Shown: one piece after another, positions 1-50,686 of the stretch
Layout of the letters: every line of letters starts with the position of its first letter
How positions within the stretch are numbered: the stretch's first letter is position 1
IMG/VR virus record: IMGVR_UViG_3300021401_000008
Coordinates: 1 to 50,686 of that record
Strand: one strand, 5' to 3'
Length of the DNA: 50,686 nucleotides
Source of the DNA: a virus
Translations under genes and position numbers: made by a program
The notes under the pieces: model-generated
What the model was told of the DNA's origin: nothing
Database searches by the model: none
What the model saw: the letters and a program-made list of their open reading frames with translations, nothing else

Positions 1-204
1 CTTGGAAAGTCTTTCTTGGTAAAGCTGTGCAAACTCAGCTACATCTACTACCAACTCATCACCACTGATCAGCTTGATGTAGATTCCATCTAGTTCTAGA
101 TCTAGAGTACCCATCGTAGGCTGAGCATAGGAAATGTTGGCTGTGTTGATTACCGCTATTGTCTTCTTGCCTTCTGGCAAAAGCCTAGTGATCTTGATGA
201 ACAT
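1..204 (-). CDS. Small hypothetical protein, 3' end outside window (partial)
   Basis: Sixty-eight codons are visible from an ATG at 204; the frame runs off the left edge. The start overlaps the end of the DUF3310 gene by 20 bases and has a GGAGAAGG ribosome site about 4 bases upstream, so it belongs to the same operon. The visible protein begins MFIKITRLLPEGKKTIAVIN, then about 30 residues later has a hydrophobic/acidic segment with LVVDVAEFAQLY. This layout loosely resembles short FlbD-like proteins (an 'FIKLTR...' strand followed by a 'vV.eS..evA' helix), but the likeness is weak. I assign no function. Confidence 0.6.
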   Translation of the reverse strand, partial: MFIKITRLLPEGKKTIAVINTANISYAQPTMGTLDLELDGIYIKLISGDELVVDVAEFAQLYQERLSK

Positions 205-547
205 CTGCCTTCTCCATCTCTTGAATTTTTCTGTCTATGTACCATCTCGCCTTGCGAAGATCTTCTATTGGCTCCCTTCTATCGTCCTTCTTTCCGAAGC
301 GACAAAGGTATTTCACTGCATTCCCTAAATGGAATCCAAGTCCCCAAGCCTCGATCACTTTGATCGCTTCATAAACTGTGTCGCCACCGTAATGGCTGGG
401 GTGATTAATTTTCTCTGGCTCTTTTTGAGCCGCTTTCTTCATGAGTACTATCGGATCCAAGCACTCTAACCCAACTATGTTCTCATCCTCATCCATCTCC
501 GCTCGTCTCCTACAATTTACGCATATACCACAATCACGCTTAACCAT
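185..547 (-). CDS. DUF3310 family phage protein
   Basis: This 120-residue protein has the DUF3310 core: NHPSHYGG at about residues 47-54, then an IKVIEAWGLGFHLGNAVKYL helix and a KARWYIDRKI helix near the C-terminus. DUF3310 proteins are common in phage early regions and their biochemical role is not established. An N-terminal Cys cluster (CGICVNC) is added here and could bind a metal. The start overlaps the end of the SbcD-SbcC gene by 8 bases, so it is probably the distal part of the replication/recombination operon. The family call is firm; the function is unknown. Confidence 0.85.
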   Translation of the reverse strand: MVKRDCGICVNCRRRAEMDEDENIVGLECLDPIVLMKKAAQKEPEKINHPSHYGGDTVYEAIKVIEAWGLGFHLGNAVKYLCRFGKKDDRREPIEDLRKARWYIDRKIQEMEKADVHQDH

Positions 548-3353
548 CTACCACCTCGCTAACTCCATTCTGTTTTCTAACTACTACCAACTTGGCATCT
601 GCTAGCTCAGAAAGAATTGCTGGATTGTGTGTAGTTAAAAGTATCGTGCCGAACCTCCCCACTATCTTCTTCAATCCTCTCGCAAAACTTCTAGCTGAGA
701 TAGCATCCAACCCATCTCCTGGCTCATCCAGAATTAATAGATTCGTCTTTGGTGCTGTCGACCGGACGGCGAAGGACGTAATCAACGAAGCCATCTTCAT
801 TTCACCTTCCGACTGATCCTTTACTTCCTCTCCACCATGAGCGTTAATTACTCTCACATCCGTCATACCTTCTTCGTCTACTGCAAAGCGAACCTGAATC
901 TCTCCTTGTGCAAATAACTCAGAATACTCTGCAGCTGATTGATTCAACTCTGGACAGATCTGTTCATTGAGATAAGCTGGTAGCCCGTTTCTCTGAAAGA
1001 CTGTCTGTGCATATTTCAGCACCTTGAGCCATTTACCGATCTTGTTCTTCTGTTGTGTTAGCTTCCCACCCCGTTCCTGGCAAGCTACTACTTTCTTCAA
1101 CAGACTGTCGATCAGCTGCTGTTGCTTTTGGTATTGCTCCCATTCGAATCTGAGCTTCTCCAACTCACTACTCAGCTTGGCTATCTTTATCTCCAGCTCT
1201 TCGTTCTCTTGCCATGCCTCTTTCTTCTCTTCTAGCTTACCAGCAGCCTCTGTAATTTTCATGTCCATCTCAGCGTAGCCATCCAGTTGCTTTCTCAAAG
1301 CTCTGGCAGCTTCCTCGATTGCTGGAATAGCAATCTTCATGAGCTTCTCGTCTATGATCTGCTCACAGACTGGACAAGTCCCTTCTAGCTTCTTGAATTT
1401 TTCTATTCTGTTCTCCAGTACCTTCAGCCGCTCACTCGTCGTTGATCTCTTCTTGATCAAATCCTTCTCAGCGGCATCGTACTTCCCAATCTCTCTTTCC
1501 AGCTTTGCAAACTGAGTCTCAGCTTCTGATTCCCAGACTCGTAACTCTTCTTTCTTCTCCAAAAGCTGAGCTTTCGTACGTTTGAAAATAACCTTCACAT
1601 CTCGGTTTACAGCCAAAATCTGTTTGGCATCGGATATTGTTGAAAGTAGGTTCTTTTCCTCTGTAGAAATCGATTGCAGCTTGTCACAAACTAACTCATA
1701 TCTCCGTTCGAAGTCCGATTTCTGGTCCCGTATCGCTTTCTCTGCCCGTTCAAACCGTTCCAGGTTCTGTAACTTGGCCAGAAACCCTTTCCGCTGTGAT
1801 TCAGTTCCCGTCAACATCAAATGGGAACTGGCTTGATCTATGTAAATTGCATTCGCTAGCGTCTCCCAAGTGTAGCCAGTTACCTGCTCAATCAGCTTCT
1901 GTGTGCTCTCTGGTCTGTTACCGGACTCGACTACTTCCCCACCCACTTTCAGCTTTAGCTCTTTTGGCTGACGTGCTCGTCTCAGATAACATTCTCTGTC
2001 TTGAGCATCCCTGAACCAAAGCCGCACATCACATAGCTCACCTTTTTTCGTACCTCTTCTCATCCAACCATCGTGCTTCTGTTGCTTGAAAGTCTGTCCA
2101 GAATGAGCGACAGCTATTGGCTGGAGATAACTAGATTTACCGGCACCGTTTGACCTTCCTTTCCAATCTCTATTCTCTCCAGCCACAACGCAGAGTCCCG
2201 GCTCGAATCTAATGGCAAGCTCTTTGTAACTGAGAAAGTTTCTAGCTTTAATGCTACTGAACTTGAGTTCACCAGACTCCCTCTGTAACCCTCCGACAAG
2301 CGCCAACTGCTCAACGAGATATTTTCTAATGGCTTTTTCATGTGTTCTCAATTCATCCGGCAAAGTTTCTTGTACAAAGACGCGTATCTTTTTCTCGTCT
2401 GGGAAGTCGAGCCGAATTTTGCCAGCTGCTGAGCCACTGCTTTCGATAAATTCAGGTACGACAACAATCTCAGCACCTGCATACTTTCTAACAGCTTCAA
2501 GTCGCGCTTTGTCAAGATTCTCTCTGACATGTTGCACTCCCTCGCAAGGAACCTTGATTCTGATCTTGGCTCCTTGCCAACTCTCTGGCTTCGCTTCTTC
2601 AAATCCTGGCCAACCTGGATCGTACCAACCTGGAATAGTAGAACGAATTCTCTTGAGCGTTTTCTTCTCGAAGTCAATCAGGATGTAACCTTTTCTTTGA
2701 TTTGCCTCGCCCCAATCGGTCGCGAACGGGCTACCCACATACCATACCTTCTCCGCCACTCTTTGCTGAAAGTGGATGTGCCCGCCGACACAATAAAGGT
2801 ACCTTCCTGGATACAAATCTTCAGGTGATACCACGTCCTTCGATTGCGAGGAAGACAATACATTGTAACGCGCCGATTGCAAGTCTGAGTGAAAAATAAG
2901 TACATCTGTCTCAGGTCTTGTACGTTTTGCCAGGTCATGTGCTTCTCTTTTAAGCAAAATTGGATTGCTGCGAAAAGGAAGGAATGCAACCCGATAGGCC
3001 CCTCCCACTTCCAGGAATCCAGGATCATCGAAAGCTGCTGCTCCGCCTTTACGAAGTACTGGAAGCCAGTTTTGTTTGTCGACATGCATTCCCACCCTAT
3101 CGTGATTGCCTAGATCAATACCGACAAGCAATCCAGCGTTCTCCCACTTACCAATCGTACGCAACCAGAAATTTACAACCCGGACGTCTACTGGATTGTA
3201 TGCGTGTTTCAAATCTCCGGCTAGTACGATAACCTTAAACCCATACTTGCTTTGTAGCTGTAGAATTTCTTCAGCTGCTTGCTTACAGAGATCTAGATTC
3301 TCGTAGTCTGCTTGCCAATCTGATGTGACTAGAACCTTCACAAACTCTCCCAA
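540..3353 (-). CDS. sbcCD: SbcD-SbcC (Mre11-Rad50) nuclease fused in one polypeptide
   Basis: This 937-residue protein joins two proteins that are usually separate. Residues about 5-230 are an Mre11/SbcD calcineurin-like phosphoesterase: motif I SDWQ (11-14), GDLKH (46-50), GNHD (82-85), H155 and GHIH (191-194). Residues about 362-937 are an SbcC/Rad50 SMC-like ATPase: Walker A GRSNGAGKSS (399-408), two long coiled-coil arms around a CPVC zinc hook (660-663), signature QSEGE (847-851), Walker B LLILDEP (872-878) and an H-loop at H909. Such complexes trim DNA ends and open hairpins during recombination; T4 gp47/gp46 are the separate phage counterparts. Motif I has Gln where the usual DxH has His, which may alter metal binding. 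It overlaps the neighbouring gene by 16 bases. Confidence 0.93.
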   Translation of the reverse strand: MGEFVKVLVTSDWQADYENLDLCKQAAEEILQLQSKYGFKVIVLAGDLKHAYNPVDVRVVNFWLRTIGKWENAGLLVGIDLGNHDRVGMHVDKQNWLPVLRKGGAAAFDDPGFLEVGGAYRVAFLPFRSNPILLKREAHDLAKRTRPETDVLIFHSDLQSARYNVLSSSQSKDVVSPEDLYPGRYLYCVGGHIHFQQRVAEKVWYVGSPFATDWGEANQRKGYILIDFEKKTLKRIRSTIPGWYDPGWPGFEEAKPESWQGAKIRIKVPCEGVQHVRENLDKARLEAVRKYAGAEIVVVPEFIESSGSAAGKIRLDFPDEKKIRVFVQETLPDELRTHEKAIRKYLVEQLALVGGLQRESGELKFSSIKARNFLSYKELAIRFEPGLCVVAGENRDWKGRSNGAGKSSYLQPIAVAHSGQTFKQQKHDGWMRRGTKKGELCDVRLWFRDAQDRECYLRRARQPKELKLKVGGEVVESGNRPESTQKLIEQVTGYTWETLANAIYIDQASSHLMLTGTESQRKGFLAKLQNLERFERAEKAIRDQKSDFERRYELVCDKLQSISTEEKNLLSTISDAKQILAVNRDVKVIFKRTKAQLLEKKEELRVWESEAETQFAKLEREIGKYDAAEKDLIKKRSTTSERLKVLENRIEKFKKLEGTCPVCEQIIDEKLMKIAIPAIEEAARALRKQLDGYAEMDMKITEAAGKLEEKKEAWQENEELEIKIAKLSSELEKLRFEWEQYQKQQQLIDSLLKKVVACQERGGKLTQQKNKIGKWLKVLKYAQTVFQRNGLPAYLNEQICPELNQSAAEYSELFAQGEIQVRFAVDEEGMTDVRVINAHGGEEVKDQSEGEMKMASLITSFAVRSTAPKTNLLILDEPGDGLDAISARSFARGLKKIVGRFGTILLTTHNPAILSELADAKLVVVRKQNGVSEVVDG

Positions 3354-3748
3354 TACTCAGTCGCTTCTTCTTTCGTCTTTTTCAAATCCTTCGGCATCAG
3401 CTTCAACTGAATCTCATAGCCCGTTGAATGCCACTGCACGTTTCTTTTTGTCAAAACCTTTGGATGAACGAAGCCACTGAACGTCTCACCATCCACCAAC
3501 TCATTTACAAAAATGATCTCTATCCCATACGAAACTGTCTTCAGCAGTGGGAACCGACTGGGGTACCAACAACTGTGTTGTTTATGCCAGTGAGGATGAC
3601 TGAGAGCATATACTCCTTTTCGCAACCATGCGATCGTTCTGAACTGTGCTCCAACTGCTGGCTTATCTCTGAGCGCTAAAACAAACTGCCCGTCTTCGTA
3701 TAACCAGTAACCGTGGCCCTCAGCATCCTTCATTTTTACTTTAATCAT
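3338..3748 (-). CDS. Hypothetical protein in replication operon
   Basis: This 136-residue protein matches no family I recognise. It is rich in aromatic residues and histidine (HPHWHKQHSCWYP near the middle) and ends in a Lys/Glu-rich helix. I chose the ATG at 3748, which overlaps the clamp-loader stop and has GAGG 9 bases upstream. An in-frame ATG at 3763 would add five residues but lacks a good ribosome site. It lies between the clamp loader and the SbcD-SbcC nuclease and overlaps both, so it is probably co-expressed with replication proteins. Confidence 0.7.
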   Translation of the reverse strand: MIKVKMKDAEGHGYWLYEDGQFVLALRDKPAVGAQFRTIAWLRKGVYALSHPHWHKQHSCWYPSRFPLLKTVSYGIEIIFVNELVDGETFSGFVHPKVLTKRNVQWHSTGYEIQLKLMPKDLKKTKEEATEYWESL

Positions 3749-4769
3749 CGTGCTTGACCTCATCTATGTCATCTGCTATCGGTCCCGCAAAAATCTGGCA
3801 GAGCTCATAAAGTACGGCAACAGTTGCTGGTCCCTGTGTCGCATCCGTGTAGCTATCAACTTGTGCCATTCTACCAATGGCTTTTGCGAATTCTCCGGCG
3901 CGTGGACCCGGTATCGCTCTCTCCAAACATCTTCGCAAGTATCCAGAAACCTGTGCACGAATCCCTCGAAGGTCATCAGCTGTCGCTTCTTTCGTTTCCT
4001 TACGGATGGCATCCCAATCTCCTTTCTCCAATGATCTACAAATTGCCAGCGTGTCTGCTCCAAACCCGATATTCCTTACTGCCTCTTTCGAAGTCTGTCC
4101 AGCTAGATATAACTCCACTGCATTCAAAATCAATCCAGGCGACTGAATCCTTCCTTCCCATAAACTGGCTACCAGCGGCTCAGGTTTTTTCTTTACCTCG
4201 CCTACAAACTTGAAAGCCCTCTTGACCAACTTCAAGATATTGTCAGCCTGGAGCAACTTCAACTGCACCCTCTCACATCTCCTGACAATTGCTGGCAGCA
4301 ATTTATTCTCTTCTGTCGTACCGACAATCCATACCGTCGACTCAGGTGCGTCCTCTAAATATTTGAGCGATAGATTCTGGGCATCTCTGGAAAGTCTCTG
4401 CGCCTCATCTAACATAAAAACATTTCGTCTAGAACCTTCTAACGGTAGATACATCGAACCCTGAGCTATCTTTCTGATCTCATCCACACCGGAATTTTCT
4501 GAGGCGTTGATCTCTCTGATCGAGAAGTCGTTTTTCTTTTCCAGACAAGCGTCGCAAGGCTCACCGAATTCGGCATGTGTACATTGCAATGAGACAGCCA
4601 AAATCCTAGCCACTGATGTTTTGCCCGTACCAGTAGGTCCGACAAATAACCAGGCCGATGGCTCTCTACCACTGCTGTATTGATTTCTGATTGTCGCGAC
4701 CAGCGTGTCTTGCCCAATCAACTGGCTGAGACGTTTAGGACGTAATGTATGGGCTAACGTACGTTTCAT
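3741..4769 (-). CDS. dnaX: DNA polymerase clamp-loader ATPase (DnaX gamma/tau-like)
   Basis: This 342-residue AAA+ protein has Walker A GPTGTGKT (44-51), a zinc module with C63, C72 and C75, Walker B FMLDEAQ (118-124), a sensor-1 segment VGTTEE (149-154) and an SRC-like arginine-finger motif RRCERV (163-168). These mark the DnaX/RFC clamp-loader ATPases, which open the sliding clamp and place it on primed DNA. The expected partner, a sliding clamp, is encoded at 13.4-14.5 kb. No delta or delta-prime subunit is seen, so this protein may form a homo-oligomer, as phage loaders can, or use host subunits. AGGG lies about 9 bases before the ATG. Confidence 0.92.
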   Translation of the reverse strand: MKRTLAHTLRPKRLSQLIGQDTLVATIRNQYSSGREPSAWLFVGPTGTGKTSVARILAVSLQCTHAEFGEPCDACLEKKNDFSIREINASENSGVDEIRKIAQGSMYLPLEGSRRNVFMLDEAQRLSRDAQNLSLKYLEDAPESTVWIVGTTEENKLLPAIVRRCERVQLKLLQADNILKLVKRAFKFVGEVKKKPEPLVASLWEGRIQSPGLILNAVELYLAGQTSKEAVRNIGFGADTLAICRSLEKGDWDAIRKETKEATADDLRGIRAQVSGYLRRCLERAIPGPRAGEFAKAIGRMAQVDSYTDATQGPATVAVLYELCQIFAGPIADDIDEVKHDD

Positions 4770-4786
4770 CGTGCTATCCCTTCGTG

Positions 4787-5449
4787 CTATTTTCTTCTAA
4801 GATACCCACCCGGATTCCAAGTCATCAAAAACTTCTCACGTCTTCGATCTACCTCGAACTGTTCATTATACAAACTAAGAAACTCTTTTACCGCCCAACC
4901 TGGTCCATAACCGAAATTTAGAGGAGCGTCCACGTTCGTGTCCTCCACAATCAAATACTGACCTGATGTCACCAACCTCCAATACATCATCAACTCTTGA
5001 ATCACATGTGGCGTACTATGATCGTCATCTAGAATGACCATCACTTTCTTTCCATCTGTCCTGTTCTGGATCTCGTCACGTATCAATGGATTGACTGAAT
5101 CCCCGACGACGTAAGTAATCCGATCGTGTGGTGGCACAATCCCCAGCCGATTGTCAATGTCGACTGTAATGATCTGCCCGTTGCCAATCAAATCCAAAAC
5201 ATGAGCCATGAACAATGCTGAGGCTCCTGATGCTGTACCCATCTCTACTATCAAATCTGGCTTACACTCCCACAGAATTTCCTGGTAGATCCAGAGATCG
5301 AGCGGATTCTTCTGAATGAGATACTTACCACAATAGTTCGCATCCAACTGCACGACAACTTGATCGTCACCTTCTCCAATTCTCATCTGGAGCTGGCCCT
5401 TCGAGTACCAGAGACGATGAAAAGAATCGATCAACTCTTTCTCTTCCAT
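4787..5449 (-). CDS. CmcI-like SAM-dependent O-methyltransferase
   Basis: This 220-residue protein resembles the CmcI / rhamnosyl O-methyltransferase family. A Rossmann SAM-binding loop EMGTASGAS (69-77) is followed by VDID (96-99), an acidic metal-site stretch ILDDDHS (139-145) and a second acidic pair VEDTN (168-172). Relatives methylate small molecules or sugars, and no DNA substrate is known. In a phage it could modify a nucleotide, a glycan or a host metabolite; the substrate cannot be read from sequence. The ATG at 5449 shares one base with the upstream stop (TGATG) and has GGAG 6 bases before it. A GTG at 5452 is less likely. Confidence 0.8.
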   Translation of the reverse strand: MEEKELIDSFHRLWYSKGQLQMRIGEGDDQVVVQLDANYCGKYLIQKNPLDLWIYQEILWECKPDLIVEMGTASGASALFMAHVLDLIGNGQIITVDIDNRLGIVPPHDRITYVVGDSVNPLIRDEIQNRTDGKKVMVILDDDHSTPHVIQELMMYWRLVTSGQYLIVEDTNVDAPLNFGYGPGWAVKEFLSLYNEQFEVDRRREKFLMTWNPGGYLRRK

Positions 5450-5574
5450 CACTTACTCCCATGCTTTCTGTGCCACCAAACCAGCCTGTGTACCCCTTCG
5501 ACAAAACCAAACGACAGCACCAGAGCCAATACTGGTGCTAGTATCTTATGATTCAGAATCCAAGTCTCGATCAT
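5449..5574 (-). CDS. 41-residue single-span membrane protein
   Basis: This small frame opens directly after the (TNNGG) array and ends in a TGATG junction with the methyltransferase gene. The protein starts MIETWILNHK, has one hydrophobic helix (about residues 11-28, LAPVLALVLSFGFVEGVH) and ends in a basic tail (HRKHGSK), which suggests a cytoplasmic C-terminus. The last unit of the array, TGGGG, followed by ATAA, supplies the ribosome site. The tight coupling to the next gene and its position as the first product after the array support it being real. The function is unknown. Confidence 0.65.
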   Translation of the reverse strand: MIETWILNHKILAPVLALVLSFGFVEGVHRLVWWHRKHGSK

Positions 5575-5578
5575 TTAT

Positions 5579-5658
5579 CCCCACCTTACCCCACACTAGC
5601 AGACCTAACCCAACCACACCCGAGCTTACCAAACCTTGCCACACCTTACCTTGCCAAA
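5579..5658 (-). repeat. Degenerate pentanucleotide array 1, (TNNGG)16
   Basis: On the coding strand the gap between two genes reads stop codon, G, sixteen 5-base units of the form TNNGG, ATAA, then ATG. The sixteen units fill 80 bases with no phase slip. Departures are CAAGG (twice), TAAGC, TCTGC and TAGTG, each with one change. It is the shortest of three such arrays in the window (see 13225-13369 and 18722-18836). All three begin GTTTGG directly after a stop codon and end at the ribosome site of the next gene. The role is unknown. Confidence 0.93.
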
Positions 5659-5659
5659 C

Positions 5660-5923
5660 TCATTGCCCAGCTGCTATTACGGTCAACACCTGGGAAAAGG
5701 CTTCTGTCACTGACATCAACAGCCGACCGAATGTTCTCGCCTTGAACCGGAACTCTTCCTTCTGATCTTCTGGCAGTGAGTCGACGTAATCACGCAGCTG
5801 CTTCTCTGCTATCTGCATCGACATCTCACCAGAAGCCACGGCCACCCACAATTTCAAAACTACTTCCTGCTGTGACGTCGTCTTTTCAACTGCGATCTTG
5901 TCCTTGTCTGCTTTCGTTGCCAT
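5660..5923 (-). CDS. Hypothetical protein, 87 residues
   Basis: This is a mostly helical, charged protein with a Lys/Asp-rich N-terminus (MATKADKDKIAVEKTTSQQE) and a hydrophobic C-terminal helix (about residues 66-87, LLMSVTEAFSQVLTVIAAG). I do not recognise a family. It lies downstream of RecA and directly upstream of repeat array 1, whose first base follows its stop codon. An AAGGAG-like ribosome site precedes the ATG. It is probably transcribed with the recombination genes. Confidence 0.7.
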   Translation of the reverse strand: MATKADKDKIAVEKTTSQQEVVLKLWVAVASGEMSMQIAEKQLRDYVDSLPEDQKEEFRFKARTFGRLLMSVTEAFSQVLTVIAAGQ

Positions 5924-5936
5924 CTCATTCTCCTTT

Positions 5937-6242
5937 TTATTTACACATCAACTCTATAATCGCTGTCCGTAGCTGTTTCATTCTTCTTTCATACATCGAA
6001 AGAATCTCGTCTGTCATTCTCCAAGCGATCTCTCTTTCAGCGATCGTCAACTCCAAGCCGTTGAGCCACCTCTTCAAAACCAGCGTCGACGCCTCTGGAA
6101 TGAAGTTTCGGTCTTTTATGACGTGAAGACGAAGTACGCTATCGATCTTCCTCTTCAAAGCACGCTCGGTCAAAGCTTTGCTGGAAAATTGTGTGCGCGA
6201 TGGTACTCCACTATTTGAACGTTCTACTTGCTGCTCGGCCAT
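5937..6242 (-). CDS. Hypothetical protein, 101 residues
   Basis: This predicted helical protein has basic and acidic patches (LKRKIDSVLRLHVIKDR in the middle, MYERRMKQLRTAIIEL near the C-terminus) and matches no family I know. Its ATG is 3 bases beyond the end of recA, and it is followed at 13 bases by the 87-residue gene. The position next to RecA suggests a recombination accessory protein, but nothing in the sequence proves that. Confidence 0.7.
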   Translation of the reverse strand: MAEQQVERSNSGVPSRTQFSSKALTERALKRKIDSVLRLHVIKDRNFIPEASTLVLKRWLNGLELTIAEREIAWRMTDEILSMYERRMKQLRTAIIELMCK

Positions 6243-6245
6243 TCC

Positions 6246-7169
6246 TTACTCCCCTTCTGTCTTTACATCTTCGGCGTCGATGTATTTTATCTTGCCGATG
6301 AAATAGAGCTTGTAACCGATCCTGAGACCCTCTCTCGATCCAGCACCGGCTTTGTTCTTCCAGTTCGATATCGTACCTTTGATACCGATCTGTTCTCCAC
6401 CTTTCAAAATCTTCTTCGATTTTCTACGCATCCGGACTCGAACAGCTGCGTAGAGTCTGACAGCATTACCACCCGGCGTGTACTCTGGATTTCCCCAAGC
6501 ACCCGGAGCTACTCGCAACTGATTGATGAACATCATCATCACATTGTAGTTGGCTACGAAAGCTACCCACCGCCTGAGCAGCTGAGAAAGAAATGATGCT
6601 AACGAAACCTTCGTTCTCATATTCTGTTCTTGAATCCCAGCTGCCGCTTCCTCTTCTGTCAGCATGGCAGCTATAGAATCTATACAACAGAATATCCGCC
6701 CCTCTGGATTCTCTTTACCCAGCTTTTTGATTAGCTCCTCTACTTCCATGAGCAGCTCTTCTGCGGTGTGCTGTCTCTGTTCGGTCTCTTTCCCAAACGT
6801 TCCGATCTGTGGCTGGAAAAGATAAACTTCGTCTGGATTCAAACCGAGTGTCAATGCCCACGTTGGATCCCAACTATCTTCCAAGTCTACCCAGATTACT
6901 TTTGCTCCATCTCGTTGAGCTATCCCAGCGATCTTTTTCATCTGGGCTGTTTTGCCCTGAGACTCGAAGCCGGATGTCTCGAACATCTTTCCGTAGGGAA
7001 TGCCCATCTCTTCTGATCCATAGATACTGTTTAGTCTGGGACTCCCGGTATCTAGCCAGTACTTGACCTGTTTCTCGGTCGTGAAATGCTTCAGCTTTTT
7101 TCTGATAAGAGCTACCTCGTCCGCTGGTGAGAGCGGACGAGGCGTCTTGGTTGATTGTTGTTGTTTCAT
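6246..7169 (-). CDS. recA: RecA/UvsX-type recombinase
   Basis: This 307-residue protein has the RecA ATPase core: Walker A GFESQGKT (67-74), the catalytic-glutamate segment VDLED (94-98), Walker B CCIDSI (161-166), the NQLR motif (216-219) and a loop-2-like GNPEYTPGGNAVR segment (226-238). RecA polymerises on single-stranded DNA and drives homologous pairing. It is shorter than bacterial RecA and lacks the long C-terminal domain, which is usual in phages. Its ATG lies inside an ATGA overlap with a short reading frame that continues the SSB gene in another frame. SSB and a UvsY-like gene lie just upstream in transcription order, giving a T4-like recombination set. Confidence 0.93.
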   Translation of the reverse strand: MKQQQSTKTPRPLSPADEVALIRKKLKHFTTEKQVKYWLDTGSPRLNSIYGSEEMGIPYGKMFETSGFESQGKTAQMKKIAGIAQRDGAKVIWVDLEDSWDPTWALTLGLNPDEVYLFQPQIGTFGKETEQRQHTAEELLMEVEELIKKLGKENPEGRIFCCIDSIAAMLTEEEAAAGIQEQNMRTKVSLASFLSQLLRRWVAFVANYNVMMMFINQLRVAPGAWGNPEYTPGGNAVRLYAAVRVRMRRKSKKILKGGEQIGIKGTISNWKNKAGAGSREGLRIGYKLYFIGKIKYIDAEDVKTEGE

Positions 7170-7277
7170 TTCGTATCTTCTTCGTTCTCTTTCAACATCT
7201 CGTCTGTGACCCCTCCATCCCCTTCGACGTCTTCTCCCACACCCAATGGATCGTTATCAACGATCTCACCGGGACTA
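7166..7277 (-). CDS. Possible +1-frame extension of the SSB acidic tail, or a small gene
   Basis: Directly past the SSB stop, the +1 frame stays open and reads SPGEIVDNDPLGVGEDVEGD and then GGVTDEMLKENEEDTK before a TGA that forms an ATGA overlap with recA. The acidic composition matches an SSB-type C-terminal tail, and the ATGA overlap is the usual junction between real genes here. No good start with a ribosome site lies between 7277 and the end, except an ATG 11 bases after GGAGGGG that would give only ten residues. A +1 frameshift at the end of SSB, an assembly indel, or a degraded gene could each explain it. Confidence 0.4.
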
Positions 7278-8315
7278 CTCGTCGTCGTCTTCTGGGGCTG
7301 GCTTGGGCTTTTTCTTTGACGTTGGAGCAGGCTCTTCTTCGTCTTCTTCAACGACTGGCTTTTTCTTTGCTGGCTTTTTTGGCGCTTCTTCTTCCTCTTC
7401 GGTTGACTCACTCTCTTCCTCCTCTTCAGCTGGCTTCGGTTTCTTTTTCTTCGGTGGAGCTTCTTCCTCTTCCTCTAACTCAGGGATGTCCTCTTCTGTC
7501 TCGCCGGCTTCTTCTTCCTCTTCTTCAACTACCGGCTTTTTCTTGGCTGGTTTTTTCGGTGGAGCTTCTTCCTCTTCGGTCTCCCCCTCTGTTGTCTCTT
7601 CTTCTGTTGTCTCCTCCTCTTCCTCGACTACTGGTTTCTTTGGCTTCTTTGGTTTGACTTCTTCTTCCTCAGCAGGCTCTTCTGGTTCGTCTGGCTCCTG
7701 CTCATGTCCGTAGTACTCGGCCTTCATGACAGCTTCGTCATAAGCCTTGAGCACTTCCTTGAATGGCTTGAGCTTGGCCAGCAACTTCTCTGGGACTTCC
7801 GACTTCTCGTCGTCTCGATCGATGTCGCCGTACTTCGTGGTCGTCATCGTCGTGCCTTTACGAGAGATCGTTAGGTTATATCCCTTCTTTGGATCGCTGA
7901 CGTCTCGTCTCGACATCACACCCAACAGCTTGTTGGCTACCCCACCCGACATCTCCCAAAGCGTTGGCCCGACCCACTTGCCATCCATGACGTAAATGAT
8001 CTGGACGGCAAAGCACTCTTTCGCTGCTAGGGCTTCTGCTGCCGCCTTGTGTGGGGATTTAGGTGACTTCTCCAACTTCGGAATCTGCTCATCACACAAC
8101 CAGCATTCGCCCTCTCCACTCATCTTCTTTCCACAACGAAGATAAGCCTTCCGGGCGCCGACGTTCGAATGCATCCTGTACTCGATGTACTCGGCCTTCT
8201 CTGTCCCACGTGCGTTCGGCATGACTCGAAACGTCGTATCGCCTTCCGGCAACTTGAATCGTTTCCCTGCCGATCGCTCGTTTAGTTTTGCCTTTGCTGC
8301 TTCCTTTTTATCCAT
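7275..8315 (-). CDS. ssb: gp32-like single-stranded DNA-binding protein with long acidic tail
   Basis: The protein has 346 residues. Residues about 1-205 form a compact domain with a Cys cluster (CGKKMSGEGECWLCDEQ, about 63-79) comparable to the zinc site of T4 gp32, followed by an OB-type region. From about residue 207 to the end is a low-complexity tail of alternating Glu runs and Lys/Pro blocks (for example EEEEAPPKKPAKKKPVV, present in near-copies). Acidic SSB tails recruit replication and repair proteins; this one, at about 140 residues, is far longer than usual. It lies next to UvsY-like, RecA and polymerase genes. Function is inferred from the Cys cluster, tail and position rather than overall similarity. 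Confidence 0.78.
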   Translation of the reverse strand: MDKKEAAKAKLNERSAGKRFKLPEGDTTFRVMPNARGTEKAEYIEYRMHSNVGARKAYLRCGKKMSGEGECWLCDEQIPKLEKSPKSPHKAAAEALAAKECFAVQIIYVMDGKWVGPTLWEMSGGVANKLLGVMSRRDVSDPKKGYNLTISRKGTTMTTTKYGDIDRDDEKSEVPEKLLAKLKPFKEVLKAYDEAVMKAEYYGHEQEPDEPEEPAEEEEVKPKKPKKPVVEEEEETTEEETTEGETEEEEAPPKKPAKKKPVVEEEEEEAGETEEDIPELEEEEEAPPKKKKPKPAEEEEESESTEEEEEAPKKPAKKKPVVEEDEEEPAPTSKKKPKPAPEDDDE

Positions 8316-8336
8316 CTTGCTTTTTTCCTTTCGTGA

Positions 8337-8555
8337 TTAGTTACTACGAAATTTTTTCCCACTTTGTGTTGTTTGATCCGCCTCCATCTCAGCTTCCAAC
8401 GCTTCAATCATCTCCTTCTTCCGAGTCAAATAAAACTCGATAAGTTCTTTCGCATGCTTAGTTACTGTCCCCAACAAAACTTGAGCCATGCAACCAATAG
8501 CCGTAAGACTGGTGACTGTTATAAAGAAAATTGCAAACCAATCTACCACACTCAT
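8337..8555 (-). CDS. Small membrane protein, 72 residues
   Basis: One clear transmembrane helix near the N-terminus (about residues 6-29, WFAIFFITVTSLTAIGCMAQ and onward) is followed by a charged amphipathic segment (EFYLTRKKEMIEALEAEMEA) and a basic end. The ATG is in a 4-base ATGA overlap with the UvsY-like gene, so the two are probably coupled in translation. I do not recognise the family. Membrane anchoring beside SSB and recombination genes is odd, and the function is unknown. Confidence 0.72.
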   Translation of the reverse strand: MSVVDWFAIFFITVTSLTAIGCMAQVLLGTVTKHAKELIEFYLTRKKEMIEALEAEMEADQTTQSGKKFRSN

Positions 8556-9049
8556 TCCTCTACCTCTTCTTTCCCCATCGATCTTTTCAAACGTTCCCGC
8601 TTGTTCTTCATCTGCTCGACTGTATGCTGACCACTAAAATTATCTTGCATGAATGCGTACTGAGCTAACACTTTGATTGAACTACGTCTGTGCTCATAGG
8701 CATCCAACAGCCCCTTCGCCCATTCTTCTATTCTCTTCGCCGTTGCCAACTCTTCTACTGCTGTCCGTAGTTCTGGGACTCGTTCGACCAACTCACTGAT
8801 CATTCGTTCTGTCGTTCCCTTTTTCCCTTTGTGCTTGAATCTCATCTTCAAACTGTAGTCTGTTCTCAGATTGTCAGCGTGCATCTCAGCTTCTTGTCGG
8901 ATGCGCATCTTCTTGATTCGATAAGTGACGGCAGCCATATAACATTTCGCTTGCTCAAGAGCCGCTAACTCTGTCTCTTCTTGTGCAAAAGCCAGATGAT
9001 CTAGCAGCTCATGCACGTCTACTTCGCCGATCAATGGTTTCTTTGGCAT
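8552..9049 (-). CDS. UvsY-like recombination mediator (candidate)
   Basis: This 165-residue, almost wholly helical protein has the layout of phage UvsY-like proteins. An N-terminal acidic helix with HELLDHLAFAQEETEL is followed by a long basic helix (YRIKKMRIRQEAEM), a short variable linker, and a closing pair of helices (RIEEWAKGLLDAYEHRRSSI) like the part of UvsY that ends in an 'AL.a...R...Ik' pattern. UvsY helps load the recombinase on SSB-coated DNA. Encoding next to SSB and RecA supports the call. Overall sequence similarity is low, so this rests on layout and context. Confidence 0.5.
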   Translation of the reverse strand: MPKKPLIGEVDVHELLDHLAFAQEETELAALEQAKCYMAAVTYRIKKMRIRQEAEMHADNLRTDYSLKMRFKHKGKKGTTERMISELVERVPELRTAVEELATAKRIEEWAKGLLDAYEHRRSSIKVLAQYAFMQDNFSGQHTVEQMKNKRERLKRSMGKEEVEE

Positions 9050-9058
9050 GACAATTGA

Positions 9059-9949
9059 TTATACAACTTCCTTTTTCATTTCCTTTTGAAGTTTAATCTG
9101 AAACTGTTGGTTCTTCTGGCACCACTTCTCGACAAACTCTTCTGGTGGCTCACCAGCATACTCGACCATCACTCCCAGTCTGAATCCGGCTTTAGCTTCA
9201 GATTTCAACGGAACGACCCACTTTACTTCTGGCCACCATTTAGCTACGTAGACCAGAATCTCTTTCTCCATCAGCTGATTAAATTGCTTGTACGCTTCTA
9301 CCAGCTTCAATAGCTTGACGAAAACATATAGCGAATCATGCACTTCCATCGATGGCCGCTGGAGCAAATTGTATGTCTGTGGCTTAATCCCGATGATCGC
9401 CATCGCAATCAACATCAACTGATGAGCTGTTCCCTGAATTGGGCTGTTAACTGCTTGGTTTGCCCAGAATGTTGTTCTCGTCTCATCTCCAGCAATGGCA
9501 ATCTCTCTGACGAAACCAAACAAAGTTTCCACATAGGCATTGTCTTGTGCAAACTGATGCTGGTGCTCGATGAATTCTGCTACTCCAGAGAACCTCTTGA
9601 AATAGGCTTTCCACAGCTTGGCTACGTCTTCCTTCGACATGTTGAATGGCTCACCACGTTCCAAAGCCTCATTCAGCAAATGGTAGTACAGCGATTCTTC
9701 TGTTAACCCGTAAATGATTCCGAAGTGTAGCCCTTTGATTGCTGTTCTGAGAGGCCTGTCTTTCATGATCTTTGCAATCGGCTGCCCGGTTAACTCATGT
9801 CCGACTGATGCGTGGATATCTTCTCCCGATTGGATTAGCTCGATCAGCCTCTTGTCTTTTGACATCTGAGCCAGCACACGAATCTCTAACTGGCTGTGAT
9901 CTGCTCCAAGATAGACATCAAGATCGCCGAATTTGCTGACTAGACTCAT
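9059..9949 (-). CDS. polA: Family A DNA polymerase, C-terminal part (palm/fingers) of a split enzyme
   Basis: This 296-residue protein is only the catalytic end of a PolA-type polymerase. It starts just before motif A: GADHSQLEIR (15-24, catalytic D17). It then has the finger helix motif B with R68, K72, F76 and Y80 (RTAIKGLHFGIIYG), NSPIQGTA (168-175) and motif C EVHDS (202-206, catalytic D205). The exonuclease, thumb and first palm strands are missing and are encoded 1.1 kb upstream at 11044-12924. The ATG is in an ATGA overlap with the preceding gene, so the split is an established gene arrangement, not a chance stop. Motif C has Ser where bacterial PolA has Glu (HDE). Confidence 0.93.
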   Translation of the reverse strand: MSLVSKFGDLDVYLGADHSQLEIRVLAQMSKDKRLIELIQSGEDIHASVGHELTGQPIAKIMKDRPLRTAIKGLHFGIIYGLTEESLYYHLLNEALERGEPFNMSKEDVAKLWKAYFKRFSGVAEFIEHQHQFAQDNAYVETLFGFVREIAIAGDETRTTFWANQAVNSPIQGTAHQLMLIAMAIIGIKPQTYNLLQRPSMEVHDSLYVFVKLLKLVEAYKQFNQLMEKEILVYVAKWWPEVKWVVPLKSEAKAGFRLGVMVEYAGEPPEEFVEKWCQKNQQFQIKLQKEMKKEVV

Positions 9950-10149
9950 CTTGGATGTCCTGGAAAAGGATGAAACATTCCGGTCTGATTCTTTTCTTCT
10001 CTAGCTTTCTTTTCGGCTTCTTTCTTTTTACTGAATGGTCCAACTACATAATCATACTTTGGAAAATCTTCTGGCTCAGGATCTTTACTAGAAGAAAAAA
10101 CTTCATGATTCTCATATTGACCTTTAAGAACCCCTACCCAAAAACTCAT
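9946..10149 (-). CDS. Hypothetical protein, 67 residues
   Basis: This small protein lies between the two polymerase parts. Overlaps of four bases (ATGA) on both sides fix its ends. It begins MSFWVGVLKGQYENHEVF, has an aromatic strand-rich first half and a Lys/Glu helix (KKKEAEKKAREEKNQ), and ends FHPFPGHPR. I recognise no family. Confidence 0.72.
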   Translation of the reverse strand: MSFWVGVLKGQYENHEVFSSSKDPEPEDFPKYDYVVGPFSKKKEAEKKAREEKNQTGMFHPFPGHPR

Positions 10150-10628
10150 TTTACTTCTCCATCCAACAAACTAATCGCATCTTCAAACGTATCTGGCTGA
10201 CTCCCACCCGGCCAACTTCTATGCCCAAGTCTTTCTGTAAACTCTTGTACCGACTCGATGGGTAAATGAAAAGCCGCACACATCGCTGTATATCGATCGT
10301 GCGCTACCCGGGATATCTCTCTATCTGGATGACAATAAGCAACCACCTCCAACGAATGCATCAGATGGCTGTAGAAATGTTGGGTACAGAATTCTAATTC
10401 TTTAGCTGTTGGACCTTTCTCCAAAATCAGCTCCGGCTCTTTCGTCATAAACTCTCTGACGTTATCTGGATTCCCTGGCTTGAACGCTAGCCCGCGAAGC
10501 CACCGTGTGATTGTCTTGACTCCCGGCGTACAGTGCGTATCTGGCCCACGCAGCCCAAGAATCAACGTCGACTGCATCCGAATTGGAATCTGGACCAACC
10601 AATCTTGCAACACGCTAGTATTTCTCAT
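10146..10628 (-). CDS. Conserved phage-type hypothetical protein
   Basis: This 160-residue protein contains QIPIRMQSTLILGLRGPDTH near the N-terminus and a helical segment EFCTQHFYSHLMHSLEVVAY in the second half, followed by HPDREISRVAHDRY. From memory, proteins with this layout (an LRG.D segment, then an HWYSH.MHA.EVVAY.HP-like helix) occur in other phages next to nucleotide or replication genes, with no known function. The His-rich helix could form a metal site, but that is only a suggestion. ATGA overlaps at both ends place it in the operon between dCTP deaminase and the polymerase C-part. Confidence 0.75.
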   Translation of the reverse strand: MRNTSVLQDWLVQIPIRMQSTLILGLRGPDTHCTPGVKTITRWLRGLAFKPGNPDNVREFMTKEPELILEKGPTAKELEFCTQHFYSHLMHSLEVVAYCHPDREISRVAHDRYTAMCAAFHLPIESVQEFTERLGHRSWPGGSQPDTFEDAISLLDGEVK

Positions 10629-11047
10629 AGCTTTGACTCCGTAATCCCTCTCTGATCTGTGTACATCCCTCTGTACGGCTCACAAGGACTGGTCGTCTTG
10701 GCGAAGATCAAATGAGCAAAGCGCTCTCCAATCGCCTCTTGTGGTGGAACCATAAACGAGAGCATCTCCAGCGTCAAATTTCCCTTGAACCCGGCATCTA
10801 CGATCGTTGGTGGAAGAAAGAATCCTTTCCTTGCCCACGAGCTTCTCAACTCGACAAAGGCCATCAAATCATCTGGGAGCTCAAGTACTTCTCTTGTACA
10901 ACCCAATGAGAATATACCGACCATCGGCTTAACTTCGTCCAAAATCAAGTCGATCCCATTCTGTTGAAACTGATCATCTCTAACTGGAATTATTTTTAGC
11001 TTTCCGGTCTCGATGTACCACTTCAGATCTCGTCCACTGAGGATCAT
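10625..11047 (-). CDS. dcd: dCTP deaminase / dUTPase-fold protein
   Basis: This 140-residue protein begins MILSGRDLKWYI, like Dcd enzymes, and carries the conserved ELRSSWARKG (about 66-75) and IVDAGFKGNLTLE (about 82-94) motifs of the dCTP deaminase/dUTPase trimer family. These enzymes make dUMP or dUTP from dCTP or clear dUTP, feeding thymidylate synthesis. It is shorter than typical Dcd (about 175-195 residues), ending soon after the YRGMYTDQ segment. The ATG at 11047 is in an ATGA overlap with the polymerase N-part stop and has GGAG 9-10 bases upstream. It is the first of three genes between the two polymerase parts. Confidence 0.87.
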   Translation of the reverse strand: MILSGRDLKWYIETGKLKIIPVRDDQFQQNGIDLILDEVKPMVGIFSLGCTREVLELPDDLMAFVELRSSWARKGFFLPPTIVDAGFKGNLTLEMLSFMVPPQEAIGERFAHLIFAKTTSPCEPYRGMYTDQRGITESKL

Positions 11048-12924
11048 TGCTGTTCTCTCCATTCTTTATATAGGTCTCGCCACCTCAAGTCTGATACCAA
11101 TAAACATTCTATTTCTTCAGCACCGTGGATGTTTTGCAAATTTACAATGCCTTTTGACTTATCCGAAGGCTCTCCTTTCTTTTTCACCTTCTCTCCACCC
11201 GATCTGAGCCGACAAGTGATCGTACCAGTTAGCCACCACTTCGTCCGGACCCGTCCACCGTGTAATGTAGCCGATCGACGGTAAGCATCGAGATACGTCG
11301 ATTTCTTTTTTGCTATCTTCCTAAACTCGGTCAACCGTTTTGGAAATGGATGGAAGTCTGCTAGTAAGGCCATCGTCTCTTTGTTTGTTGATCTAGGAAA
11401 ATCTTTCTTCCACTCGGCATCCAGATGCTTGCCCAGCTTCAATTCGTCGTAAATGATCTTGACTACCTGTTGTGGTGAATTTGGATTGAACTTATATCCA
11501 GCCAGCTTCTGTAACTCTTTTTTCAGCGAGGCTATCTTGATCGGTAGCCAGGTATCTAGTAGATCGGCATGCTGAAAGTCTAGTAACGGACCACGCTCCA
11601 ACTCCATCTTCGCCAGCACTGGAGCTACTAAAATGAGAACTTTTAGCAGCGCCTCGTTTACCTTCCCTTTGTTGCTCCTCTGAATTCTCTTCGTCAAATC
11701 ACAGTCCGCGCCATTGTAGACCCGGATGATCTTCATCGGCACGGTCCAGAAGTTTACCAGCCCGGTCTTCTCGTCCTTGTAATGATCTAGAATATCTTTG
11801 TACCCGGCGAACTCTCTGAACCTGATATCAGCTGTCGCTTCTAACCCGAAGGCTCTACGACCGGAGAATCTCAAATACTCCGAAAGCATCGTATCGTGTA
11901 CGAAGCCTTTGACCTTAACACCCCATAGCTTCTCTAACTTCCAGACATCGTAGACTCCGTTCTGAAATGCTTTTTTGATCTTCGGATCTGTCAGAAGATC
12001 TGATACGAAATGAAATTTTGCTTGCTGTTCGTCTGGTGTATTTTTCAGATCGTGATGGTCAAAGAAAACTCCTCTTGATTTTCCTTTCTCCCATGAAAAG
12101 CCAACATACACAATTACATTCTTTCCTTCAGCGTTTGTTCCATCCTCTATATCTACAGATACAACAATTCCTTTTGCAGCTGCCACCCTTATCGGCTCAT
12201 CAAGCCCAGTCTTCAAAGCACGAGCACCCAATGTCACATACTCTTGACTTTGAATGTAGGAAAATTTCCCAGTCGCACCTTTTGCCTTCTCTACTGCTAT
12301 CGCCAACGCTTCCCGGAACTCCTTAATCTTTGATCTCGGCGCACCTCGTAAGAAGTAGCTGGGATGATAAGTAAGAATGACCCAAGCCTTCAGCTTTTCT
12401 GAATAGAAAGTCTTCTGATCCTTCCGGTACTCGCCTTTGAGAAGAGCTTTCGCAGCCACCTGTCCGAAGACAATATGTACTTTAGTCTGACCTTGCACCT
12501 TCTCCAAAGCTTCTTCTGTATAGATCGAGCAAGCGTGTAGCTCTTCCTTCGTTGGATTATGGAACTCCCACTGCTCGAACTCGTTCTCTGAGACTGTAGC
12601 GCAGCGGACTACATTCTGTATATCGCACATCTCTCTCGTTAACCCAACCGACGCTGCATGCTCCCAAAGAAACTTACCAGCTGGACCCACTAGTTCTTTC
12701 CCTAATCTGTTTTCTTCTGAGCCTGGATTCTGAGCCCAGATCATGATTGACTTACCCTGTAGCTTGTCCAGATTCTTGATCTTCTTCAGCCCTTTGATCT
12801 TATCCAAAGGACAGAAACCACAGCCACGATTCTGATCTTTCCTTGGCTTTCGCTCACCCTTTTCGGGCACAGGATCGAAAGTCTTTTTGTTCTCGTCGAA
12901 CTGCAACACGTTTTGAAATTTCAT
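11044..12924 (-). CDS. polA: Family A DNA polymerase, N-terminal part: UDG-like and 3'-5' exonuclease domains
   Basis: This 626-residue protein has three parts. Residues about 30-215 are a family-4/5 uracil-DNA-glycosylase-like domain with four candidate iron-sulphur Cys (C35, C38, C108, C132), an AQNPGSEE motif (64-71) and HPSY (187-190). Residues about 250-415 are a DEDDy 3'-5' exonuclease (D258, E260, N322/D326, D344, Y403/D407). Residues about 425-626 are thumb and the start of the palm, with a TGT..CRL segment (566-573) and NLQNI (595-599). It stops before motif A, which begins the separate gene at 9059-9949. UDG-PolA fusion is known from SPO1-like phages; the split is unusual. The ATG is in an ATGA overlap. 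Confidence 0.92.
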   Translation of the reverse strand: MKFQNVLQFDENKKTFDPVPEKGERKPRKDQNRGCGFCPLDKIKGLKKIKNLDKLQGKSIMIWAQNPGSEENRLGKELVGPAGKFLWEHAASVGLTREMCDIQNVVRCATVSENEFEQWEFHNPTKEELHACSIYTEEALEKVQGQTKVHIVFGQVAAKALLKGEYRKDQKTFYSEKLKAWVILTYHPSYFLRGAPRSKIKEFREALAIAVEKAKGATGKFSYIQSQEYVTLGARALKTGLDEPIRVAAAKGIVVSVDIEDGTNAEGKNVIVYVGFSWEKGKSRGVFFDHHDLKNTPDEQQAKFHFVSDLLTDPKIKKAFQNGVYDVWKLEKLWGVKVKGFVHDTMLSEYLRFSGRRAFGLEATADIRFREFAGYKDILDHYKDEKTGLVNFWTVPMKIIRVYNGADCDLTKRIQRSNKGKVNEALLKVLILVAPVLAKMELERGPLLDFQHADLLDTWLPIKIASLKKELQKLAGYKFNPNSPQQVVKIIYDELKLGKHLDAEWKKDFPRSTNKETMALLADFHPFPKRLTEFRKIAKKKSTYLDAYRRSATLHGGRVRTKWWLTGTITCRLRSGGEKVKKKGEPSDKSKGIVNLQNIHGAEEIECLLVSDLRWRDLYKEWREQQ

Positions 12925-13217
12925 GGAACTCGCCAAACAACATCCTCTATAGTTCCTAGCCACTCAATTGCTTTTGCTTCCGTCATCGTTCTTCCAAGTG
13001 GACCGTAAAAATCCGTATCATGTACGACGCACCAAAGTTCTTTAGGGCTCAGACCTCCACGTTCTGCTAAGCGTTCTAGAGTCTGAGAATGATTATGCTG
13101 AGCTTGCTCTTCATGTCCCTTAAGCAACTCACGTGGAAACGAAACCGGATACGGTGTGCGATTTCGACGAGCTGCGTGAAACTCTTCAGTTTGTCCAAAT
13201 AGAATTGGATAACTCAT
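12921..13217 (-). CDS. Hypothetical protein, 98 residues, first gene after array 2
   Basis: The protein begins MSYPILFGQTEEFHAARRNR and has a central ERLAERGGLSPKELWCVVHD segment, a helix-turn pattern seen in many small phage proteins, and a C-terminal LGRTMTEAKAIEWL segment. I recognise no named family. Its translation begins 7 bases after the last unit of the 29-unit (TNNGG) array, and its stop overlaps the polymerase N-part by four bases (ATGA). Whatever the array controls would therefore also affect the polymerase. Confidence 0.72.
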   Translation of the reverse strand: MSYPILFGQTEEFHAARRNRTPYPVSFPRELLKGHEEQAQHNHSQTLERLAERGGLSPKELWCVVHDTDFYGPLGRTMTEAKAIEWLGTIEDVVWRVP

Positions 13218-13224
13218 TTCTTCA

Positions 13225-13369
13225 CCCTACCTCACCCGACCTTAGCCTACCAGACATTACATTACCAGACCTCACCTCGCCTCACCCTACCTTACCAGAC
13301 CATGCCGCAGCTCACCAGACATCACCGCACCATACATCACCTTAGCTTACCAAACCCTACCATGCCAAA
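13225..13369 (-). repeat. Degenerate pentanucleotide array 2, (TNNGG)29
   Basis: This is the largest of the three arrays: 29 units of TNNGG on the coding strand fill 145 bases with no insertion or deletion. It is preceded by a single G after the clamp gene stop and followed by TGAAGAA and an ATG. Exceptions carry one change each: C at position 1 (CATGG twice, CGAGG), T at position 4 (TGATG twice, TAATG twice) or C at position 5 (TAAGC, TGAGC, TAGGC). The last unit, TAGGG, serves as ribosome site for the 98-residue gene. On the + strand it reads as a CCNNA repeat. Confidence 0.95.
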
Positions 13370-13370
13370 C

Positions 13371-14468
13371 TTATTTACCAATCTGTCTCGCCACCATCAT
13401 CTCCACCCCACCACCGGATAGAAGATAAGGTGTATTCTTCTGTTCGTCCACTCGTACTTTGATCCACTCACCATTCTGGGCCATGTAATCAACAACTGCT
13501 AAAGCTAACTCCAGTGGCCATCTGATCGTTCCTTCTACTGTCCCGTTCTCAATCTCCATCTGCTCTTCGAACTTTCCCTGCTGAACTCGTACTGATGCTT
13601 TGACTACTCCTTGATCGATCGCCATCTCCACAATCCAGTCTTCCCTCTTCACTCCACCCAAGTAGCTGGCCAATCTGGCTAGCATCTTTGAGAGCTTCTC
13701 GGCTGGCAGTCTGGTGAGTAGTGGCCATGTCCGTCCTTTCTGTATCTTCTCCACTACGTCCTTCTTTGGAAACGATTTCTGAGCTACTGCCGAAATCGTT
13801 CCTTCTATGAATCCACAACCACAATCCAGCATGACTCGATCGTTCTCCACTCCAACTGCTTGCACCAGACTGTCACCTAATAGCGGAATGATGCCGACTG
13901 GAAATGGAATTCTCAATGCATCTTCTTGGTCTCGTACTCCAACGAATAGTGAAATCAGATTCGTCGATAGCACCAACTTGCCACCGATGTAGACACAATT
14001 TAGATGCGGCAACGCTGGATCGGCTGTCGAACAGTGATTCGAAGCCAGTAGCAGTTTTCTCAAGCCCTCTGATAGCTTTATCTCTTTCGACTTGTCTCGA
14101 TCTCGCCAGACTCCGTAGCCACTCACTGGCTCTTTTCTCATCGAGAAGTCTGCCTTACGACTGCCCTGTCTGATCAACCATTTATCTTCTGTCAAAGCCA
14201 TCTTGAAATTGCCCTTCCAGCTTTTTCCGGCTTGAATGTAGGCTGTAAATAATCCTTTGTCGACAAAAAATGGTCCCGGCGTCAATGTATCGGTCAAAGG
14301 AACCCGAACCACACCGGTCACCGTCGATGAAAGTGACATCTCGATTGCATTCTTTTTTGTCAGTACTCGGACAAAGTCTGATGAAGGAATCCCGGCTCGT
14401 TGTGGAACAAGACTCAGCACATCCACAGCTGTGATCATTGCTTTCTTATCGGCTTCTACCCAGCTCAT
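13371..14468 (-). CDS. dnaN: DNA polymerase sliding clamp (beta-clamp-like)
   Basis: This 365-residue protein is read as a beta-type sliding clamp. It has three similar beta-rich segments, a GKLVLSTNLISLFVGV strand pair in the middle, and a C-terminus (YLLSGGGVEMMVAR) like the end of DnaN, where the last strand closes the ring interface. The length equals that of bacterial DnaN. Overall similarity is low, as expected for phage clamps. The clamp loader at 3.7-4.8 kb is its likely partner. The ATG at 14468 is in an ATGA overlap with the 59-residue gene; a longer in-frame start at 14543 would overlap that gene heavily and is rejected. Confidence 0.75.
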   Translation of the reverse strand: MSWVEADKKAMITAVDVLSLVPQRAGIPSSDFVRVLTKKNAIEMSLSSTVTGVVRVPLTDTLTPGPFFVDKGLFTAYIQAGKSWKGNFKMALTEDKWLIRQGSRKADFSMRKEPVSGYGVWRDRDKSKEIKLSEGLRKLLLASNHCSTADPALPHLNCVYIGGKLVLSTNLISLFVGVRDQEDALRIPFPVGIIPLLGDSLVQAVGVENDRVMLDCGCGFIEGTISAVAQKSFPKKDVVEKIQKGRTWPLLTRLPAEKLSKMLARLASYLGGVKREDWIVEMAIDQGVVKASVRVQQGKFEEQMEIENGTVEGTIRWPLELALAVVDYMAQNGEWIKVRVDEQKNTPYLLSGGGVEMMVARQIGK

Positions 14469-14644
14469 CGCTTCCTTCTCAGGACATAATCTATAAACAA
14501 AGAATTCACAAATTTTGGAATCCAGATAGCTTTTCCTTCGCACTGTATCAACTTAAAGAAAATCTCCCCACGGATTCCAAACATTCTAACCAAGGCCTCT
14601 TTAGAATGTTCCAAGTCGCTTATCTCTAATTGTTTTCTTCTCAT
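14465..14644 (-). CDS. Hypothetical protein, 59 residues
   Basis: ATGA overlaps at both ends (14644 with the gene upstream, 14465 with the clamp) define this gene. The protein begins MRRKQLEISDLEHSKEALVR and ends LFIDYVLRRKR. It is basic, with a central aromatic segment (GIRGEIFFKLIQCEG). No family is recognised. Tight coupling to the clamp suggests co-translation. Confidence 0.68.
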   Translation of the reverse strand: MRRKQLEISDLEHSKEALVRMFGIRGEIFFKLIQCEGKAIWIPKFVNSLFIDYVLRRKR

Positions 14645-14850
14645 GCTGATTGCTCCACTAACTCCACGTAAGGCTTTCCCGACGGTGGAGCCCATCCAGT
14701 AGCGAAGAAAACTTTTCCATGCCATCGGATCTTGGCTTTCATCGTCTGTCCCCACATAAGAAAAGCATCTGGCATCTCAGCTGATAAGTCTTCTATCATA
14801 TCTTTCTGTGTTACCAGCAAATTCCAATCGCTGACTGACATCTTCATCAT
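14641..14850 (-). CDS. Hypothetical protein, 69 residues
   Basis: The start at 14850 overlaps the GTP cyclohydrolase stop (ATGATGA), with GGAG 3-4 bases before the first ATG. A second ATG at 14847 may be used instead. The protein has DWNLLVTQKDMIEDLSAEMP and a compact Gly/Pro/Trp-rich end (FFATGWAPPSGKPYVELVE). No family is recognised. It sits between the DNA-modification pair and the clamp. Confidence 0.68.
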   Translation of the reverse strand: MMKMSVSDWNLLVTQKDMIEDLSAEMPDAFLMWGQTMKAKIRWHGKVFFATGWAPPSGKPYVELVEQSA

Positions 14851-15491
14851 CGTTCTCCTCTCACAGCTGCCAGAAACTCAGCCCGTGCTGTTGCTTCTTT
14901 GAAAGCTCCCTCCAACGCCGTCGTCGTTGTCCAAGCTTCTTTCTTCACTCCACGCATCTCCATGCACAAATGACGACCACGAATTAAACAAGCGGCGCCT
15001 TTCGGCTGGAGACCTTTCTGGAGTAACTGAGCGATCTCTGCTGTCGTATCTTCCTGGAGAGCAGGCTTCTTGGCTACTAACTCAGCCAATCGAGCCAGCT
15101 TAGACAACCCCAACACTTTTTTCTTTGGGATGTAAGCGATCCAAATCCGCATCATCACGGGCAAAAAATGATGTGGGCACATCGACCACAACTGGATCGG
15201 ACCCACTGTGATCATCTCATCTGATTTAGCCGGAAATGTTTTGCTAAGGATTTCGGTTAGTTTGGTTCCATCATCAAACAGCCCATCGAAAATTTCTGCA
15301 TAGGCTCTAGCTACTCTTTCTGGTGTATCTTCGAAGTTCGGACCGTAACGTCTAACCTTCCCATGAGAGACTCGCTGCAAACTTTGTAAGATCTCAGCGA
15401 TACTTGCGGCTACTTCCCTTTTGAACATAAATACAGCATTCTCTCGTACTTGCTCTTCGTTCTTTCTCTTCCAATGATTCTTCGTTATCAC
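14847..15491 (-). CDS. folE: GTP cyclohydrolase I
   Basis: This 214-residue protein has the full FolE core: the SMCPHHFLP zinc/catalytic motif (103-111, with C105, H107 and H108), IPKKKVLGLSKL (121-132) and the second zinc Cys with RGV (C176 in HLCMEMRGV) followed by TTTT. FolE turns GTP into dihydroneopterin triphosphate, the first step of folate and of preQ0/7-deazaguanine synthesis. Its overlap with a DpdA-like gene favours the DNA-modification role. I chose GTG at 15491 because it forms a GTGA overlap with the upstream stop, has GGAG 8 bases before it, and gives the normal family length. QueD, QueE and QueC are not in this window. Confidence 0.93.
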   Translation of the reverse strand: MITKNHWKRKNEEQVRENAVFMFKREVAASIAEILQSLQRVSHGKVRRYGPNFEDTPERVARAYAEIFDGLFDDGTKLTEILSKTFPAKSDEMITVGPIQLWSMCPHHFLPVMMRIWIAYIPKKKVLGLSKLARLAELVAKKPALQEDTTAEIAQLLQKGLQPKGAACLIRGRHLCMEMRGVKKEAWTTTTALEGAFKEATARAEFLAAVRGER

Positions 15492-16528
15492 AGTATTGGC
15501 TCCATCTTCATGTATCTGTCTCTGAAAGTGTCCTTCCACTGATTCATGTGTGCAAAGATCCATCCGTTGTAGACGAAACGATAGGCCAACGATCTCTGTA
15601 ACAACTCGAAGTCGAACCCATTCTTCTCCACCTGCTGCCTTATCGACTTCATTGCTGCTGGTGAAAGCTCTGTCGTTGATCTCGTCGAGCTTTTCAGCCC
15701 ACCCGTCAGCGAAACATGCTGAGCTGTCATTGAGCCCCTGTCCGGCTCCAATGCATAAATCGCACCGTACGACGCCGTCCTGGACCAGCTGCTCGAGTCG
15801 ACTGAATGCCAAGGATATGCGTAAGCGAGTGCAATAGATGTTACAGCAAATCCGTGCAGTTTCACTTTATATCCCTCTACAGCCCGGAACACCTGATCGA
15901 GATAGAACCTGGTCTTCTTGTAGTCTGATTTCCTTCTGGCCAAACTCGAGATACCGATTCTGGTATAACCGGCGTCGAGATACTTCTTCAGCCAGTCCAG
16001 CGAATCATCGCCGTGATAGACTGGCACCGGCTTCAGCCCATGTTCTTCCAGAATCTTGGTGACGCCCCAGACCACCCTAACGTCTTGCGTCCAGTCGAAC
16101 GTAACGCACCACGAAATATCTTTGCTGTGCTTTTTGACAAAGCGGACATACAGCTCGATCGTCTTCTCTCTAAGCTTCTCTATATTGCCGACGTTCTTGT
16201 TCTTGAGAGCGAAAATATGGAATGAGAAAGCCCCGGAATCTAACATGATTGGATTGCCGTGAGCTACGTTTACTTCGAAAGACTCTAGCGCTCTCGAAGA
16301 CCAATAGATGGCTTCTGGATCTATATAGACGAAGGAAAAGCAGCGATACCGTACACCGGAGCATTTCAAGAACTCTTCTTCCAGCTCCTTTGCGTGCACA
16401 ACTGTGTGAGATAGATGAATTCTCGGCAACTCATCTGTCTGGGGTACGATTTTTGGATGTGGACCGTTCGCTAGAACTAACGTTTCTCTTTTTCTTGGTG
16501 TTGCTCTGTTCTTTGCTCCGCCCATCAT
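15488..16528 (-). CDS. dpdA: DpdA-like guanine transglycosylase for 7-deazaguanine DNA modification
   Basis: This 346-residue protein resembles phage DpdA, a relative of tRNA-guanine transglycosylase that swaps guanine in DNA for a 7-deazaguanine. Visible motifs are LDSGAFS (96-102, like TDSGGF of TGT), TFDWTQDV (143-150), VYHGDD (170-175), HGFAV (225-229) and SVDSSSWSR (242-250), with D244 as a candidate nucleophile. Modified phage DNA resists many restriction enzymes. It is directly followed by FolE, which makes the first pathway intermediate. The ATG at 16528 is in an ATGA overlap with the gene before it and has GGAG 9 bases upstream. Confidence 0.85.
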   Translation of the reverse strand: MMGGAKNRATPRKRETLVLANGPHPKIVPQTDELPRIHLSHTVVHAKELEEEFLKCSGVRYRCFSFVYIDPEAIYWSSRALESFEVNVAHGNPIMLDSGAFSFHIFALKNKNVGNIEKLREKTIELYVRFVKKHSKDISWCVTFDWTQDVRVVWGVTKILEEHGLKPVPVYHGDDSLDWLKKYLDAGYTRIGISSLARRKSDYKKTRFYLDQVFRAVEGYKVKLHGFAVTSIALAYAYPWHSVDSSSWSRTASYGAIYALEPDRGSMTAQHVSLTGGLKSSTRSTTELSPAAMKSIRQQVEKNGFDFELLQRSLAYRFVYNGWIFAHMNQWKDTFRDRYMKMEPIL

Positions 16529-16785
16529 ACTAGTTTGCTCCATTCTGGATGTGCCATCATGCAAAGTATGCCATTATACTCTACCAGCTTACCTGACTTC
16601 CGTAACGCTCGCAAAAGGTTCTGTGGATTGGCTCCGATTCGTTTGGCCCATTTGTTAAACTCTTCCAATGTCCTTGCTGTGCTCAGAAACTCGAACGCTT
16701 TCTGCCTTGCTGTTCCCTTTCTGAAAGTCTGGGCACACTTGGCGGTCTGGACAGAACGTTGAGCACTCGAGCGTCGTCTTGTCAT
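16525..16785 (-). CDS. Small helix-turn-helix-like protein overlapping a zinc-ribbon gene
   Basis: The C-terminal half (AFEFLSTARTLEEFNKWAKR, then NPQNLLRALRKSGKLVEYNG) looks like a small winged-helix or HTH fold. The stop is in an ATGA overlap with dpdA, so the end of this frame is surely used. The start is not settled. An ATG at 16785 has a near-perfect AAGGAGGT site only 3 bases away but lies 131 bases inside the zinc-ribbon gene, far more overlap than elsewhere here. Alternatively the frame is reached by a +1 frameshift from the zinc-ribbon gene, making one zinc-ribbon/HTH protein. Confidence 0.6.
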   Translation of the reverse strand: MTRRRSSAQRSVQTAKCAQTFRKGTARQKAFEFLSTARTLEEFNKWAKRIGANPQNLLRALRKSGKLVEYNGILCMMAHPEWSKLV

Positions 16786-16951
16786 ACACCTCCTTCTTTC
16801 CGAAACAGGTCTGCTCGTCCTTGGCCATCTTCTGGTAACAGGCTTTACAAATCCCGGTGACTGCTATGTAGGTTCCTTTCTCGATATCCTCTAGTGAGAA
16901 TTTCTCATCGCAGATCAAGCACCAGAGCAGCTTCTTGCCTACGGTATCCAA
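16655..16951 (-). CDS. Zinc-ribbon protein with paired Cys motifs
   Basis: Two CxxC pairs (CLIC and CKAC, about 25 residues apart) are followed by a second Cys-rich block (QTCFGKKEVYD, then ECSTFCPDRQVCPDF). Such layouts bind one or two zinc ions and often occur in small phage regulators. A good ATG is lacking after the sigma gene; the best reading starts at a TTG near 16951, overlapping the sigma gene by 13 bases, with GGGGTGG upstream. Its last 44 codons overlap the HTH-like frame. The C-terminal residues after CPDF look less protein-like, which fits a frameshift into the other frame. Confidence 0.55.
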   Translation of the reverse strand: MDTVGKKLLWCLICDEKFSLEDIEKGTYIAVTGICKACYQKMAKDEQTCFGKKEVYDKTTLECSTFCPDRQVCPDFQKGNSKAESVRVSEHSKDIGRV

Positions 16952-17496
16952 ACACCACCCCGCATCAGCTCCCGACAGTCGTTCTTGGTTAACCCGTTTT
17001 TCTTTGCTAGCTGACAGAACTCTACGTAGAACTGCTTCTCTTTCTCTGATCTCTTGGCTCTCACAGGAACCTGACCGAACCATTTCTTGATTCTCTGCCG
17101 ACAGTCCTCTGACGCTTCGTAGTAGGTTCTGGCCAGCGCGTCTAATGCTTCTTTCTCAGCTATCTTTGTATCTGGCTTGCCGAACCACTCGATGTCTTCC
17201 AGTGGTACTCGCCAACCCATTCTCTTTTTGACTTGGTGCTTGAGTGCGAAATTCAGAAATAGGTTAGAGACTCCGATCCATAGAAACGTGGAAACACTCG
17301 ATTGAGCTTTCCTGTATCTGAATTTTGCGTTTGCCAGGATAGCTACGTAAGCGTCAGCTACCAGATCTTCTGGCTCTACCCACATCTTGACCGAAGCTGG
17401 TAGCTGTCTCCAACTTTTGAAAGCCAGCTGATAGATCATGCCTTTGTACTTCTCGATGATTACTTCGTCTGTCTCACTCCACGTTCTTTTTGCCAT
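16939..17496 (-). CDS. Phage RNA polymerase sigma factor (sigma-70 family)
   Basis: This 185-residue protein has a clear region 2: YKGMIYQLAFKSWRQL, then EPEDLVADAYVAILANAKFR and an aromatic TFLWIGVSNLFLNFAL helix that would melt the -10 element. The C-terminal third (about residues 120-185) has a basic helical stretch but only a degenerate region 4, so -35 recognition may be unusual. It probably redirects host RNA polymerase to phage promoters. The ATG at 17496 has GGGGGAG 9 bases upstream. It lies directly behind a perfect sigma-70 promoter, so the host enzyme can make it early. Confidence 0.87.
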   Translation of the reverse strand: MAKRTWSETDEVIIEKYKGMIYQLAFKSWRQLPASVKMWVEPEDLVADAYVAILANAKFRYRKAQSSVSTFLWIGVSNLFLNFALKHQVKKRMGWRVPLEDIEWFGKPDTKIAEKEALDALARTYYEASEDCRQRIKKWFGQVPVRAKRSEKEKQFYVEFCQLAKKNGLTKNDCRELMRGGVWIP

Positions 17497-17518
17497 TAGT
17501 CGAGTCTCCCCCTGCGAG

Positions 17519-17547
17519 ATTATATAGTACAATCCCCCTAATGTCAA
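17519..17547 (-). promoter_or_regulatory. Perfect consensus sigma-70 promoter for the phage sigma gene
   Basis: On the minus strand TTGACA (17547-17542), exactly 17 bases, then TATAAT (17524-17519). Both hexamers match consensus at all positions. The predicted transcript starts near 17512, about 15 bases before the ATG at 17496. The -35 overlaps the stop codon of the upstream exonuclease gene. It should be read by the host housekeeping sigma factor. Confidence 0.93.
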
Positions 17548-18467
17548 GGCAACCTGAATAGCTTATGCCTCTCTGCTAACAGCTCTTTCAACTCGTACTG
17601 ACCCAAGAACCCGTAAATCTCTCTTCTGTGTCTCTCAGCCCACTCACCATCCCTTCCTGGTCTGGTAGCTACTCTCTTCAGTAAGTCTACCAAAACACTA
17701 CTTGTCTCTTTCGTCCATACCTCGCTTCTCGGATCTGTGATGATCTTTGCCATCTGTCTTTCTTTGAAAACTCTACGCCAGTGCTCATCGTATTTCTTTA
17801 CTAAAGCAGAACCCGATGCATAAAAACCCACCACTCTCAATCCTTGCTTCCATAACTTGACTGCCGTCTTTAGCCCAACTCCGGGCAGCCCTTTCAAACC
17901 ATCACCTGGATCTCCGGCCATCGCCCTGATATCTAAAAAAGCATTCATCGGAGCCCCAAGCCATCTCTCTACATCCTTCACTTTCAAAGGCTTCTGATCT
18001 AAATCGTGCCAAGCCCATACGTTGTTATCCAATAGCTGAAACAGATCTCGATCTTTTGAGAAAATTCGAACTTCATGCCCATGTCTGGCTAAGTTACTAG
18101 CCACCATACCGATCATATCGTCCGCTTCTACTTCATCTAGCTGGAGGACCCATAATCCGAGCAATCGCAAAATCGGAATCAGCTGATGTATCTGCCACTG
18201 CATCTTCTCATACTCAGGATTGAAAGCCCTATTTGCTTTGTAGGCTGGATACGCTTTATGCCTCCATGTTTTCTTTTCTCCGTCCCAGCAAATGATGATC
18301 CTAGCCTCTGGCAGCTTTTTGTTAATCTTGAGCAGCTCAGTCAGAAACCCGTAGAACATACCGGTCGGCTTCCCACCTGAACTCAATTTCAAATGGGCGA
18401 AGTGATGTCTATACGCACACCACTTTCCGTCGATAATTACAATTTGCTTAGTCACTGCTCTTTTCAC
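17544..18467 (-). CDS. 5'-3' exonuclease / flap endonuclease (PolA N-terminal domain type)
   Basis: This 307-residue protein is a FEN-type nuclease like T5 D15 or the PolA 5' domain. Acidic metal-site residues fall in IIDGKWCAYR (11-20), ICWDGEKKTWR (about 59-69), DEVEADDMIG and FSKDRDLFQL. A helix-hairpin-helix follows at GDPGDGLKGLPGVGLKTA. It removes RNA primers and 5' flaps, a role missing from the phage polymerase. The start is probably GTG at 18467 (or GTG at 18455); both overlap the preceding stop. The -35 of the sigma promoter overlaps its stop codon. Confidence 0.9.
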   Translation of the reverse strand: MKRAVTKQIVIIDGKWCAYRHHFAHLKLSSGGKPTGMFYGFLTELLKINKKLPEARIIICWDGEKKTWRHKAYPAYKANRAFNPEYEKMQWQIHQLIPILRLLGLWVLQLDEVEADDMIGMVASNLARHGHEVRIFSKDRDLFQLLDNNVWAWHDLDQKPLKVKDVERWLGAPMNAFLDIRAMAGDPGDGLKGLPGVGLKTAVKLWKQGLRVVGFYASGSALVKKYDEHWRRVFKERQMAKIITDPRSEVWTKETSSVLVDLLKRVATRPGRDGEWAERHRREIYGFLGQYELKELLAERHKLFRLP

Positions 18468-18714
18468 CTGGCATCCAGAATTTTACATTTAGTAGACTAC
18501 CAACCATAGAAGTACCTTCGAACTCTTTTCTAGTCAGCTCAAAGAAGCCTCTCTTCCAACGAGCTAGCGTAATCCGAGTTCCTTCTTCGCACTCAGCCAG
18601 TATCTTCCCTTGTAGCTCTGGTGTCAATTTTCCTTCTAGATCTGCTCTTTCTTTCCCGGCCCCATCAAAGACTGCCAACGAGCCGTCTGTAAATAAGTAC
18701 ACGTCCTTTATCAT
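18448..18714 (-). CDS. Hypothetical protein, 88 residues, first gene after array 3
   Basis: The protein begins MIKDVYLFTDGSLAVFDGAG, followed by a Glu/Lys-rich helix and a strand-rich end (TRITLARWKRGFFELTRKEF). I know no family. Its ATG follows the last unit of array 3 plus AGAAAAA, and that unit makes a TAAGGAGA ribosome site. It overlaps the exonuclease gene by about 20 bases. Confidence 0.72.
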   Translation of the reverse strand: MIKDVYLFTDGSLAVFDGAGKERADLEGKLTPELQGKILAECEEGTRITLARWKRGFFELTRKEFEGTSMVGSLLNVKFWMPGEKSSD

Positions 18715-18721
18715 TTTTTCT

Positions 18722-18836
18722 CCTTACCTCACCTTACCAAACATGACCCAACCTTAGCCAACTGTACCACACCACACCAAACCTTACCATACACCACCTT
18801 GCCTAACCACACCACAGCTCACCACGCCGCACCAAA
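18722..18836 (-). repeat. Degenerate pentanucleotide array 3, (TNNGG)23
   Basis: Twenty-three TNNGG units on the coding strand fill 115 bases with no phase slip. They lie between the primase stop (TGA then G) and the spacer AGAAAAA before the next ATG. Single changes are CGTGG, CAAGG (position 1), TGGTG, TCATG (T at position 4), TACAG (A at position 4), TGAGC and TTGGC (position 5). Arrays 1, 2 and 3 share the opening GTTTGG and the TAAGG/TTTGG unit types, but their unit order differs, so they are not recent copies of one block. Confidence 0.95.
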
Positions 18837-18837
18837 C

Positions 18838-19794
18838 TCATCTGTCTCTCATCAGTGATTTTATTCTCATGCGCAGCAGTGGTGTTATCTCTTTTCTAGC
18901 TGCCAGAAGTTCCCTAATCTCTGAGTCATGCATCTCATCTGCTTGCTGCTCAGGCCAAGGCCAGACCATACTGACCTTCTTTACCAACGGCTGTAAGTTA
19001 TCGGCAGCAGCCAAATAGCCCTTCATACCGATTACATCTGGATCAACGAAGAGAACCACTTCGTCAAATTGTTTCAGCTGGTTTGATTGGATCGCTGTAA
19101 TCGCATTTCCCATCGTCGCCGAAGAGACCATCTTATACTCCGTCGCTCTCTCTATTGCCAGCGCTTTCGGTATCCCTTCCGAGACTACTACAATCTTCGT
19201 ACCCATCTCGTATTTCTCGGGATGAACGTTATATGCGCATTTGTTCCCAACTGAATTCTCATACTGCAAGAATCTCTGCCCCGTCCAGTCTCTCCCAACC
19301 ATACCAGCCAACATATCACCATAACGGACTGGAAAAATGATCATGTGATGAAACTTGTCATCTTGCACCGTTGCACCGATCTCATGCGTTCTAAGCTGTC
19401 TAGGCGTGATACCTCTTTTCCGGACATACTGCCTAGCTCTTCCGAATAATGGATCGTTGTCTGTCACGTCTTTCAGCTTTTCAAAGCCTACTGGAAAATC
19501 TACTGGATCTGGTCTCGTTCTGGTCTTTTGTGTGAAAGCTTCTGCTCGTATCTCTTCGAAGCTATCTGAACCGAGCTGTCTTAGGATATCCAGTAGTACC
19601 TTTCTGGAACTCCAACCACAGCGAAAGCAATGACCCAATCCGGACTTGATATTAAATCCGAGCTTAAACTCGAAATCGATCCCACGATTTCTCTCCGGAC
19701 AGAACAAACAACAGATCTTGAATTCGTCTGGCTCTGTCGAATGCTCTCTGACTTCGACACCTTTCAAAGTCATCTGTGTAAAGAAATCGATCAA
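18838..19794 (-). CDS. dnaG: DNA primase with zinc ribbon and TOPRIM domain
   Basis: This 318-residue primase has a zinc ribbon (C29 and C32, then C56 and C59), a linker, and a TOPRIM domain with VVSEGIPKA (203-211, E206) and FVDPD (249-253, D251 and D253). Such enzymes lay down RNA primers; the partner helicase is probably the DnaB-like protein at 23.5-24.9 kb. The length is typical of compact phage primases. The best start is TTG at 19794, with GAGGAG 8 bases upstream, because no ATG fits. Its stop codon is followed at once by array 3. Confidence 0.9.
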   Translation of the reverse strand: MIDFFTQMTLKGVEVREHSTEPDEFKICCLFCPERNRGIDFEFKLGFNIKSGLGHCFRCGWSSRKVLLDILRQLGSDSFEEIRAEAFTQKTRTRPDPVDFPVGFEKLKDVTDNDPLFGRARQYVRKRGITPRQLRTHEIGATVQDDKFHHMIIFPVRYGDMLAGMVGRDWTGQRFLQYENSVGNKCAYNVHPEKYEMGTKIVVVSEGIPKALAIERATEYKMVSSATMGNAITAIQSNQLKQFDEVVLFVDPDVIGMKGYLAAADNLQPLVKKVSMVWPWPEQQADEMHDSEIRELLAARKEITPLLRMRIKSLMRDR

Positions 19795-19832
19795 GGCTTC
19801 TTCTCCTCTGCTTTGCCTGTTGGCTCACTCGT

Positions 19833-19858
19833 TAGCTGCTAGGCCGCTCGGCCAGCTA
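19833..19858 (-). other. Bulged GC-rich hairpin between accessory genes and primase
   Basis: TAGCTG(CTAG)GCCG CT CGGCCAGCTA can fold into a ten-pair stem with a 4-base bulge and a 2-base loop. It begins at the stop codon of the 61-residue gene. No T run follows on the minus strand, so it is not a standard terminator. It may slow or partly end transcription, or mark the edge of the accessory cluster. Confidence 0.5.
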
Positions 19859-20041
19859 CTGCACGAATTTCTTATAACTCATCACAGCTATTAGCAGGAC
19901 TCTCTTCAATGCTATGGCGTCAAAATTCATCAATTTGTTAATGTCGGCGCCCATCGGCGAATCTTTCATGCGGTCAAGCCATTGCTCCATTTTGTCGAGA
20001 GCTTCTTCTGCATCGCAAGCCAAGTTACCTATTTTGTCCAC
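19856..20041 (-). CDS. Hypothetical protein, 61 residues
   Basis: The start is GTG at 20041, with GGAG 7 bases upstream; a longer frame to 20113 would overlap the previous gene. The protein is helical and acidic at first (KIGNLACDAEEALDKMEQWL), with a hydrophobic end (ALKRVLLIAVMSYKKF). No family is recognised. It is the last gene of the accessory cluster before the primase. Confidence 0.62.
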   Translation of the reverse strand: MDKIGNLACDAEEALDKMEQWLDRMKDSPMGADINKLMNFDAIALKRVLLIAVMSYKKFVQ

Positions 20042-20066
20042 TCTCTCGCTCCTCTCTGGCCCGCGC

Positions 20067-20258
20067 TCAGGATTGCTTGGGCGGGCGCTCCGACTCAAAT
20101 CTCTCCTCGGCAAACTTTTCCAATAACTGTTCTACGTCTTTGCGAGCAAGCATAGGATTGTTGCTTTGGTTCGCAACTAGTCCGTAATGAGGCAAAGACT
20201 GCAATGCGGACCATAATTTATAGTCGCGTTCGTCCCACCCGTTTATTCTTTTTGACAT
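20067..20258 (-). CDS. Hypothetical protein, 63 residues
   Basis: The ATG at 20258 has AGAGG 6 bases upstream. The protein begins MSKRINGWDERDYKLWSALQ and ends with charged helices (DVEQLLEKFAEERFE). I recognise no family. Several genes in this cluster (19.9-22.3 kb) use more G and C on the + strand than flanking replication genes. Confidence 0.65.
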   Translation of the reverse strand: MSKRINGWDERDYKLWSALQSLPHYGLVANQSNNPMLARKDVEQLLEKFAEERFESERPPKQS

Positions 20259-20289
20259 TCTTAGCCTCTTTCTTTCGCGGCTCACAATT

Positions 20290-20442
20290 CTAGTTATCGC
20301 AATGGCTGACAACGCCACAATTACCGCAGCGAATCAGAATTGCTCCAGGAACGAGTGGCCGACCGTGACCACAAACTTGACACCAACGCTCTGCCATCGC
20401 TTCCTCCAATACATCTGCTATCTTGTCTAGAAGACCGCTCAT
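20290..20442 (-). CDS. 50-residue zinc-ribbon protein
   Basis: This frame opens at an ATG at 20442 with GGAGG about 10 bases upstream and ends at TAG at 20290. The protein begins MSGLLDKIADVLEEAMAE, then CQVCGHGRP and IRCGNCGVVSHC, a compact zinc ribbon with two CxxC pairs. Small zinc ribbons of this kind often act as nucleic-acid-binding or adaptor proteins, but the function here is unknown. Its size and Cys spacing favour a real gene. Confidence 0.62.
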   Translation of the reverse strand: MSGLLDKIADVLEEAMAERWCQVCGHGRPLVPGAILIRCGNCGVVSHCDN

Positions 20443-20487
20443 CCGGCTTTCGCCTCCTTGTCTGGCTCCTGGCTGACGAGGGCGGCT

Positions 20488-21525
20488 TCAACGCATAAAT
20501 TCTTTTCGCACGTCCTGCAATCTAGCACCGAAATCCGCCTCTCTTTGCCTAACAAACTCTTCCTGCTCGGCTTGACACTGTGGGCACATACTTCGTCCAG
20601 TCCAGCTCAATCCGTAGTGCTTACCACAAGAAAACCGCTCACTCGGCTGGTGGGCTGCGGCCAGCCATTTCTGAATATCCGCTATGTGCTTTTCAAGCGG
20701 GAATGGTGGCACCAAGCGTTCTCCTTCAAGACCAAGAGCCACTAGGATTTCATTCTCCGTGTAGAGCGAATCGGGGAACTGATAGCCGCTCCACGCCCAA
20801 GGATGCTTTTTACAGCGTTCGCACATTTGGCCTACAGGGATTATTTTTTGACCATGCTTATCAGAAAGAAGAACGTTAATGGACGCCCATTCTTGTGTTT
20901 TACCTACGCAACCACACCCATGACATTCATTTCCCACCTGCCCCGTCCCCGCCTCCTGAACGGCTGGCGCGGCTGCAAACAGATAACGAATCATCTCTTC
21001 TGCTTGCGTAGCGTCAAGTAGATTGGTCCCTGTTGGTTCAGCTTTCATCGGATGCGCGGTATGCTCGTTGAAAGTCCTCTTGAAGCTAATCCCGCCGTCT
21101 GGCTTGAAGTTTTCAGGCAGTCGCCACGAAAGGAAGCGGTTCACCATGTGCTTGATTAGTGACTCGGCTGGCGCTGCGCTCTCAGCGGGCTGGGCGACTA
21201 CTCCAAAACTATTCCACTCTAGTGGGCCTTCCCTGTGATTTCCTTCATGATTTATTGGAAGTTCGCAAAGCAATTTACCTTCTCGTAAGGTGCGAGTATG
21301 TTTTGGACAGCGGTCTTGCACCCCCTCTGCTAGGACGGGATGGATAGCGAAGTCTGAGAAAAGACGTGAAGCGACACTCTCTACCGCTTCATCCGTCATG
21401 ACAGTTATTCCCAAGTGCCCCATCGCACCGTATAGATATGAACGAGCCAAATCTCGCGCTCGGTCCATTGTTAGCCTATCGCTAGTTGTCATTCGAGCCT
21501 CATTTCTGGTTGGCCTGCCGCTCAT
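20488..21525 (-). CDS. Hypothetical phage protein with MVNRFLSWRLP motif and Cys clusters
   Basis: This 345-residue protein contains a block (MVNRFLSWRLPENFKPDGGI, then FKRTFNEHTAHPMKAEPTGT) that I recall from many proteobacterial prophage proteins of unknown function. Around it are Cys pairs (CHGCGCVGK, MCERCKKH, MCPQCQAE) that may bind zinc. It appears to be a mosaic of a conserved block and zinc modules. The ATG at 21525 is in an ATGA overlap with the gene before it. The presence of this proteobacterial-type block suggests either the host group or a transferred gene. Confidence 0.75.
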   Translation of the reverse strand: MSGRPTRNEARMTTSDRLTMDRARDLARSYLYGAMGHLGITVMTDEAVESVASRLFSDFAIHPVLAEGVQDRCPKHTRTLREGKLLCELPINHEGNHREGPLEWNSFGVVAQPAESAAPAESLIKHMVNRFLSWRLPENFKPDGGISFKRTFNEHTAHPMKAEPTGTNLLDATQAEEMIRYLFAAAPAVQEAGTGQVGNECHGCGCVGKTQEWASINVLLSDKHGQKIIPVGQMCERCKKHPWAWSGYQFPDSLYTENEILVALGLEGERLVPPFPLEKHIADIQKWLAAAHQPSERFSCGKHYGLSWTGRSMCPQCQAEQEEFVRQREADFGARLQDVRKEFMR

Positions 21526-21704
21526 GGGCGCATCGGCCTTCCGTTGAAAAATACATCCATGCATTCCACCAATTGATTTCGTGGCGAGTACATCTTTTTG
21601 ACCATCTGGCAGACGCTACAATTTGGGCAGATTTCTTTGCGTGGTACTTCCTTGCCCTTCTTGAAATATATAGTGCGCTCACAACCGCAATTCAGGCAGA
21701 CCAT
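21522..21704 (-). CDS. Small Cys-rich (zinc-binding) protein, 60 residues
   Basis: The ATG at 21704 follows GGGGTGG; a GTG two codons earlier is possible. The protein starts MVCLNCGCERTIYFKKGKEV and continues CPNCSVCQ, a short zinc-ribbon layout. It ends in an ATGA overlap with the MVNRFLSW-block gene. Function unknown; it belongs to a run of small Cys-rich proteins here. Confidence 0.66.
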   Translation of the reverse strand: MVCLNCGCERTIYFKKGKEVPRKEICPNCSVCQMVKKMYSPRNQLVECMDVFFNGRPMRP

Positions 21705-21747
21705 CGCCACCCCGTAAGTCTGATTCTTTACCAGTTTCGTTGCTCAT
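21679..21747 (-). CDS. Possible 22-residue peptide
   Basis: An ATG at 21747 is in an ATGA overlap with the preceding gene and has GGAGGAG 3 bases before it. The frame gives MSNETGKESDLRGGDGLPEL and two more residues, then stops 26 bases inside the next gene. It may be a coupling leader peptide rather than a functional protein. The ribosome site and overlap are good, but peptides this short cannot be confirmed by sequence. Confidence 0.35.
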   Translation of the reverse strand: MSNETGKESDLRGGDGLPELRL

Positions 21748-22124
21748 TTCTCCTCCATCGCTTTGCGAATCGCGGCTGCCGCCGTGCTTAATGCGGCTCG
21801 AATGTGCCGAGGATAATTTACTCGGTCGCCATTCCTGACCACTATCCGCGCCGCTTCCTCCATCCCGGCACTTCGACCAGCATCGTTGCCATCCTTGAAT
21901 CCCAATTCGTAAGTGCCTATCTGCGAGTCGAGGCCGGAGACGAGCGGTTCGAGTTCGTCGGCGCAACGAGATTGCTCTAAGCGGACGCATTTCAGCATGT
22001 CGGCCACATCTTTGAATCCATTTTCTCGTGCCTGAGCCTCTACCTTCTTTACACCGTCCACGCGCTCGCGCCACTTTCCAGGCAGGCCGACCAACTCCGC
22101 TAGTCGCTCAGTGAGAGGAGTCAT
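21744..22124 (-). CDS. Hypothetical protein, 126 residues
   Basis: The ATG at 22124 is in an ATGA overlap and has GAGG 7 bases upstream. The protein begins MTPLTERLAELVGLPGKWRE and is helical and mixed in charge. It ends with an Ala-rich helix (ALSTAAAAIRKAMEEK). Part of the middle (MEEAARIVVRNGD) resembles helices in phage proteins with 'AA.I.e..' patterns, but I assign no family. Confidence 0.68.
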   Translation of the reverse strand: MTPLTERLAELVGLPGKWRERVDGVKKVEAQARENGFKDVADMLKCVRLEQSRCADELEPLVSGLDSQIGTYELGFKDGNDAGRSAGMEEAARIVVRNGDRVNYPRHIRAALSTAAAAIRKAMEEK

Positions 22125-22318
22125 GGAGTTTCCTCTTGAAACTGGTTTACCGCTTCCAGCAGAATTGCCCCGCCCAAAGTAAGAACAATCCATGCTACGT
22201 TGTATGGCCAATGCAAAGTCACGGTCCCTCCGTTCAACTGCGAGCCAACCGCACTCAAATAGCAAACGCCTACAAAAGCGAATGGTGGATTCAGCTCAAT
22301 TTGTGATAAACGCCTCAT
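22121..22318 (-). CDS. Small membrane protein, 65 residues
   Basis: The ATG at 22318 has GGAG 8 bases upstream. There are two hydrophobic segments: FAFVGVCYLSAVG (about 13-25) and NVAWIVLTLGGAILLEAV (about 43-60), so it is probably a two-span inner-membrane protein. It begins MRRLSQIELNPP. It is coupled by an ATGA overlap to the 126-residue gene. Together with the lipoprotein-like gene upstream it adds envelope proteins to an early cluster, which can point to superinfection exclusion; that is a guess. Confidence 0.66.
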   Translation of the reverse strand: MRRLSQIELNPPFAFVGVCYLSAVGSQLNGGTVTLHWPYNVAWIVLTLGGAILLEAVNQFQEETP

Positions 22319-22347
22319 CGCTTGCGCTCCACCACTCTTTCTGAACC

Positions 22348-22611
22348 CTAACGATCTACCGGAATATACAACACGCCACACGTATCGCAGGAAATTGCCC
22401 GTGTCGCGCTGGCTATAGGCCCATTGGAAACGAAGTCTCGATTGAGCCAGAATGCATCGGAGTCGGATGGCTGACAATGCCCGAAAGGACATTTGTCCAT
22501 GGAGCCACAAAGATTAGAAGCCTTCGGAACAGACTTCTGTGAATTTTGCCCCATACATCCTGTCAATGAAAGTATTGAAGTAAATAGCCTAAAAAACCCT
22601 GCCCTAGTCAT
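22348..22611 (-). CDS. Putative lipoprotein, 87 residues
   Basis: The N-terminus MTRAGFFRLFTSILSLTGC fits a lipoprotein signal: a basic start, a short hydrophobic stretch and a lipobox LTGC (16-19) with the lipidated Cys at 19. The mature part is short and has further Cys residues (CGSMDKCPFGHC and CDTCG). The ATG overlaps the stop of the previous gene by four bases. Phage lipoproteins often protect against superinfection at the envelope. No direct evidence of function is available. Confidence 0.6.
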   Translation of the reverse strand: MTRAGFFRLFTSILSLTGCMGQNSQKSVPKASNLCGSMDKCPFGHCQPSDSDAFWLNRDFVSNGPIASATRAISCDTCGVLYIPVDR

Positions 22612-22883
22612 CTGATGCTCCTCTCTTTCGTTCTATTAACTACCCTTCCGGCAAACTGACCACCCATCGTCGACATCCAAAAAGGATCCATCTGCATGTA
22701 ATCAAAGACATCCAACTCTTGCTGCTGAGACTTGGATCTGAATCTCCATGGCTCGTCCCAGATCGTTGACTCCGCCCAGACCTCTACTGGCTTTTTGAAA
22801 CTGGCCAACTGACTCTTGACCTTCTCCATTAATTGTACAACTTCTTTTGGTGGAGCTGATCTTTTTCTAGGTTTCTTTTTCAC
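22608..22883 (-). CDS. Hypothetical protein, 91 residues
   Basis: The protein starts at GTG 22883 just after the previous stop. A very basic start (MKKKPRKRSAPPKE) is followed by a helix and an aromatic, Met-rich segment (FDYMQMDPFWMSTMGG). No family is recognised. The basic start suggests nucleic-acid contact. It ends with an ATGA overlap to the lipoprotein-like gene. Confidence 0.66.
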   Translation of the reverse strand: MKKKPRKRSAPPKEVVQLMEKVKSQLASFKKPVEVWAESTIWDEPWRFRSKSQQQELDVFDYMQMDPFWMSTMGGQFAGRVVNRTKERSIR

Positions 22884-22886
22884 AGC

Positions 22887-23249
22887 TCAGTCTGGGCACT
22901 TTCTGTTTTTCGTCTTTCGCATCTTGAGTGCTTGCTCCAATGCGTTTCTCAACTTGTCTGGTGGAGCGGATTCAATGTTCAGTTTGATCCACTCACAGAG
23001 AACAGCTGGAGCTGTTACGTCTTGTCCAACCAGCGTAAACATTGTATCGCCCCTCTTCATCGCTTTCTCGATGCACTGAGGCTCTGATTCCATTGCTTGA
23101 CGCTCCGTCACGTCATGCTCCTGCAACACCAAGGTGAAAGCTGATGCGAAATCCGCTCCGTCTGGATCACGTTTGACTCGTTCTCGCATTCCGACCATCA
23201 ACGCTTTCGCTTTTGATCCCAATGCTACTGCTAGTCCCGGTCCTGTCAT
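22887..23249 (-). CDS. Hypothetical protein, 120 residues
   Basis: The ATG at 23249 is in an ATGA overlap with the gene before it. The protein begins MTGPGLAVALGSKAKALMVG, has a HDVTERQAM helix and a C-terminal Lys/Arg tail (ALKMRKTKNRKCPD). No family is recognised. It follows the DnaB-like helicase and may be a replication accessory factor by position only. Confidence 0.68.
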   Translation of the reverse strand: MTGPGLAVALGSKAKALMVGMRERVKRDPDGADFASAFTLVLQEHDVTERQAMESEPQCIEKAMKRGDTMFTLVGQDVTAPAVLCEWIKLNIESAPPDKLRNALEQALKMRKTKNRKCPD

Positions 23250-23428
23250 TTCTTTTTCCTTTCTTTTAGTGGCCTCGCTCTTTTCCTTATCTCTACCCGA
23301 TCTTCTCTGAATGGTCGGACTCCATACATTATTCCCGCCCACTCTACTCCTTGCTTGACTAAGCCCTTCTCTTGTGATCTCCAAATCGTCAACTGATCGA
23401 ATGCATCTTTCTTGGAAGCAAAGACCAT
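23246..23428 (-). CDS. Hypothetical protein, 60 residues, start uncertain
   Basis: From an ATG at 23428 the frame gives MVFASKKDAFDQLTIWRSQE and a basic end (KRARPLKERKKK). The ATG has a poor ribosome site. The frame stays open upstream to about 23480 and reads CDRWNHWHVAKNAYTNSL, which looks like coding sequence, but no ATG, GTG or TTG exists there. A -1 shift from a short ATG frame at 23505 would join them. The end is firm, because of its ATGA overlap; the start is not. Confidence 0.55.
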   Translation of the reverse strand: MVFASKKDAFDQLTIWRSQEKGLVKQGVEWAGIMYGVRPFREDRVEIRKRARPLKERKKK

Positions 23429-23504
23429 TAGACTATTCGTATAGGCATTCTTTGCTACGTGCCAGTGATTCCAACGATCACAAATCTAATCGCATAACAG
23501 GTCA

Positions 23505-24875
23505 TCACTCTACATCCTCCTGTTTCGCCAGCTCGATCTTTTCCCGTGCCAATGTGGCTTCCCGGTCGTAGAACAGACTCTTCTCTTTGTTGGTAATTAT
23601 GTTCCCACCGACGAATTGTCTATCATACCTATGCGCGGCCACCCAAAGAAAAATTGAATCGTCTCCCCACTCACCCTGACCCAAGCTGAGAGCGAAACTT
23701 GCTTTTCTGATCTTGGAGATATCTTCCGCTACATACTTGCCTGAGATTATCTTCATCTCGTCTGCCTTCTTCGAGGTCTGGGATGCTGTCCAGCCGATTA
23801 ACTCATGTCTGGCTAACAGGGCCCGGAAGTCCCGATAGATATCTGCAAACTCCATCCGTCTTTCAGACTGCTTCTTCATCGGTCTGATCTCGTCATCGTA
23901 GTCGATCAAGATTACATCGGCTACGAAACCCCTTGATCGTTCCTGCTCGAATATGTTCTCGATGAATGGAACCGAACACTCACCACCCGTCGCTTCAACT
24001 ACCTTCAATTTTGATCTGGCGTATTTCTTGTACCGCTGGAATCTCGTTCTTGTTCGTTCTGGATTTTCGGTCAGCCTCGACATCGGTAGATTTGTGATCG
24101 CGGCGTCGAACCGGTCTTCTATATCTTCCTTCGGATCCTCTAGTGTAAAGTGCAGCACATTCATATGCTGGAGAACGTAGGCCAGTGCAAGCCATACGAA
24201 GAGCATCGTCTTGCCTCTCTTGTATGGCGCCAAAATCAAGCCCAGATGTTTCCTGGCTATGATCCTGATCATTCGATCCAGCGGGTCGATCAGTAGTGCT
24301 GGGAACCTCGTTCGGTGAGATTGGATTTCCCGTCTGGCCATTCTCTTCTCCAGCTCTTTGTCTGAGAAGATATTCGTCGGCCTGTCTGTGTTGAACTGCA
24401 CCTTCTCACTGGCCTCCCGGGCGATCCTCAGGAACTCATCCATGGAGAGTGATCCCGTCTCCAGATGGTTCTGCATATTATCGATCGCCCGGGCCAATTC
24501 CAATTCTGTCTTGTAGCTTTTTACTTTCTCCAACGCAGCATCTGGAGCAATCCTTTGGTGACCATTGTTGAGGAAGCTATCGCCATACTCAAGTAGTCTG
24601 GACTTGTTGGCATCTTTCCAGCCCGTCTTTTTAGCGTACTCAATAAGCTCAACTCTAAGCATACGACCCACAGGTTGCCGATAGCGATGATAAAAATCAA
24701 GCGCAAGACCAGCGACAGCCATGCGTTCATTTCCGGCTCCTTTGTCTAACCCTTTGAAATCTTCTCTCGTCAGCATATGACTGGCCGTCTTACAGAACTC
24801 CCGATCGTGGATCAGGAAGCTGAGTAAGGTATCGCAAAAATGTGGATCTTGTAAAAATGAGTCTTCCTTACTCAT
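23505..24875 (-). CDS. dnaB: DnaB-like replicative DNA helicase
   Basis: This 456-residue helicase has an N-terminal helical domain (about 1-165) and a RecA-like motor. Walker A is APYKRGKT (216-223, with Ala in place of the usual first Gly), TLEDP (244-248) follows, and Walker B is VILIDYDDEI (321-330). A TASQTSKKA segment matches the DnaB H4/sensor region. DnaB helicases unwind the fork and partner with primase, encoded at 18.8-19.8 kb. The ATG is in an ATGA overlap. The small gene upstream (24872-25156) or that at 25208-25732 could be its loader. Confidence 0.88.
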   Translation of the reverse strand: MSKEDSFLQDPHFCDTLLSFLIHDREFCKTASHMLTREDFKGLDKGAGNERMAVAGLALDFYHRYRQPVGRMLRVELIEYAKKTGWKDANKSRLLEYGDSFLNNGHQRIAPDAALEKVKSYKTELELARAIDNMQNHLETGSLSMDEFLRIAREASEKVQFNTDRPTNIFSDKELEKRMARREIQSHRTRFPALLIDPLDRMIRIIARKHLGLILAPYKRGKTMLFVWLALAYVLQHMNVLHFTLEDPKEDIEDRFDAAITNLPMSRLTENPERTRTRFQRYKKYARSKLKVVEATGGECSVPFIENIFEQERSRGFVADVILIDYDDEIRPMKKQSERRMEFADIYRDFRALLARHELIGWTASQTSKKADEMKIISGKYVAEDISKIRKASFALSLGQGEWGDDSIFLWVAAHRYDRQFVGGNIITNKEKSLFYDREATLAREKIELAKQEDVE

Positions 24876-25156
24876 ATAGCAACCGCCATCGCAATATGAT
24901 CTACACCATCATGTGTGCCTTCGTTTAGAGGCTTCAAGCAGAACCGACACAAGCCCTGACGCTCTGCTTCGTCAAGATACTTCAACAACACCTTCTCCCA
25001 TTCTCGTCTCTTCTCATATACTGACTGCTCGGCTTCTTCTATAATCCTATCACGAGTTTGTTCTGCTAATCGTAATTTTACTGCTGCTTGCTTTTGCAAG
25101 ATCCTAAGCTTTGTTAACTCAGCACTGTAAAATTTTGGTTTAGGCTCTTTTGCCAT
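24872..25156 (-). CDS. Hypothetical protein with CxxC knuckle, 94 residues
   Basis: Long helices (KLRILQKQAAVKLRLAEQTR and RDRIIEEAEQSVYEKRREWE) are followed by a C-terminal CRFCLKPL segment and THDGVDHIAM, giving a possible Cys2His2 metal site. I recognise no family. Its ATG has GGAG upstream (AAAGGAGCCATCGCGCA). It is coupled by ATGA to the helicase, so a loader or adaptor role is possible but unproven. Confidence 0.68.
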   Translation of the reverse strand: MAKEPKPKFYSAELTKLRILQKQAAVKLRLAEQTRDRIIEEAEQSVYEKRREWEKVLLKYLDEAERQGLCRFCLKPLNEGTHDGVDHIAMAVAI

Positions 25157-25207
25157 TGCGCGATGGCTCCTTTTTTATTCCCTGCGTGCTTAATAATACA
25201 AAAAGTT

Positions 25208-25732
25208 TCAAGAAACCCAAGGATTATTCCTGTACGGTCTGAGTCGTGCTGCTTTCTCGAACTCTTTCCTCAACTCTCGTTCCCTGTTCATTCTCTGCTG
25301 GTACTCTCTCACGGCATCTCTGGGACTCTCCCAATTCTCTTTCTGTCGGATGCCCTCACGATAATGATTCCACTGGGCTTGCTGTTTGATCGATTTCCAT
25401 TGACGGATATTCTCTCCGTCTGGGAACAGCTCCAGTACTTTCTGTTTCAAGATCTCTTCGCTCTTGTCTCCAACCAGTGTCGGTATCTTGACTCCAAACG
25501 CTCCCGTCGTGTAACGGGCGAATTTCTGTTTCCAAATCGGAACGATCGTCTTGAGGATAAATCGCAAGCTGACCTTGTAACGATCTTCCCATTGCTGGAG
25601 TCTGAGGCAGCGGATTTCGTCTTCCTCTTTCAGATTCCAGTAGTTCACACCAAACTCTTCCTTGACGATCTGCTCGACTCGTCCAGCTATCTGTCTCACC
25701 CGCCTATCAATTTTTCCTATCATAATATTCAT
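25208..25732 (-). CDS. Hypothetical protein, 174 residues, possible primosome factor
   Basis: The protein is helical, with several Trp and many charged residues; it begins MNIMIGKIDRRVRQIAGRVE and ends ARLRPYRNNPWVS. No family is recognised. It precedes the DnaB-like helicase in transcription order and follows an AT-rich gap that contains a palindrome. The start may be the ATG at 25732 or the one at 25723. A loader role is only suggested by position. Confidence 0.65.
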   Translation of the reverse strand: MNIMIGKIDRRVRQIAGRVEQIVKEEFGVNYWNLKEEDEIRCLRLQQWEDRYKVSLRFILKTIVPIWKQKFARYTTGAFGVKIPTLVGDKSEEILKQKVLELFPDGENIRQWKSIKQQAQWNHYREGIRQKENWESPRDAVREYQQRMNRERELRKEFEKAARLRPYRNNPWVS

Positions 25733-25738
25733 ATCAAT

Positions 25739-25763
25739 ATCACTATTATTACCCTATAGTGAT
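25739..25763. promoter_or_regulatory. Operator-like palindrome ATCACTAT-N9-ATAGTGAT
   Basis: Two perfect 8-base arms separated by nine bases lie in the 83-base AT-rich gap between the Xre-regulator cluster and the helicase cluster. The spacing and symmetry fit a dimeric repressor site. The Xre-type protein at 26417-26635 is the obvious candidate ligand. The minus strand of one arm also contains CACTATAGGG, the core of T7-type promoters. Confidence 0.5.
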
Positions 25764-25815
25764 TGTGTTGTATCATTTCCCAGTATGTTTCCCTTCTAAA
25801 GAAGAGGCGTCCAGC

Positions 25816-26100
25816 TCATCTCTTCACTCCTTCCACAAAGCGGATGCCCGTTCTTGGGCAAGTCGCGATGTAGTACCAAATTCCCCAAAGTTTTAGGAAA
25901 TCAACACATTCCTCTCTCTGTATCATTGCTATCTCAACACCACCTTTTGTAAAGGCTGATGGTGCCTTCTGTTCGTTCCAGAAATGTCGATAGACGTGGC
26001 CAAATTCCTGTGGTACCTCTCTGGCTCTCCCAAACTTCAAATCGTCAGCCAGTTTGATCAACTCGGCAGCCCCATCCCTTAGTTCTTGTTCTAGACTCAT
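25816..26100 (-). CDS. Hypothetical protein, 94 residues
   Basis: The protein begins MSLEQELRDGAAELIKLADD and has a compact aromatic segment (GHVYRHFWNEQKAPSAF) and a hydrophobic strand (FLKLWGIWYYIATC). An in-frame ATG at 26115 would overlap the gene before it; I prefer 26100. No family is recognised. It ends the regulator cluster, just before the palindrome gap. Confidence 0.65.
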   Translation of the reverse strand: MSLEQELRDGAAELIKLADDLKFGRAREVPQEFGHVYRHFWNEQKAPSAFTKGGVEIAMIQREECVDFLKLWGIWYYIATCPRTGIRFVEGVKR

Positions 26101-26102
26101 GA

Positions 26103-26420
26103 CTACCAATCCCATTGCACTTCTTCAAATTTCACACCTTCTGGTAAAGCACAACTCTCTAAGACTGGAATCACTTTCTCTTTGAAACAATCTGGACAAA
26201 CGTGAAGGACTAACTCAGTCCCACTACCACCTTCTGGATAGCTATTTCCTGTCTTCATGAAAATCCCAGTCTCAGCAATCTCAAATTGCTTTTTTCTCCA
26301 ATCTACATCTCTATCGCTTGACTGGGGATTAAAGGCTTCTCGTCTACAAAAAGAGCACTTGACGAAAATCTTTTCATCTGTCCTAGCAGGAATTATTACT
26401 TTCTTTAATTCTCTGGTCAT
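26103..26420 (-). CDS. Zinc-ribbon-type hypothetical protein, 105 residues
   Basis: The protein has a CSFCRREAF pair and, about 60 residues later, CPDCF, the usual two-pair layout of a zinc ribbon. It begins MTRELKKVIIPARTDEKIFV. The ATG at 26420 is in an ATGA overlap with the Xre-type gene. Proteins of this form are common in phages without known function. Confidence 0.68.
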   Translation of the reverse strand: MTRELKKVIIPARTDEKIFVKCSFCRREAFNPQSSDRDVDWRKKQFEIAETGIFMKTGNSYPEGGSGTELVLHVCPDCFKEKVIPVLESCALPEGVKFEEVQWDW

Positions 26421-26635
26421 CGTTCCTTCTTTCTCACCCGGAGTTCTGTAATCTCGTAGCCACACGCTTCGATATAGCGAAATAGCGTACTCACGTTCAT
26501 ATCTTTCGTATGGTTCAGGGCACGGGTCACGCTGGTACGTTTTATTCCCAGACGGGCAGCCAACTTTGTCTGACTGAGACCGGCCAGTTCCATGGTCTTC
26601 TCTATCCACTCGATCGATCTTTGTGATGGCGTCAC
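26417..26635 (-). CDS. Xre/Cro-type HTH transcriptional regulator
   Basis: This 72-residue protein is essentially one HTH domain: ELAGLSQTKLAARLGIKRTS (about 16-35), then VTRALNHTKDMNVSTLFRYI. This is a typical Xre/Cro pattern with recognition helix IKRTSVTRAL. It starts at a GTG in a GTGA overlap with the preceding gene. It probably controls early phage transcription; the palindrome at 25739-25763 is a candidate site. No long dimerisation domain is present. Confidence 0.85.
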   Translation of the reverse strand: MTPSQRSIEWIEKTMELAGLSQTKLAARLGIKRTSVTRALNHTKDMNVSTLFRYIEACGYEITELRVRKKER

Positions 26636-26922
26636 TGTCCGATCACTTTCTTCAAAGGATTTCCTTCTAAGTCGACTGGTTTCAAAAACAGCAACGCTCG
26701 AAGTCTATTCCTTCTACACATCGCACATTTGCAACGCTCAGTCCAAACGATCTGAAAGCTAATGTAATTGAAAAAATAAAAAGTCAACCAACGACTGTGT
26801 TTCTGTACCGTCCAAACAATATCAAACACAGGAATTATCTCAGACTCATAAGTTCCTTGTTCTAAATTCACTTCCGTGAACTTAGGCATCATAAGATGAG
26901 CCTTCATGAAATAGAACTTCAT
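26632..26922 (-). CDS. Hypothetical protein with Cys cluster, 96 residues
   Basis: The protein has a strand-rich aromatic middle (SRWLTFYFFNYISFQIVW) and a basic Cys motif CKCAMCRRNRLRAL near the end. It begins MKFYFMKAHLMMPKF. The family is unknown. ATGA (with the SF2 helicase) and GTGA overlaps fix both ends, placing it between helicase and regulator. Confidence 0.68.
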   Translation of the reverse strand: MKFYFMKAHLMMPKFTEVNLEQGTYESEIIPVFDIVWTVQKHSRWLTFYFFNYISFQIVWTERCKCAMCRRNRLRALLFLKPVDLEGNPLKKVIGQ

Positions 26923-28466
26923 CGTTCCAACTCCTTCTTCAACTTGGCCTCAGCCAACTCAAGGATCTTCTCTGCTCCCAGCTCGCTGGATACTTTGTAA
27001 ATTGGAACACCCAGTCTCTTCAGTGCTGATCGACGACTCATCGAGGCTTTCTCGAACTTGTTACCGATGTCTGAAATGTCTACGTAAATCAGCCCGTCCT
27101 TCCCATCGGCCAACCGTACCCCTCTCCCATATTTCTGAACGGCATCGTTCTTCGACTTCATCCCAGCGCCGTCTATGATGAGATCCAGTTTCTTGATGTT
27201 GATGCCCTTCTTAAAAACTACGTTGGTCAGAATGACCCGTAACTTCGACTCTTCCATTCTCCTCTGAGCCCTAACTCTGTCTGAAACATGGACCTCTCCG
27301 AAGACCAACTGATGTTTCACCCCGTCCAGACTGTCGCTCAGATCTTTCAAATGTTGTACCCGGTTCAATAATACAACAATGTGTTTGCCTTTCTCATAGG
27401 CAACTTTGATCATGTCGAGAATGAACTGATTTCTTTTCTTTCCCTCTACGATCACGTCTCTGTACAGCTCGGCGTACTGCGCCTTGTATCTTGCCCGTAC
27501 CCAAGCCCATCTAGGATTCCCTCTGATTGCTTCAGCCTTTATTTCCTGTTCCACCTGAACTGAGACGGCGACTCCTTTTGATAGGAAGCCTTCCTGCACT
27601 CCCTGCTCCAGTGGATACTTGAACACAACCGGTCCACAGAGATCGTATGCCCGATAGGCTACATTCTTTTTCTTTAGCTCAAGTGTGGCTGTGAGTCCGA
27701 AGATTACTGGGGGCCGAATGACTGCTATCGTCTGGAAGTTTCTTCGATTGAGAGCCAAATGCACTTCGTCAATGATGATTGCCTTTAGCGTTCTCGTCCA
27801 AGGCACATAACTCTGATCGAAACGATGTCTGTGGATTGTTTGAATCGTTGCTACAGTGACCCGCTTAGGGTTATAGACTGAATTCCCGATCTCCCCTATA
27901 TCCTCTTGCAGTACGGTGCGTAGCTCGTTTATCGCCTGCTTTAAGAGGGTTAACTCGTCAACTAGGAACAGTGCTGGCCCTTTCAGACACTTCAAATAGA
28001 TTCCCGTCGAAAAGGTCTTTCCCGTTCCCGTGGCATTGAGAATGAGTCCACCAGTAGCTGAGGCAGCTACCATCGCCTCGTAGCAGTCTTTCTGATAGCC
28101 TCGTATCTTGTCTTCTGTCTCTCCATGTACTCGCCACTCGATCTCAGGCCCACGTCGTTGATCGTCTACCTTGAACTTGACATCGAATTTCTTTTCCATC
28201 TCTTCCCGGAGAGCTAGGAATAAACCAGTCCCGATCCTACCACGCTGCATCAAATGAATATATCCATCCCACCCTTGTGGCTCGTCTTCGTCTGCTGTTC
28301 CTTTTCCTACTGCTGCCTGCCACTCGATGTAAGCCCTTCCTTGTGGAGAATATTCCCAGCCTGGCTTCCTGTACTTGAAAAATTCATAGAACTCATCAGA
28401 CAGACTCCCGTGACAATCCAGAGTCGCTTTTCTGTTCGTGAGTAAAACTAAAACGGTCCGAGCCAT
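26919..28466 (-). CDS. uvsW: SF2 DNA helicase (UvsW-like)
   Basis: This 515-residue SF2 helicase has an RGYQKD Q-motif-like segment (122-127), Walker A ATGTGKT (145-151), DEVH (233-236), GLTATL (motif III), a second domain with ILTNVVFKKGINI, and motif VI YGRGVRL. An N-terminal domain of about 110 residues precedes the motor, as in T4 UvsW. UvsW-type helicases remodel branched DNA in recombination-dependent replication and fork rescue. It is the first gene behind the promoter at 28535-28562, so it should be expressed early. Restriction-type SF2 helicases are the main alternative. Confidence 0.85.
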   Translation of the reverse strand: MARTVLVLLTNRKATLDCHGSLSDEFYEFFKYRKPGWEYSPQGRAYIEWQAAVGKGTADEDEPQGWDGYIHLMQRGRIGTGLFLALREEMEKKFDVKFKVDDQRRGPEIEWRVHGETEDKIRGYQKDCYEAMVAASATGGLILNATGTGKTFSTGIYLKCLKGPALFLVDELTLLKQAINELRTVLQEDIGEIGNSVYNPKRVTVATIQTIHRHRFDQSYVPWTRTLKAIIIDEVHLALNRRNFQTIAVIRPPVIFGLTATLELKKKNVAYRAYDLCGPVVFKYPLEQGVQEGFLSKGVAVSVQVEQEIKAEAIRGNPRWAWVRARYKAQYAELYRDVIVEGKKRNQFILDMIKVAYEKGKHIVVLLNRVQHLKDLSDSLDGVKHQLVFGEVHVSDRVRAQRRMEESKLRVILTNVVFKKGINIKKLDLIIDGAGMKSKNDAVQKYGRGVRLADGKDGLIYVDISDIGNKFEKASMSRRSALKRLGVPIYKVSSELGAEKILELAEAKLKKELER

Positions 28467-28534
28467 CTGCTTGGACCTTTCTATTCTGCTTCTTTTTAGG
28501 AGCGCGCGTTTGAGGCCCGAACGACCTCGAAGGT

Positions 28535-28562
28535 ATTATACAGAAAACTTTTCAAAAAGCAA
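28535..28562 (-). promoter_or_regulatory. Sigma-70-like promoter for the replication module
   Basis: On the minus strand TTGCTT (28562-28557), 16 bases, then a perfect TATAAT (28540-28535). It lies in the 106-base gap between the end of the late module and the SF2 helicase. Transcription should start near 28528, giving a leader of about 60 bases. The -35 matches consensus at the key TTG. No other gene lies in the gap. Confidence 0.72.
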
Positions 28563-28572
28563 GCGAAATCTT

Positions 28573-29154
28573 TTACGCTAGTGTTTTGGCAAAAGCATCT
28601 CCCATAGTCGGGAACTTGGAATCTGTGAGTGTCAATGGCACCCCAAGCGTAAACGAGAAAGAGTCTGACATCAACAATTGATCCATGAAAACTATCGGAC
28701 CCATCGTAAACTTCAAAAAGTCTGCCAATATTATCTGATCTACCATTCCCAAAGGCAGTCTAGCAGCTGGAGCATCTACAGAAACTGCATCAGATAAAAC
28801 AAGCCCTTCTGAAAAGGATAGTGCTAAATTGAAAGTCAGATAACGATACCAAGATATCAAAGATTCTGCTGGTGACGAAGTCGGAGCGACTGACATCGTT
28901 ATCGTACTTCCCGACAGTGTGTAGTCTATTCCCTGAATCTGTAGCAGCCTACTCCCGGTCCCCACCAGAAACAAAAGCAAACTCAAAGCTGGATTCGGTG
29001 CGTGAGCTAAAGTAAAAGTTACATTCGAGCCATTGATCGTGCCGGAAGGTACTTCTGCATCAGAAAACCTCTGACCAATATTTGGCCCAGCTCCTCCATT
29101 CGTCTCTGGAAGAATCCCTTGCACCTGTCTCGTTAAGTCTATCTTCTGTCCCAT
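28573..29154 (-). CDS. Tail/spike accessory protein with duplicated beta domain
   Basis: This 193-residue protein contains AEVPSGTINGSNVTFTLAHA (about 34-53) followed by a GIDYTLSGSTITM strand block, a domain that also ends the neighbouring tail spike. The second half has repeated hydrophobic/Asp segments (LVLSDAVSVDAP, IILADFLKF, QLLMSDSFSF), typical of phage tail appendage proteins. It follows the spike at 2 bases and is probably part of the same structure. It is the last late gene in the window. Confidence 0.72.
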   Translation of the reverse strand: MGQKIDLTRQVQGILPETNGGAGPNIGQRFSDAEVPSGTINGSNVTFTLAHAPNPALSLLLFLVGTGSRLLQIQGIDYTLSGSTITMSVAPTSSPAESLISWYRYLTFNLALSFSEGLVLSDAVSVDAPAARLPLGMVDQIILADFLKFTMGPIVFMDQLLMSDSFSFTLGVPLTLTDSKFPTMGDAFAKTLA

Positions 29155-29156
29155 AC

Positions 29157-31808
29157 TCAGTTTCCCGCAAGGTACTGATAACTACCCGTCAGGGTACTAC
29201 CCGGATTTGGAGCCACCACCATCGTAATTTGATTTCCGTTTGGCAAGTAATCTGACCCAGAAGCTTCTGTCAGCCCGTTCAAGAGCAAAACCAAACTACC
29301 AGCTACTGGTATATGAGCGAAAGTAAAAATCTTATTCGTACCATCTATTACTCCCGATGGTACTTCATTCGTGACCGTATTTGTTCCGTTCGTAACTGGA
29401 CTTCCCCCAGTGCCATTATTCAAATTAGATTTGAACGCCATCAACGGTCCAAAGAAAATATCTGTTGAGCTTCCACTAGCTATATTATCGTGAAATCCCG
29501 TACCCGTTACGAACAAAGCTTCCACAAAGCCACCTGCTGGCAAGAAAAACCAGCTGCCAGCTTCAAAACCAAAACCATCACTTCCAAAATCTAAGATAAT
29601 AGCCGCCTGACCAGGAGGACTCTGTGTAAACGTCTCAACACTCGCTGGAGCCGTAACACAATTTATTGCTGTATTCTGTGCGATCTCTGTGTTGTGAGTC
29701 ACGCTTGAATACGTATTTCCCTGATACGATGGTTGGTAGGTCCCGTTTATCAATGGAGGACCAAAAACCCATGGCCATTCTCCTCCCATATCATTATACT
29801 GATAGCCGCCCAAACAATTGTTCCATTCATTTCCGATGATTAAATTCTGAAATCCCGCCCAGTCTATTGTACCGATACAAACAGGACAGTTCACAATCCT
29901 ATTGTTCGTGATCTTTGAACTCCGCAGCATGTCCATCTCTATGATACCCGTCGTCTGGGCTGTCGTAGATCCTATCTCAGCCGATGGAATATTTGGAGCG
30001 TCGTGAATGTAAAGATTATCTATACTAACGTTATCGCTGTGTCCCCATTCAATTGCCAGTCCCCACGGATTCAAAATCTCGATACCGTCTATCGAAGAAT
30101 TATCAGCACAGTAGAAACGGGCCAAAGAGACGTTTGGAAACCCACAGTGGGTCACACCATCAAAAACATCTGTTGGCAAAGCCGCTTGAATCTGTCCGTT
30201 CAAATAGACTTTCCCACTACCAGTTATCCTAAACCCCGTATTTCTGGGACCTTCATTAAAAGCTTGTCCAGCTAAGTAGCTGTTCCATGGAATATCCGAA
30301 TTTCCTAAATCTGGTTTGATTAGCTGAGTCCCCAATGTCGTATTCAACAACCAAGCCGAATTCATGAACAAAGCCCAACCAAACTCACCACCTTCATTCA
30401 AGCCACCAGAAATAACATCCGCATTTGTACTCGGATTAGCAACAACTGCCCCATCTATCTCTAGCGTTATCCCATCAAACATGACCAAGGAATAGGCCAT
30501 CGAAGTATAACGCTGACATTGCAAAGTAAAAAGACTGTTCTGGGATGCCCAAGGCAACTTGAAACCAGAACTATCCGGTCCTAGATTATGATCCAGTGTT
30601 ATCTGAGGCGAGACCATACAACTCACGCCTTGGGGAATACAAACTGTTGTCTTTCCCGGAGGAGCTGGCGTCGTTGGCATTAATCTGTAAGCCACCATCG
30701 AAGCTACCCCATCGTAACCCGGTGCCTGCCAATTTTCATTCGCACCAGAAGCTGTTCCCAGTCCTTGTTTACCAGTCCAATTCTGATAAGCTACCGCCAT
30801 CACTGGTACCTGACTGTTTAAGCCGTTCGGTGGAAAAGCTGGCTGAGCTGCTACGAACTTGAAATCTCCGGGAGGCGTAGGAGTTTGTCCGTGAGCGAAG
30901 CTAAGCTCCGTCGCGTAAATTACCAAATCTGGTTCGTTCGTTGCTGACAAAGATGGTGCTTGAAAATTACTGGTCGGAACCACTACGCTATTGGATCCAT
31001 CCACAGTAGTCGGTGACAACAAACCCGACCATTCCATCAAGACTGCAGAAATGTACGAATTGAACTGTAACTGTGGTATCACAATCTTTACTGTCGTCAA
31101 AGCAGATACACCAACGGGAGCATGATACACATATAACAATTCTTCCCCGTTCGCTATGACAGAGTCTTGTGCATAAGAAGCATTCCCTTGATTATCCGAA
31201 ACCACTGGAGTCGCTGGATGGCCTGGACCTGCTCCGTAATCGAAAGCACTGAAAGCCACTATAAACGTATTTCCTTTCGTAGCTGGAACAGGCAGAGATA
31301 GAAGTAACGTAGAACTAGAACCGTTCTGCACACCACCAGGAATAGACTGCACCAACTGTGCTGGTACTCCGTTATGTTGATTCGCTGCTGTTAGATTTCC
31401 CAAGTAGTTCTGATACGCCTGATTCAAAGCTCTCTGAATCGCGGCTGTATCATCTGTTACACCATCTCCTACCGCACCAAAACCCCGGACATCCAAACAA
31501 CTAGTCGAGCCGGTAAACGTAGGCCCACCAGTCACTACGAAAGCCGATGTCCCGACGTTCACGATCAGCGGCGTCTGTGAAGCTTCATTCAGCAAATTGA
31601 AAAATCTGGCGTACAAAAGAACTGTCGGTGCTAGCGAAGAGTTATCGTACGTAAATGTCAATCCAGGATCATTCGGACTGTATGGCAATGTCAGATTGGC
31701 ATAGCGGTAAAGAACGGTCGGAAAGAATACACCATCTCCCGATGTCTGAATCACACCGAGAACATTTCCCCCGCCTGCTGGCTCGATTGTTACGTTTCCT
31801 ATCGCCAT
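29157..31808 (-). CDS. Tail spike with pectate-lyase-like beta-helix
   Basis: This 883-residue protein has a short N-terminal attachment region, then LDVRGFGAVGDGVTDDTAAI, the hallmark of pectate-lyase-type tail spikes. A long right-handed beta-helix with Asn/Gly-rich turns follows. A non-helix insertion of about 250 residues follows soon after the motif. The last about 70 residues repeat the EVPSG...ITM domain of the next gene. Such spikes bind and often cut host surface polysaccharide, so this is the best candidate host-range protein here. Catalytic residues cannot be named from sequence alone. Confidence 0.85.
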   Translation of the reverse strand: MAIGNVTIEPAGGGNVLGVIQTSGDGVFFPTVLYRYANLTLPYSPNDPGLTFTYDNSSLAPTVLLYARFFNLLNEASQTPLIVNVGTSAFVVTGGPTFTGSTSCLDVRGFGAVGDGVTDDTAAIQRALNQAYQNYLGNLTAANQHNGVPAQLVQSIPGGVQNGSSSTLLLSLPVPATKGNTFIVAFSAFDYGAGPGHPATPVVSDNQGNASYAQDSVIANGEELLYVYHAPVGVSALTTVKIVIPQLQFNSYISAVLMEWSGLLSPTTVDGSNSVVVPTSNFQAPSLSATNEPDLVIYATELSFAHGQTPTPPGDFKFVAAQPAFPPNGLNSQVPVMAVAYQNWTGKQGLGTASGANENWQAPGYDGVASMVAYRLMPTTPAPPGKTTVCIPQGVSCMVSPQITLDHNLGPDSSGFKLPWASQNSLFTLQCQRYTSMAYSLVMFDGITLEIDGAVVANPSTNADVISGGLNEGGEFGWALFMNSAWLLNTTLGTQLIKPDLGNSDIPWNSYLAGQAFNEGPRNTGFRITGSGKVYLNGQIQAALPTDVFDGVTHCGFPNVSLARFYCADNSSIDGIEILNPWGLAIEWGHSDNVSIDNLYIHDAPNIPSAEIGSTTAQTTGIIEMDMLRSSKITNNRIVNCPVCIGTIDWAGFQNLIIGNEWNNCLGGYQYNDMGGEWPWVFGPPLINGTYQPSYQGNTYSSVTHNTEIAQNTAINCVTAPASVETFTQSPPGQAAIILDFGSDGFGFEAGSWFFLPAGGFVEALFVTGTGFHDNIASGSSTDIFFGPLMAFKSNLNNGTGGSPVTNGTNTVTNEVPSGVIDGTNKIFTFAHIPVAGSLVLLLNGLTEASGSDYLPNGNQITMVVAPNPGSTLTGSYQYLAGN

Positions 31809-31809
31809 A

Positions 31810-34719
31810 TCAAACCAATATGTCCGCTTGCGTCAACGTGTAGAAAACTTGTGGCACAACCACCGGTGTCGTTCCGTTCAACTGCACCTGTGAAACTACC
31901 GCCTTACCGTTTACATCTGTACCCAGCACCGAAACCGTTCTCGTATCACCAGCCTGATCCGAGACTACTTGAACTTGGATACCATTCGGAAATATCAGAG
32001 GACCCGTGTCTACTTGCAAGCCATAGATATTTTTATCGAATGTTAAGGGCAAAGCTGCCGTAAGCTCTGGCTGAGTCAGCTGCACTCCACCTATCGAAGC
32101 CCCCGGAAAGACAAAAGCATATGGCGGCGGCTGTGGCACCATCGGATAGTTTACCCGGAACGCTCTGGTAAATCTGGACGACTGTGTCCCGTTCACCATC
32201 CTCATATACCACGTCTGATCCAACAGCGTGCGTGGCAAGGTAAACTTCTGTGTCGTGAATGTACCGATTACATTAATCTTGTTGAAACCCCAACCCGTAT
32301 CCGACCGTCTTACCTCTACTCCCGTTATCGGTGGTGCCCCCAGATCTACCGTCACCTGTGTACCACTGATGAAACTCAGCTTGGCGTTCTCTAGATTATC
32401 CAAGTACGTCGTAAATACTTGACTACCCACTGGCAGGTTCTGTGGATTTGGCGCTATGGCTGTCTCAGTCGGCGTCAATGTGTTCGCTGGACTGACTGGC
32501 AAAAATCTCTTCAGCGTTTTCTCTAGGTACAAATCCTGCCCGAAAGAAACATCGTACTGCAAAATTTCTTGATACAGCTCCAACACCGTCGTAGTAACCG
32601 ACCGGACCAGCAGCTGCTCCCCACTCAAGCCCCTCTGTGGTGCTGTCACATTGAAAAATCTTCCTGATCTTGGATAGTCATTGAATGGATTCGCAAAGTA
32701 GCTTTCTACGTTGTAGTCTCCATCGTACTGCACCGCTTCTCTGTCTGTGATGTAAGCCTGAGCCGCATAATCGCACTCGTAGCTAGTTCTTGGTAATGGT
32801 GACAAATCCGATACGACGGCAGTCCTGTGCCCATCGTCTCCTACAATCAACGCTTCTTGAGCTATAGAAACAGGATCCTGAATCCTGGAAACAGCGTGCC
32901 CTTTCTGCCAGGCTTGAAAACGTATCCGTGCACCCACTCCTGGTATTCTTATCGAATAGAACTGCAGCTGATCTGTATCCCCATTCTGTGCAATCGTAGC
33001 TGTGACGTTCTCCATTCCAAAGCCTAATGGATAGTGATAATACGGACCAATCGGAATGCCCAAAGGCATTGACAGCGGATCGTCTGGATCGTAGGGCGGT
33101 AACTGACCTCCTGTCAAGGCAATCGGATTCGTCACCTGTGCTCCCGTCAAGGCCGCAACCTGCAACAGAGCTGTCGGTGACTGGAAACCCAGCGTGTAGT
33201 TCAATGTCAGATTCAAAAACTGTGAATTCAATATCGCGTACGCAGCAAAAGAAGGCAAATTCTGTGCTGAACTCGTGTAGGTCGTGATCGCTGGCGTGTA
33301 CTGTGGCACAAATGGATTGTTCAAGGTAGCTATGTTGTATGCCTGTGCCAAATCTACGTCTGTTATCGTAAACGTTACTTCAGCTACCGACGGGAGATAC
33401 TGATTTCCGAAAACCGTCCCGGCCAAATTCCTATAGATCGGCTGGTATCGTGTAGCAAACCTAGCCGAAATACTCGTCTGTAAAATGTAATGATGATTCT
33501 GCTTCGAGACTACCGGCGTACCGACCAACGCTCCAGATATCATCGGCGAGATCTGGATACCGTTCGCTCCGGAAGCCGTTATCGTTACTGTCGTATTCGG
33601 TGCTGTCCGTACATCGAAGCCGGCTAAGCAATTCTGTGGCGTCAACTGCTGTGTCAAACCACCGAGACTACCATAGAGCCCACCCAATATTCCAACGCTG
33701 ACATCGTTGAACTGGAACTCTCCGTGTTGGAGTACCAAGCTACCACCTAGCTCCACACCACTCTGCGCCAAAATGTAAGACTGCCCGATTGCTCCAGATA
33801 CTCCAATCGAGTTCAGTGCTCCAGCCAGTAAGAATTGTCCAAGTGGATCTTGCACGCTCCACAGCGACGTATTGAACTGATTCTCTGTCCAGTCGTCCTG
33901 GAGTACGATATCGTTCTCCCCGTGAAACATGGAATACTTCAACGGGAAGCTACCCGTAAACCCATCTCCTACGAAATAGTCATCCCGACACTGCTGTGGT
34001 TCGACGTCTCCGATACAAATGCAATCATTCACAATCGGAACAGCCAGCACACCCGTGTTCAGAGCACCGGGTACGAACTGCTCTTGTGTCTGTGTGACTT
34101 CGTTGTAGGTTATCCCAAGCGGCTGGTCACCGTAAGGAACGAAGTAGATTTTCTTTCCCAGCGAATAGTAGTGATACTGCGACTGATCCCCGAACGCTTT
34201 CGCCACATCCGACCATGTCTGTGTTGGATCGTAGGAATAGAACGGAACGATATCTGCATCCTGAATGCCGGACAAGTCGAAGTATCCCGGAGCTATTGAC
34301 TCGGCTATGTTCGCCAGTATCTGACCCATCGTCTGATTGACATAAGCAGCCACAAACGGAACCGACTTCATGTTCAACAAGTACTCGTCCGATGTAACCT
34401 TTATATCCAACTCGTAATGCTGGAAACGTTGTGCAGAAGCTCTTGGACCAACGCCAATGAATCTCCACTGAGGGGAGTTTGTAACGAAGCCTGTGATTAT
34501 ATTCGCACCAGAGACCGACAAAGGACTCATCGTACTTTGAAACTGGACGTAGGCTGAACGAACTGGAGCTTTAAACTGCCCATCGACGTTCGATAGCGTG
34601 AAGCTGAACAAAGCTGGTGTGTTCAGTGAATCCTGAATATTGATCGACGACGAGATTACATAGTGTGTGTAATCTACGTTTCCTTTGCCGTCCCCGTTAT
34701 TGATGAGAAGCTTTAACAT
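31810..34719 (-). CDS. Tail tip / baseplate hub protein
   Basis: This 969-residue protein lies after the tape measure and before the spike, where siphophages encode distal-tail and tail-associated proteins. It starts MLKLLINNGDGKGNVDYTHY and has a first domain with strand patterns like hub/gp27-type proteins. The rest is beta-rich and Gln/Asn/Thr-rich, including an apparent lectin-like block about residues 270-420. No peptidase motif is obvious. It overlaps the endonuclease gene by 7 bases. The broad role is clear by position; the specific family is not. Confidence 0.72.
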   Translation of the reverse strand: MLKLLINNGDGKGNVDYTHYVISSSINIQDSLNTPALFSFTLSNVDGQFKAPVRSAYVQFQSTMSPLSVSGANIITGFVTNSPQWRFIGVGPRASAQRFQHYELDIKVTSDEYLLNMKSVPFVAAYVNQTMGQILANIAESIAPGYFDLSGIQDADIVPFYSYDPTQTWSDVAKAFGDQSQYHYYSLGKKIYFVPYGDQPLGITYNEVTQTQEQFVPGALNTGVLAVPIVNDCICIGDVEPQQCRDDYFVGDGFTGSFPLKYSMFHGENDIVLQDDWTENQFNTSLWSVQDPLGQFLLAGALNSIGVSGAIGQSYILAQSGVELGGSLVLQHGEFQFNDVSVGILGGLYGSLGGLTQQLTPQNCLAGFDVRTAPNTTVTITASGANGIQISPMISGALVGTPVVSKQNHHYILQTSISARFATRYQPIYRNLAGTVFGNQYLPSVAEVTFTITDVDLAQAYNIATLNNPFVPQYTPAITTYTSSAQNLPSFAAYAILNSQFLNLTLNYTLGFQSPTALLQVAALTGAQVTNPIALTGGQLPPYDPDDPLSMPLGIPIGPYYHYPLGFGMENVTATIAQNGDTDQLQFYSIRIPGVGARIRFQAWQKGHAVSRIQDPVSIAQEALIVGDDGHRTAVVSDLSPLPRTSYECDYAAQAYITDREAVQYDGDYNVESYFANPFNDYPRSGRFFNVTAPQRGLSGEQLLVRSVTTTVLELYQEILQYDVSFGQDLYLEKTLKRFLPVSPANTLTPTETAIAPNPQNLPVGSQVFTTYLDNLENAKLSFISGTQVTVDLGAPPITGVEVRRSDTGWGFNKINVIGTFTTQKFTLPRTLLDQTWYMRMVNGTQSSRFTRAFRVNYPMVPQPPPYAFVFPGASIGGVQLTQPELTAALPLTFDKNIYGLQVDTGPLIFPNGIQVQVVSDQAGDTRTVSVLGTDVNGKAVVSQVQLNGTTPVVVPQVFYTLTQADILV

Positions 34720-35474
34720 GATTCTAGGAAACTCTTCAGCCTTTTCAAAACGATTTCTGGATTCTCTCTTAAAACATCATCCCAAACTACTAAAGTCTTG
34801 AAGCCCCACTTCCTAAAGCAGTTTTTTCGAACCCTCTCGGCTTCCTCTCTGGTCTGTTTAGGAATAACAGAATGCCAATGAACACCAAATAGCTCAACCA
34901 AAGCCTTCTTACCATTCACATTCACAAAATCCGGGATCTTACCACCGACGGTAACTTGCCCTTTAACATTTAGTCTGAACTCACCCGGAAAATTCTTGTC
35001 TAGAAGCTTTTTCAACGCCCTCTCAGAATTATTAGGCTTTGGTCTTTTCTTCAAAATTGTCTCTCGACCAGACTCAGACATTCTCTGTTGATATTCTGGT
35101 GTTTCTCTAGCGAGCTTCTGCTTCTTTCTATACTCTAGATCTTTCCAAAGTTCTGTAGTCGCCCGACCTATTCTTCTTTTCAACCCACGCTTCGTTCTGT
35201 ATGTTTTTGAAACCCCGTCAGAAACACTAGCTGATACCCTTTCTCGATATCCAGGCCTCTTCCAAACCTCTTTCATCACTCTACTCTTCAACTTCAAATT
35301 CCTACCCTGCTCTTGTGCAGTTCTATAAGAATCCTCTTCCCACAACTCCTTAACCGTCCTCGATGATTGCTCACCAATCAAAACCTTATACTTCTGCAAG
35401 CGCATGTGATGACCCGGTAAAAATTTTCTAGTTGGACCACTCGTATTTTGTCCACACCCACAACGACATAGCAT
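34713..35474 (-). CDS. Freestanding EDxHD (Vsr-like) homing endonuclease
   Basis: The protein has 253 residues. The N-terminus MLCRCGCGQNTSGPTRKFLPGHH is a zinc-type motif seen in phage endonucleases. Three NUMOD-like repeats follow (VKELWEEDSYR, MKEVWKRPGYR, TTELWKDLEYR). The C-terminal nuclease has SERALKKLL, IPDFVNVNGKKALVELFGVH and RKWGFKTLVVWDDVL, the E-D-x-H-D layout of Vsr-like homing enzymes. The ATG at 35474 has GAGG 8 bases upstream. It sits between tape measure and tail tip, a common insertion site for such selfish genes. A TATAAT lies at 35499-35494. Confidence 0.85.
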   Translation of the reverse strand: MLCRCGCGQNTSGPTRKFLPGHHMRLQKYKVLIGEQSSRTVKELWEEDSYRTAQEQGRNLKLKSRVMKEVWKRPGYRERVSASVSDGVSKTYRTKRGLKRRIGRATTELWKDLEYRKKQKLARETPEYQQRMSESGRETILKKRPKPNNSERALKKLLDKNFPGEFRLNVKGQVTVGGKIPDFVNVNGKKALVELFGVHWHSVIPKQTREEAERVRKNCFRKWGFKTLVVWDDVLRENPEIVLKRLKSFLESC

Positions 35475-35505
35475 AGGAAAAACCTCTACAGCAATTATAA
35501 TAGAA

Positions 35506-38500
35506 TCAGATAGGCGTTGGATTATTAATTTCTCCTTGGAAACCTCCAAAGCCTTGGCGCGATCTTGTTTGGTACAAACTGTTCATCATATCTTCCAACG
35601 TCTGTGAATTCGTTCCGGTCACAGTTGGAGAGTTCAACAGAGTGGACCAAGCCTTAATTCTTTCCATGTCTGCTGCTATCTCTTGCATCTTCAAATTGAC
35701 CAACTGCGTTTCATTCTGGACTCTCGTTGATGACAGCGTACTGATATTCTGCTCTATCGCTTGTCTCGTCGCTGTCGAAGCTACCAAAGTGCTGGAAGAT
35801 TGTCCGATACTCGCAGCAGCAGCCCCACTCGTCGTCGTCACTGCAGCACCGAGCGCTGAGGCTATGCTGGTCAACAGAGCGCCGCCGACATTTAAGATTG
35901 TCGTCGGACTGGTAAACATCGTCGTCAGCGCTGTCTGTAACGCTGCTGGAAAGGCTGTTAGATTAGAAGCCAGCGCATCTAGATTACTTCCCAGCGTCTG
36001 AAACGAAGCGGTGAGAGCTGTATCTGACGACCCGGCCGGAGTAACTCCTTGCGCTCCACCGATGATATTTCCAGTCGTCGAGCCAATCGTGGCCGATCCA
36101 CTCAAATTTGCCTGCTGATTGTAGTAAGCCAACGCTTGCTGGTACTGGAGTTCATTCTGTTCATCAATCGCCGCAATACCCGTAGGAACAGGAGGCGTTG
36201 GCATCAATCCAGGCTCTGTCGATGGATTGATATACTGCCCACCAAGCCCGATCATATTCAAAGCTGTCGGAAGATTCGTCGGCGTAGCCCCAGAGAAAGC
36301 AGCCACTTCCTGCATCAAAGCAGCCGTCGAAGCATCTTGTTGATCTAACTGGGCGTCTTGCAACTGAACCAACTGTGTCTCCAAGCCGACCCTTGTCGTC
36401 GCCAACTGGAATATCTTCTGTTCATTTTGCAACTGGTGATTTGAAACGGCTATCTGTTGATCCAACTGATCCATCTGATTCTGAGAATTGATCTGAATCT
36501 GTTCCAACTCTTGTGCTTTCTGCACACCCTCTGGCATCTGTTGGACAGCGACACCCTGCGACATTACATCTTGAATCTGTTGGTTCGTACTCTGAATCAG
36601 CTGCTGTCTCTGTAGCAGAAGATTGTTGTAGTTCAGCGCATTATTTACTGCCGACTGCTCGGCATTGTTGAGTGTATTCAATCCCTGCGTGACTAAGTTC
36701 TGGAACGAAGCTTGCAGGAATTGATTCGCCGTCGCAACATTTCCACCAGCCAAGATATATTGCTGATAGGACTGGATAATCGCTTGGATCGGCTGTACCA
36801 ATGCTTGGGAGGCTTCTGGTGCACTGATCTGCTCCATCGTGGTATCGAAAGACTTGATTACTTGCTGTTGTTGCTGCTGTAAAGCCTCCAGTTGCTGCTC
36901 CATCTGTGGCAGCATCTGTTGTAACTCGGAACGCCCTCCTTTTTTCCCAGACAACTGATCTACGGCTTCTTGGATTATCTGAATCTCTTGTGTGACAGCA
37001 TTACCGAGACCCAACGTCCCAGCCTGCACCTCCACCAACACGGCATTGAACTGTGCTGTAATTTGTTTCGCTAGTTTCTCAGCCTCTGTCTTTGCCTTAC
37101 CAGAGAAGATACCGATCACTCCTCCGACTGCCATACCTACACCTTGTCCGATCATAGCACCCATCGGACCAAACATCCCACCTATACTACCTCCCAGCCC
37201 ACCACCAGCCTGCATTCCCTGCATTCCAGCTTCAAAGGCTCCACCAGTTCCTTTCGCAGCTGAAACTAGTCCGCCAACTTCACTACCAATCGAACTAATC
37301 GAGTCGGCGAAATTACTCAAGTCGTCGGAAGCGGCTTGTGTGTTCTTTCCCAGATTCTTAAAGAATCCCAACAAGCCATTATTACCAAGAGAATCTGTCA
37401 ATAGACTCGTAAAGCCCTTTTGCAGAGAAGACGCCGCTACTGTTGTCGAGGATAACGCAGCTGATAAAGCTAACCCAGCTTCTGCTGGACTTTTAGCACT
37501 TGTCACTTCAGCTGGCGTCAACATCATCATATCTGACGACGTTGTTGTTCCTAATGGATTGGCTGCGGTAGCTGGACCGGAACCGGTACCTCCACCTTTT
37601 GCATTTCCCGAAGATTTTCCTCCAGTAGCTCTATCTATGAAGTCAGTCAAAGCTTGCGTAGCTTGTATTAGCTTTACTCGCCAATCATCTACAGAAGTAG
37701 ATGCGGCCTCTAGATGTTTGCCAAGACTATCTCCGGCGTCCTGAGAAGCTTTCTGCAGTGATTTGAAAATTTGATCTGGTGTGACTGGAGCTACTGTCTG
37801 ACCTTGCGCTCTAGCTGTTTGTGCTGCTTTTCTTTGGGCTATTCTCTGTCTTGCCTGCTCCTGCTCCTCTAGACCTTTAGCTAGTGTGTCTAATCCTTTC
37901 GAAACCCTCTGAGCTCCTATTTTCGGGAACGTCGCAGCAGCCTGCGACATCTCTTTCAAAGCAGAAGCCACCCCACTGGCCCATTCCTGGGACTTGGCCA
38001 ACTCTTCGTTGTACTTGACCAAGGCCTCTTTTGTAGACTGTATTTTTTCCAGCTGCTGGAACCAGGCTTCTGAACCTTCCTGCGTCAACTTCAAGGATTT
38101 TGCTTCTTCTTCCAACCTACTCCTGAGCAACTCTATCTGTTCCTGGATAAGTGCTTGCTCTTCTTGTCTTCCCCCTCCGAAGTCTGTTGTCTTATTCAAA
38201 CTCTGCTGGTACTGTAGCTGACCTTCGATTAGCTTTTGTGCGCGATCGTAGGATTGCTCCGTTGCCTTCGTACGAATGTCTATTTCATTCAAAGCCAGCG
38301 TCGTTAAGGCTTTCTCTCTGTCCTCGGCAGCCTTCGCCATCTTCTGGGCGAACTCTTCTTTCGCCGTCTCGGAATTCTTATTCTCCTCTAGCTTCTTTTG
38401 CTCGGCTGTCTTTGTCGCTTCGTAATCCTCTTCTATATACTGGATTCTCTTATCCAGATACTCTTGGGCTCCAATCTCTCCCTGCTTGAACTCCTCTTCT

Positions 38501-40731
38501 GTATTCTGCCTGGAGCGTTCTATCTGTGCCTTCTCCAAAGCATCGATCGTATCTGCCAGTTTCTTTCTGGCAGCAAGCTGATCTGTGATGCCTTTCATAT
38601 CCAGAGCCGATAAAGCTCTCTGGGTAGCATTTCTGGCATCTATTTCTTTTTGCTGAGCTTCTTTGGCAATGTTGGCTCGACTCATCGCCAAAGACTTCGG
38701 ATCCATGAACTCTTCTTGACTCTGCAACGTCAGGGCTTGTTGCTTTGCTTTTGCCTCGTCGGCTATCTCTTTCAGAGTATCTTGCAACTCTCTTTGCTGT
38801 AAATCTTTTTTCTTCTGGATGTAATCTTGGAGAGACTCTAAGCCAGCGTCGTAAAACTCCTCATTCGCCTGCTTCAACTGCTCAAGCTTTCCCTTCTCAA
38901 GGGCAAGCTCTATCTTTGCATCCGCCTCTTTTCCTTTCAAAGCCAGCTGGCGTTGCTGACGTTCTAGAGCTATAACCTCCTCTGGTGTCTGGGCACCCGG
39001 TTTCCCAATACCTGTAGCCCCCGACTCAGTTGGTTTCTGTGACGCTTTGAATAAAGCTTCTAAAGCTGCTAATTCCTTATCCTGTTCTTCATTTATCTTT
39101 TCCAACTTCGCGTCAAATTCTGTATGAAGATCCGCTACACCATGATATCCACCAGCAGGTCCGGGAATACCAACTAGAGATCCTAACCTTTTATAATCTT
39201 GCTGTCCAACTACTTTAGCTTCCTTTCCAGTGTACTCTGCCCGTAGGGCCATCTCCCTAAAAGTGCCTTTAACTAAAACAGCTGCACCGGCAGCTGTTTT
39301 TAATAAACCAGTTAACGTAGTCAATCTGGAAATAAAGTCATCTGAAATTGTTTTTGGTGCGAATGTCTCTACTAATTTCTTCCATAAATCTGCTGAGGTC
39401 GTAGCTATACTACCCAAGGCTTTTGCTACTTCCACAAAAACAATCAACGCGTCCCCAAACTTCTGTCCTAAGGTAGCTACTCCTCCTTCTCCAGAATTAA
39501 GCTCAGTCATTATCTCTTGCAAGAACTGAAATGCTACAGCCATACCACGAGACTGAACAATACCTCTTCCAAAAGCTTCAAAGAGTCTGTTACTGATTAC
39601 ATCCATCTGCCTCAGTAAATCTGTAACCGTTAGTGCTGGCTCACCGAACTCTTGATATCTTTTTGTTATCTGTGAAAGTGCTCGATCGAACTGAGCCTGA
39701 TTTCTCTGTGCTGCGGACATCGTGGCTGATAACCCACGCACTGTCAGTTCTTCTCTCGTCAACCCAGTTATATAGGCCAATCTCTGGAATCTTCCAGTTG
39801 CCAACCCCATACTCAAGGCATTCAATGCTTGCGTAGCATCACGACCTTGGGCTCTTGCCAACCCAACTGTTGCTTGTGTCAACTTGATGATGTCTGGTTC
39901 GGAAGCTTTGATGCCTGACTGCATGAATTTGTTGGCGATACGATACAAGTCAATATCGTTTACAAGATTGTGTGTAGCTTTTCTAAGGTCGTCTATAAAC
40001 TTGACAGAGTCCAAACCCTTAATCTGTGCAAGTTTCTCAAACTGTTGACGAACCTGCTCAAGTGGTCCACTGTCCTTAATGAAAGTCGTTATCTTCTGGA
40101 TCAAGCCTTCGATCGTATGTGCAAGAAGTTCACCAGCCGCTACACCCGTCGTAAGTGTACCACCAAACTTACTTCCCAGTCCTCCGAACAACCCTCCTAG
40201 AAATCCCCCTCCAGCACCACCCCCACCCCCTCCAGCACCACCCCGACCACCCGCTCCCCATGCTGCCCGTTGCTGGGCAGTCTGTAGACGTAGTGCTGCA
40301 TTCTGCCGATTGATCTCGGCAGTCACCAGCTTTTCATTCATCAACTTCGTGTAGACTTCCTGCTGGAGAGTTTTCTGGATCGTCTGTAGGGTCTTCTGTA
40401 GAGCTGCTTGTTTCCCAGCTTCTGCTGAGGCTGCCTTTTCTGCTGCTAACTTTGATACAGCTTCTGCTTTTACAGCACCGGCAGTCGCAGCTTGTACTTT
40501 CAACTGACCGATCTGTTTGTTTATTTCTTCCGTCTCAGACTTCCTGGCAGCCACAACCTCCTTGAGTTTTGCTTTCTGGGCTTCTAGTCTGGAAGCTGCC
40601 TGAGATTGTGCCTTGGCTGAGTCCTTATTCGTTTTCTCGAGTAACTGGGCAAGCTCACCGATAGCTTTCTTCCAATTGCTGTTATCAATTCCCCATTTCA
40701 ATAATATTTCTTTTACCGTCGGACCGGGCAT
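35506..40731 (-). CDS. Tape measure protein
   Basis: This 1741-residue protein is the longest gene here and follows the tail chaperones, as tape measures do. It has N-terminal coiled coil, a very Gly-rich stretch (GAGGRGGAGGGGGG, about 155-175) followed by hydrophobic helices, long Gln/Lys/Glu coiled coils, and a second Gly/Met-rich hydrophobic region near residue 1200. At about 1.5 angstrom per residue the tail would be about 260 nm. No lysozyme or peptidase motif is obvious. It sets tail length and enters the host envelope on infection. Confidence 0.93.
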   Translation of the reverse strand: MPGPTVKEILLKWGIDNSNWKKAIGELAQLLEKTNKDSAKAQSQAASRLEAQKAKLKEVVAARKSETEEINKQIGQLKVQAATAGAVKAEAVSKLAAEKAASAEAGKQAALQKTLQTIQKTLQQEVYTKLMNEKLVTAEINRQNAALRLQTAQQRAAWGAGGRGGAGGGGGGAGGGFLGGLFGGLGSKFGGTLTTGVAAGELLAHTIEGLIQKITTFIKDSGPLEQVRQQFEKLAQIKGLDSVKFIDDLRKATHNLVNDIDLYRIANKFMQSGIKASEPDIIKLTQATVGLARAQGRDATQALNALSMGLATGRFQRLAYITGLTREELTVRGLSATMSAAQRNQAQFDRALSQITKRYQEFGEPALTVTDLLRQMDVISNRLFEAFGRGIVQSRGMAVAFQFLQEIMTELNSGEGGVATLGQKFGDALIVFVEVAKALGSIATTSADLWKKLVETFAPKTISDDFISRLTTLTGLLKTAAGAAVLVKGTFREMALRAEYTGKEAKVVGQQDYKRLGSLVGIPGPAGGYHGVADLHTEFDAKLEKINEEQDKELAALEALFKASQKPTESGATGIGKPGAQTPEEVIALERQQRQLALKGKEADAKIELALEKGKLEQLKQANEEFYDAGLESLQDYIQKKKDLQQRELQDTLKEIADEAKAKQQALTLQSQEEFMDPKSLAMSRANIAKEAQQKEIDARNATQRALSALDMKGITDQLAARKKLADTIDALEKAQIERSRQNTEEEFKQGEIGAQEYLDKRIQYIEEDYEATKTAEQKKLEENKNSETAKEEFAQKMAKAAEDREKALTTLALNEIDIRTKATEQSYDRAQKLIEGQLQYQQSLNKTTDFGGGRQEEQALIQEQIELLRSRLEEEAKSLKLTQEGSEAWFQQLEKIQSTKEALVKYNEELAKSQEWASGVASALKEMSQAAATFPKIGAQRVSKGLDTLAKGLEEQEQARQRIAQRKAAQTARAQGQTVAPVTPDQIFKSLQKASQDAGDSLGKHLEAASTSVDDWRVKLIQATQALTDFIDRATGGKSSGNAKGGGTGSGPATAANPLGTTTSSDMMMLTPAEVTSAKSPAEAGLALSAALSSTTVAASSLQKGFTSLLTDSLGNNGLLGFFKNLGKNTQAASDDLSNFADSISSIGSEVGGLVSAAKGTGGAFEAGMQGMQAGGGLGGSIGGMFGPMGAMIGQGVGMAVGGVIGIFSGKAKTEAEKLAKQITAQFNAVLVEVQAGTLGLGNAVTQEIQIIQEAVDQLSGKKGGRSELQQMLPQMEQQLEALQQQQQQVIKSFDTTMEQISAPEASQALVQPIQAIIQSYQQYILAGGNVATANQFLQASFQNLVTQGLNTLNNAEQSAVNNALNYNNLLLQRQQLIQSTNQQIQDVMSQGVAVQQMPEGVQKAQELEQIQINSQNQMDQLDQQIAVSNHQLQNEQKIFQLATTRVGLETQLVQLQDAQLDQQDASTAALMQEVAAFSGATPTNLPTALNMIGLGGQYINPSTEPGLMPTPPVPTGIAAIDEQNELQYQQALAYYNQQANLSGSATIGSTTGNIIGGAQGVTPAGSSDTALTASFQTLGSNLDALASNLTAFPAALQTALTTMFTSPTTILNVGGALLTSIASALGAAVTTTSGAAAASIGQSSSTLVASTATRQAIEQNISTLSSTRVQNETQLVNLKMQEIAADMERIKAWSTLLNSPTVTGTNSQTLEDMMNSLYQTRSRQGFGGFQGEINNPTPI

Positions 40732-40734
40732 CGA

Positions 40735-41729
40735 CTACCCCCTGCCGAATATCGGAAGCTTGATCCCTTGCGACATCATAAATTGATAGGCCTCGGGCCC
40801 TGTCACTTGTCTCAAGTCAATCTCCCCATCCTTGTTATAAAACTTGTCTGGTAGCCCTTGTGGCACCTGTGCATCTGAATAAGTCTTCTTCTTCCTACCG
40901 GCTGGCGGTTGTGTTGTCCCATCTGTCTGCATCTTCAAAGAAGCTGAGACCTCTTGCGACCGCCAAGCCATGATGATCAACTCGGAACGCCGGAACTTCG
41001 CTTCCATCTCTCTCTTCGATAACCCGAACATCTCTATCTGAGCCGCTAAGCTGGACAATGCTGGGAACTGTGATTTTAGCGACTCAGTAGTCTCGTGTTG
41101 TGGAAGAGAAGCGAGAAAAAATCCCGCATCCTCTGTGCCTCCATCTGAGCTGTAACGACCTTTACAATTCTCGTGGCGTTCAAATGATTCCGTACCCAAT
41201 CATCTGTCACTTCTTCGTCTTCGTTGTAAGGATTCAAAATCACAGCTGTAACGCTGACCATAGCGTCTAGCACCGGCTCGAACGTATTCATCAGCTGGAC
41301 AACCTTCTTCGCTGCGTCTCCCTCCAGCATATTCATCGACAACGAAGCTATCTCTGAGGCGAATGGAACAAGAATATCTTTTATCTTTTTGAAAATTTTC
41401 TTCTCTACTGCGATCGGGAGTTCGGCAATGATGAAGTTCTTTACCTTTGCTTCTCGCCCTTTTCCGTCTCGTATGTCGATCTTGAACTCGACATACTCTT
41501 GTTCAAGAAGTTTCTGGATGTCTTCTTCTGCAGGCGGAGCTAACTCTTTCCGGAAGCGTTCGATCGCAGCTTCCACCGCTTTCTTGTTCTCAACCTGCAT
41601 ATCTGCTGAAATTTTCTGAACTTGTGCTGCTAGGCGGGTATCGTACTCTTCTTGAAGCTTCGTCCTTAGGCGGTTCTCAATGTCTAGTTCTAGATCTTCT
41701 GTCAACACCGTCTTTTCGTTCTCATCCAT
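40735..41729 (-). CDS. Tail assembly chaperone, frameshifted fusion (gpGT-like)
   Basis: This is the predicted long product made by -1 frameshifting at 41115-41121. The first about 204 codons are those of the short chaperone, and reading then passes into the frame that ends at 40735. The junction reads MRDFF followed by LASLPQHETTESLKSQFPAL. The added part has a helical segment with FGLSKREMEAKFRRSELIIM and a disordered Pro/Lys end. Siphophages make both forms in fixed ratio to guide tail-tube assembly around the tape measure. The second frame has no plausible start of its own near the overlap. Confidence 0.85.
41040..41121 (-). promoter_or_regulatory. -1 frameshift site: TTTTTTC slippery heptamer and downstream hairpin
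   Basis: On the minus strand the heptamer T TTT TTC (41121-41115) is in the X XXY YYZ register of the short chaperone frame. Twenty-nine bases later GAGTCGCTAA (41085-41076) can pair with TTAGCGGCTC (41049-41040), a 10-pair stem with one G-U pair. The short-form stop codon lies inside this stem. The hairpin is farther from the slip site than usual, so a nearer structure may also act. Confidence 0.8.
41076..41729 (-). CDS. Tail assembly chaperone, short form (gpG-like)
   Basis: This 217-residue protein lies between the major tail protein and the tape measure. It begins MDENEKTVLTEDLELDIENR and has Glu/Lys-rich helices and a DILVPFASEIASLSMNML core. It is the normal zero-frame product; a -1 shift near its end gives the longer fusion at 40735-41729. 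AAGGAG lies just upstream of its ATG, after the hairpin at 41752-41775. Confidence 0.85.
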   Translation of the reverse strand: MDENEKTVLTEDLELDIENRLRTKLQEEYDTRLAAQVQKISADMQVENKKAVEAAIERFRKELAPPAEEDIQKLLEQEYVEFKIDIRDGKGREAKVKNFIIAELPIAVEKKIFKKIKDILVPFASEIASLSMNMLEGDAAKKVVQLMNTFEPVLDAMVSVTAVILNPYNEDEEVTDDWVRNHLNATRIVKVVTAQMEAQRMRDFFSLLFHNTRLLSR

Positions 41730-41751
41730 CAGTCTTCTCCTTTTTTGTAAA

Positions 41752-41775
41752 CGGGGGACCGTTTCCAGCCCCCCG
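41752..41775 (-). other. GC-rich hairpin between major tail protein and chaperone genes
   Basis: CGGGGG (41752-41757) can pair with CCCCCG (41770-41775) around a 12-base loop. On the minus strand it follows the major tail protein gene and is followed by GTTTAC and the chaperone ribosome site. The T run is weak, so partial termination or mRNA stabilisation is more likely than full termination. It may help set the high ratio of tail protein to chaperone. Confidence 0.6.
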
Positions 41776-41804
41776 CAACAGTTCTTGTTTGAAAGTTAGA
41801 ATCA

Positions 41805-42878
41805 TTAGATCCCGATTGACTGTCCAGGCCTCGGATAAAACGCCTTGTACCCTACGACCGTCTCACCATCGATCGGGTCGTCAAAGGCCAGTGCGTTGTA
41901 GGAAGCCTGCAACTCGTATCCAGTCTCGTCTGTCGTACCCACGTTCTCGATCGCCCATGCAGCCGCATCCTTGAACTGGGCGATAGATACGTGCGGGTAA
42001 TACACGGCGATCTGTGCTGCGTCGATCGTGTCCATGATGAACAGCGCCGACCACTCGGAAATGAACGTCCCACCTTCTCTCGCCGCCCAACCCGAAATCT
42101 TCTGGACGTTAGAGTTAGCTGGTGGCTGAGCAAATCCGGGAGCGATCAACGTCGAACTTGAACCACCACCGACTAGCGGCTGATCCAAAGTCAATACGTT
42201 GTTGGCTACCGAAACCACTCGACCCACGAAGTCGGAAGTCTTTCTGATGTAGTCTACGTCTGTTACAGCGAATGGCTGAATCGGAATACCTGCTGAACCG
42301 ACTATTCCCGATTGCCCCGGCACATAGTCGGCGTCTACTACGATGTACTCCGAGTTCTGTCCACCGCTGATATTGATAGCTGCCGACGACGTCACCGTCA
42401 ACAATGCTGGCGGTCCGGGCGTGTAGGAAACCATCGAAGTTCTCGGACCACCAGAAGCTGATAGAGGACCGAGTGTCGTTGCTGACCCACCGACGATCAA
42501 GTTAAAAGGATCTGTTCCCGTCGCCACCTTCCATTGCATTCTGGCCGGCTCACGAAACGTGAAGTCGAATGACTCTCCGACCTCACCTCTGTACTGGGCC
42601 CGGACTGCTCCTCTGTAACCCGACCGGACTTGACCGATCTTGGAACCCGGAGTCAACTTGAAATCTTTGATCCATCCCAAGTCTGTCCAACCCGTCGGCG
42701 GTGCGTTCGTATTGAAAGGACCAAACGTCTGTAAATCCAAAATCGTTGGGCCGAGAACCGTGCTTGCTACCGCAGAACCCAATGCTGGGTTATACGGGGC
42801 GAAGAACGATCTCCAACCTGCTCCAATCAGGAGTACGTTTTTCCTGAATGGCTGAACTAATGCCTTGCTTAGCGCCAT
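41805..42878 (-). CDS. Major tail protein (tail tube)
   Basis: This 357-residue protein sits directly before the chaperone pair and tape measure, the fixed place of the major tail protein. It is beta-rich with many Gly, Ser and Thr, and begins MALSKALVQPFRKNVLLIGA. The DFTFREPARMQWKVATG segment (about residue 105) fits tube-protein strands. A central Ig-like insertion (about 145-215) could decorate the tube surface. Hairpins on both sides of the gene fit high-level, separately tuned expression. Confidence 0.82.
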   Translation of the reverse strand: MALSKALVQPFRKNVLLIGAGWRSFFAPYNPALGSAVASTVLGPTILDLQTFGPFNTNAPPTGWTDLGWIKDFKLTPGSKIGQVRSGYRGAVRAQYRGEVGESFDFTFREPARMQWKVATGTDPFNLIVGGSATTLGPLSASGGPRTSMVSYTPGPPALLTVTSSAAINISGGQNSEYIVVDADYVPGQSGIVGSAGIPIQPFAVTDVDYIRKTSDFVGRVVSVANNVLTLDQPLVGGGSSSTLIAPGFAQPPANSNVQKISGWAAREGGTFISEWSALFIMDTIDAAQIAVYYPHVSIAQFKDAAAWAIENVGTTDETGYELQASYNALAFDDPIDGETVVGYKAFYPRPGQSIGI

Positions 42879-42936
42879 TTATTCTTCTCCCTACTTCAGT
42901 TCCACTCCTCGCCGTCTTTCTAATCTCTTTTATGGG

Positions 42937-42977
42937 GAGAGGCGCTAACCAAAGGCCTAGCCGTCATCCGGCCTCTC
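42937..42977 (-). other. Hairpin in the leader of the major tail protein gene
   Basis: GAGAGGC (42937-42943) can pair with GCCTCTC (42971-42977) around a 27-base loop. An alternative inner stem AGGCC/GGCCT uses part of the same bases, so two exclusive folds are possible. It lies in the 107-base gap upstream of the major tail protein start and about 58 bases from its ATG. No T run follows directly. An attenuator or mRNA 5' stabiliser is plausible. Confidence 0.5.
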
Positions 42978-42985
42978 TGCCCTTC

Positions 42986-43525
42986 TTAATGACCAACTAG
43001 CTCTTGTGTCATATCCGTTACCTGCACCGTTGCAGCTCCGTATACGACACCACTATCTTTATCTAGCCTGTTCAAAAACGTCAACGGTGACCACCAAAAG
43101 AATTCCGTTGGCGATTTTGGATTCGACTGTAAAGCTAAACCGGAAGGCGTGTTGCCAACTACCGACCAATCAAGCTTCTCAGTAAACCAAGCTTGAAAAG
43201 TAGCCTTTAGCAACTCCTCCCGCATCGTGATATTTGTTCTGTACCGGTCGCCCCGGCTCCGTCCTACTGTTCCTTTTGTTAAATCGCTTCCTTGAATGAT
43301 CCAGGTCCACTGCAACGTATGTACTATTACTGGAATTGCAGAAGACCAGAAACTTTTTCCTGTGATGCCCCGCTCTCCAAGGATCAAAAGATAGAAGGCA
43401 TTCATTACAACTTGCTTCGGCGGCCAATCCATGGAATCTGCAATTCCCACCACTTGCCTGCTGGGATTTATTTGCTTTATCCCGGCCGCTATATACTCGA
43501 AGTAACTGTCTATGCACGCTAGCAT
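42986..43525 (-). CDS. Putative tail terminator / tail completion protein
   Basis: This 179-residue protein lies between the neck genes and the major tail protein, where tail terminators are usually encoded. It begins MLACIDSYFEYIAAGIKQIN and has several strands and a Trp-rich middle (HTLQWTWIIQG). No named family is recognised from the sequence, so the role is by position only. Confidence 0.6.
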   Translation of the reverse strand: MLACIDSYFEYIAAGIKQINPSRQVVGIADSMDWPPKQVVMNAFYLLILGERGITGKSFWSSAIPVIVHTLQWTWIIQGSDLTKGTVGRSRGDRYRTNITMREELLKATFQAWFTEKLDWSVVGNTPSGLALQSNPKSPTEFFWWSPLTFLNRLDKDSGVVYGAATVQVTDMTQELVGH

Positions 43526-44011
43526 CTAAATCTGCCTGTTCGCGAACGTCCTCTCCATCTGCTTCACCCGCTCTTCGCTACCGAGAACTTTCTCCAAAAT
43601 CTTGTGCAAGTCTGCCCTGACTTCATCCGGAATCACTGCCAACGTCGGCAAGAATAGCCAGGCTGCCAGCCAAATCGGTCCAAGTCGCATTTTGTCGAAT
43701 GTATCGCAGCTGACTGATATCGTCATCCCGAACATGTCTCTCGGATCCAAATTCGTCTCTGCCAAGACGGCATCTTTGAAAGATGTGTGATAGAGTCTTG
43801 CCTGCCGATAGGTACTCCGATAGCAATTCGCTCCTTCGAAATTTGCGTAGCTGAGATCAGCGTTGTCGAAACTGCAGTTTACCAACGTCGAGCCACGGAA
43901 GTCCGCATGCGTCAAGTCTTTCCCAGAGAAATCGACATCGTAGAACTTTCGATTGATGAAAATTTTCACTTCCTTCTGATCTATCTTGCCATTCGTCGCA
44001 TTCGTCGTCAT
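43526..44011 (-). CDS. Pentapeptide-repeat protein in the neck gene cluster
   Basis: This 161-residue protein has a run of A(D/N)LXX-type repeats (about residues 28-90): VDFSG KDLTH ADFRG STLVN CSFDN ADLSY ANFEG and onward. These form a right-handed quadrilateral beta-helix of about twelve repeats. After this is a hydrophobic segment (LGPIWLAAWLFLPTLAVI) and a helical tail. Some pentapeptide proteins mimic DNA, but here the position between connector and tail genes suggests a structural or assembly role. It abuts the next gene with no spacer. Confidence 0.82.
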   Translation of the reverse strand: MTTNATNGKIDQKEVKIFINRKFYDVDFSGKDLTHADFRGSTLVNCSFDNADLSYANFEGANCYRSTYRQARLYHTSFKDAVLAETNLDPRDMFGMTISVSCDTFDKMRLGPIWLAAWLFLPTLAVIPDEVRADLHKILEKVLGSEERVKQMERTFANRQI

Positions 44012-44012
44012 A

Positions 44013-44531
44013 CTAGTCTCCCAACTCGATGTCGTCGTCCTCTACTGCCAAATCTGGATCGTCTGGATCGGCTGCTTCAATACCTTCTCTCAAAGCACCT
44101 TTGTCTACTGGTGCGAAGTCCCGGATGATCTCTGCTATCATCCTGGCAGAAGCCAATGATGCTTTCTTCATCTCGTCCCGGATATCTTTCCCAGTCTCGG
44201 CTTCCGATAGATCGATCTGCCCAAGCTGATAATTGATGATCTGGAGAAACTCGGTTTCGTGAATTGCTATGTAACCCGACGGTGCCTGAATCGACATCCA
44301 GACTTCGCTTCCGTCCGGATTGATTCCTTTGACCGTCTTTGGTCCCTGCTTTACTTGGCGAACATTTCCCCATTCCCAGACTAAAGCGTAAGCGGCGGCA
44401 TCGCCTTCTACGACAATGCCGCCCCTCACCGGACCCGCTTCGGCTGCTTCCTTGTAGCCGACTAGCAGTTTCTGTACTTGCTTTGTCGTAGGCTCATCGA
44501 ACCCCGGCAAAGGTATGTCCAGGATGAACAT
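44013..44531 (-). CDS. Head-tail connector / neck protein (HK97 gp10-like)
   Basis: This 172-residue protein has a C-terminal segment SARMIAEIIRDFAPVDKGAL (about 128-147), then REGI, which matches the 'APVDTGaLR.SI' hallmark of HK97 gp10-type proteins. These join head connector to tail. The N-terminal half is beta-rich with a Gly/Val core (GIVVEGDAAAYALVWEWGN). The end is very acidic (DPDDPDLAVEDDDIEL). Position between connector and tail genes fits. Confidence 0.72.
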   Translation of the reverse strand: MFILDIPLPGFDEPTTKQVQKLLVGYKEAAEAGPVRGGIVVEGDAAAYALVWEWGNVRQVKQGPKTVKGINPDGSEVWMSIQAPSGYIAIHETEFLQIINYQLGQIDLSEAETGKDIRDEMKKASLASARMIAEIIRDFAPVDKGALREGIEAADPDDPDLAVEDDDIELGD

Positions 44532-44537
44532 CGCTTT

Positions 44538-44858
44538 CTACTGGAATACGTTCAACACTTTGGCGATCAAAGCGCTATTCGTCTGATCTGTCAAAGCGTC
44601 CGTATCGACCAATACTCTTGCCAAGAGGACTGCGATCTCTTGTGCCTTCAACTGGCACAGCTTGACGCAGCCGTTGTAGTCCATGATCCCACCGTAATAC
44701 GTTCCAGAGCCATAAACTCCCGTTCCACCCGACAAGTTGCCAGCCCCACCCGTAGCCGTAAGGCCGGAAGGATTGATGGCATTAGCCAATGTCGCCGAGG
44801 AAGGGCCATTCGTAATGACTGAACCCAAATCCGTGATTACCTGCGTTGAGTTTGCCAC
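44538..44858 (-). CDS. Hypothetical structural-region protein, 106 residues
   Basis: The protein has a Gly/Ser/Thr-rich N-terminal half (about 35-60, GGAGNLSGGTGVYGSGTYYG) and a C-terminal hydrophobic helix (LKAQEIAVLLARVLVDTDAL). No family is recognised. It lies among neck and connector genes and is probably a minor virion protein. Confidence 0.65.
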   Translation of the reverse strand: MANSTQVITDLGSVITNGPSSATLANAINPSGLTATGGAGNLSGGTGVYGSGTYYGGIMDYNGCVKLCQLKAQEIAVLLARVLVDTDALTDQTNSALIAKVLNVFQ

Positions 44859-44876
44859 TTAGTTTCTCCTTTTCTT

Positions 44877-45143
44877 TTATTTGTTTCTCAGCTGCGTAAA
44901 CGACCGCCTACCGGGATCCGACTGAACGCGTACGTAGCCGCTCGTACCATACCTCGTGCTTGTTTTTACTAATTGACTCACTGGTATTACGGCTTGTGTG
45001 TGATCAATTGGAAAGTGAACACGTGCCATGGCATCGTCACCTGCTCCATCGATCTTCAACACAGAACCGTAACGGATTAGATTCCCGGATCGTACTTTTG
45101 TCTTTACCATTACCTGGTCATCTTTCTTAATTTCGTCTGTCAT
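44877..45143 (-). CDS. Small beta-barrel-like protein, 88 residues
   Basis: The strand pattern (KKDDQVMVKTKVRSG, YGSVLKIDGAG, DAMARVHFPID, QAVIPVSQLV) fits an SH3-like barrel. Its start is preceded by GGAG (AAGGAGAAAAACA). No named family is assigned. Its position among head-completion genes suggests a small virion or assembly protein. Confidence 0.62.
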   Translation of the reverse strand: MTDEIKKDDQVMVKTKVRSGNLIRYGSVLKIDGAGDDAMARVHFPIDHTQAVIPVSQLVKTSTRYGTSGYVRVQSDPGRRSFTQLRNK

Positions 45144-45157
45144 TGTTTTTCTCCTTA

Positions 45158-45640
45158 CTAAGAACTTGGTGCTGGCAATTCATTTGCGTTACAAACCAGA
45201 TTCCAAAGTGTCGTCTCACTCCCAACATCTTCGTGTGTAATGCTCTCGATCGAAAATAGCCGCTGGTTGTAAAGAATTCCCATCACCAACGGTCCTCTCC
45301 ACACTTTATAAGGATCCGTCAAATTCTGCAACTCCATCTGATTTATCACAAACAGATTCGAAATCAGAAAACGTCTAGCCCCGAACATCAACTTACCACC
45401 CATAATGCCAATATTGTGCAAAGAAACTTCTGTTACATCTGCTGGTGGATCTATCAATACATCGTTGAATCCCGATAGTGCTCCCGTCACTGCTGGCATA
45501 AATCCGATCTGTCCATACGGTGTTCCGTTCGCATCGACTACCTGTGATCGCAAGCAGCAGGGCAAACCGGGCTGGAAGTAACGCAGAAAATTATCTGCTA
45601 GACTTCGTATGCCCCATGCCGATGCTCCACCGGTTCCCAT
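45158..45640 (-). CDS. Hypothetical structural protein, 160 residues
   Basis: The protein begins MGTGGASAWGIRSLADNFLR and is rich in strands, Gly and aromatic residues, with a MGGKLMFGARRFLISNLF segment in the middle. It is in the head-completion gene run, but I recognise no family. No cofactor or enzyme motif is visible. Confidence 0.62.
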   Translation of the reverse strand: MGTGGASAWGIRSLADNFLRYFQPGLPCCLRSQVVDANGTPYGQIGFMPAVTGALSGFNDVLIDPPADVTEVSLHNIGIMGGKLMFGARRFLISNLFVINQMELQNLTDPYKVWRGPLVMGILYNQRLFSIESITHEDVGSETTLWNLVCNANELPAPSS

Positions 45641-45644
45641 TTAC

Positions 45645-46070
45645 TTATCTAGAGCCTCTGTCTAGTCTATCTTCTTGCTGCCTGTCCAAAACATCGATAT
45701 CATCCAAATGTGTTCTTAAATCCCCAGCGTTATCCCCCGAAGCATTCCCGTGATCTGGGTGTGTATGAAACCAAGAACCATCATCGTTCACTTTCAGTGT
45801 CTGTCTATTACCAGCTCGCATCTTTACATTAGGATCATTCGACTTGACTTGTCTGCCCGCTACTCTGTATCCACGATACTGAGCTGTCTCCATTGTCTTT
45901 CTTCCACGCCCACGTGTATCCCATCCATCTTCAGCACCTTCGGAAGTCCCGTAAGCATTAAGCGAACCTTCCTGCGACTGCTCCAGCTGGGTCGTCCAGG
46001 CTGCGTTCAATCTCGCCCGTGGCATCTCATGATGAGCTAGATACAACTCTATGCAGTCGGCTACGTGCAT
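45645..46070 (-). CDS. Hypothetical protein with HTHPDH motif, 141 residues
   Basis: The protein is hydrophilic and Arg/Asp-rich. A segment SWFHTHPDHGNASGDNAGDL (about 99-118) recalls the HxHP...S..D metal site of JAMM/MPN peptidases, but the spacing is not exact and I see no clear partner glutamate. The start overlaps the previous gene by 10 bases. Other histidine-metal folds are possible; the function is not settled. Confidence 0.62.
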   Translation of the reverse strand: MHVADCIELYLAHHEMPRARLNAAWTTQLEQSQEGSLNAYGTSEGAEDGWDTRGRGRKTMETAQYRGYRVAGRQVKSNDPNVKMRAGNRQTLKVNDDGSWFHTHPDHGNASGDNAGDLRTHLDDIDVLDRQQEDRLDRGSR

Positions 46071-46498
46071 TGCATCACCTGCTCCAAGGCGTTTAGCTGC
46101 CTTTTTGTTTCTGTTACCTTGGCCTCTACCGTCATCGCTGCCTTCTCAGGAAGATCAAACTCGATTACCCAGTCCAATATCTCCAGCTTAGCCTTCAACC
46201 TGGCTACGTCCAGCTGGACATCTGTCACTGTCACTTCCGTATTCGCTTTCTCGGCGTAGGCTACCAGATGCTGGAACCGTCTGCCCAGCTCTTGCAACTT
46301 CTTCATCGACTCGGACACGCTCTCTTGCTTATCTGTCTGAGGAAACTCAGGTGCGAATGGCAACAGCTCGTCGATCAAGTGCTGCTCGGCTTCTATCGGA
46401 TTCGCCAGCCAGGAGCTGTTGACGGCATCTCTCAAGCAGCACTCATCCACTGCCTTACGAATTAGTCTCTTCAATCGATCTTGTGGATTCTCTGTCAT
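46061..46498 (-). CDS. Hypothetical protein, 145 residues
   Basis: The protein is almost wholly helical, with Gln/Glu/Lys-rich coiled-coil segments (MKKLQELGRRFQHLVAYAEK and DVARLKAKLEILDWV). It begins MTENPQDRLKRLIRKAVDEC. The ATG at 46498 is in an ATGA overlap with the HNH endonuclease gene. No family is recognised. Confidence 0.66.
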   Translation of the reverse strand: MTENPQDRLKRLIRKAVDECCLRDAVNSSWLANPIEAEQHLIDELLPFAPEFPQTDKQESVSESMKKLQELGRRFQHLVAYAEKANTEVTVTDVQLDVARLKAKLEILDWVIEFDLPEKAAMTVEAKVTETKRQLNALEQVMQCT

Positions 46499-47040
46499 GA
46501 GTCTACCAACCAATTTTCATTTCGTACGATCTGCCCAACCGTAGCTCCTGATAATCCAAACATCCTTCCTAAATCATGCTGAAAATACATCCCAGTCTTG
46601 TAGAGCTTTCTTATCTCTTGAGCTTTCTTGAAAGTTATCTTAGCCATGCCATTTCTACTTCCTGGACTAGGATGTGCTCGTCGTAATCCCGTATCGTAAG
46701 CGTGTTGGGCATTTCCAGAGCTGGTCTTATACTCCAAATTTGTCCACTTACAATTTGTCTTCACACCATCCTTATGATTCACTTCTTTTCCCGGAGGGCA
46801 AGGCCCAAGGAAAGCTAAAGCCACAAGAACATGAACCAATTTCCATTTTCTCTTTCCACCTATCGTCACAGAAACTCGCCAGTACCCATCTATCGTTCCG
46901 TCTGGTCTTTTTCTTCCATGCAAGGCTGGCTTCAAAATCCTTCCAACCCAAGTCCCTTGTCCTGGCACAGCTCTTCTAACACAGCCAAGACTAGAAACTT
47001 CGTACACACCTTCTTCTACTGGTCTCCATTCTTCTCTCAT
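46495..47040 (-). CDS. HNH homing endonuclease with NUMOD4 domain
   Basis: This 181-residue protein has an N-terminal NUMOD4 motif (EEWRPVEEGVYEVSSLGCVRR) and an HNH core: KLVHVLVALAF, then GKEVNHKDGVKTNCKWTNLE with the HNH His/Asn pair. A C-terminal helix-turn segment (AQEIRKLYKTGMYFQHDLGR) should help DNA contact. The ATG has GGGAGG 8 bases upstream and a TATAAT 22 bases upstream of the start. It sits between a connector gene and a helical protein and overlaps the latter by four bases, so it is well settled in the operon. Confidence 0.9.
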   Translation of the reverse strand: MREEWRPVEEGVYEVSSLGCVRRAVPGQGTWVGRILKPALHGRKRPDGTIDGYWRVSVTIGGKRKWKLVHVLVALAFLGPCPPGKEVNHKDGVKTNCKWTNLEYKTSSGNAQHAYDTGLRRAHPSPGSRNGMAKITFKKAQEIRKLYKTGMYFQHDLGRMFGLSGATVGQIVRNENWLVDS

Positions 47041-47080
47041 TTGAACAGCCTCCCATCGTCCTATTATAAACTATTTCTAC

Positions 47081-47902
47081 CTACGAAGCACGAACGGTTC
47101 TGTATGCTTGAAGGAGATTCTGAATGTTAACATCTATTAATTCGTCAGTGAAATCTGCACGAATTCTTCCCGCTTGAAAACTTTTTAACCCTGTCGCTCC
47201 CCCACCTCTCGAAAGCAAGTTTCGAACCAAGCTCGCTGTTGCGTGTTTAATGGCTGGTGGCATATGTCTAGGATCAAATCCTGAGTTATAACTTATCACA
47301 ACCTCTGTGTATTGGCTTAGGTATAAGCCCGCCGGAACCCACATTTCTCCTGTTCTGTTATCAAAGTCAATTTGTGTGACATCAATGTTAGTGAAAGCTG
47401 GAGGTCCTCCGAAGAACGAAGCTATTTGTAACACATTTGCTGCATAATTTAGGTCAGGGTAAGTTTGCTGTTGTCCACGTCTCGCATATCCATACCGCCC
47501 AGAACAACTGATCACAGGCGAGATCGTATTCGCCTGTGTCTGAATCCCGGAAGGTAACACGCCCGTGTAGTAATTATTCGATACTGGATTCCCATCGTTA
47601 TCTACCTGACTACCCGACGCAGCCAACTCGGCTACCGTCGCCGCTGATACTACAGCCAAGGGCCTAAACGACACTCGGAAGATATTTCTTCCTACCGGCA
47701 GAAATAACCTTTCCGTGTATGTTGTGTACGCTAACGATCCCTGTCCGTCGACATCAGCCCTGGCACAAAACTCGTCTATAAGAGTAGACGCCCTATCAAC
47801 TTGAGTCAAAATATCTGGCACTTGAGTAACATCCGGCAGCCCATACTTAATCAAATCAGATTCATCTATGAAGCGAGGCTGGTATGGATGAACCCCATTC
47901 AT
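47081..47902 (-). CDS. Head-tail connector protein (gp6-like)
   Basis: This 273-residue protein ends in the pattern MPPAIKHATASLVRNLLSRG, then GLKSFQAGRIRADF and LLQAYRTVR, like head-tail connector (HK97 gp6 / Ad1) proteins. There 'lP..lk.A....v......g' helices line the connector ring. A beta-rich middle of about 130 residues is larger than in HK97 gp6. It follows the capsid gene, separated only by an endonuclease gene. This is a ring that closes the head after packaging. Confidence 0.75.
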   Translation of the reverse strand: MNGVHPYQPRFIDESDLIKYGLPDVTQVPDILTQVDRASTLIDEFCARADVDGQGSLAYTTYTERLFLPVGRNIFRVSFRPLAVVSAATVAELAASGSQVDNDGNPVSNNYYTGVLPSGIQTQANTISPVISCSGRYGYARRGQQQTYPDLNYAANVLQIASFFGGPPAFTNIDVTQIDFDNRTGEMWVPAGLYLSQYTEVVISYNSGFDPRHMPPAIKHATASLVRNLLSRGGGATGLKSFQAGRIRADFTDELIDVNIQNLLQAYRTVRAS

Positions 47903-47904
47903 TT

Positions 47905-48666
47905 CTAGGCAGCCTTTCTAAGATCTACACCCAATACTCTCAAATGCTTTTTTCTGAGTAACCAAAAGTGTAAATCTGAAAACTTGTTTATGAAGGCTTG
48001 AATCTTTCTCCTATTCTTATTTGAATAAAAACCTTTTATATCAATCCAGCAATCGATAACTGGAAGATAGAAATCTGGTGTATAGGTTTCTCCGTCCCAG
48101 TCTCCTTTACCTACTATAAAGAAAGCAGGCTCATACTCCCACTCAAAACCTTTCCCATCACACCATTCAGCAAACTTCACTTCCCAACTAGAGCGCATCC
48201 TGACTCGCCCATTCTGACCTTCGTAGTAACAAACGTAACCATTCCATCTAGGAATCCTTCCTCTGAACCTTCTGGACAACTCTGCTAAAGAAGGATGTGT
48301 TTCTTTCGTTTTCCCTGCACTCCAAGATGGCTTTCCAAGATGAGATTCTCCAGATTTCTTTTTCCACTCTGGAGTAGCGCATACTTCTCGAATAGCTGAT
48401 ACTCTTTTATCTGTCAACTCGGTATTCGTTCTCCACTCCTCTTCACGCACTTTACTCATGTGCAAAATTGATGGATGTGTTTCTTTTGTCTCACCTTTAT
48501 TCCATGGAGCGCGTCCTTTATTTGAAACGCCGCAGCGATCTCGCCACTCCAAACTTGAATACATTTCTTTCCTTGCCACCATCATCCTTTTTCTAAAGCC
48601 CTTCCGTTTCCAAACATTCTTCATTGCAGCACTTCTAATGGGATCCACTCGACGTTCTTTCTTCAT
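47905..48666 (-). CDS. Freestanding PD-(D/E)XK homing endonuclease with NUMOD3 motifs
   Basis: This 253-residue protein begins with basic repeats, including two NUMOD3-type motifs (APWNKGETKETHPSI and PSWSAGKTKETHPSL). The C-terminal nuclease has SSWEVKFAEWCD (a Glu-bearing helix), YTPDFYLP and WIDIKGFYS, giving the PD...(D)xK catalytic layout. The end resembles R/K-rich DNA-contact strands (HFWLLRKKHLRVLGVDL). It lies between the capsid terminator and the connector gene. Such genes spread by cutting related phage genomes. Confidence 0.86.
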   Translation of the reverse strand: MKKERRVDPIRSAAMKNVWKRKGFRKRMMVARKEMYSSLEWRDRCGVSNKGRAPWNKGETKETHPSILHMSKVREEEWRTNTELTDKRVSAIREVCATPEWKKKSGESHLGKPSWSAGKTKETHPSLAELSRRFRGRIPRWNGYVCYYEGQNGRVRMRSSWEVKFAEWCDGKGFEWEYEPAFFIVGKGDWDGETYTPDFYLPVIDCWIDIKGFYSNKNRRKIQAFINKFSDLHFWLLRKKHLRVLGVDLRKAA

Positions 48667-48677
48667 TCCCAGTCTCC

Positions 48678-48727
48678 TAAAAATCTAAATGGGGAGCCAA
48701 CCTTCTTCGCCACTCCCCATTTAGATT
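48678..48727 (-). terminator. Strong intrinsic terminator after the major capsid gene
   Basis: A perfect 15-base inverted repeat (48682-48696 and 48713-48727) flanks a 16-base loop. On the minus strand it is followed by TTTTT (48683-48679). It sits 30 bases after the capsid stop. It should end or reduce capsid transcripts before the endonuclease and neck genes. A TATAAT overlaps the upstream arm at 48730-48725. Confidence 0.93.
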
Positions 48728-48756
48728 ATATAAGACAAGTCACGAGCTAGTTATAC

Positions 48757-49746
48757 CTACCGGTTAGTTGCCACCAAACGGTGGGCATAACCTGGCCCCT
48801 TGACCACAAGGCCACCGAACTTCAGCACAACAAATTGCCCTGCAAGGTTCCCAACTAAGCCGAGCTGGAATACTCGCGGCACCGGACTGGTCAACCAATG
48901 GTACTCGACGAACTCCTCGGAAAGGATGAAGCCCACATACTGTGTCGTCGATCCAGATCCCGCGATTGTTCCCAACCCCGCGTCCGGAACCAACGGCAGC
49001 ACGCCGGCTTGTGTCGGTAGTGCTTTGACGATGGTGCCAGGCACTACTTCCACTTCGTTGAAATACAACTGGACTGTCTTTGCTTCCTGGTCGAACAAAT
49101 CGGCCAGCAACGGATTCAGATAGATCGCGCTCGGCCGGACTTCATAATCCTGCCTCGTGACCATCTGGGCCACTGCCGTCTTGTAACCATCGACCAACGA
49201 ACCTGCCGTGGCGATGGGATACGTCGGAGCGTAAGCCCCAACCGTCGCTGCTGTGGCGATCTGACCGGATATGCCAAAATACTGCACCGTCGTGGGAACG
49301 ACCAGGCTCGTATCGTTTCCGTTCCACAGCGCCGTATCATGCAACTTCAGCACAGAGTCGACAGTATCTGTCAGATCCTTCGCTTCCAGGTAAGCGAACT
49401 GCCCCTGCTGCTGGTTTACTTCGACGTCGAAAATGGAGTAGTTGATCTGGGCCACCAAGGCCTTCAGCGTGACTACCCTCTCGACACGGGACGGCTGTGT
49501 TGCGGTGGCCGCTATCGTACGCGGATCCGTAAACGCTGCCGTCGGGATTGCCAACTGCTCGAAGTACCGCGACGGTTGGCCCGTGGCTGGTACTTGATTG
49601 ATTCTCTGTCCGAGTACGAACCGACGCCGGACCAAGTCAAAGATTTCGGCTTGGTAACGGTTGATCTCGATCGCGCCCGGTGCCAGATAATCCGCAGCGG
49701 CAGAGACATCACCTACGAATACTGCCGGTTTCAAATTTCCCGACAT
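48757..49746 (-). CDS. Major capsid protein
   Basis: This 329-residue protein lies after a scaffold-like gene and before a strong terminator and connector gene, as major capsid proteins do. It begins MSGNLKPAVFVGDVSAAADY and has HK97-fold-like features: an N-arm, a long helix with VTLKALVAQINYSIFDVEVN, and strand-rich P and A domains. The ribosome site GGGAGG is strong. A 12-base palindrome TTCAAATTTGAA (49765-49776) lies just upstream. The call rests mainly on position, size and terminator. Confidence 0.82.
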   Translation of the reverse strand: MSGNLKPAVFVGDVSAAADYLAPGAIEINRYQAEIFDLVRRRFVLGQRINQVPATGQPSRYFEQLAIPTAAFTDPRTIAATATQPSRVERVVTLKALVAQINYSIFDVEVNQQQGQFAYLEAKDLTDTVDSVLKLHDTALWNGNDTSLVVPTTVQYFGISGQIATAATVGAYAPTYPIATAGSLVDGYKTAVAQMVTRQDYEVRPSAIYLNPLLADLFDQEAKTVQLYFNEVEVVPGTIVKALPTQAGVLPLVPDAGLGTIAGSGSTTQYVGFILSEEFVEYHWLTSPVPRVFQLGLVGNLAGQFVVLKFGGLVVKGPGYAHRLVATNR

Positions 49747-49792
49747 CTCTTTTTGTTCCTCCCTTTCAAATTTGAACTACTCTGCCGCCGTG

Positions 49793-50686
49793 CTAATTCG
49801 CCCAACGTCTCACTTCACCTTGTTCCATCAGGCCCGCCTGCAAGAGCTGGTTCTTGAAAGCTGCTCGCATCGCCGGCTCCAGCTGGATATTGCTCTTCAA
49901 GAAGAGATCGTCGACTTCCGCCACTGTCAACCTCTGCTTCGAGGCCATCAGTTCACGGACATCGTGCCCGCCCTTCTCCAACAACGAGGCGATCTCGGGC
50001 GTGATGGTTCTCCGCTCGACCCGCTCCGCGTAACGTTCGACGGACGCTTCCAAAGCAGCTACCCGGTTACGGAAGCGCTTGTTCTCTTCTACCATCTTTT
50101 GATTTGCCGCCATCAACGTTCGGATCTTCACCGCTGCTGATGCTAGTGACTTGAGCATTACTCCATTTCCCTTCTTGTCTTTCGAAGCAGCGATGCCCCG
50201 GCTCTTCCCGTCTTTTCCAGTCTTCTGGATCTGGGACGAGGCTGGACCTTTCGACTGCTCGTCGTAGTGTGAAGTGGCGTCTTGGTTCAGATCACCCGGC
50301 GTTGCATCGTCACCTTGTTTGTCGGAAGTGAAGTTCGTCGGATCAATTCCGGCGTCTACATCCGTAGCATCCGAAGGATCGGTTGCATCCGTGGCGTCTG
50401 AGGCGTTGGAAGCGTCTTTCTTCCTTGCCGAAGCCATCGTTGCGTCTGATGGATTCGACATGGCTGCGTCGATCTCGACTTCCTCGTCTTCTTCTTCCTC
50501 AGACGCGGCGTCGATCTCGGTCGTTGCCATCGCATGGATTCCCTTCACCAACTCTTCTTGCGAAGCGCTGATGCTCTTCAACGCATCCAAGGTAGCCTTG
50601 TTCGTTTCTTTCTGCTCTTTAATGAAAGACGACAAACCCTCTGTCAAGACTTTCCCTACAGCAGCAGAAATTGCGGTAACCAAAGC
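49793..50686 (-). CDS. Capsid scaffold protein (5' end outside window)
   Basis: At least 297 codons; the frame is open to the right edge, so the start may lie outside. There is a highly acidic, low-complexity region (about residues 60-170, with EEEEDEEVEID and DATDATDPSDATD), then a long coiled coil (AANQKMVEENKRFRNRVAAL) and a helical C-terminus. This is typical of scaffolds that guide shell assembly and are then released. No protease motif is visible in the part seen. It directly precedes the major capsid gene. Confidence 0.78.
   Translation of the reverse strand, partial: ALVTAISAAVGKVLTEGLSSFIKEQKETNKATLDALKSISASQEELVKGIHAMATTEIDAASEEEEDEEVEIDAAMSNPSDATMASARKKDASNASDATDATDPSDATDVDAGIDPTNFTSDKQGDDATPGDLNQDATSHYDEQSKGPASSQIQKTGKDGKSRGIAASKDKKGNGVMLKSLASAAVKIRTLMAANQKMVEENKRFRNRVAALEASVERYAERVERRTITPEIASLLEKGGHDVRELMASKQRLTVAEVDDLFLKSNIQLEPAMRAAFKNQLLQAGLMEQGEVRRWAN

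Follow-up and report, generated by a model that had tools for sequence, protein, structure and literature searches.

Tandem YNNGG pentamers at replication-gene junctions of a phage as probable guide-RNA arrays of the VIPR kind

An array fitted exactly between two genes

In the phage genome of IMG/VR record IMGVR_UViG_3300021401_000008 (the window, 50,686 nucleotides, to which positions refer unless another sequence is named), an 85-base gap between two minus-strand genes is filled entirely by a chain of pentamers, which raises the question of what such an array is for and why it is built so precisely into a gene junction. Read on the coding strand, the gap consists of a single G (5659), 80 nucleotides forming 16 pentamers (5658-5579) and the tetranucleotide ATAA (5578-5575), and it is bounded exactly by the TGA of an 87-residue frame and the ATG of a 41-residue frame (Table 1). 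The layout given in the first-pass annotation, in which stop codon, G, sixteen units, four bases and start codon follow one another with no base to spare, was recovered exactly on re-reading, but the strict TNNGG unit proposed there was not: the unit reads YNNGG around a GGY core, 11 of the 16 copies being TNNGG and 2 CNNGG, while the other 3 (TAAGC, TCTGC and TAGTG) each deviate by one base. Such a run is not a product of chance, as the top-scoring stretch of 16 units in the contig has 13 exact YNNGG units, compared with 4-6 in 25 shuffles generated by a dinucleotide (Markov) model.

Also borne out is the earlier suggestion that the last unit doubles as the ribosome site, since the last units of the window arrays overlap the Shine-Dalgarno position. 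As had been described, the array leads into the 41-residue peptide, in which a hydrophobic stretch is recognized by eye and which has a weak homolog (31% identity) in the relative G002, and further into the methyltransferase gene and a DnaX-like clamp loader (E 9e-26).

Table 1. Positions of the arrays and of other features in the window.
Feature	Position	Strand	Description
Array-free junction	3338-3353	-	141-aa ORF / SbcCD overlap, GAGTTTG-TGAAGG
141-aa protein	3338-3763
Methyltransferase gene	4787-5452	-	RMNT_CmcI, E 6e-45
41-aa hydrophobic peptide	5449-5574	-	Starts directly after array 1; overlaps methyltransferase gene start
Array 1	5579-5658	-	16 pentamers YNNGG, 13 exact
87-aa ORF	5660-5923	-	Upstream of array 1; conserved in G001-G004
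Family A polymerase, C-terminal ORF	9059-9949
Family A polymerase, N-terminal ORF	11044-12963		UDG-like domain
Array 2	13225-13369	-	29 pentamers, 22 exact; clamp-like gene (13371-14543) / 98-aa ORF (12921-13217)
FolE and DpdA-like genes	14847-16564		Adjoining
Array 3	18722-18836	-	23 pentamers, 18 exact; primase-like gene (18838-19794) / 88-aa ORF (18448-18714)

Being tandem and non-coding, the array could in principle be a functionless simple repeat, left by replication slippage or introduced during assembly. The units are, however, too diverse for slippage, with 11 of the 16 in array 1 being distinct and Tandem Repeats Finder returning a score of only 39 (period 10, 62% matches), and the same design is seen again in contigs and samples independent of one another, with the GG strand being the coding strand throughout the window family. 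This recurrence refutes slippage or artefact, to which we assign a negligible probability. Within the window itself, the array does occur at three sites, as first noted, the two sister arrays sharing the stop-G-TTTGG opening of array 1 and each extending to the ribosome site of the gene that follows.

Turnover among relatives and the case for control in cis

Four relatives collinear with the replication region were found in IMG/VR, G001 (L003, 55 kb), G002 (L004, 21 kb), G003 (L005, 29 kb) and G004 (L170, 131 kb). Four arrays are present in G001, the longest of about 50 units, and two in G002, whereas G003 and G004 have none, yet retain the clamp, polymerase, RecA, clamp loader and SbcCD genes. 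After the clamp gene, an array is found in the window, G001 and G002 alike, but differs among them in length and NN content, with the NN bases agreeing at 23 of 58 positions between the window and G001 and at 11 of 20 between the window and G002. At the SbcCD junction, which is array-free in the window, G001 has an array of about 250 nt between GAGTTTGG and TGAGG. Comparison of these junctions indicates that arrays appear and disappear as complete blocks whose borders fall precisely at the gene junctions, and the differences in NN content and length, together with the absence from G003 and G004, characterize the arrays as optional cargo with a fast turnover rather than as a fixed cis element or a slippage product.

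These comparisons bear directly on the role first proposed for the array, namely that its recurrence at a third site speaks for control of the operon and against a local accident. The second half of that argument holds, as arrays of this design are found at a number of junctions, both in relatives and in phages unrelated to the window, and always lie on the coding strand; the first half is not supported, because relatives that keep the flanking genes without the array, one of the observations named in advance as speaking against a cis role, were found in G003 and G004, and because NN content and length vary. Control in cis is therefore probably either the wrong reading or a secondary one, although some effect on the next gene, whose ribosome site the last unit also forms, may exist. 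In its favor, every array runs exactly from stop to start on the coding strand and overlaps a ribosome site with its last unit, so that an mRNA element modulating the next gene might be envisaged as a series of two-quartet G-quadruplexes, as the target of a TRAP-like ring protein or as a means of burying the ribosome site. Apart from the relatives that manage without it, such an element, which we regard as improbable, is difficult to reconcile with lengths ranging from 10 to about 50 units. G-quadruplexes or a plain cis structure were rejected, as GG alone would suffice for a quadruplex and the T or C found at position 1 in 218 of 219 units of the window family (the exception being a purine) would be left unexplained, and as the predicted folding of the array is ordinary (z -0.6). 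TRAP binds (G/U)AG triplets, of which about 11 copies spaced by approximately 5 nt make up a conserved site in leader or intercistronic RNA; the window arrays resemble such sites in having trinucleotides at steps of about 5 nt, but differ in the GGY triplet, the 10-50 copies and the variable spacers. No sigma-70-like promoter was found just upstream of an array in the region searched (4700-14700), where promoter counts did not exceed those of shuffles, and the window contains no tRNA and no match to an Rfam family, hammerhead ribozymes included.

Likeness to VIPR guide RNAs

The unit itself points elsewhere. VIPR (Viral Interference Programmable Repeat), described in a preprint of 2026, combines Vipr, a RAMP protein of phages, with guide RNAs (vrRNA) that consist of YNNGG repeats, GGY forming the scaffold and the NN positions reading DNA, each unit leaving out one base (PMC13142463). 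The vrRNAs, of 9-16 units, act in trans by steering a CRISPR-like protein to the DNA of a rival; seven types are distinguished, and the system, whose mechanism is known from this single preprint, is regarded as a possible forerunner of CRISPR (PMC13142463). Tandem YNNGG units with a conserved GGY and a hypervariable NN, the hallmark of vrRNA, are what the window arrays consist of, and the arrays are filed as of the vrRNA kind on the strength of this unit; as the defining Vipr was not found, they are not filed as a full VIPR system.

The likeness is close. In phage SUSP1 (KT454805.2), a gene for a Vipr of about 20 kDa (28474-29061) is accompanied by four YNNGG arrays within 27500-28030 and 29062-29511. 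Compared with the SUSP1 units, the 219 units of the window family show nearly equal base frequencies at each position, the minor TG form included, and the NN entropy is 3.64 bits in both sets; deviating units of the window family mostly retain two of the three GGY bases. The arrays of both phages have YNNGG units, a GGY scaffold with variable NN and minor units such as TGATG, and both are intergenic and on the same strand as the genes. The window arrays differ from those of SUSP1 in running from stop to start within a replication operon, in their 16-29 units (about 50 in G001), in having no conserved hairpin tail and in the absence of a detectable Vipr or Vap homolog. Array 1, with 16 units, lies within the size range described for a vrRNA, and arrays 2 and 3, with 29 and 23, lie above it. 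In two G001 arrays (L159, 14822-14946 and 17301-17550), TTTGG recurs at units 1, 12 and 23 and at units 1, 16 and 31, respectively, and long arrays might be several guides of 11-15 units joined head to tail.

By this analogy, the pentamers in the gap at 5575-5659 are read as a guide-RNA array like those of VIPR, a reading to which we assign a probability of roughly four in five. The operon RNA would contain a chain of GGY triplets with two variable bases between them, and the array RNA would be cut out of the polycistronic mRNA. If it behaves as proposed for VIPR (PMC13142463), the GGY steps would be gripped by successive Vipr subunits of RAMP fold, the NN pairs would jointly read a DNA target as NNxNNxNNx, with one target base skipped per unit, and the complex would sit on a gene of a rival element and block its transcription.

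Independent evidence for the pairing of such arrays with Vipr, and for the skipping rule, comes from other viruses. IMG/VR was scanned by array pattern alone, with one 28-base pattern yielding at least 120 loci. A Vipr homolog is encoded near the array in about 40 of the loci, in unrelated viruses, that the pattern scans brought up, the homologs of the fetched loci sharing a G-loop, AG..G[VLI]GD.RP..GRF. The pattern scan is accordingly a simple route to VIPR loci from DNA alone. When all arrays were matched to the fetched sequences with 0, 1, 2 or 3 bases skipped per unit and compared with arrays of shuffled unit order, only a skip of 1 exceeded the shuffles, with 15 matches, partly redundant, of at least 18/20, whereas its shuffle gave 5 and the other skips 5-8. 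The best of the 1-nt-skip matches is that of array L099 (2776-2850, plus strand), which reads the Vipr G-loop codons of L136, L049, L115 and L183 and passes over the wobble base. The L099 match is antisense to these codons (GDFRPTYGR) in several divergent viruses, and from its sequence this array is apparently a guide against VIPR itself, directed at the motif of Vipr that is most conserved.

Searches for targets of the window family were less productive. Exact 1-nt-skip targets were found neither for array 1 in viral or genome contigs nor for one G002 array in viral contigs, and exact and gapped 1-nt-skip scans combined gave no significant target for arrays of the window family. The best gapped match in the array-free relatives, between a G001 array (L159, 5220-5365) and positions 46773-47660 of G004 (in L176), reaches 18/20; it lies in the gene just before the clamp loader and keeps to the reading frame, the skipped base being the wobble base, but as 20% of shuffles also reach 18/20 it is a lead only. 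The NN composition of the arrays agrees best with codon positions 1-2, a result that guides would allow but that a purine bias of the arrays can also explain.

Guides without a recognizable Vipr

Despite the close agreement of the units, no Vipr, Cas6 or other RAMP protein was found in the window, in G001 and G002 (both fragments) or in the unrelated phage G005, by several profile searches with working controls. These comprised phmmer, iterated HMM searches, hhalign, profile A2 against whole records, the Pfam RAMP and Cas6 families and the G-loop motif. In hhalign against single sequences, the controls scored above 98% and the best ORF of the window family below 10%; the G-loop motif matched 36 of 39 controls and few frames of the window family, which are not RAMP-like. 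SUSP1 vap1, the only vap type searched, has no match in the window, G001, G002 or G005. The 141-aa protein was considered separately: it is present in the array-bearing window, G001 and G002 and absent from G003 and G004, a distribution confounded with phylogeny, and its predicted model, of low confidence (pLDDT 43.5) and mostly of strands, shows no RAMP sign.

The same combination of arrays and missing protein recurs in phages unrelated to the window. In G005 (L043; L185-L190; 105,094 bp), an 18-bp end repeat closes an uninterrupted RecA frame, so that this genome is apparently complete and circular, and three stop-to-start arrays, starting directly after RecA, are also near SbcC-like and clamp-loader genes. 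In the G005 arrays, the first unit is formed by the stop codon (TGAGG, TAAGG). Arrays are further found beside RecA and clamp-loader genes in G012 and beside SbcC/SbcD-like genes in G006, and profile searches detected no recognizable Vipr in either.

As the arrays sit among replication and recombination genes, they might instead be bound, as DNA or RNA, by a phage protein that is dedicated to this task but is not Vipr, perhaps one related to replication or recombination, with NN being neutral. Both the gene neighborhoods in G005, G012 and G006 and the failure to find Vipr in all six array-bearing phages searched would suit such a protein. We nevertheless consider it unlikely, since the unit statistics are practically those of the SUSP1 vrRNAs and the stop-to-start layout is also found in Vipr-bearing loci. 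In fact, two of these, L054 and L056, have tail-less stop-to-start arrays, so the window is set apart by the missing protein and not by its layout. The conserved structured 3' tail of type II vrRNA is absent after the arrays of the window family, where a ribosome site and coding start are found instead, and the median minimum free energy of the 40 nt that follow is -1.95 kcal/mol, compared with -5.4 kcal/mol in Vipr-bearing loci; as L054 and L056 also lack the hairpin, the tail may be specific to certain types.

The guide-array reading is argued for by unit identity with SUSP1, turnover, linkage to Vipr elsewhere, skip-1 decoding and the layout of L054 and L056; counted against it are the missing Vipr or RAMP protein and hairpin tail, the lack of a significant target, arrays exceeding 9-16 units and the reliance on one preprint. 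As no Vipr is detectable in the window or its array-bearing relatives, the protein is probably either supplied in trans, by the host, a prophage or a co-infecting phage, or too divergent to be recognized. The window contig is probably a fragment, with no end repeat and a last ORF that reaches the contig edge, and a Vipr gene may be located outside it. More tentatively, at somewhat short of even odds, several unrelated phages may carry orphan guide arrays of VIPR type in the stop-start junctions of replication genes, the last unit serving as ribosome site, and depend either on a Vipr encoded elsewhere, in the host, in a resident prophage or in a competitor, or on an unrecognized RAMP protein.

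Virus-borne guide arrays without an effector are familiar from CRISPR mini-arrays, which occur in phages without cas genes; the window arrays are alike in this respect, but have neither palindromic repeats nor contiguous spacers. Effector-less guide arrays in replication operons of uncultivated phages suggest that guides and effector are separable, as are mini-CRISPR arrays and cas; alternatively, arrays without Vipr suggest that further Vipr types are still to be discovered.

The phage itself has no close cultured counterpart: no megablast match was obtained in the phage collection, and for its polymerase and RecA only distant similarities were found. A host search in genome contigs with the polymerase alignment gave one remote match. 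Two separate ORFs encode the family A polymerase, a split found in the window as in G001-G004, and between them lie two small genes, one of them for a dCTP deaminase. Identity to G002 is 99% for the C-terminal ORF (L162, 4593-5510) and 83% for the N-terminal ORF, which points to recent recombination between the two phages. Finally, the adjoining genes for a GTP cyclohydrolase (FolE, by Pfam) and a DpdA-like protein (recognized by eye, with no Pfam hit) suggest 7-deazaguanine modification of the phage DNA.

What the first reader, a model, noticed from the sequence alone, without database searches (positions are those of the whole stretch)
13218..13370. Perfectly phased degenerate (TNNGG)29 array filling an intergenic gap
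Seen directly: on the coding strand the gap is stop, G, 29 units of TNNGG, TGAAGAA, ATG, with no slip in 145 bases. The same architecture occurs at 5575-5659 (16 units) and 18715-18837 (23 units). Simple drift from a tandem repeat would leave indels and spread changes over all positions, but here phase is absolute. I know of no described phage element with a fixed triplet every five bases over 80-145 bases. Selection on a 5-base period implies a repeating reader of RNA or DNA.
Basis: partly seen in the sequence, partly recalled or inferred. Interest (0 to 1): 0.95.

Follow-up and report, generated by a model that had tools for sequence, protein, structure and literature searches.

The report
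VIPR-type guide-RNA arrays between phage genes
Three gaps between replication genes of this phage are filled with five-letter repeats (GGT plus two free letters) of the kind that a CRISPR-like system called VIPR, described in a 2026 preprint, uses as programmable guides against other phages; here the repeats are unusually long and no partner protein gene is visible in the 50 kb record.

Summary
On the minus strand three intergenic gaps are filled by exactly phased pentamers, best written GGYNN: 46 of 68 units fit TNNGG strictly and 22 differ at one fixed position. Scores are 27-51; 100 shuffles never exceed 7.8.

The thing is real, widespread, and already described as a class. Searching blind, I found the same arrays in many phages beside an uncharacterised gene family (phrog_4652) whose predicted structure matches Csm3/Cas7 RAMP proteins. 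Of 80 such genes fetched by protein sequence alone, 74 lie near a pentamer array scoring above every shuffled control. A late literature search showed this to be VIPR (PMC13142463): RNAs of GGY/NN repeats whose NN pairs read DNA with a one-base skip. I reproduced that rule with a Pseudomonas array.

Two of the window's gaps also hold arrays in relatives, with unrelated NN content and other lengths. This lineage is unusual: arrays reach 51 units, are intercistronic, show no 3' tail, and no vipr gene was found in its records, none known to be complete.

Verdict: VIPR-type repeat tracts, a new variant of a known kind. Whether this phage uses them as guides or decoys is open.

The parts
13222..13370 (-). 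Array A: 29 TNNGG-consensus units (13225-13369), GGYNN register, filling the gap between the clamp-like gene and a 98-aa ORF
5575..5659 (-). Array C: 16 units (5579-5658), opens TGA-GTTTGG, ends just before an ATG at 5572-5574
18715..18837 (-). Array B: 23 units (18722-18836), opens TGA-GTTTGG, ends in an AGGAG-like ribosome-binding site before an ATG at 18714
13371..14543 (-). Upstream neighbour of array A: weak match to a phage DNA polymerase processivity factor (clamp)
   Evidence: phrog_947, E 5.5e-5
12921..13217 (-). Downstream neighbour of array A: 98-aa ORF of unknown function
5660..5923 (-). Upstream neighbour of array C: 87-aa ORF of unknown function
18838..19794 (-). Upstream neighbour of array B: DNA primase
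   Evidence: phrog_47, E 6.7e-31
18448..18714 (-). Downstream neighbour of array B: 88-aa ORF of unknown function

Best explanation
The arrays are repeat tracts of VIPR-type guide RNAs (vrRNAs). Steps: (1) The tract is transcribed on the minus strand with its neighbouring genes (inferred). (2) A small Cas7/RAMP-fold protein (Vipr) assembles along the RNA, one subunit per five bases, holding GGY; this keeps the phase exact (fold shown here for relatives; RNA co-purification from the preprint; one subunit per repeat is inference; a Vipr in trans or on an unsequenced part of this genome is inference). (3) The NN pairs pair with double-stranded DNA as NNxNNx, one target base skipped per pair, usually the codon wobble base (preprint; reproduced here with a Pseudomonas array, not with the window's arrays). 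(4) Binding silences a gene of a competing phage or satellite (preprint; not shown here). Since only NN carries the message, NN turns over between relatives while GGY and phase do not (shown). In this lineage the tracts have 11-51 units against 9-16 in the preprint, fill intercistronic gaps and show no 3' tail.
For: Degenerate GGYNN arrays occur with a Cas7-fold gene in 30 of 41 array contigs against 1 of 50 simple-repeat contigs. Reverse test by protein alone: 74 of 80 genes in bacteria and archaea lie near a pentamer array above every shuffled control. Fold: pLDDT 92, Foldseek probability 1.00 to Csm3/Cas7 chains. Same GGY/NN unit as published vrRNAs. Skip rule reproduced: 12 of 299 Pseudomonas genomes against 0 for the reversed pattern, with the six best hits all encoding [LP]A[CS][DE]IARH[LI]EQ in antisense. 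Window arrays share unit, single-position variants, strand-with-genes layout and NN turnover in relatives.
Against: No Vipr in the window or its relatives' records. Arrays longer than published vrRNAs and without a tail before the next gene. No target identified: parts of arrays B and C have no exact skip-1 match among viral contigs, decoded long arrays have no match in phage records, no excess in about 5.3 Mb of loaded DNA except the one-family lead for array A. A second Pseudomonas array gave only 4 weak hits against 1 in its control.
Confidence: 0.72

Rival explanations
1. Orphan decoys: this lineage lacks Vipr and keeps long GGYNN tracts in its mRNAs to soak up the Vipr protein of competing phages or prophages, an RNA anti-VIPR comparable in idea to RNA anti-CRISPRs.
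For: No Vipr found in 50 kb here, 55 kb of G095, or a 105 kb phage with similar arrays. Tracts are unusually long. No target found. RNA anti-CRISPRs exist (abstract of PMC10651486).
Against: The records may be incomplete, so absence of Vipr is not shown. NN content is replaced rapidly, which a decoy does not need. A direct target lead for array A, though weak.
Confidence: 0.15
2. Cis-acting element: the tract is a binding platform in the mRNA that regulates or couples translation of the two flanking genes, as TRAP binds 11 NAG triplets spaced by 2-3 bases in Bacillus (from general knowledge).
For: Arrays fill tight gaps between same-strand genes, begin at the stop codon and end in the ribosome-binding site; two positions are conserved in three relatives.
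Against: Unit number varies from 11 to 31 in the same gap; in other phages the arrays stand apart from coding genes, with hairpins and own promoters; TRAP's triplets are not GGY.
Confidence: 0.08
3. Neutral remains of an expanded tandem repeat.
For: Tandem Repeats Finder reports weak arrays there.
Against: Variation is concentrated at two of five positions; no indels; no excess of internal duplications across arrays; linked to one protein family across bacteria and archaea.
Confidence: 0.02

Closest known systems
VIPR (Viral Interference Programmable Repeat: Vipr protein plus vrRNA), PMC13142463 / bioRxiv 2026.04.26.720920
   Same: GGY/NN pentamer repeats in exact phase, hypervariable NN, phage-borne, intergenic, on the gene strand; array-bearing relatives carry the RAMP-fold gene, and the preprint's model phage SUSP1 belongs to the clade reached here.
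   Different: In the window's lineage no vipr gene was found, tracts have up to 51 units instead of 9-16, they are squeezed between replication genes, and no 3' tail is seen.
Class 1 CRISPR-Cas (type III Csm3/Cas7)
   Same: RAMP fold of the linked protein family; repeated protein subunits along an RNA.
   Different: No cas operon or repeat-spacer array in the window; period 5 instead of 6; guide letters not contiguous.
TIGR-Tas (PMC12045711)
   Same: Phage-borne array of short guide units with a small protein.
   [quoted passage not shown] nothing there about a RAMP protein or a 5-base code.
RNA anti-CRISPRs, Racrs (PMC10651486)
   Same: A phage RNA that mimics the guide of a RAMP system; model for the decoy rival.
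   Different: From its abstract only: Racrs mimic CRISPR repeats and occur as solitary units, not GGYNN tracts.

Membership tests
VIPR | RNA tract of alternating GGY/NN (YNNGG) repeats with variable NN | tested here: met
VIPR | vipr (RAMP homologue) gene in the locus | tested here: inconclusive
   none found in the window by profile, iterated profile or profile-profile search; the record is not known to be complete; found beside arrays in related systems
VIPR | 9-16 repeats per vrRNA (type II figures of the preprint) | tested here: not met
   16, 23 and 29 units here, up to 51 in L248; the preprint also mentions variable and staggered arrays, so this is not defining for all types
VIPR | conserved structured 3' tail after the repeats | tested here: not met
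   the next start codon follows the tract within about 12 bases; the preprint describes the tail for the types it characterised, and whether all types have one is not stated in its main text
VIPR | NN pairs match a target with the 1-nt skip rule | tested here: inconclusive
   reproduced for a Pseudomonas array; for the window one single-family lead and otherwise no match
VIPR | Vipr binds the RNA and represses target DNA | not testable with these tools
   needs experiment
CRISPR-Cas class 1 | cas gene operon with repeat-spacer array | tested here: not met
   no RAMP gene found, no cas family among the window proteins scanned, no repeat-spacer layout

The most novel reading that the evidence does not exclude
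This phage lineage carries long, tail-less, intercistronic GGYNN tracts without its own Vipr, a use of the code that the preprint's main text does not describe: either guides that borrow a Vipr supplied by another element or the host, or RNA decoys that disarm the Vipr of competitors (an anti-VIPR).
Probability: 0.3. Interest if true: 0.8.

Novelty: new variant of a known kind. Interest (0 to 1): 0.58.

Why it matters
VIPR is proposed as an ancestor of CRISPR and as a programmable DNA-binding system with a code unlike other guides, so each new architecture helps define it. Arrays standing between core replication genes, reaching 51 units and lacking a visible Vipr would extend the system to guide-only or decoy use. 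The independent linkage found here (74 of 80 RAMP genes from bacteria and archaea beside a pentamer array, without using arrays to find them) and the reproduction of the skip rule in Pseudomonas support the preprint from separate data. Array positions kept between relatives while NN is replaced give a ready test of how guides are swapped.

Tried and rejected
Contiguous reading of NN and a three-base skip within own contigs: no excess over shuffled units; skips 0-3 for the window and L121 arrays against about 4.4 Mb: none. Tandem-duplication origin: rejected. A window-encoded Vipr: profile search, an iterated 125-member profile without filters, and profile-profile comparison of the window's minus-strand ORFs of 90 aa or more; best probability 1%. 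NN composition as codon positions 1-2: sense codons fit better than antisense or uniform, but independent base frequencies fit better still, so not evidence. Decoded peptides of the long arrays against phage records: no match. Array A core match to a small phage protein (EIAELEAIL): six contigs, shuffled control none, but one protein family and flanks near chance, so a lead only. No megablast relative among named phages. Partner gene phrog_5926 follows the RAMP gene in four phages checked but did not emerge as a general neighbour. A first target pattern in two Pseudomonas genomes found nothing. Profile search of the RAMP family with too diverse an alignment failed for lack of conserved stretches.

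Full report
OBSERVATION. The three gaps were read directly. On the minus strand each begins at the stop codon of the upstream gene and runs in exact 5-base phase to just before the next ATG. The natural register is GGYNN, starting with the last A of the stop codon. An in-phase scan scores them 50.8, 27.1 and 40.2; the maximum over 100 shuffles of the window is 7.8. Perfect phase is right; 29 strict units is a consensus.

SAME GAPS IN RELATIVES. L121 (78% identical clamp-like protein) has arrays in the gaps of A and C, scored as 11 and 14 units, with other NN content, both containing the opening AGTTTGG. L248 has four arrays of 31, 26, 28 and 51 units; by alignment of the flanks three of them lie in the gaps of A and C, and the 51-unit one lies between two genes that abut in the window near 3341. 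Position, phase and GGY are kept while NN and length change. Array B's gap is not covered by these records.

WHAT SITS BESIDE SUCH ARRAYS ELSEWHERE. A scan of viral contigs for six consecutive GGTNN units returned at least 120 contigs. Many hold several long degenerate arrays; others hold simple microsatellites. Reading four of them showed one kind of protein gene next to the arrays, ending in a GxGDxRPxxGRF-like motif. A profile of it hit 32 of the loci. Over whole records it is in 30 of 41 degenerate-array contigs and 1 of 50 simple-repeat contigs (Fisher p = 8e-14). An entry in my notebook says 31 of 41; 30 is the recount. The family is phrog_4652, unknown function, with no Pfam match above cut-off and no PADLOC match. 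AlphaFold2 gave mean pLDDT 92, and Foldseek against the PDB placed it with Csm3 and type VII Cas7 subunits at probability 1.00. TM-scores are about 0.5, so this is fold kinship, not close relation.

REVERSE TEST. Because the first set was chosen by its arrays, I searched bacterial and archaeal genomes with the protein alone: 88 relatives, 80 kept, from many phyla. A scan for any fixed triplet at period 5 within 2.5 kb found a best array above the highest shuffled control in 74 of 80, nearly all GGC or GGT, on the gene's strand and usually within a few hundred bases. Named phages agree: wV8 (GGT, four arrays; the record's own DR_4 repeats lie between them), LESphi2 and Trine (GGC), phiHSIC (GCA instead of GGY).

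HOW THE ARRAYS EVOLVE. In 144 arrays, NN words of three units recur within an array 4 times against 10.0 +/- 3.2 expected, and words of four never, so slippage does not make them. In Felixounaviruses and close kin the array flanks are conserved while the content is unrelated, identical, or shared over half. Four genomes without the RAMP gene at this place still keep one or two arrays there, so arrays can persist where the gene is missing.

KNOWN SYSTEM. A literature search then found PMC13142463 (bioRxiv, April 2026): VIPR, a RAMP protein (Vipr) proposed to predate CRISPR, with vrRNAs of 9-16 YNNGG repeats whose NN pairs recognise double-stranded DNA with one skipped base per pair, used by phages against satellites and prophages. 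SUSP1, its model, is in the clade I had reached. The work up to one search was done without it. I checked its code: an array beside the RAMP gene in Pseudomonas juntendi (L188), read as NNxNNx, matches 12 of 299 Pseudomonas genomes at up to 3 mismatches, with none for the reversed pattern; the six hits with at most 2 mismatches all encode, in antisense, [LP]A[CS][DE]IARH[LI]EQ, so the skipped bases are wobble positions, as the preprint reports. A second array of the same locus gave 4 hits, all at 3 mismatches, against 1 for its control, so not every array has a target in that set.

THE WINDOW. Its arrays meet the sequence definition of vrRNA repeat tracts. It departs in three ways. No Vipr was found, nor in nine more distantly related records up to 117 kb, nor in a 105 kb phage with similar arrays. 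Tracts are long: median 26 units in this lineage against 14 in Vipr-linked contigs (one-sided Mann-Whitney p = 0.001, on tracts that are not independent). There is no tail before the next gene. None of these records is known to be complete, so absence is not shown. Targets: decoding array A with the one-base skip gives an open, helix-like peptide; ten units match EIAELEAIL in a small phage protein in six contigs and the shuffled control matches none, but it is one family and the rest of the array does not follow. Parts of B and C have no exact match. I treat the target as unknown.

SURROUNDINGS. The window's genes near the arrays are a phage replication set: clamp-like protein, DNA polymerase in pieces, RecA/UvsX-like recombinase, single-strand binding protein, clamp loader, primase, helicases and a 5'-3' exonuclease, all on the arrays' strand. 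No tRNA and no Rfam family is in the window.

JUDGEMENT. Shown: real, phased, positionally conserved, NN-replaced arrays; a class-wide tie to a Cas7-fold protein; the skip rule in one relative. Inferred: that these tracts are read by a Vipr and act as guides. Open: own guide, borrowed guide, or decoy.

Noticed in passing
window 14847-16564 (minus): GTP cyclohydrolase I (14847-15812) next to a queuine tRNA-ribosyltransferase-like protein (15488-16564): suggests 7-deazaguanine modification of the phage DNA or tRNA.
   Followed up: no
window 9059-12963 (minus): DNA polymerase appears split: 11044-12963 and 9059-9949 both match family A polymerase of SPO1-like and other phages, with 160-aa and 145-aa ORFs between them.
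   Followed up: no
window 4787-5452 (minus): A CmcI/rhamnosyl O-methyltransferase-like protein downstream of array C, unusual among replication genes.
   Followed up: no
L248:17302-17556; window about 3341: A 51-unit GGYNN array (255 bases) stands between two genes that abut in the window, a clean gain or loss of a whole array.
   Followed up: partly
L126:6633-6891 (Listonella phage phiHSIC): Three arrays beside the RAMP gene use GCANN instead of GGYNN, each followed by a hairpin; a changed fixed triplet might allow a test of which protein residues read it.
   Followed up: partly
L157-L160 (Felixounavirus records): Records lacking the RAMP gene at this locus still keep one or two arrays in the same place.
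   Followed up: partly
L123:6594-7034, L124:6579-7070, L127:6569-7027, L125:6585-7388: phrog_5926 (unknown function) follows the RAMP gene directly in four phages; probably an accessory gene such as the preprint's vap genes.
   Followed up: partly
window 13222-13370, units 7-16 of array A; L241-L246: Ten consecutive NN pairs match, with one-base skip, the codons for EIAELEAIL in a small phage protein in six contigs; shuffled order matches none. One protein family, so a lead only.
   Followed up: partly
L129:569-6932 (G006, 105 kb phage contig): Three intergenic arrays of 14-16 units, each starting right after a TGA or TAA, in a long contig with no detectable RAMP gene.
   Followed up: partly

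Follow-up and report, generated by a model that had tools for sequence, protein, structure and literature searches.

VIPR was reported in 2026, in a preprint, as a type of minimal locus made up of a vipr gene and short guide RNAs, and was described in Escherichia phage SUSP1 and in a Pseudomonas fulva prophage (PMC13142463). In the main text of that report the guides (vrRNAs) are 9-16 tandem YNNGG repeats in which GGY is conserved and NN hypervariable; the vrRNA binds Vipr, a small RAMP protein, via GGY, the NN pairs encode a gapped DNA target that is read as NNx, and a conserved fold of the vrRNA 3' tail is given for the SUSP1 clade (PMC13142463). Our literature search on VIPR/vrRNA and GGY/YNNGG found no further publication.

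The DNA analysed here (the window) is the whole 50,686-nucleotide stretch of the IMG/VR virus record IMGVR_UViG_3300021401_000008. It carries arrays that resemble these vrRNAs in their tandem YNNGG units, kept GGY and hypervariable NN, in being phage-encoded and in lying on the operon strand. They differ from the vrRNAs analysed in the main text of the report in being dispersed over a replication operon, each from a stop codon to a Shine-Dalgarno sequence, in their length (10-50 units, with six of nine arrays in this phage and its relatives at 23-50, against 9-16), and in having neither a vipr or vap gene recognised beside the window arrays nor a common 3' tail in the window. This placement in the gaps of a core operon, together with their size and the fact that no partner protein was recognised, makes them a variant of VIPR-type arrays.

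TRAP also binds repeats of 5-nt pitch that consist of a triplet and two free bases, (G/U)AG-NN, but the triplet here is GGY rather than GAG and nothing points to TRAP; the association with Vipr (below) accounts for the repeat rule. The guide RNAs of Class 1 CRISPR systems are held by RAMP-fold subunits, and the predicted structure of a Vipr-family member, which matches RAMP subunits, suggests the same arrangement. CRISPR arrays themselves are built differently, as the window arrays are contiguous 5-base units with no repeat-spacer structure and have their information in two of every five bases. A model for a guide-like RNA without an effector would be the RNA anti-CRISPRs of phages and solitary CRISPR repeats, although what these imitate is the CRISPR repeat and not a GGY/NN unit.

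Three arrays between stop codon and next start

The three arrays of the window (16, 30 and 23 units) all lie on the coding strand, which is the minus strand, and each has the form STOP-G-TTTGG...ATG. One base separates the upstream stop codon from the array (TGA G TTTGG, TAA G TTTGG and TGA G TTTGG), so the sequence-only reading of this DNA was right that all three have the same first unit after a G, and the last unit lies 4, 2 and 7 bases from the next ORF start in arrays 1, 2 and 3, respectively. Their array scores are 17.5, 30.7 and 25.4, and when the window was shuffled 20 times (first-order Markov) no segment reached 5; the arrays are not due to chance.

Array 3 (18722..18836) fills the gap that runs on the minus strand from 18837 to 18715 as follows: a G, 115 bases (23 x 5) and the spacer AGAAAAA (18715..18721), 123 bases in all. 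This confirms the position and decomposition of the gap given by the sequence-only reading, which had written the array as (TNNGG)23; the 23 five-base units stand, and the rule was overstated, as 16 of them are TNNGG and 18 are YNNGG, with GG broken in the other five (TGAGC, TGGTG, TACAG, TTGGC and TCATG). Upstream is a primase-like (Toprim) gene (18838..19794, minus strand; phrog_47, E 7e-31) whose stop TGA abuts the G of the array, and downstream are an 88-aa ORF (18448..18714, minus strand) and then a 5'-3' exonuclease gene, in agreement with the placement between primase and exonuclease-operon genes that had been proposed. The last unit, TAAGG, makes the ribosome-binding site TAAGGAG with the first bases of the spacer, and thus supplies part of the Shine-Dalgarno sequence of the 88-aa ORF (TAAGGAG-AAAAA-ATG). 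Array 3 is a candidate vrRNA-like guide array.

Array 2 (13220..13369, minus strand) has 30 units, of which 19 are TNNGG and 22 YNNGG, and follows a sliding-clamp-like DNA polymerase processivity factor gene (13371..14543, minus strand; phrog_947, E 5.5e-5); a 98-aa ORF (12921..13217, minus strand) comes immediately after it. Array 1 (5579..5658, minus strand) has 16 units (11 TNNGG, 13 YNNGG) and lies between an 87-aa gene (5660..5923, minus strand) and a 41-aa hydrophobic ORF (5449..5574, minus strand), beyond which is a methyltransferase-like gene (Pfam RMNT_CmcI; 4787..5452, minus strand). A structured invariable 3' tail is absent after the window arrays, where the next ORF is 2-7 bases away and the three downstream sequences are unlike, and an Rfam search of the window, L321 and L324 gave no match. 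The apparent seven-unit spacing of the lengths 16, 23 and 30 is broken by the related phages, whose arrays have 29, 25, 26, 50, 10 and 12 units.

The repeat rule and the arrays of related phages

Two array-bearing relatives, G021 (55 kb) and G022 (21 kb), were found through the boundary pattern STOP-G-TTTGG; the replication genes they share with the window are mostly 57-83% identical to it, a few small genes being lower. G021 has arrays of 29 units after the clamp gene, of 25 and 26 before the methyltransferase gene and of 50 before an SbcC-like gene, and G022 has 10 units at the clamp site (site 2) and 12 before the methyltransferase gene (site 1). The ORF that follows the array at site 1 is alike in the window and G022 (41 and 51 aa, with GVHR..W.RKH in common) and the NN order of the arrays is unlike, and at site 2 both relatives have ORFs other than the 98-aa one after the array. 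Three units (TTTGG CGAGG TGGGG) that end the G022 homologue of a 141-aa gene of the window may be an array remnant, as the 50-unit array of G021 begins there.

The nine arrays of these three phages contain 221 units. Of these, 220 have T or C at position 1, 198 have G at position 4 and 206 have G at position 5, and there is no constraint on NN. Perfect YNNGG accounts for 182 units and the other 39 are imperfect; both G are kept in 183, and the remaining 38 have TG (20) or GC (14) in place of GG in 34 cases. Single breaks among 2164 units of Vipr-bearing loci (below) are spread more widely (GC 47, GA 42, TG 39, GT 32, AG 19, CG 5), so the set of breaks is narrower in this phage group. The 5-base phase is unbroken through all arrays of the group as our scan delimits them, and a two-base step ends one G021 array. 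On these sequence counts the rule should be written YNNGG, not TNNGG, and it matches a VIPR-type guide scaffold.

Is the order of the NN pairs kept as well as the rule? When the nine arrays were aligned unit by unit, exact unit order was not conserved: none of the 36 array pairs is closer than the permutation noise expected for 36 tests (lowest p 0.045), including pairs at homologous sites whose flanking genes are 72-83% identical, and no 4-unit word is shared. Shared words of two and three units are slightly above expectation, the observed counts being reached in 18 and 21 of 1000 shuffles, respectively. The arrays are thus not copies of one another, and the rule is what is kept. Both proposals of the sequence-only reading, that the arrays are not recent copies and that selection has acted on a rule and not on a fixed sequence, are borne out in this comparison.

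Site 3 lies outside the sequenced parts of G021 and G022, and array 3 itself was therefore compared only with G018, a 29.3-kb relative without arrays. G018 is syntenic with window positions 540-19794, its core genes are mostly 45-72% identical (a 202-aa ORF is 38%), and no segment of it scores 5 in the array scan, at any of the three sites or elsewhere. At site 1 its clamp loader gene directly follows the homologue of the 87-aa gene and the methyltransferase gene is located elsewhere; at site 2 a gene that we read as cupin-like and a small hydrophobic gene replace array 2 and the 98-aa ORF; and at site 3 a gene of ~175 aa replaces array 3 and the 88-aa ORF. The comparison of G018, G021 and G022 indicates that arrays come and go among relatives and that NN is far less conserved than the flanking genes.

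The Vipr family beside such arrays, and the search for a Vipr in this phage group

Scanning viral_contigs for exact (TNNGG)x6 gave at least 120 stretches. Among the matches listed, some are one simple unit repeated (e.g. L021, L029, L117 and L122), and 49 of 120 loci have arrays of degenerate units with six or more different NN, to which we added SUSP1; the resulting total of 50 loci leaves out the window and its own piece, L001. Our array scan finds four arrays in SUSP1, one upstream and three downstream of two genes, which agrees with the main text of the published description (PMC13142463). When the 376 ORFs within 3.5 kb of arrays were clustered with the 69 ORFs of the window, one family of ~200 aa dominated among the matches listed, with one member per locus in 30 loci including SUSP1, the next families being present in five. 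Six-frame searches added six loci and whole-record searches three, so that a Vipr-family gene was found in 39 of the 50 loci (among the matches listed). In the 30 loci 121 of 122 arrays are on the strand of this gene, and 34 of 131 arrays in Vipr-bearing loci (among the matches listed) are longer than 16 units. The predicted structure of the L067 member (25 sequences, pLDDT 93.2) has as its best match a subunit of a type VII CRISPR complex (E 3e-7), followed by type III-A, Csm3-type chains, with query TM-scores of 0.47-0.52 for the first five. The SUSP1 and L009 members match phrog_4652, which is annotated 'unknown function'; two genomes used as controls, those of Caulobacter vibrioides and Thermotoga maritima, also give matches to the phrog_4652 profile.

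Two further features were seen in these loci. At 3230-4391 of L113 eighteen YNNGG arrays, most of them split by CAGT, stand in a row adjoining a Vipr-family gene, and would form a large guide bank. In L088, L121 and L301 short constant sequences, several of them hairpin-like (e.g. TTTCTCTGGCGAGAAA in L121 and GTGCCAATGGCAC in L301), lie between arrays and are perhaps processing signals.

In the window no Vipr was recognised among the 69 ORFs, the best E-value of a six-frame hmmsearch --max being 3.1 and the best hhalign probability 2%, and none was recognised in G021, G022 or G018; the same searches score in G016 and G017, both of which carry vipr, and the family is very diverse. Comparison of 49 different window proteins with PHROGs named no Cas family. 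It named no terminase or portal protein either, and as the window also ends inside ORFs, it is probably a fragment; G021 and G022 look like fragments as well. A Vipr that would serve the window phage most likely lies outside the sequenced fragment or has diverged too far to be recognised. Two proteins were tried as Vipr candidates. The 141-aa protein (3338-3763, minus strand) is 67-70% conserved in the two relatives that have arrays, and no homologue was found in G018, which has none; its predicted structure is poor (pLDDT 42.5) and we claim nothing for it. A 227-aa G021 protein with the same presence pattern in G022 proved to be ThyX.

What the arrays may do

We consider it quite probable that these are operon-embedded VIPR-type (vrRNA-like) guide arrays whose Vipr is off the record, divergent or supplied in trans. 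We assign them to the VIPR type on the basis of the repeat rule and of the Vipr-family genes that accompany such arrays elsewhere, but stop short of calling VIPR itself demonstrated, as the searches yielded no Vipr, tail or targets. From the rule, the strand, the placement, the hypervariable NN at homologous sites and the Vipr-family association in other viral contigs, all of which are observed, a mechanism can be pictured as follows: the transcript of the replication operon would carry a GGY scaffold whose units recur strictly every 5 nt, RAMP-fold Vipr subunits would coat this scaffold, the exposed NN pairs would jointly read a DNA target in three-base steps (NNx NNx ...), and this reading would repress a competing element. 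Because each array spans the distance from the upstream stop codon to the next ribosome-binding site, the guide would need no separate promoter and would be transcribed and processed as part of the operon mRNA of the phage.

We also looked for targets of the decoded arrays; these searches were run without a positive control, so their negative results are weak. Against the window itself, with 0-3 skip bases, the arrays gave only chance scores, which shuffles matched (at skip 1, 19/32, 33/60 and 28/46 for arrays 1, 2 and 3; skip 3 trivially recovers the array itself). Exact 8-unit decoded words occurred in viral_contigs at 7 loci (array 1, units 7-14), at least 120 loci (array 2, units 7-14), and 15 and 9 loci (array 3, units 1-8 and 10-17), and one 10-unit word occurred at 1 locus in genome_contigs; none of the matches listed extends along its array. 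Decoded peptides searched by tblastn (three in phages, one in plasmids) gave nothing with E below 5. Mutual targeting among the window, G021, G022 and G018 is at shuffle level (8 shuffles each) with one exception, the 10-unit site-2 array of G022, which reaches 16/20 at skips 0 and 1 where the shuffle maximum is 15 (8 shuffles).

When NN pairs are decoded with a skip of one base and read as the first two positions of codons, the sense frame fits the 185 internal units best, with 15.6 nats against -2.7 or less in the other five frames. Shuffles of letters reach 15.6 in 0 of 2000 trials, and shuffles of second letters only reach it in 1281 of 2000 (mean 17.0), so the codon-like signal is one of positional base composition only and is weak support for the guide reading. 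The rarity of GG as NN (3 of 185) could equally stem from avoidance of G runs. The 1461 NN taken from Vipr-bearing loci also fit this frame better than the other five, though less well than a uniform model.

A rather less likely reading, which deserves some weight, is that long GGY/NN arrays belong to a phage genus without a Vipr of its own, and act in trans on the Vipr of a host or resident prophage, either commandeering it as guides or titrating it as anti-VIPR decoys. In both cases cassettes would be plugged in between the stop codon and the Shine-Dalgarno sequence of replication genes, and their NN content would turn over between flanking genes that keep their places.

Orphan decoys could work in the manner of RNA anti-CRISPRs, which imitate the repeats of crRNAs: long GGY-scaffold RNAs would soak up the Vipr of hosts, prophages or rival phages, with no need for NN to match anything. 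Three related array-bearing records without a recognised Vipr, the lack of targets in our searches, and tailless arrays of up to 50 units, most of which exceed the published vrRNAs in length, are what such decoys would lead one to expect. We nevertheless judge them unlikely, since the records are fragments, the NN composition is codon-like by position, and 39 imperfect units among 221 are more than expected of a pure binding decoy; moreover, L026 and L067, which have replication genes in common with the window phage or its kin, combine the same stop-to-start array placement with a vipr gene.

It is very improbable that the arrays are cis-acting mRNA elements with no guide role, that is, G-rich, C-poor leaders that act through two-tier G-quadruplexes, RNA stability or translation coupling. 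Arrays that exactly fill the space from stop codon to Shine-Dalgarno sequence, the part of that sequence supplied by array 3, and a GGNNNGG spacing that might allow two-tier quadruplexes would suit such a role, but quadruplexes need neither a strict 5-base phase kept for up to 50 units nor a position-1 pyrimidine in 220 of 221, ordinary folding, with quadruplexes left out, is unremarkable (z -2.2, -1.4 and +1.0), and G018 keeps the core gene order without arrays. A neutral microsatellite or a repeat copied by slippage would fit the wide range of unit numbers at one site (30, 29 and 10) and is scarcely credible, because neighbouring units differ in NN, no 4-unit word is in common, NN is scrambled within a scaffold that persists, and dozens of contigs show this rule next to one protein family.

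If the arrays are guides, as we prefer, VIPR-type information can also sit in untranslated gaps of core phage operons, where gene-based searches would miss it, and in arrays longer than those in the main text of PMC13142463. The NN pairs are readable, and with the mobile elements of its host sequenced, each array would then record what the phage fights. Decoys, in turn, would amount to an RNA counter-measure to VIPR of a kind that the main text of PMC13142463 does not describe.

Other features of the window were seen in passing. A family A DNA polymerase seems to be split (11044-12963 and 9059-9949, minus strand) into a fusion of UDG, 3'-5' exonuclease and the N-terminal part of the polymerase and a separate C-terminal part, with two other ORFs between them. 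The polymerase part of G022 is up to 99% identical to the window; positions 9059-9949 and 10625-11062 are 96-99% identical to G022, most other shared genes being 67-83%, and these positions are perhaps a patch of recent recombination. At 14847-16564 (minus strand) a GTP cyclohydrolase gene adjoins a queuine tRNA-ribosyltransferase-like gene, a pair that we presume could mean 7-deazaguanine modification of the DNA.
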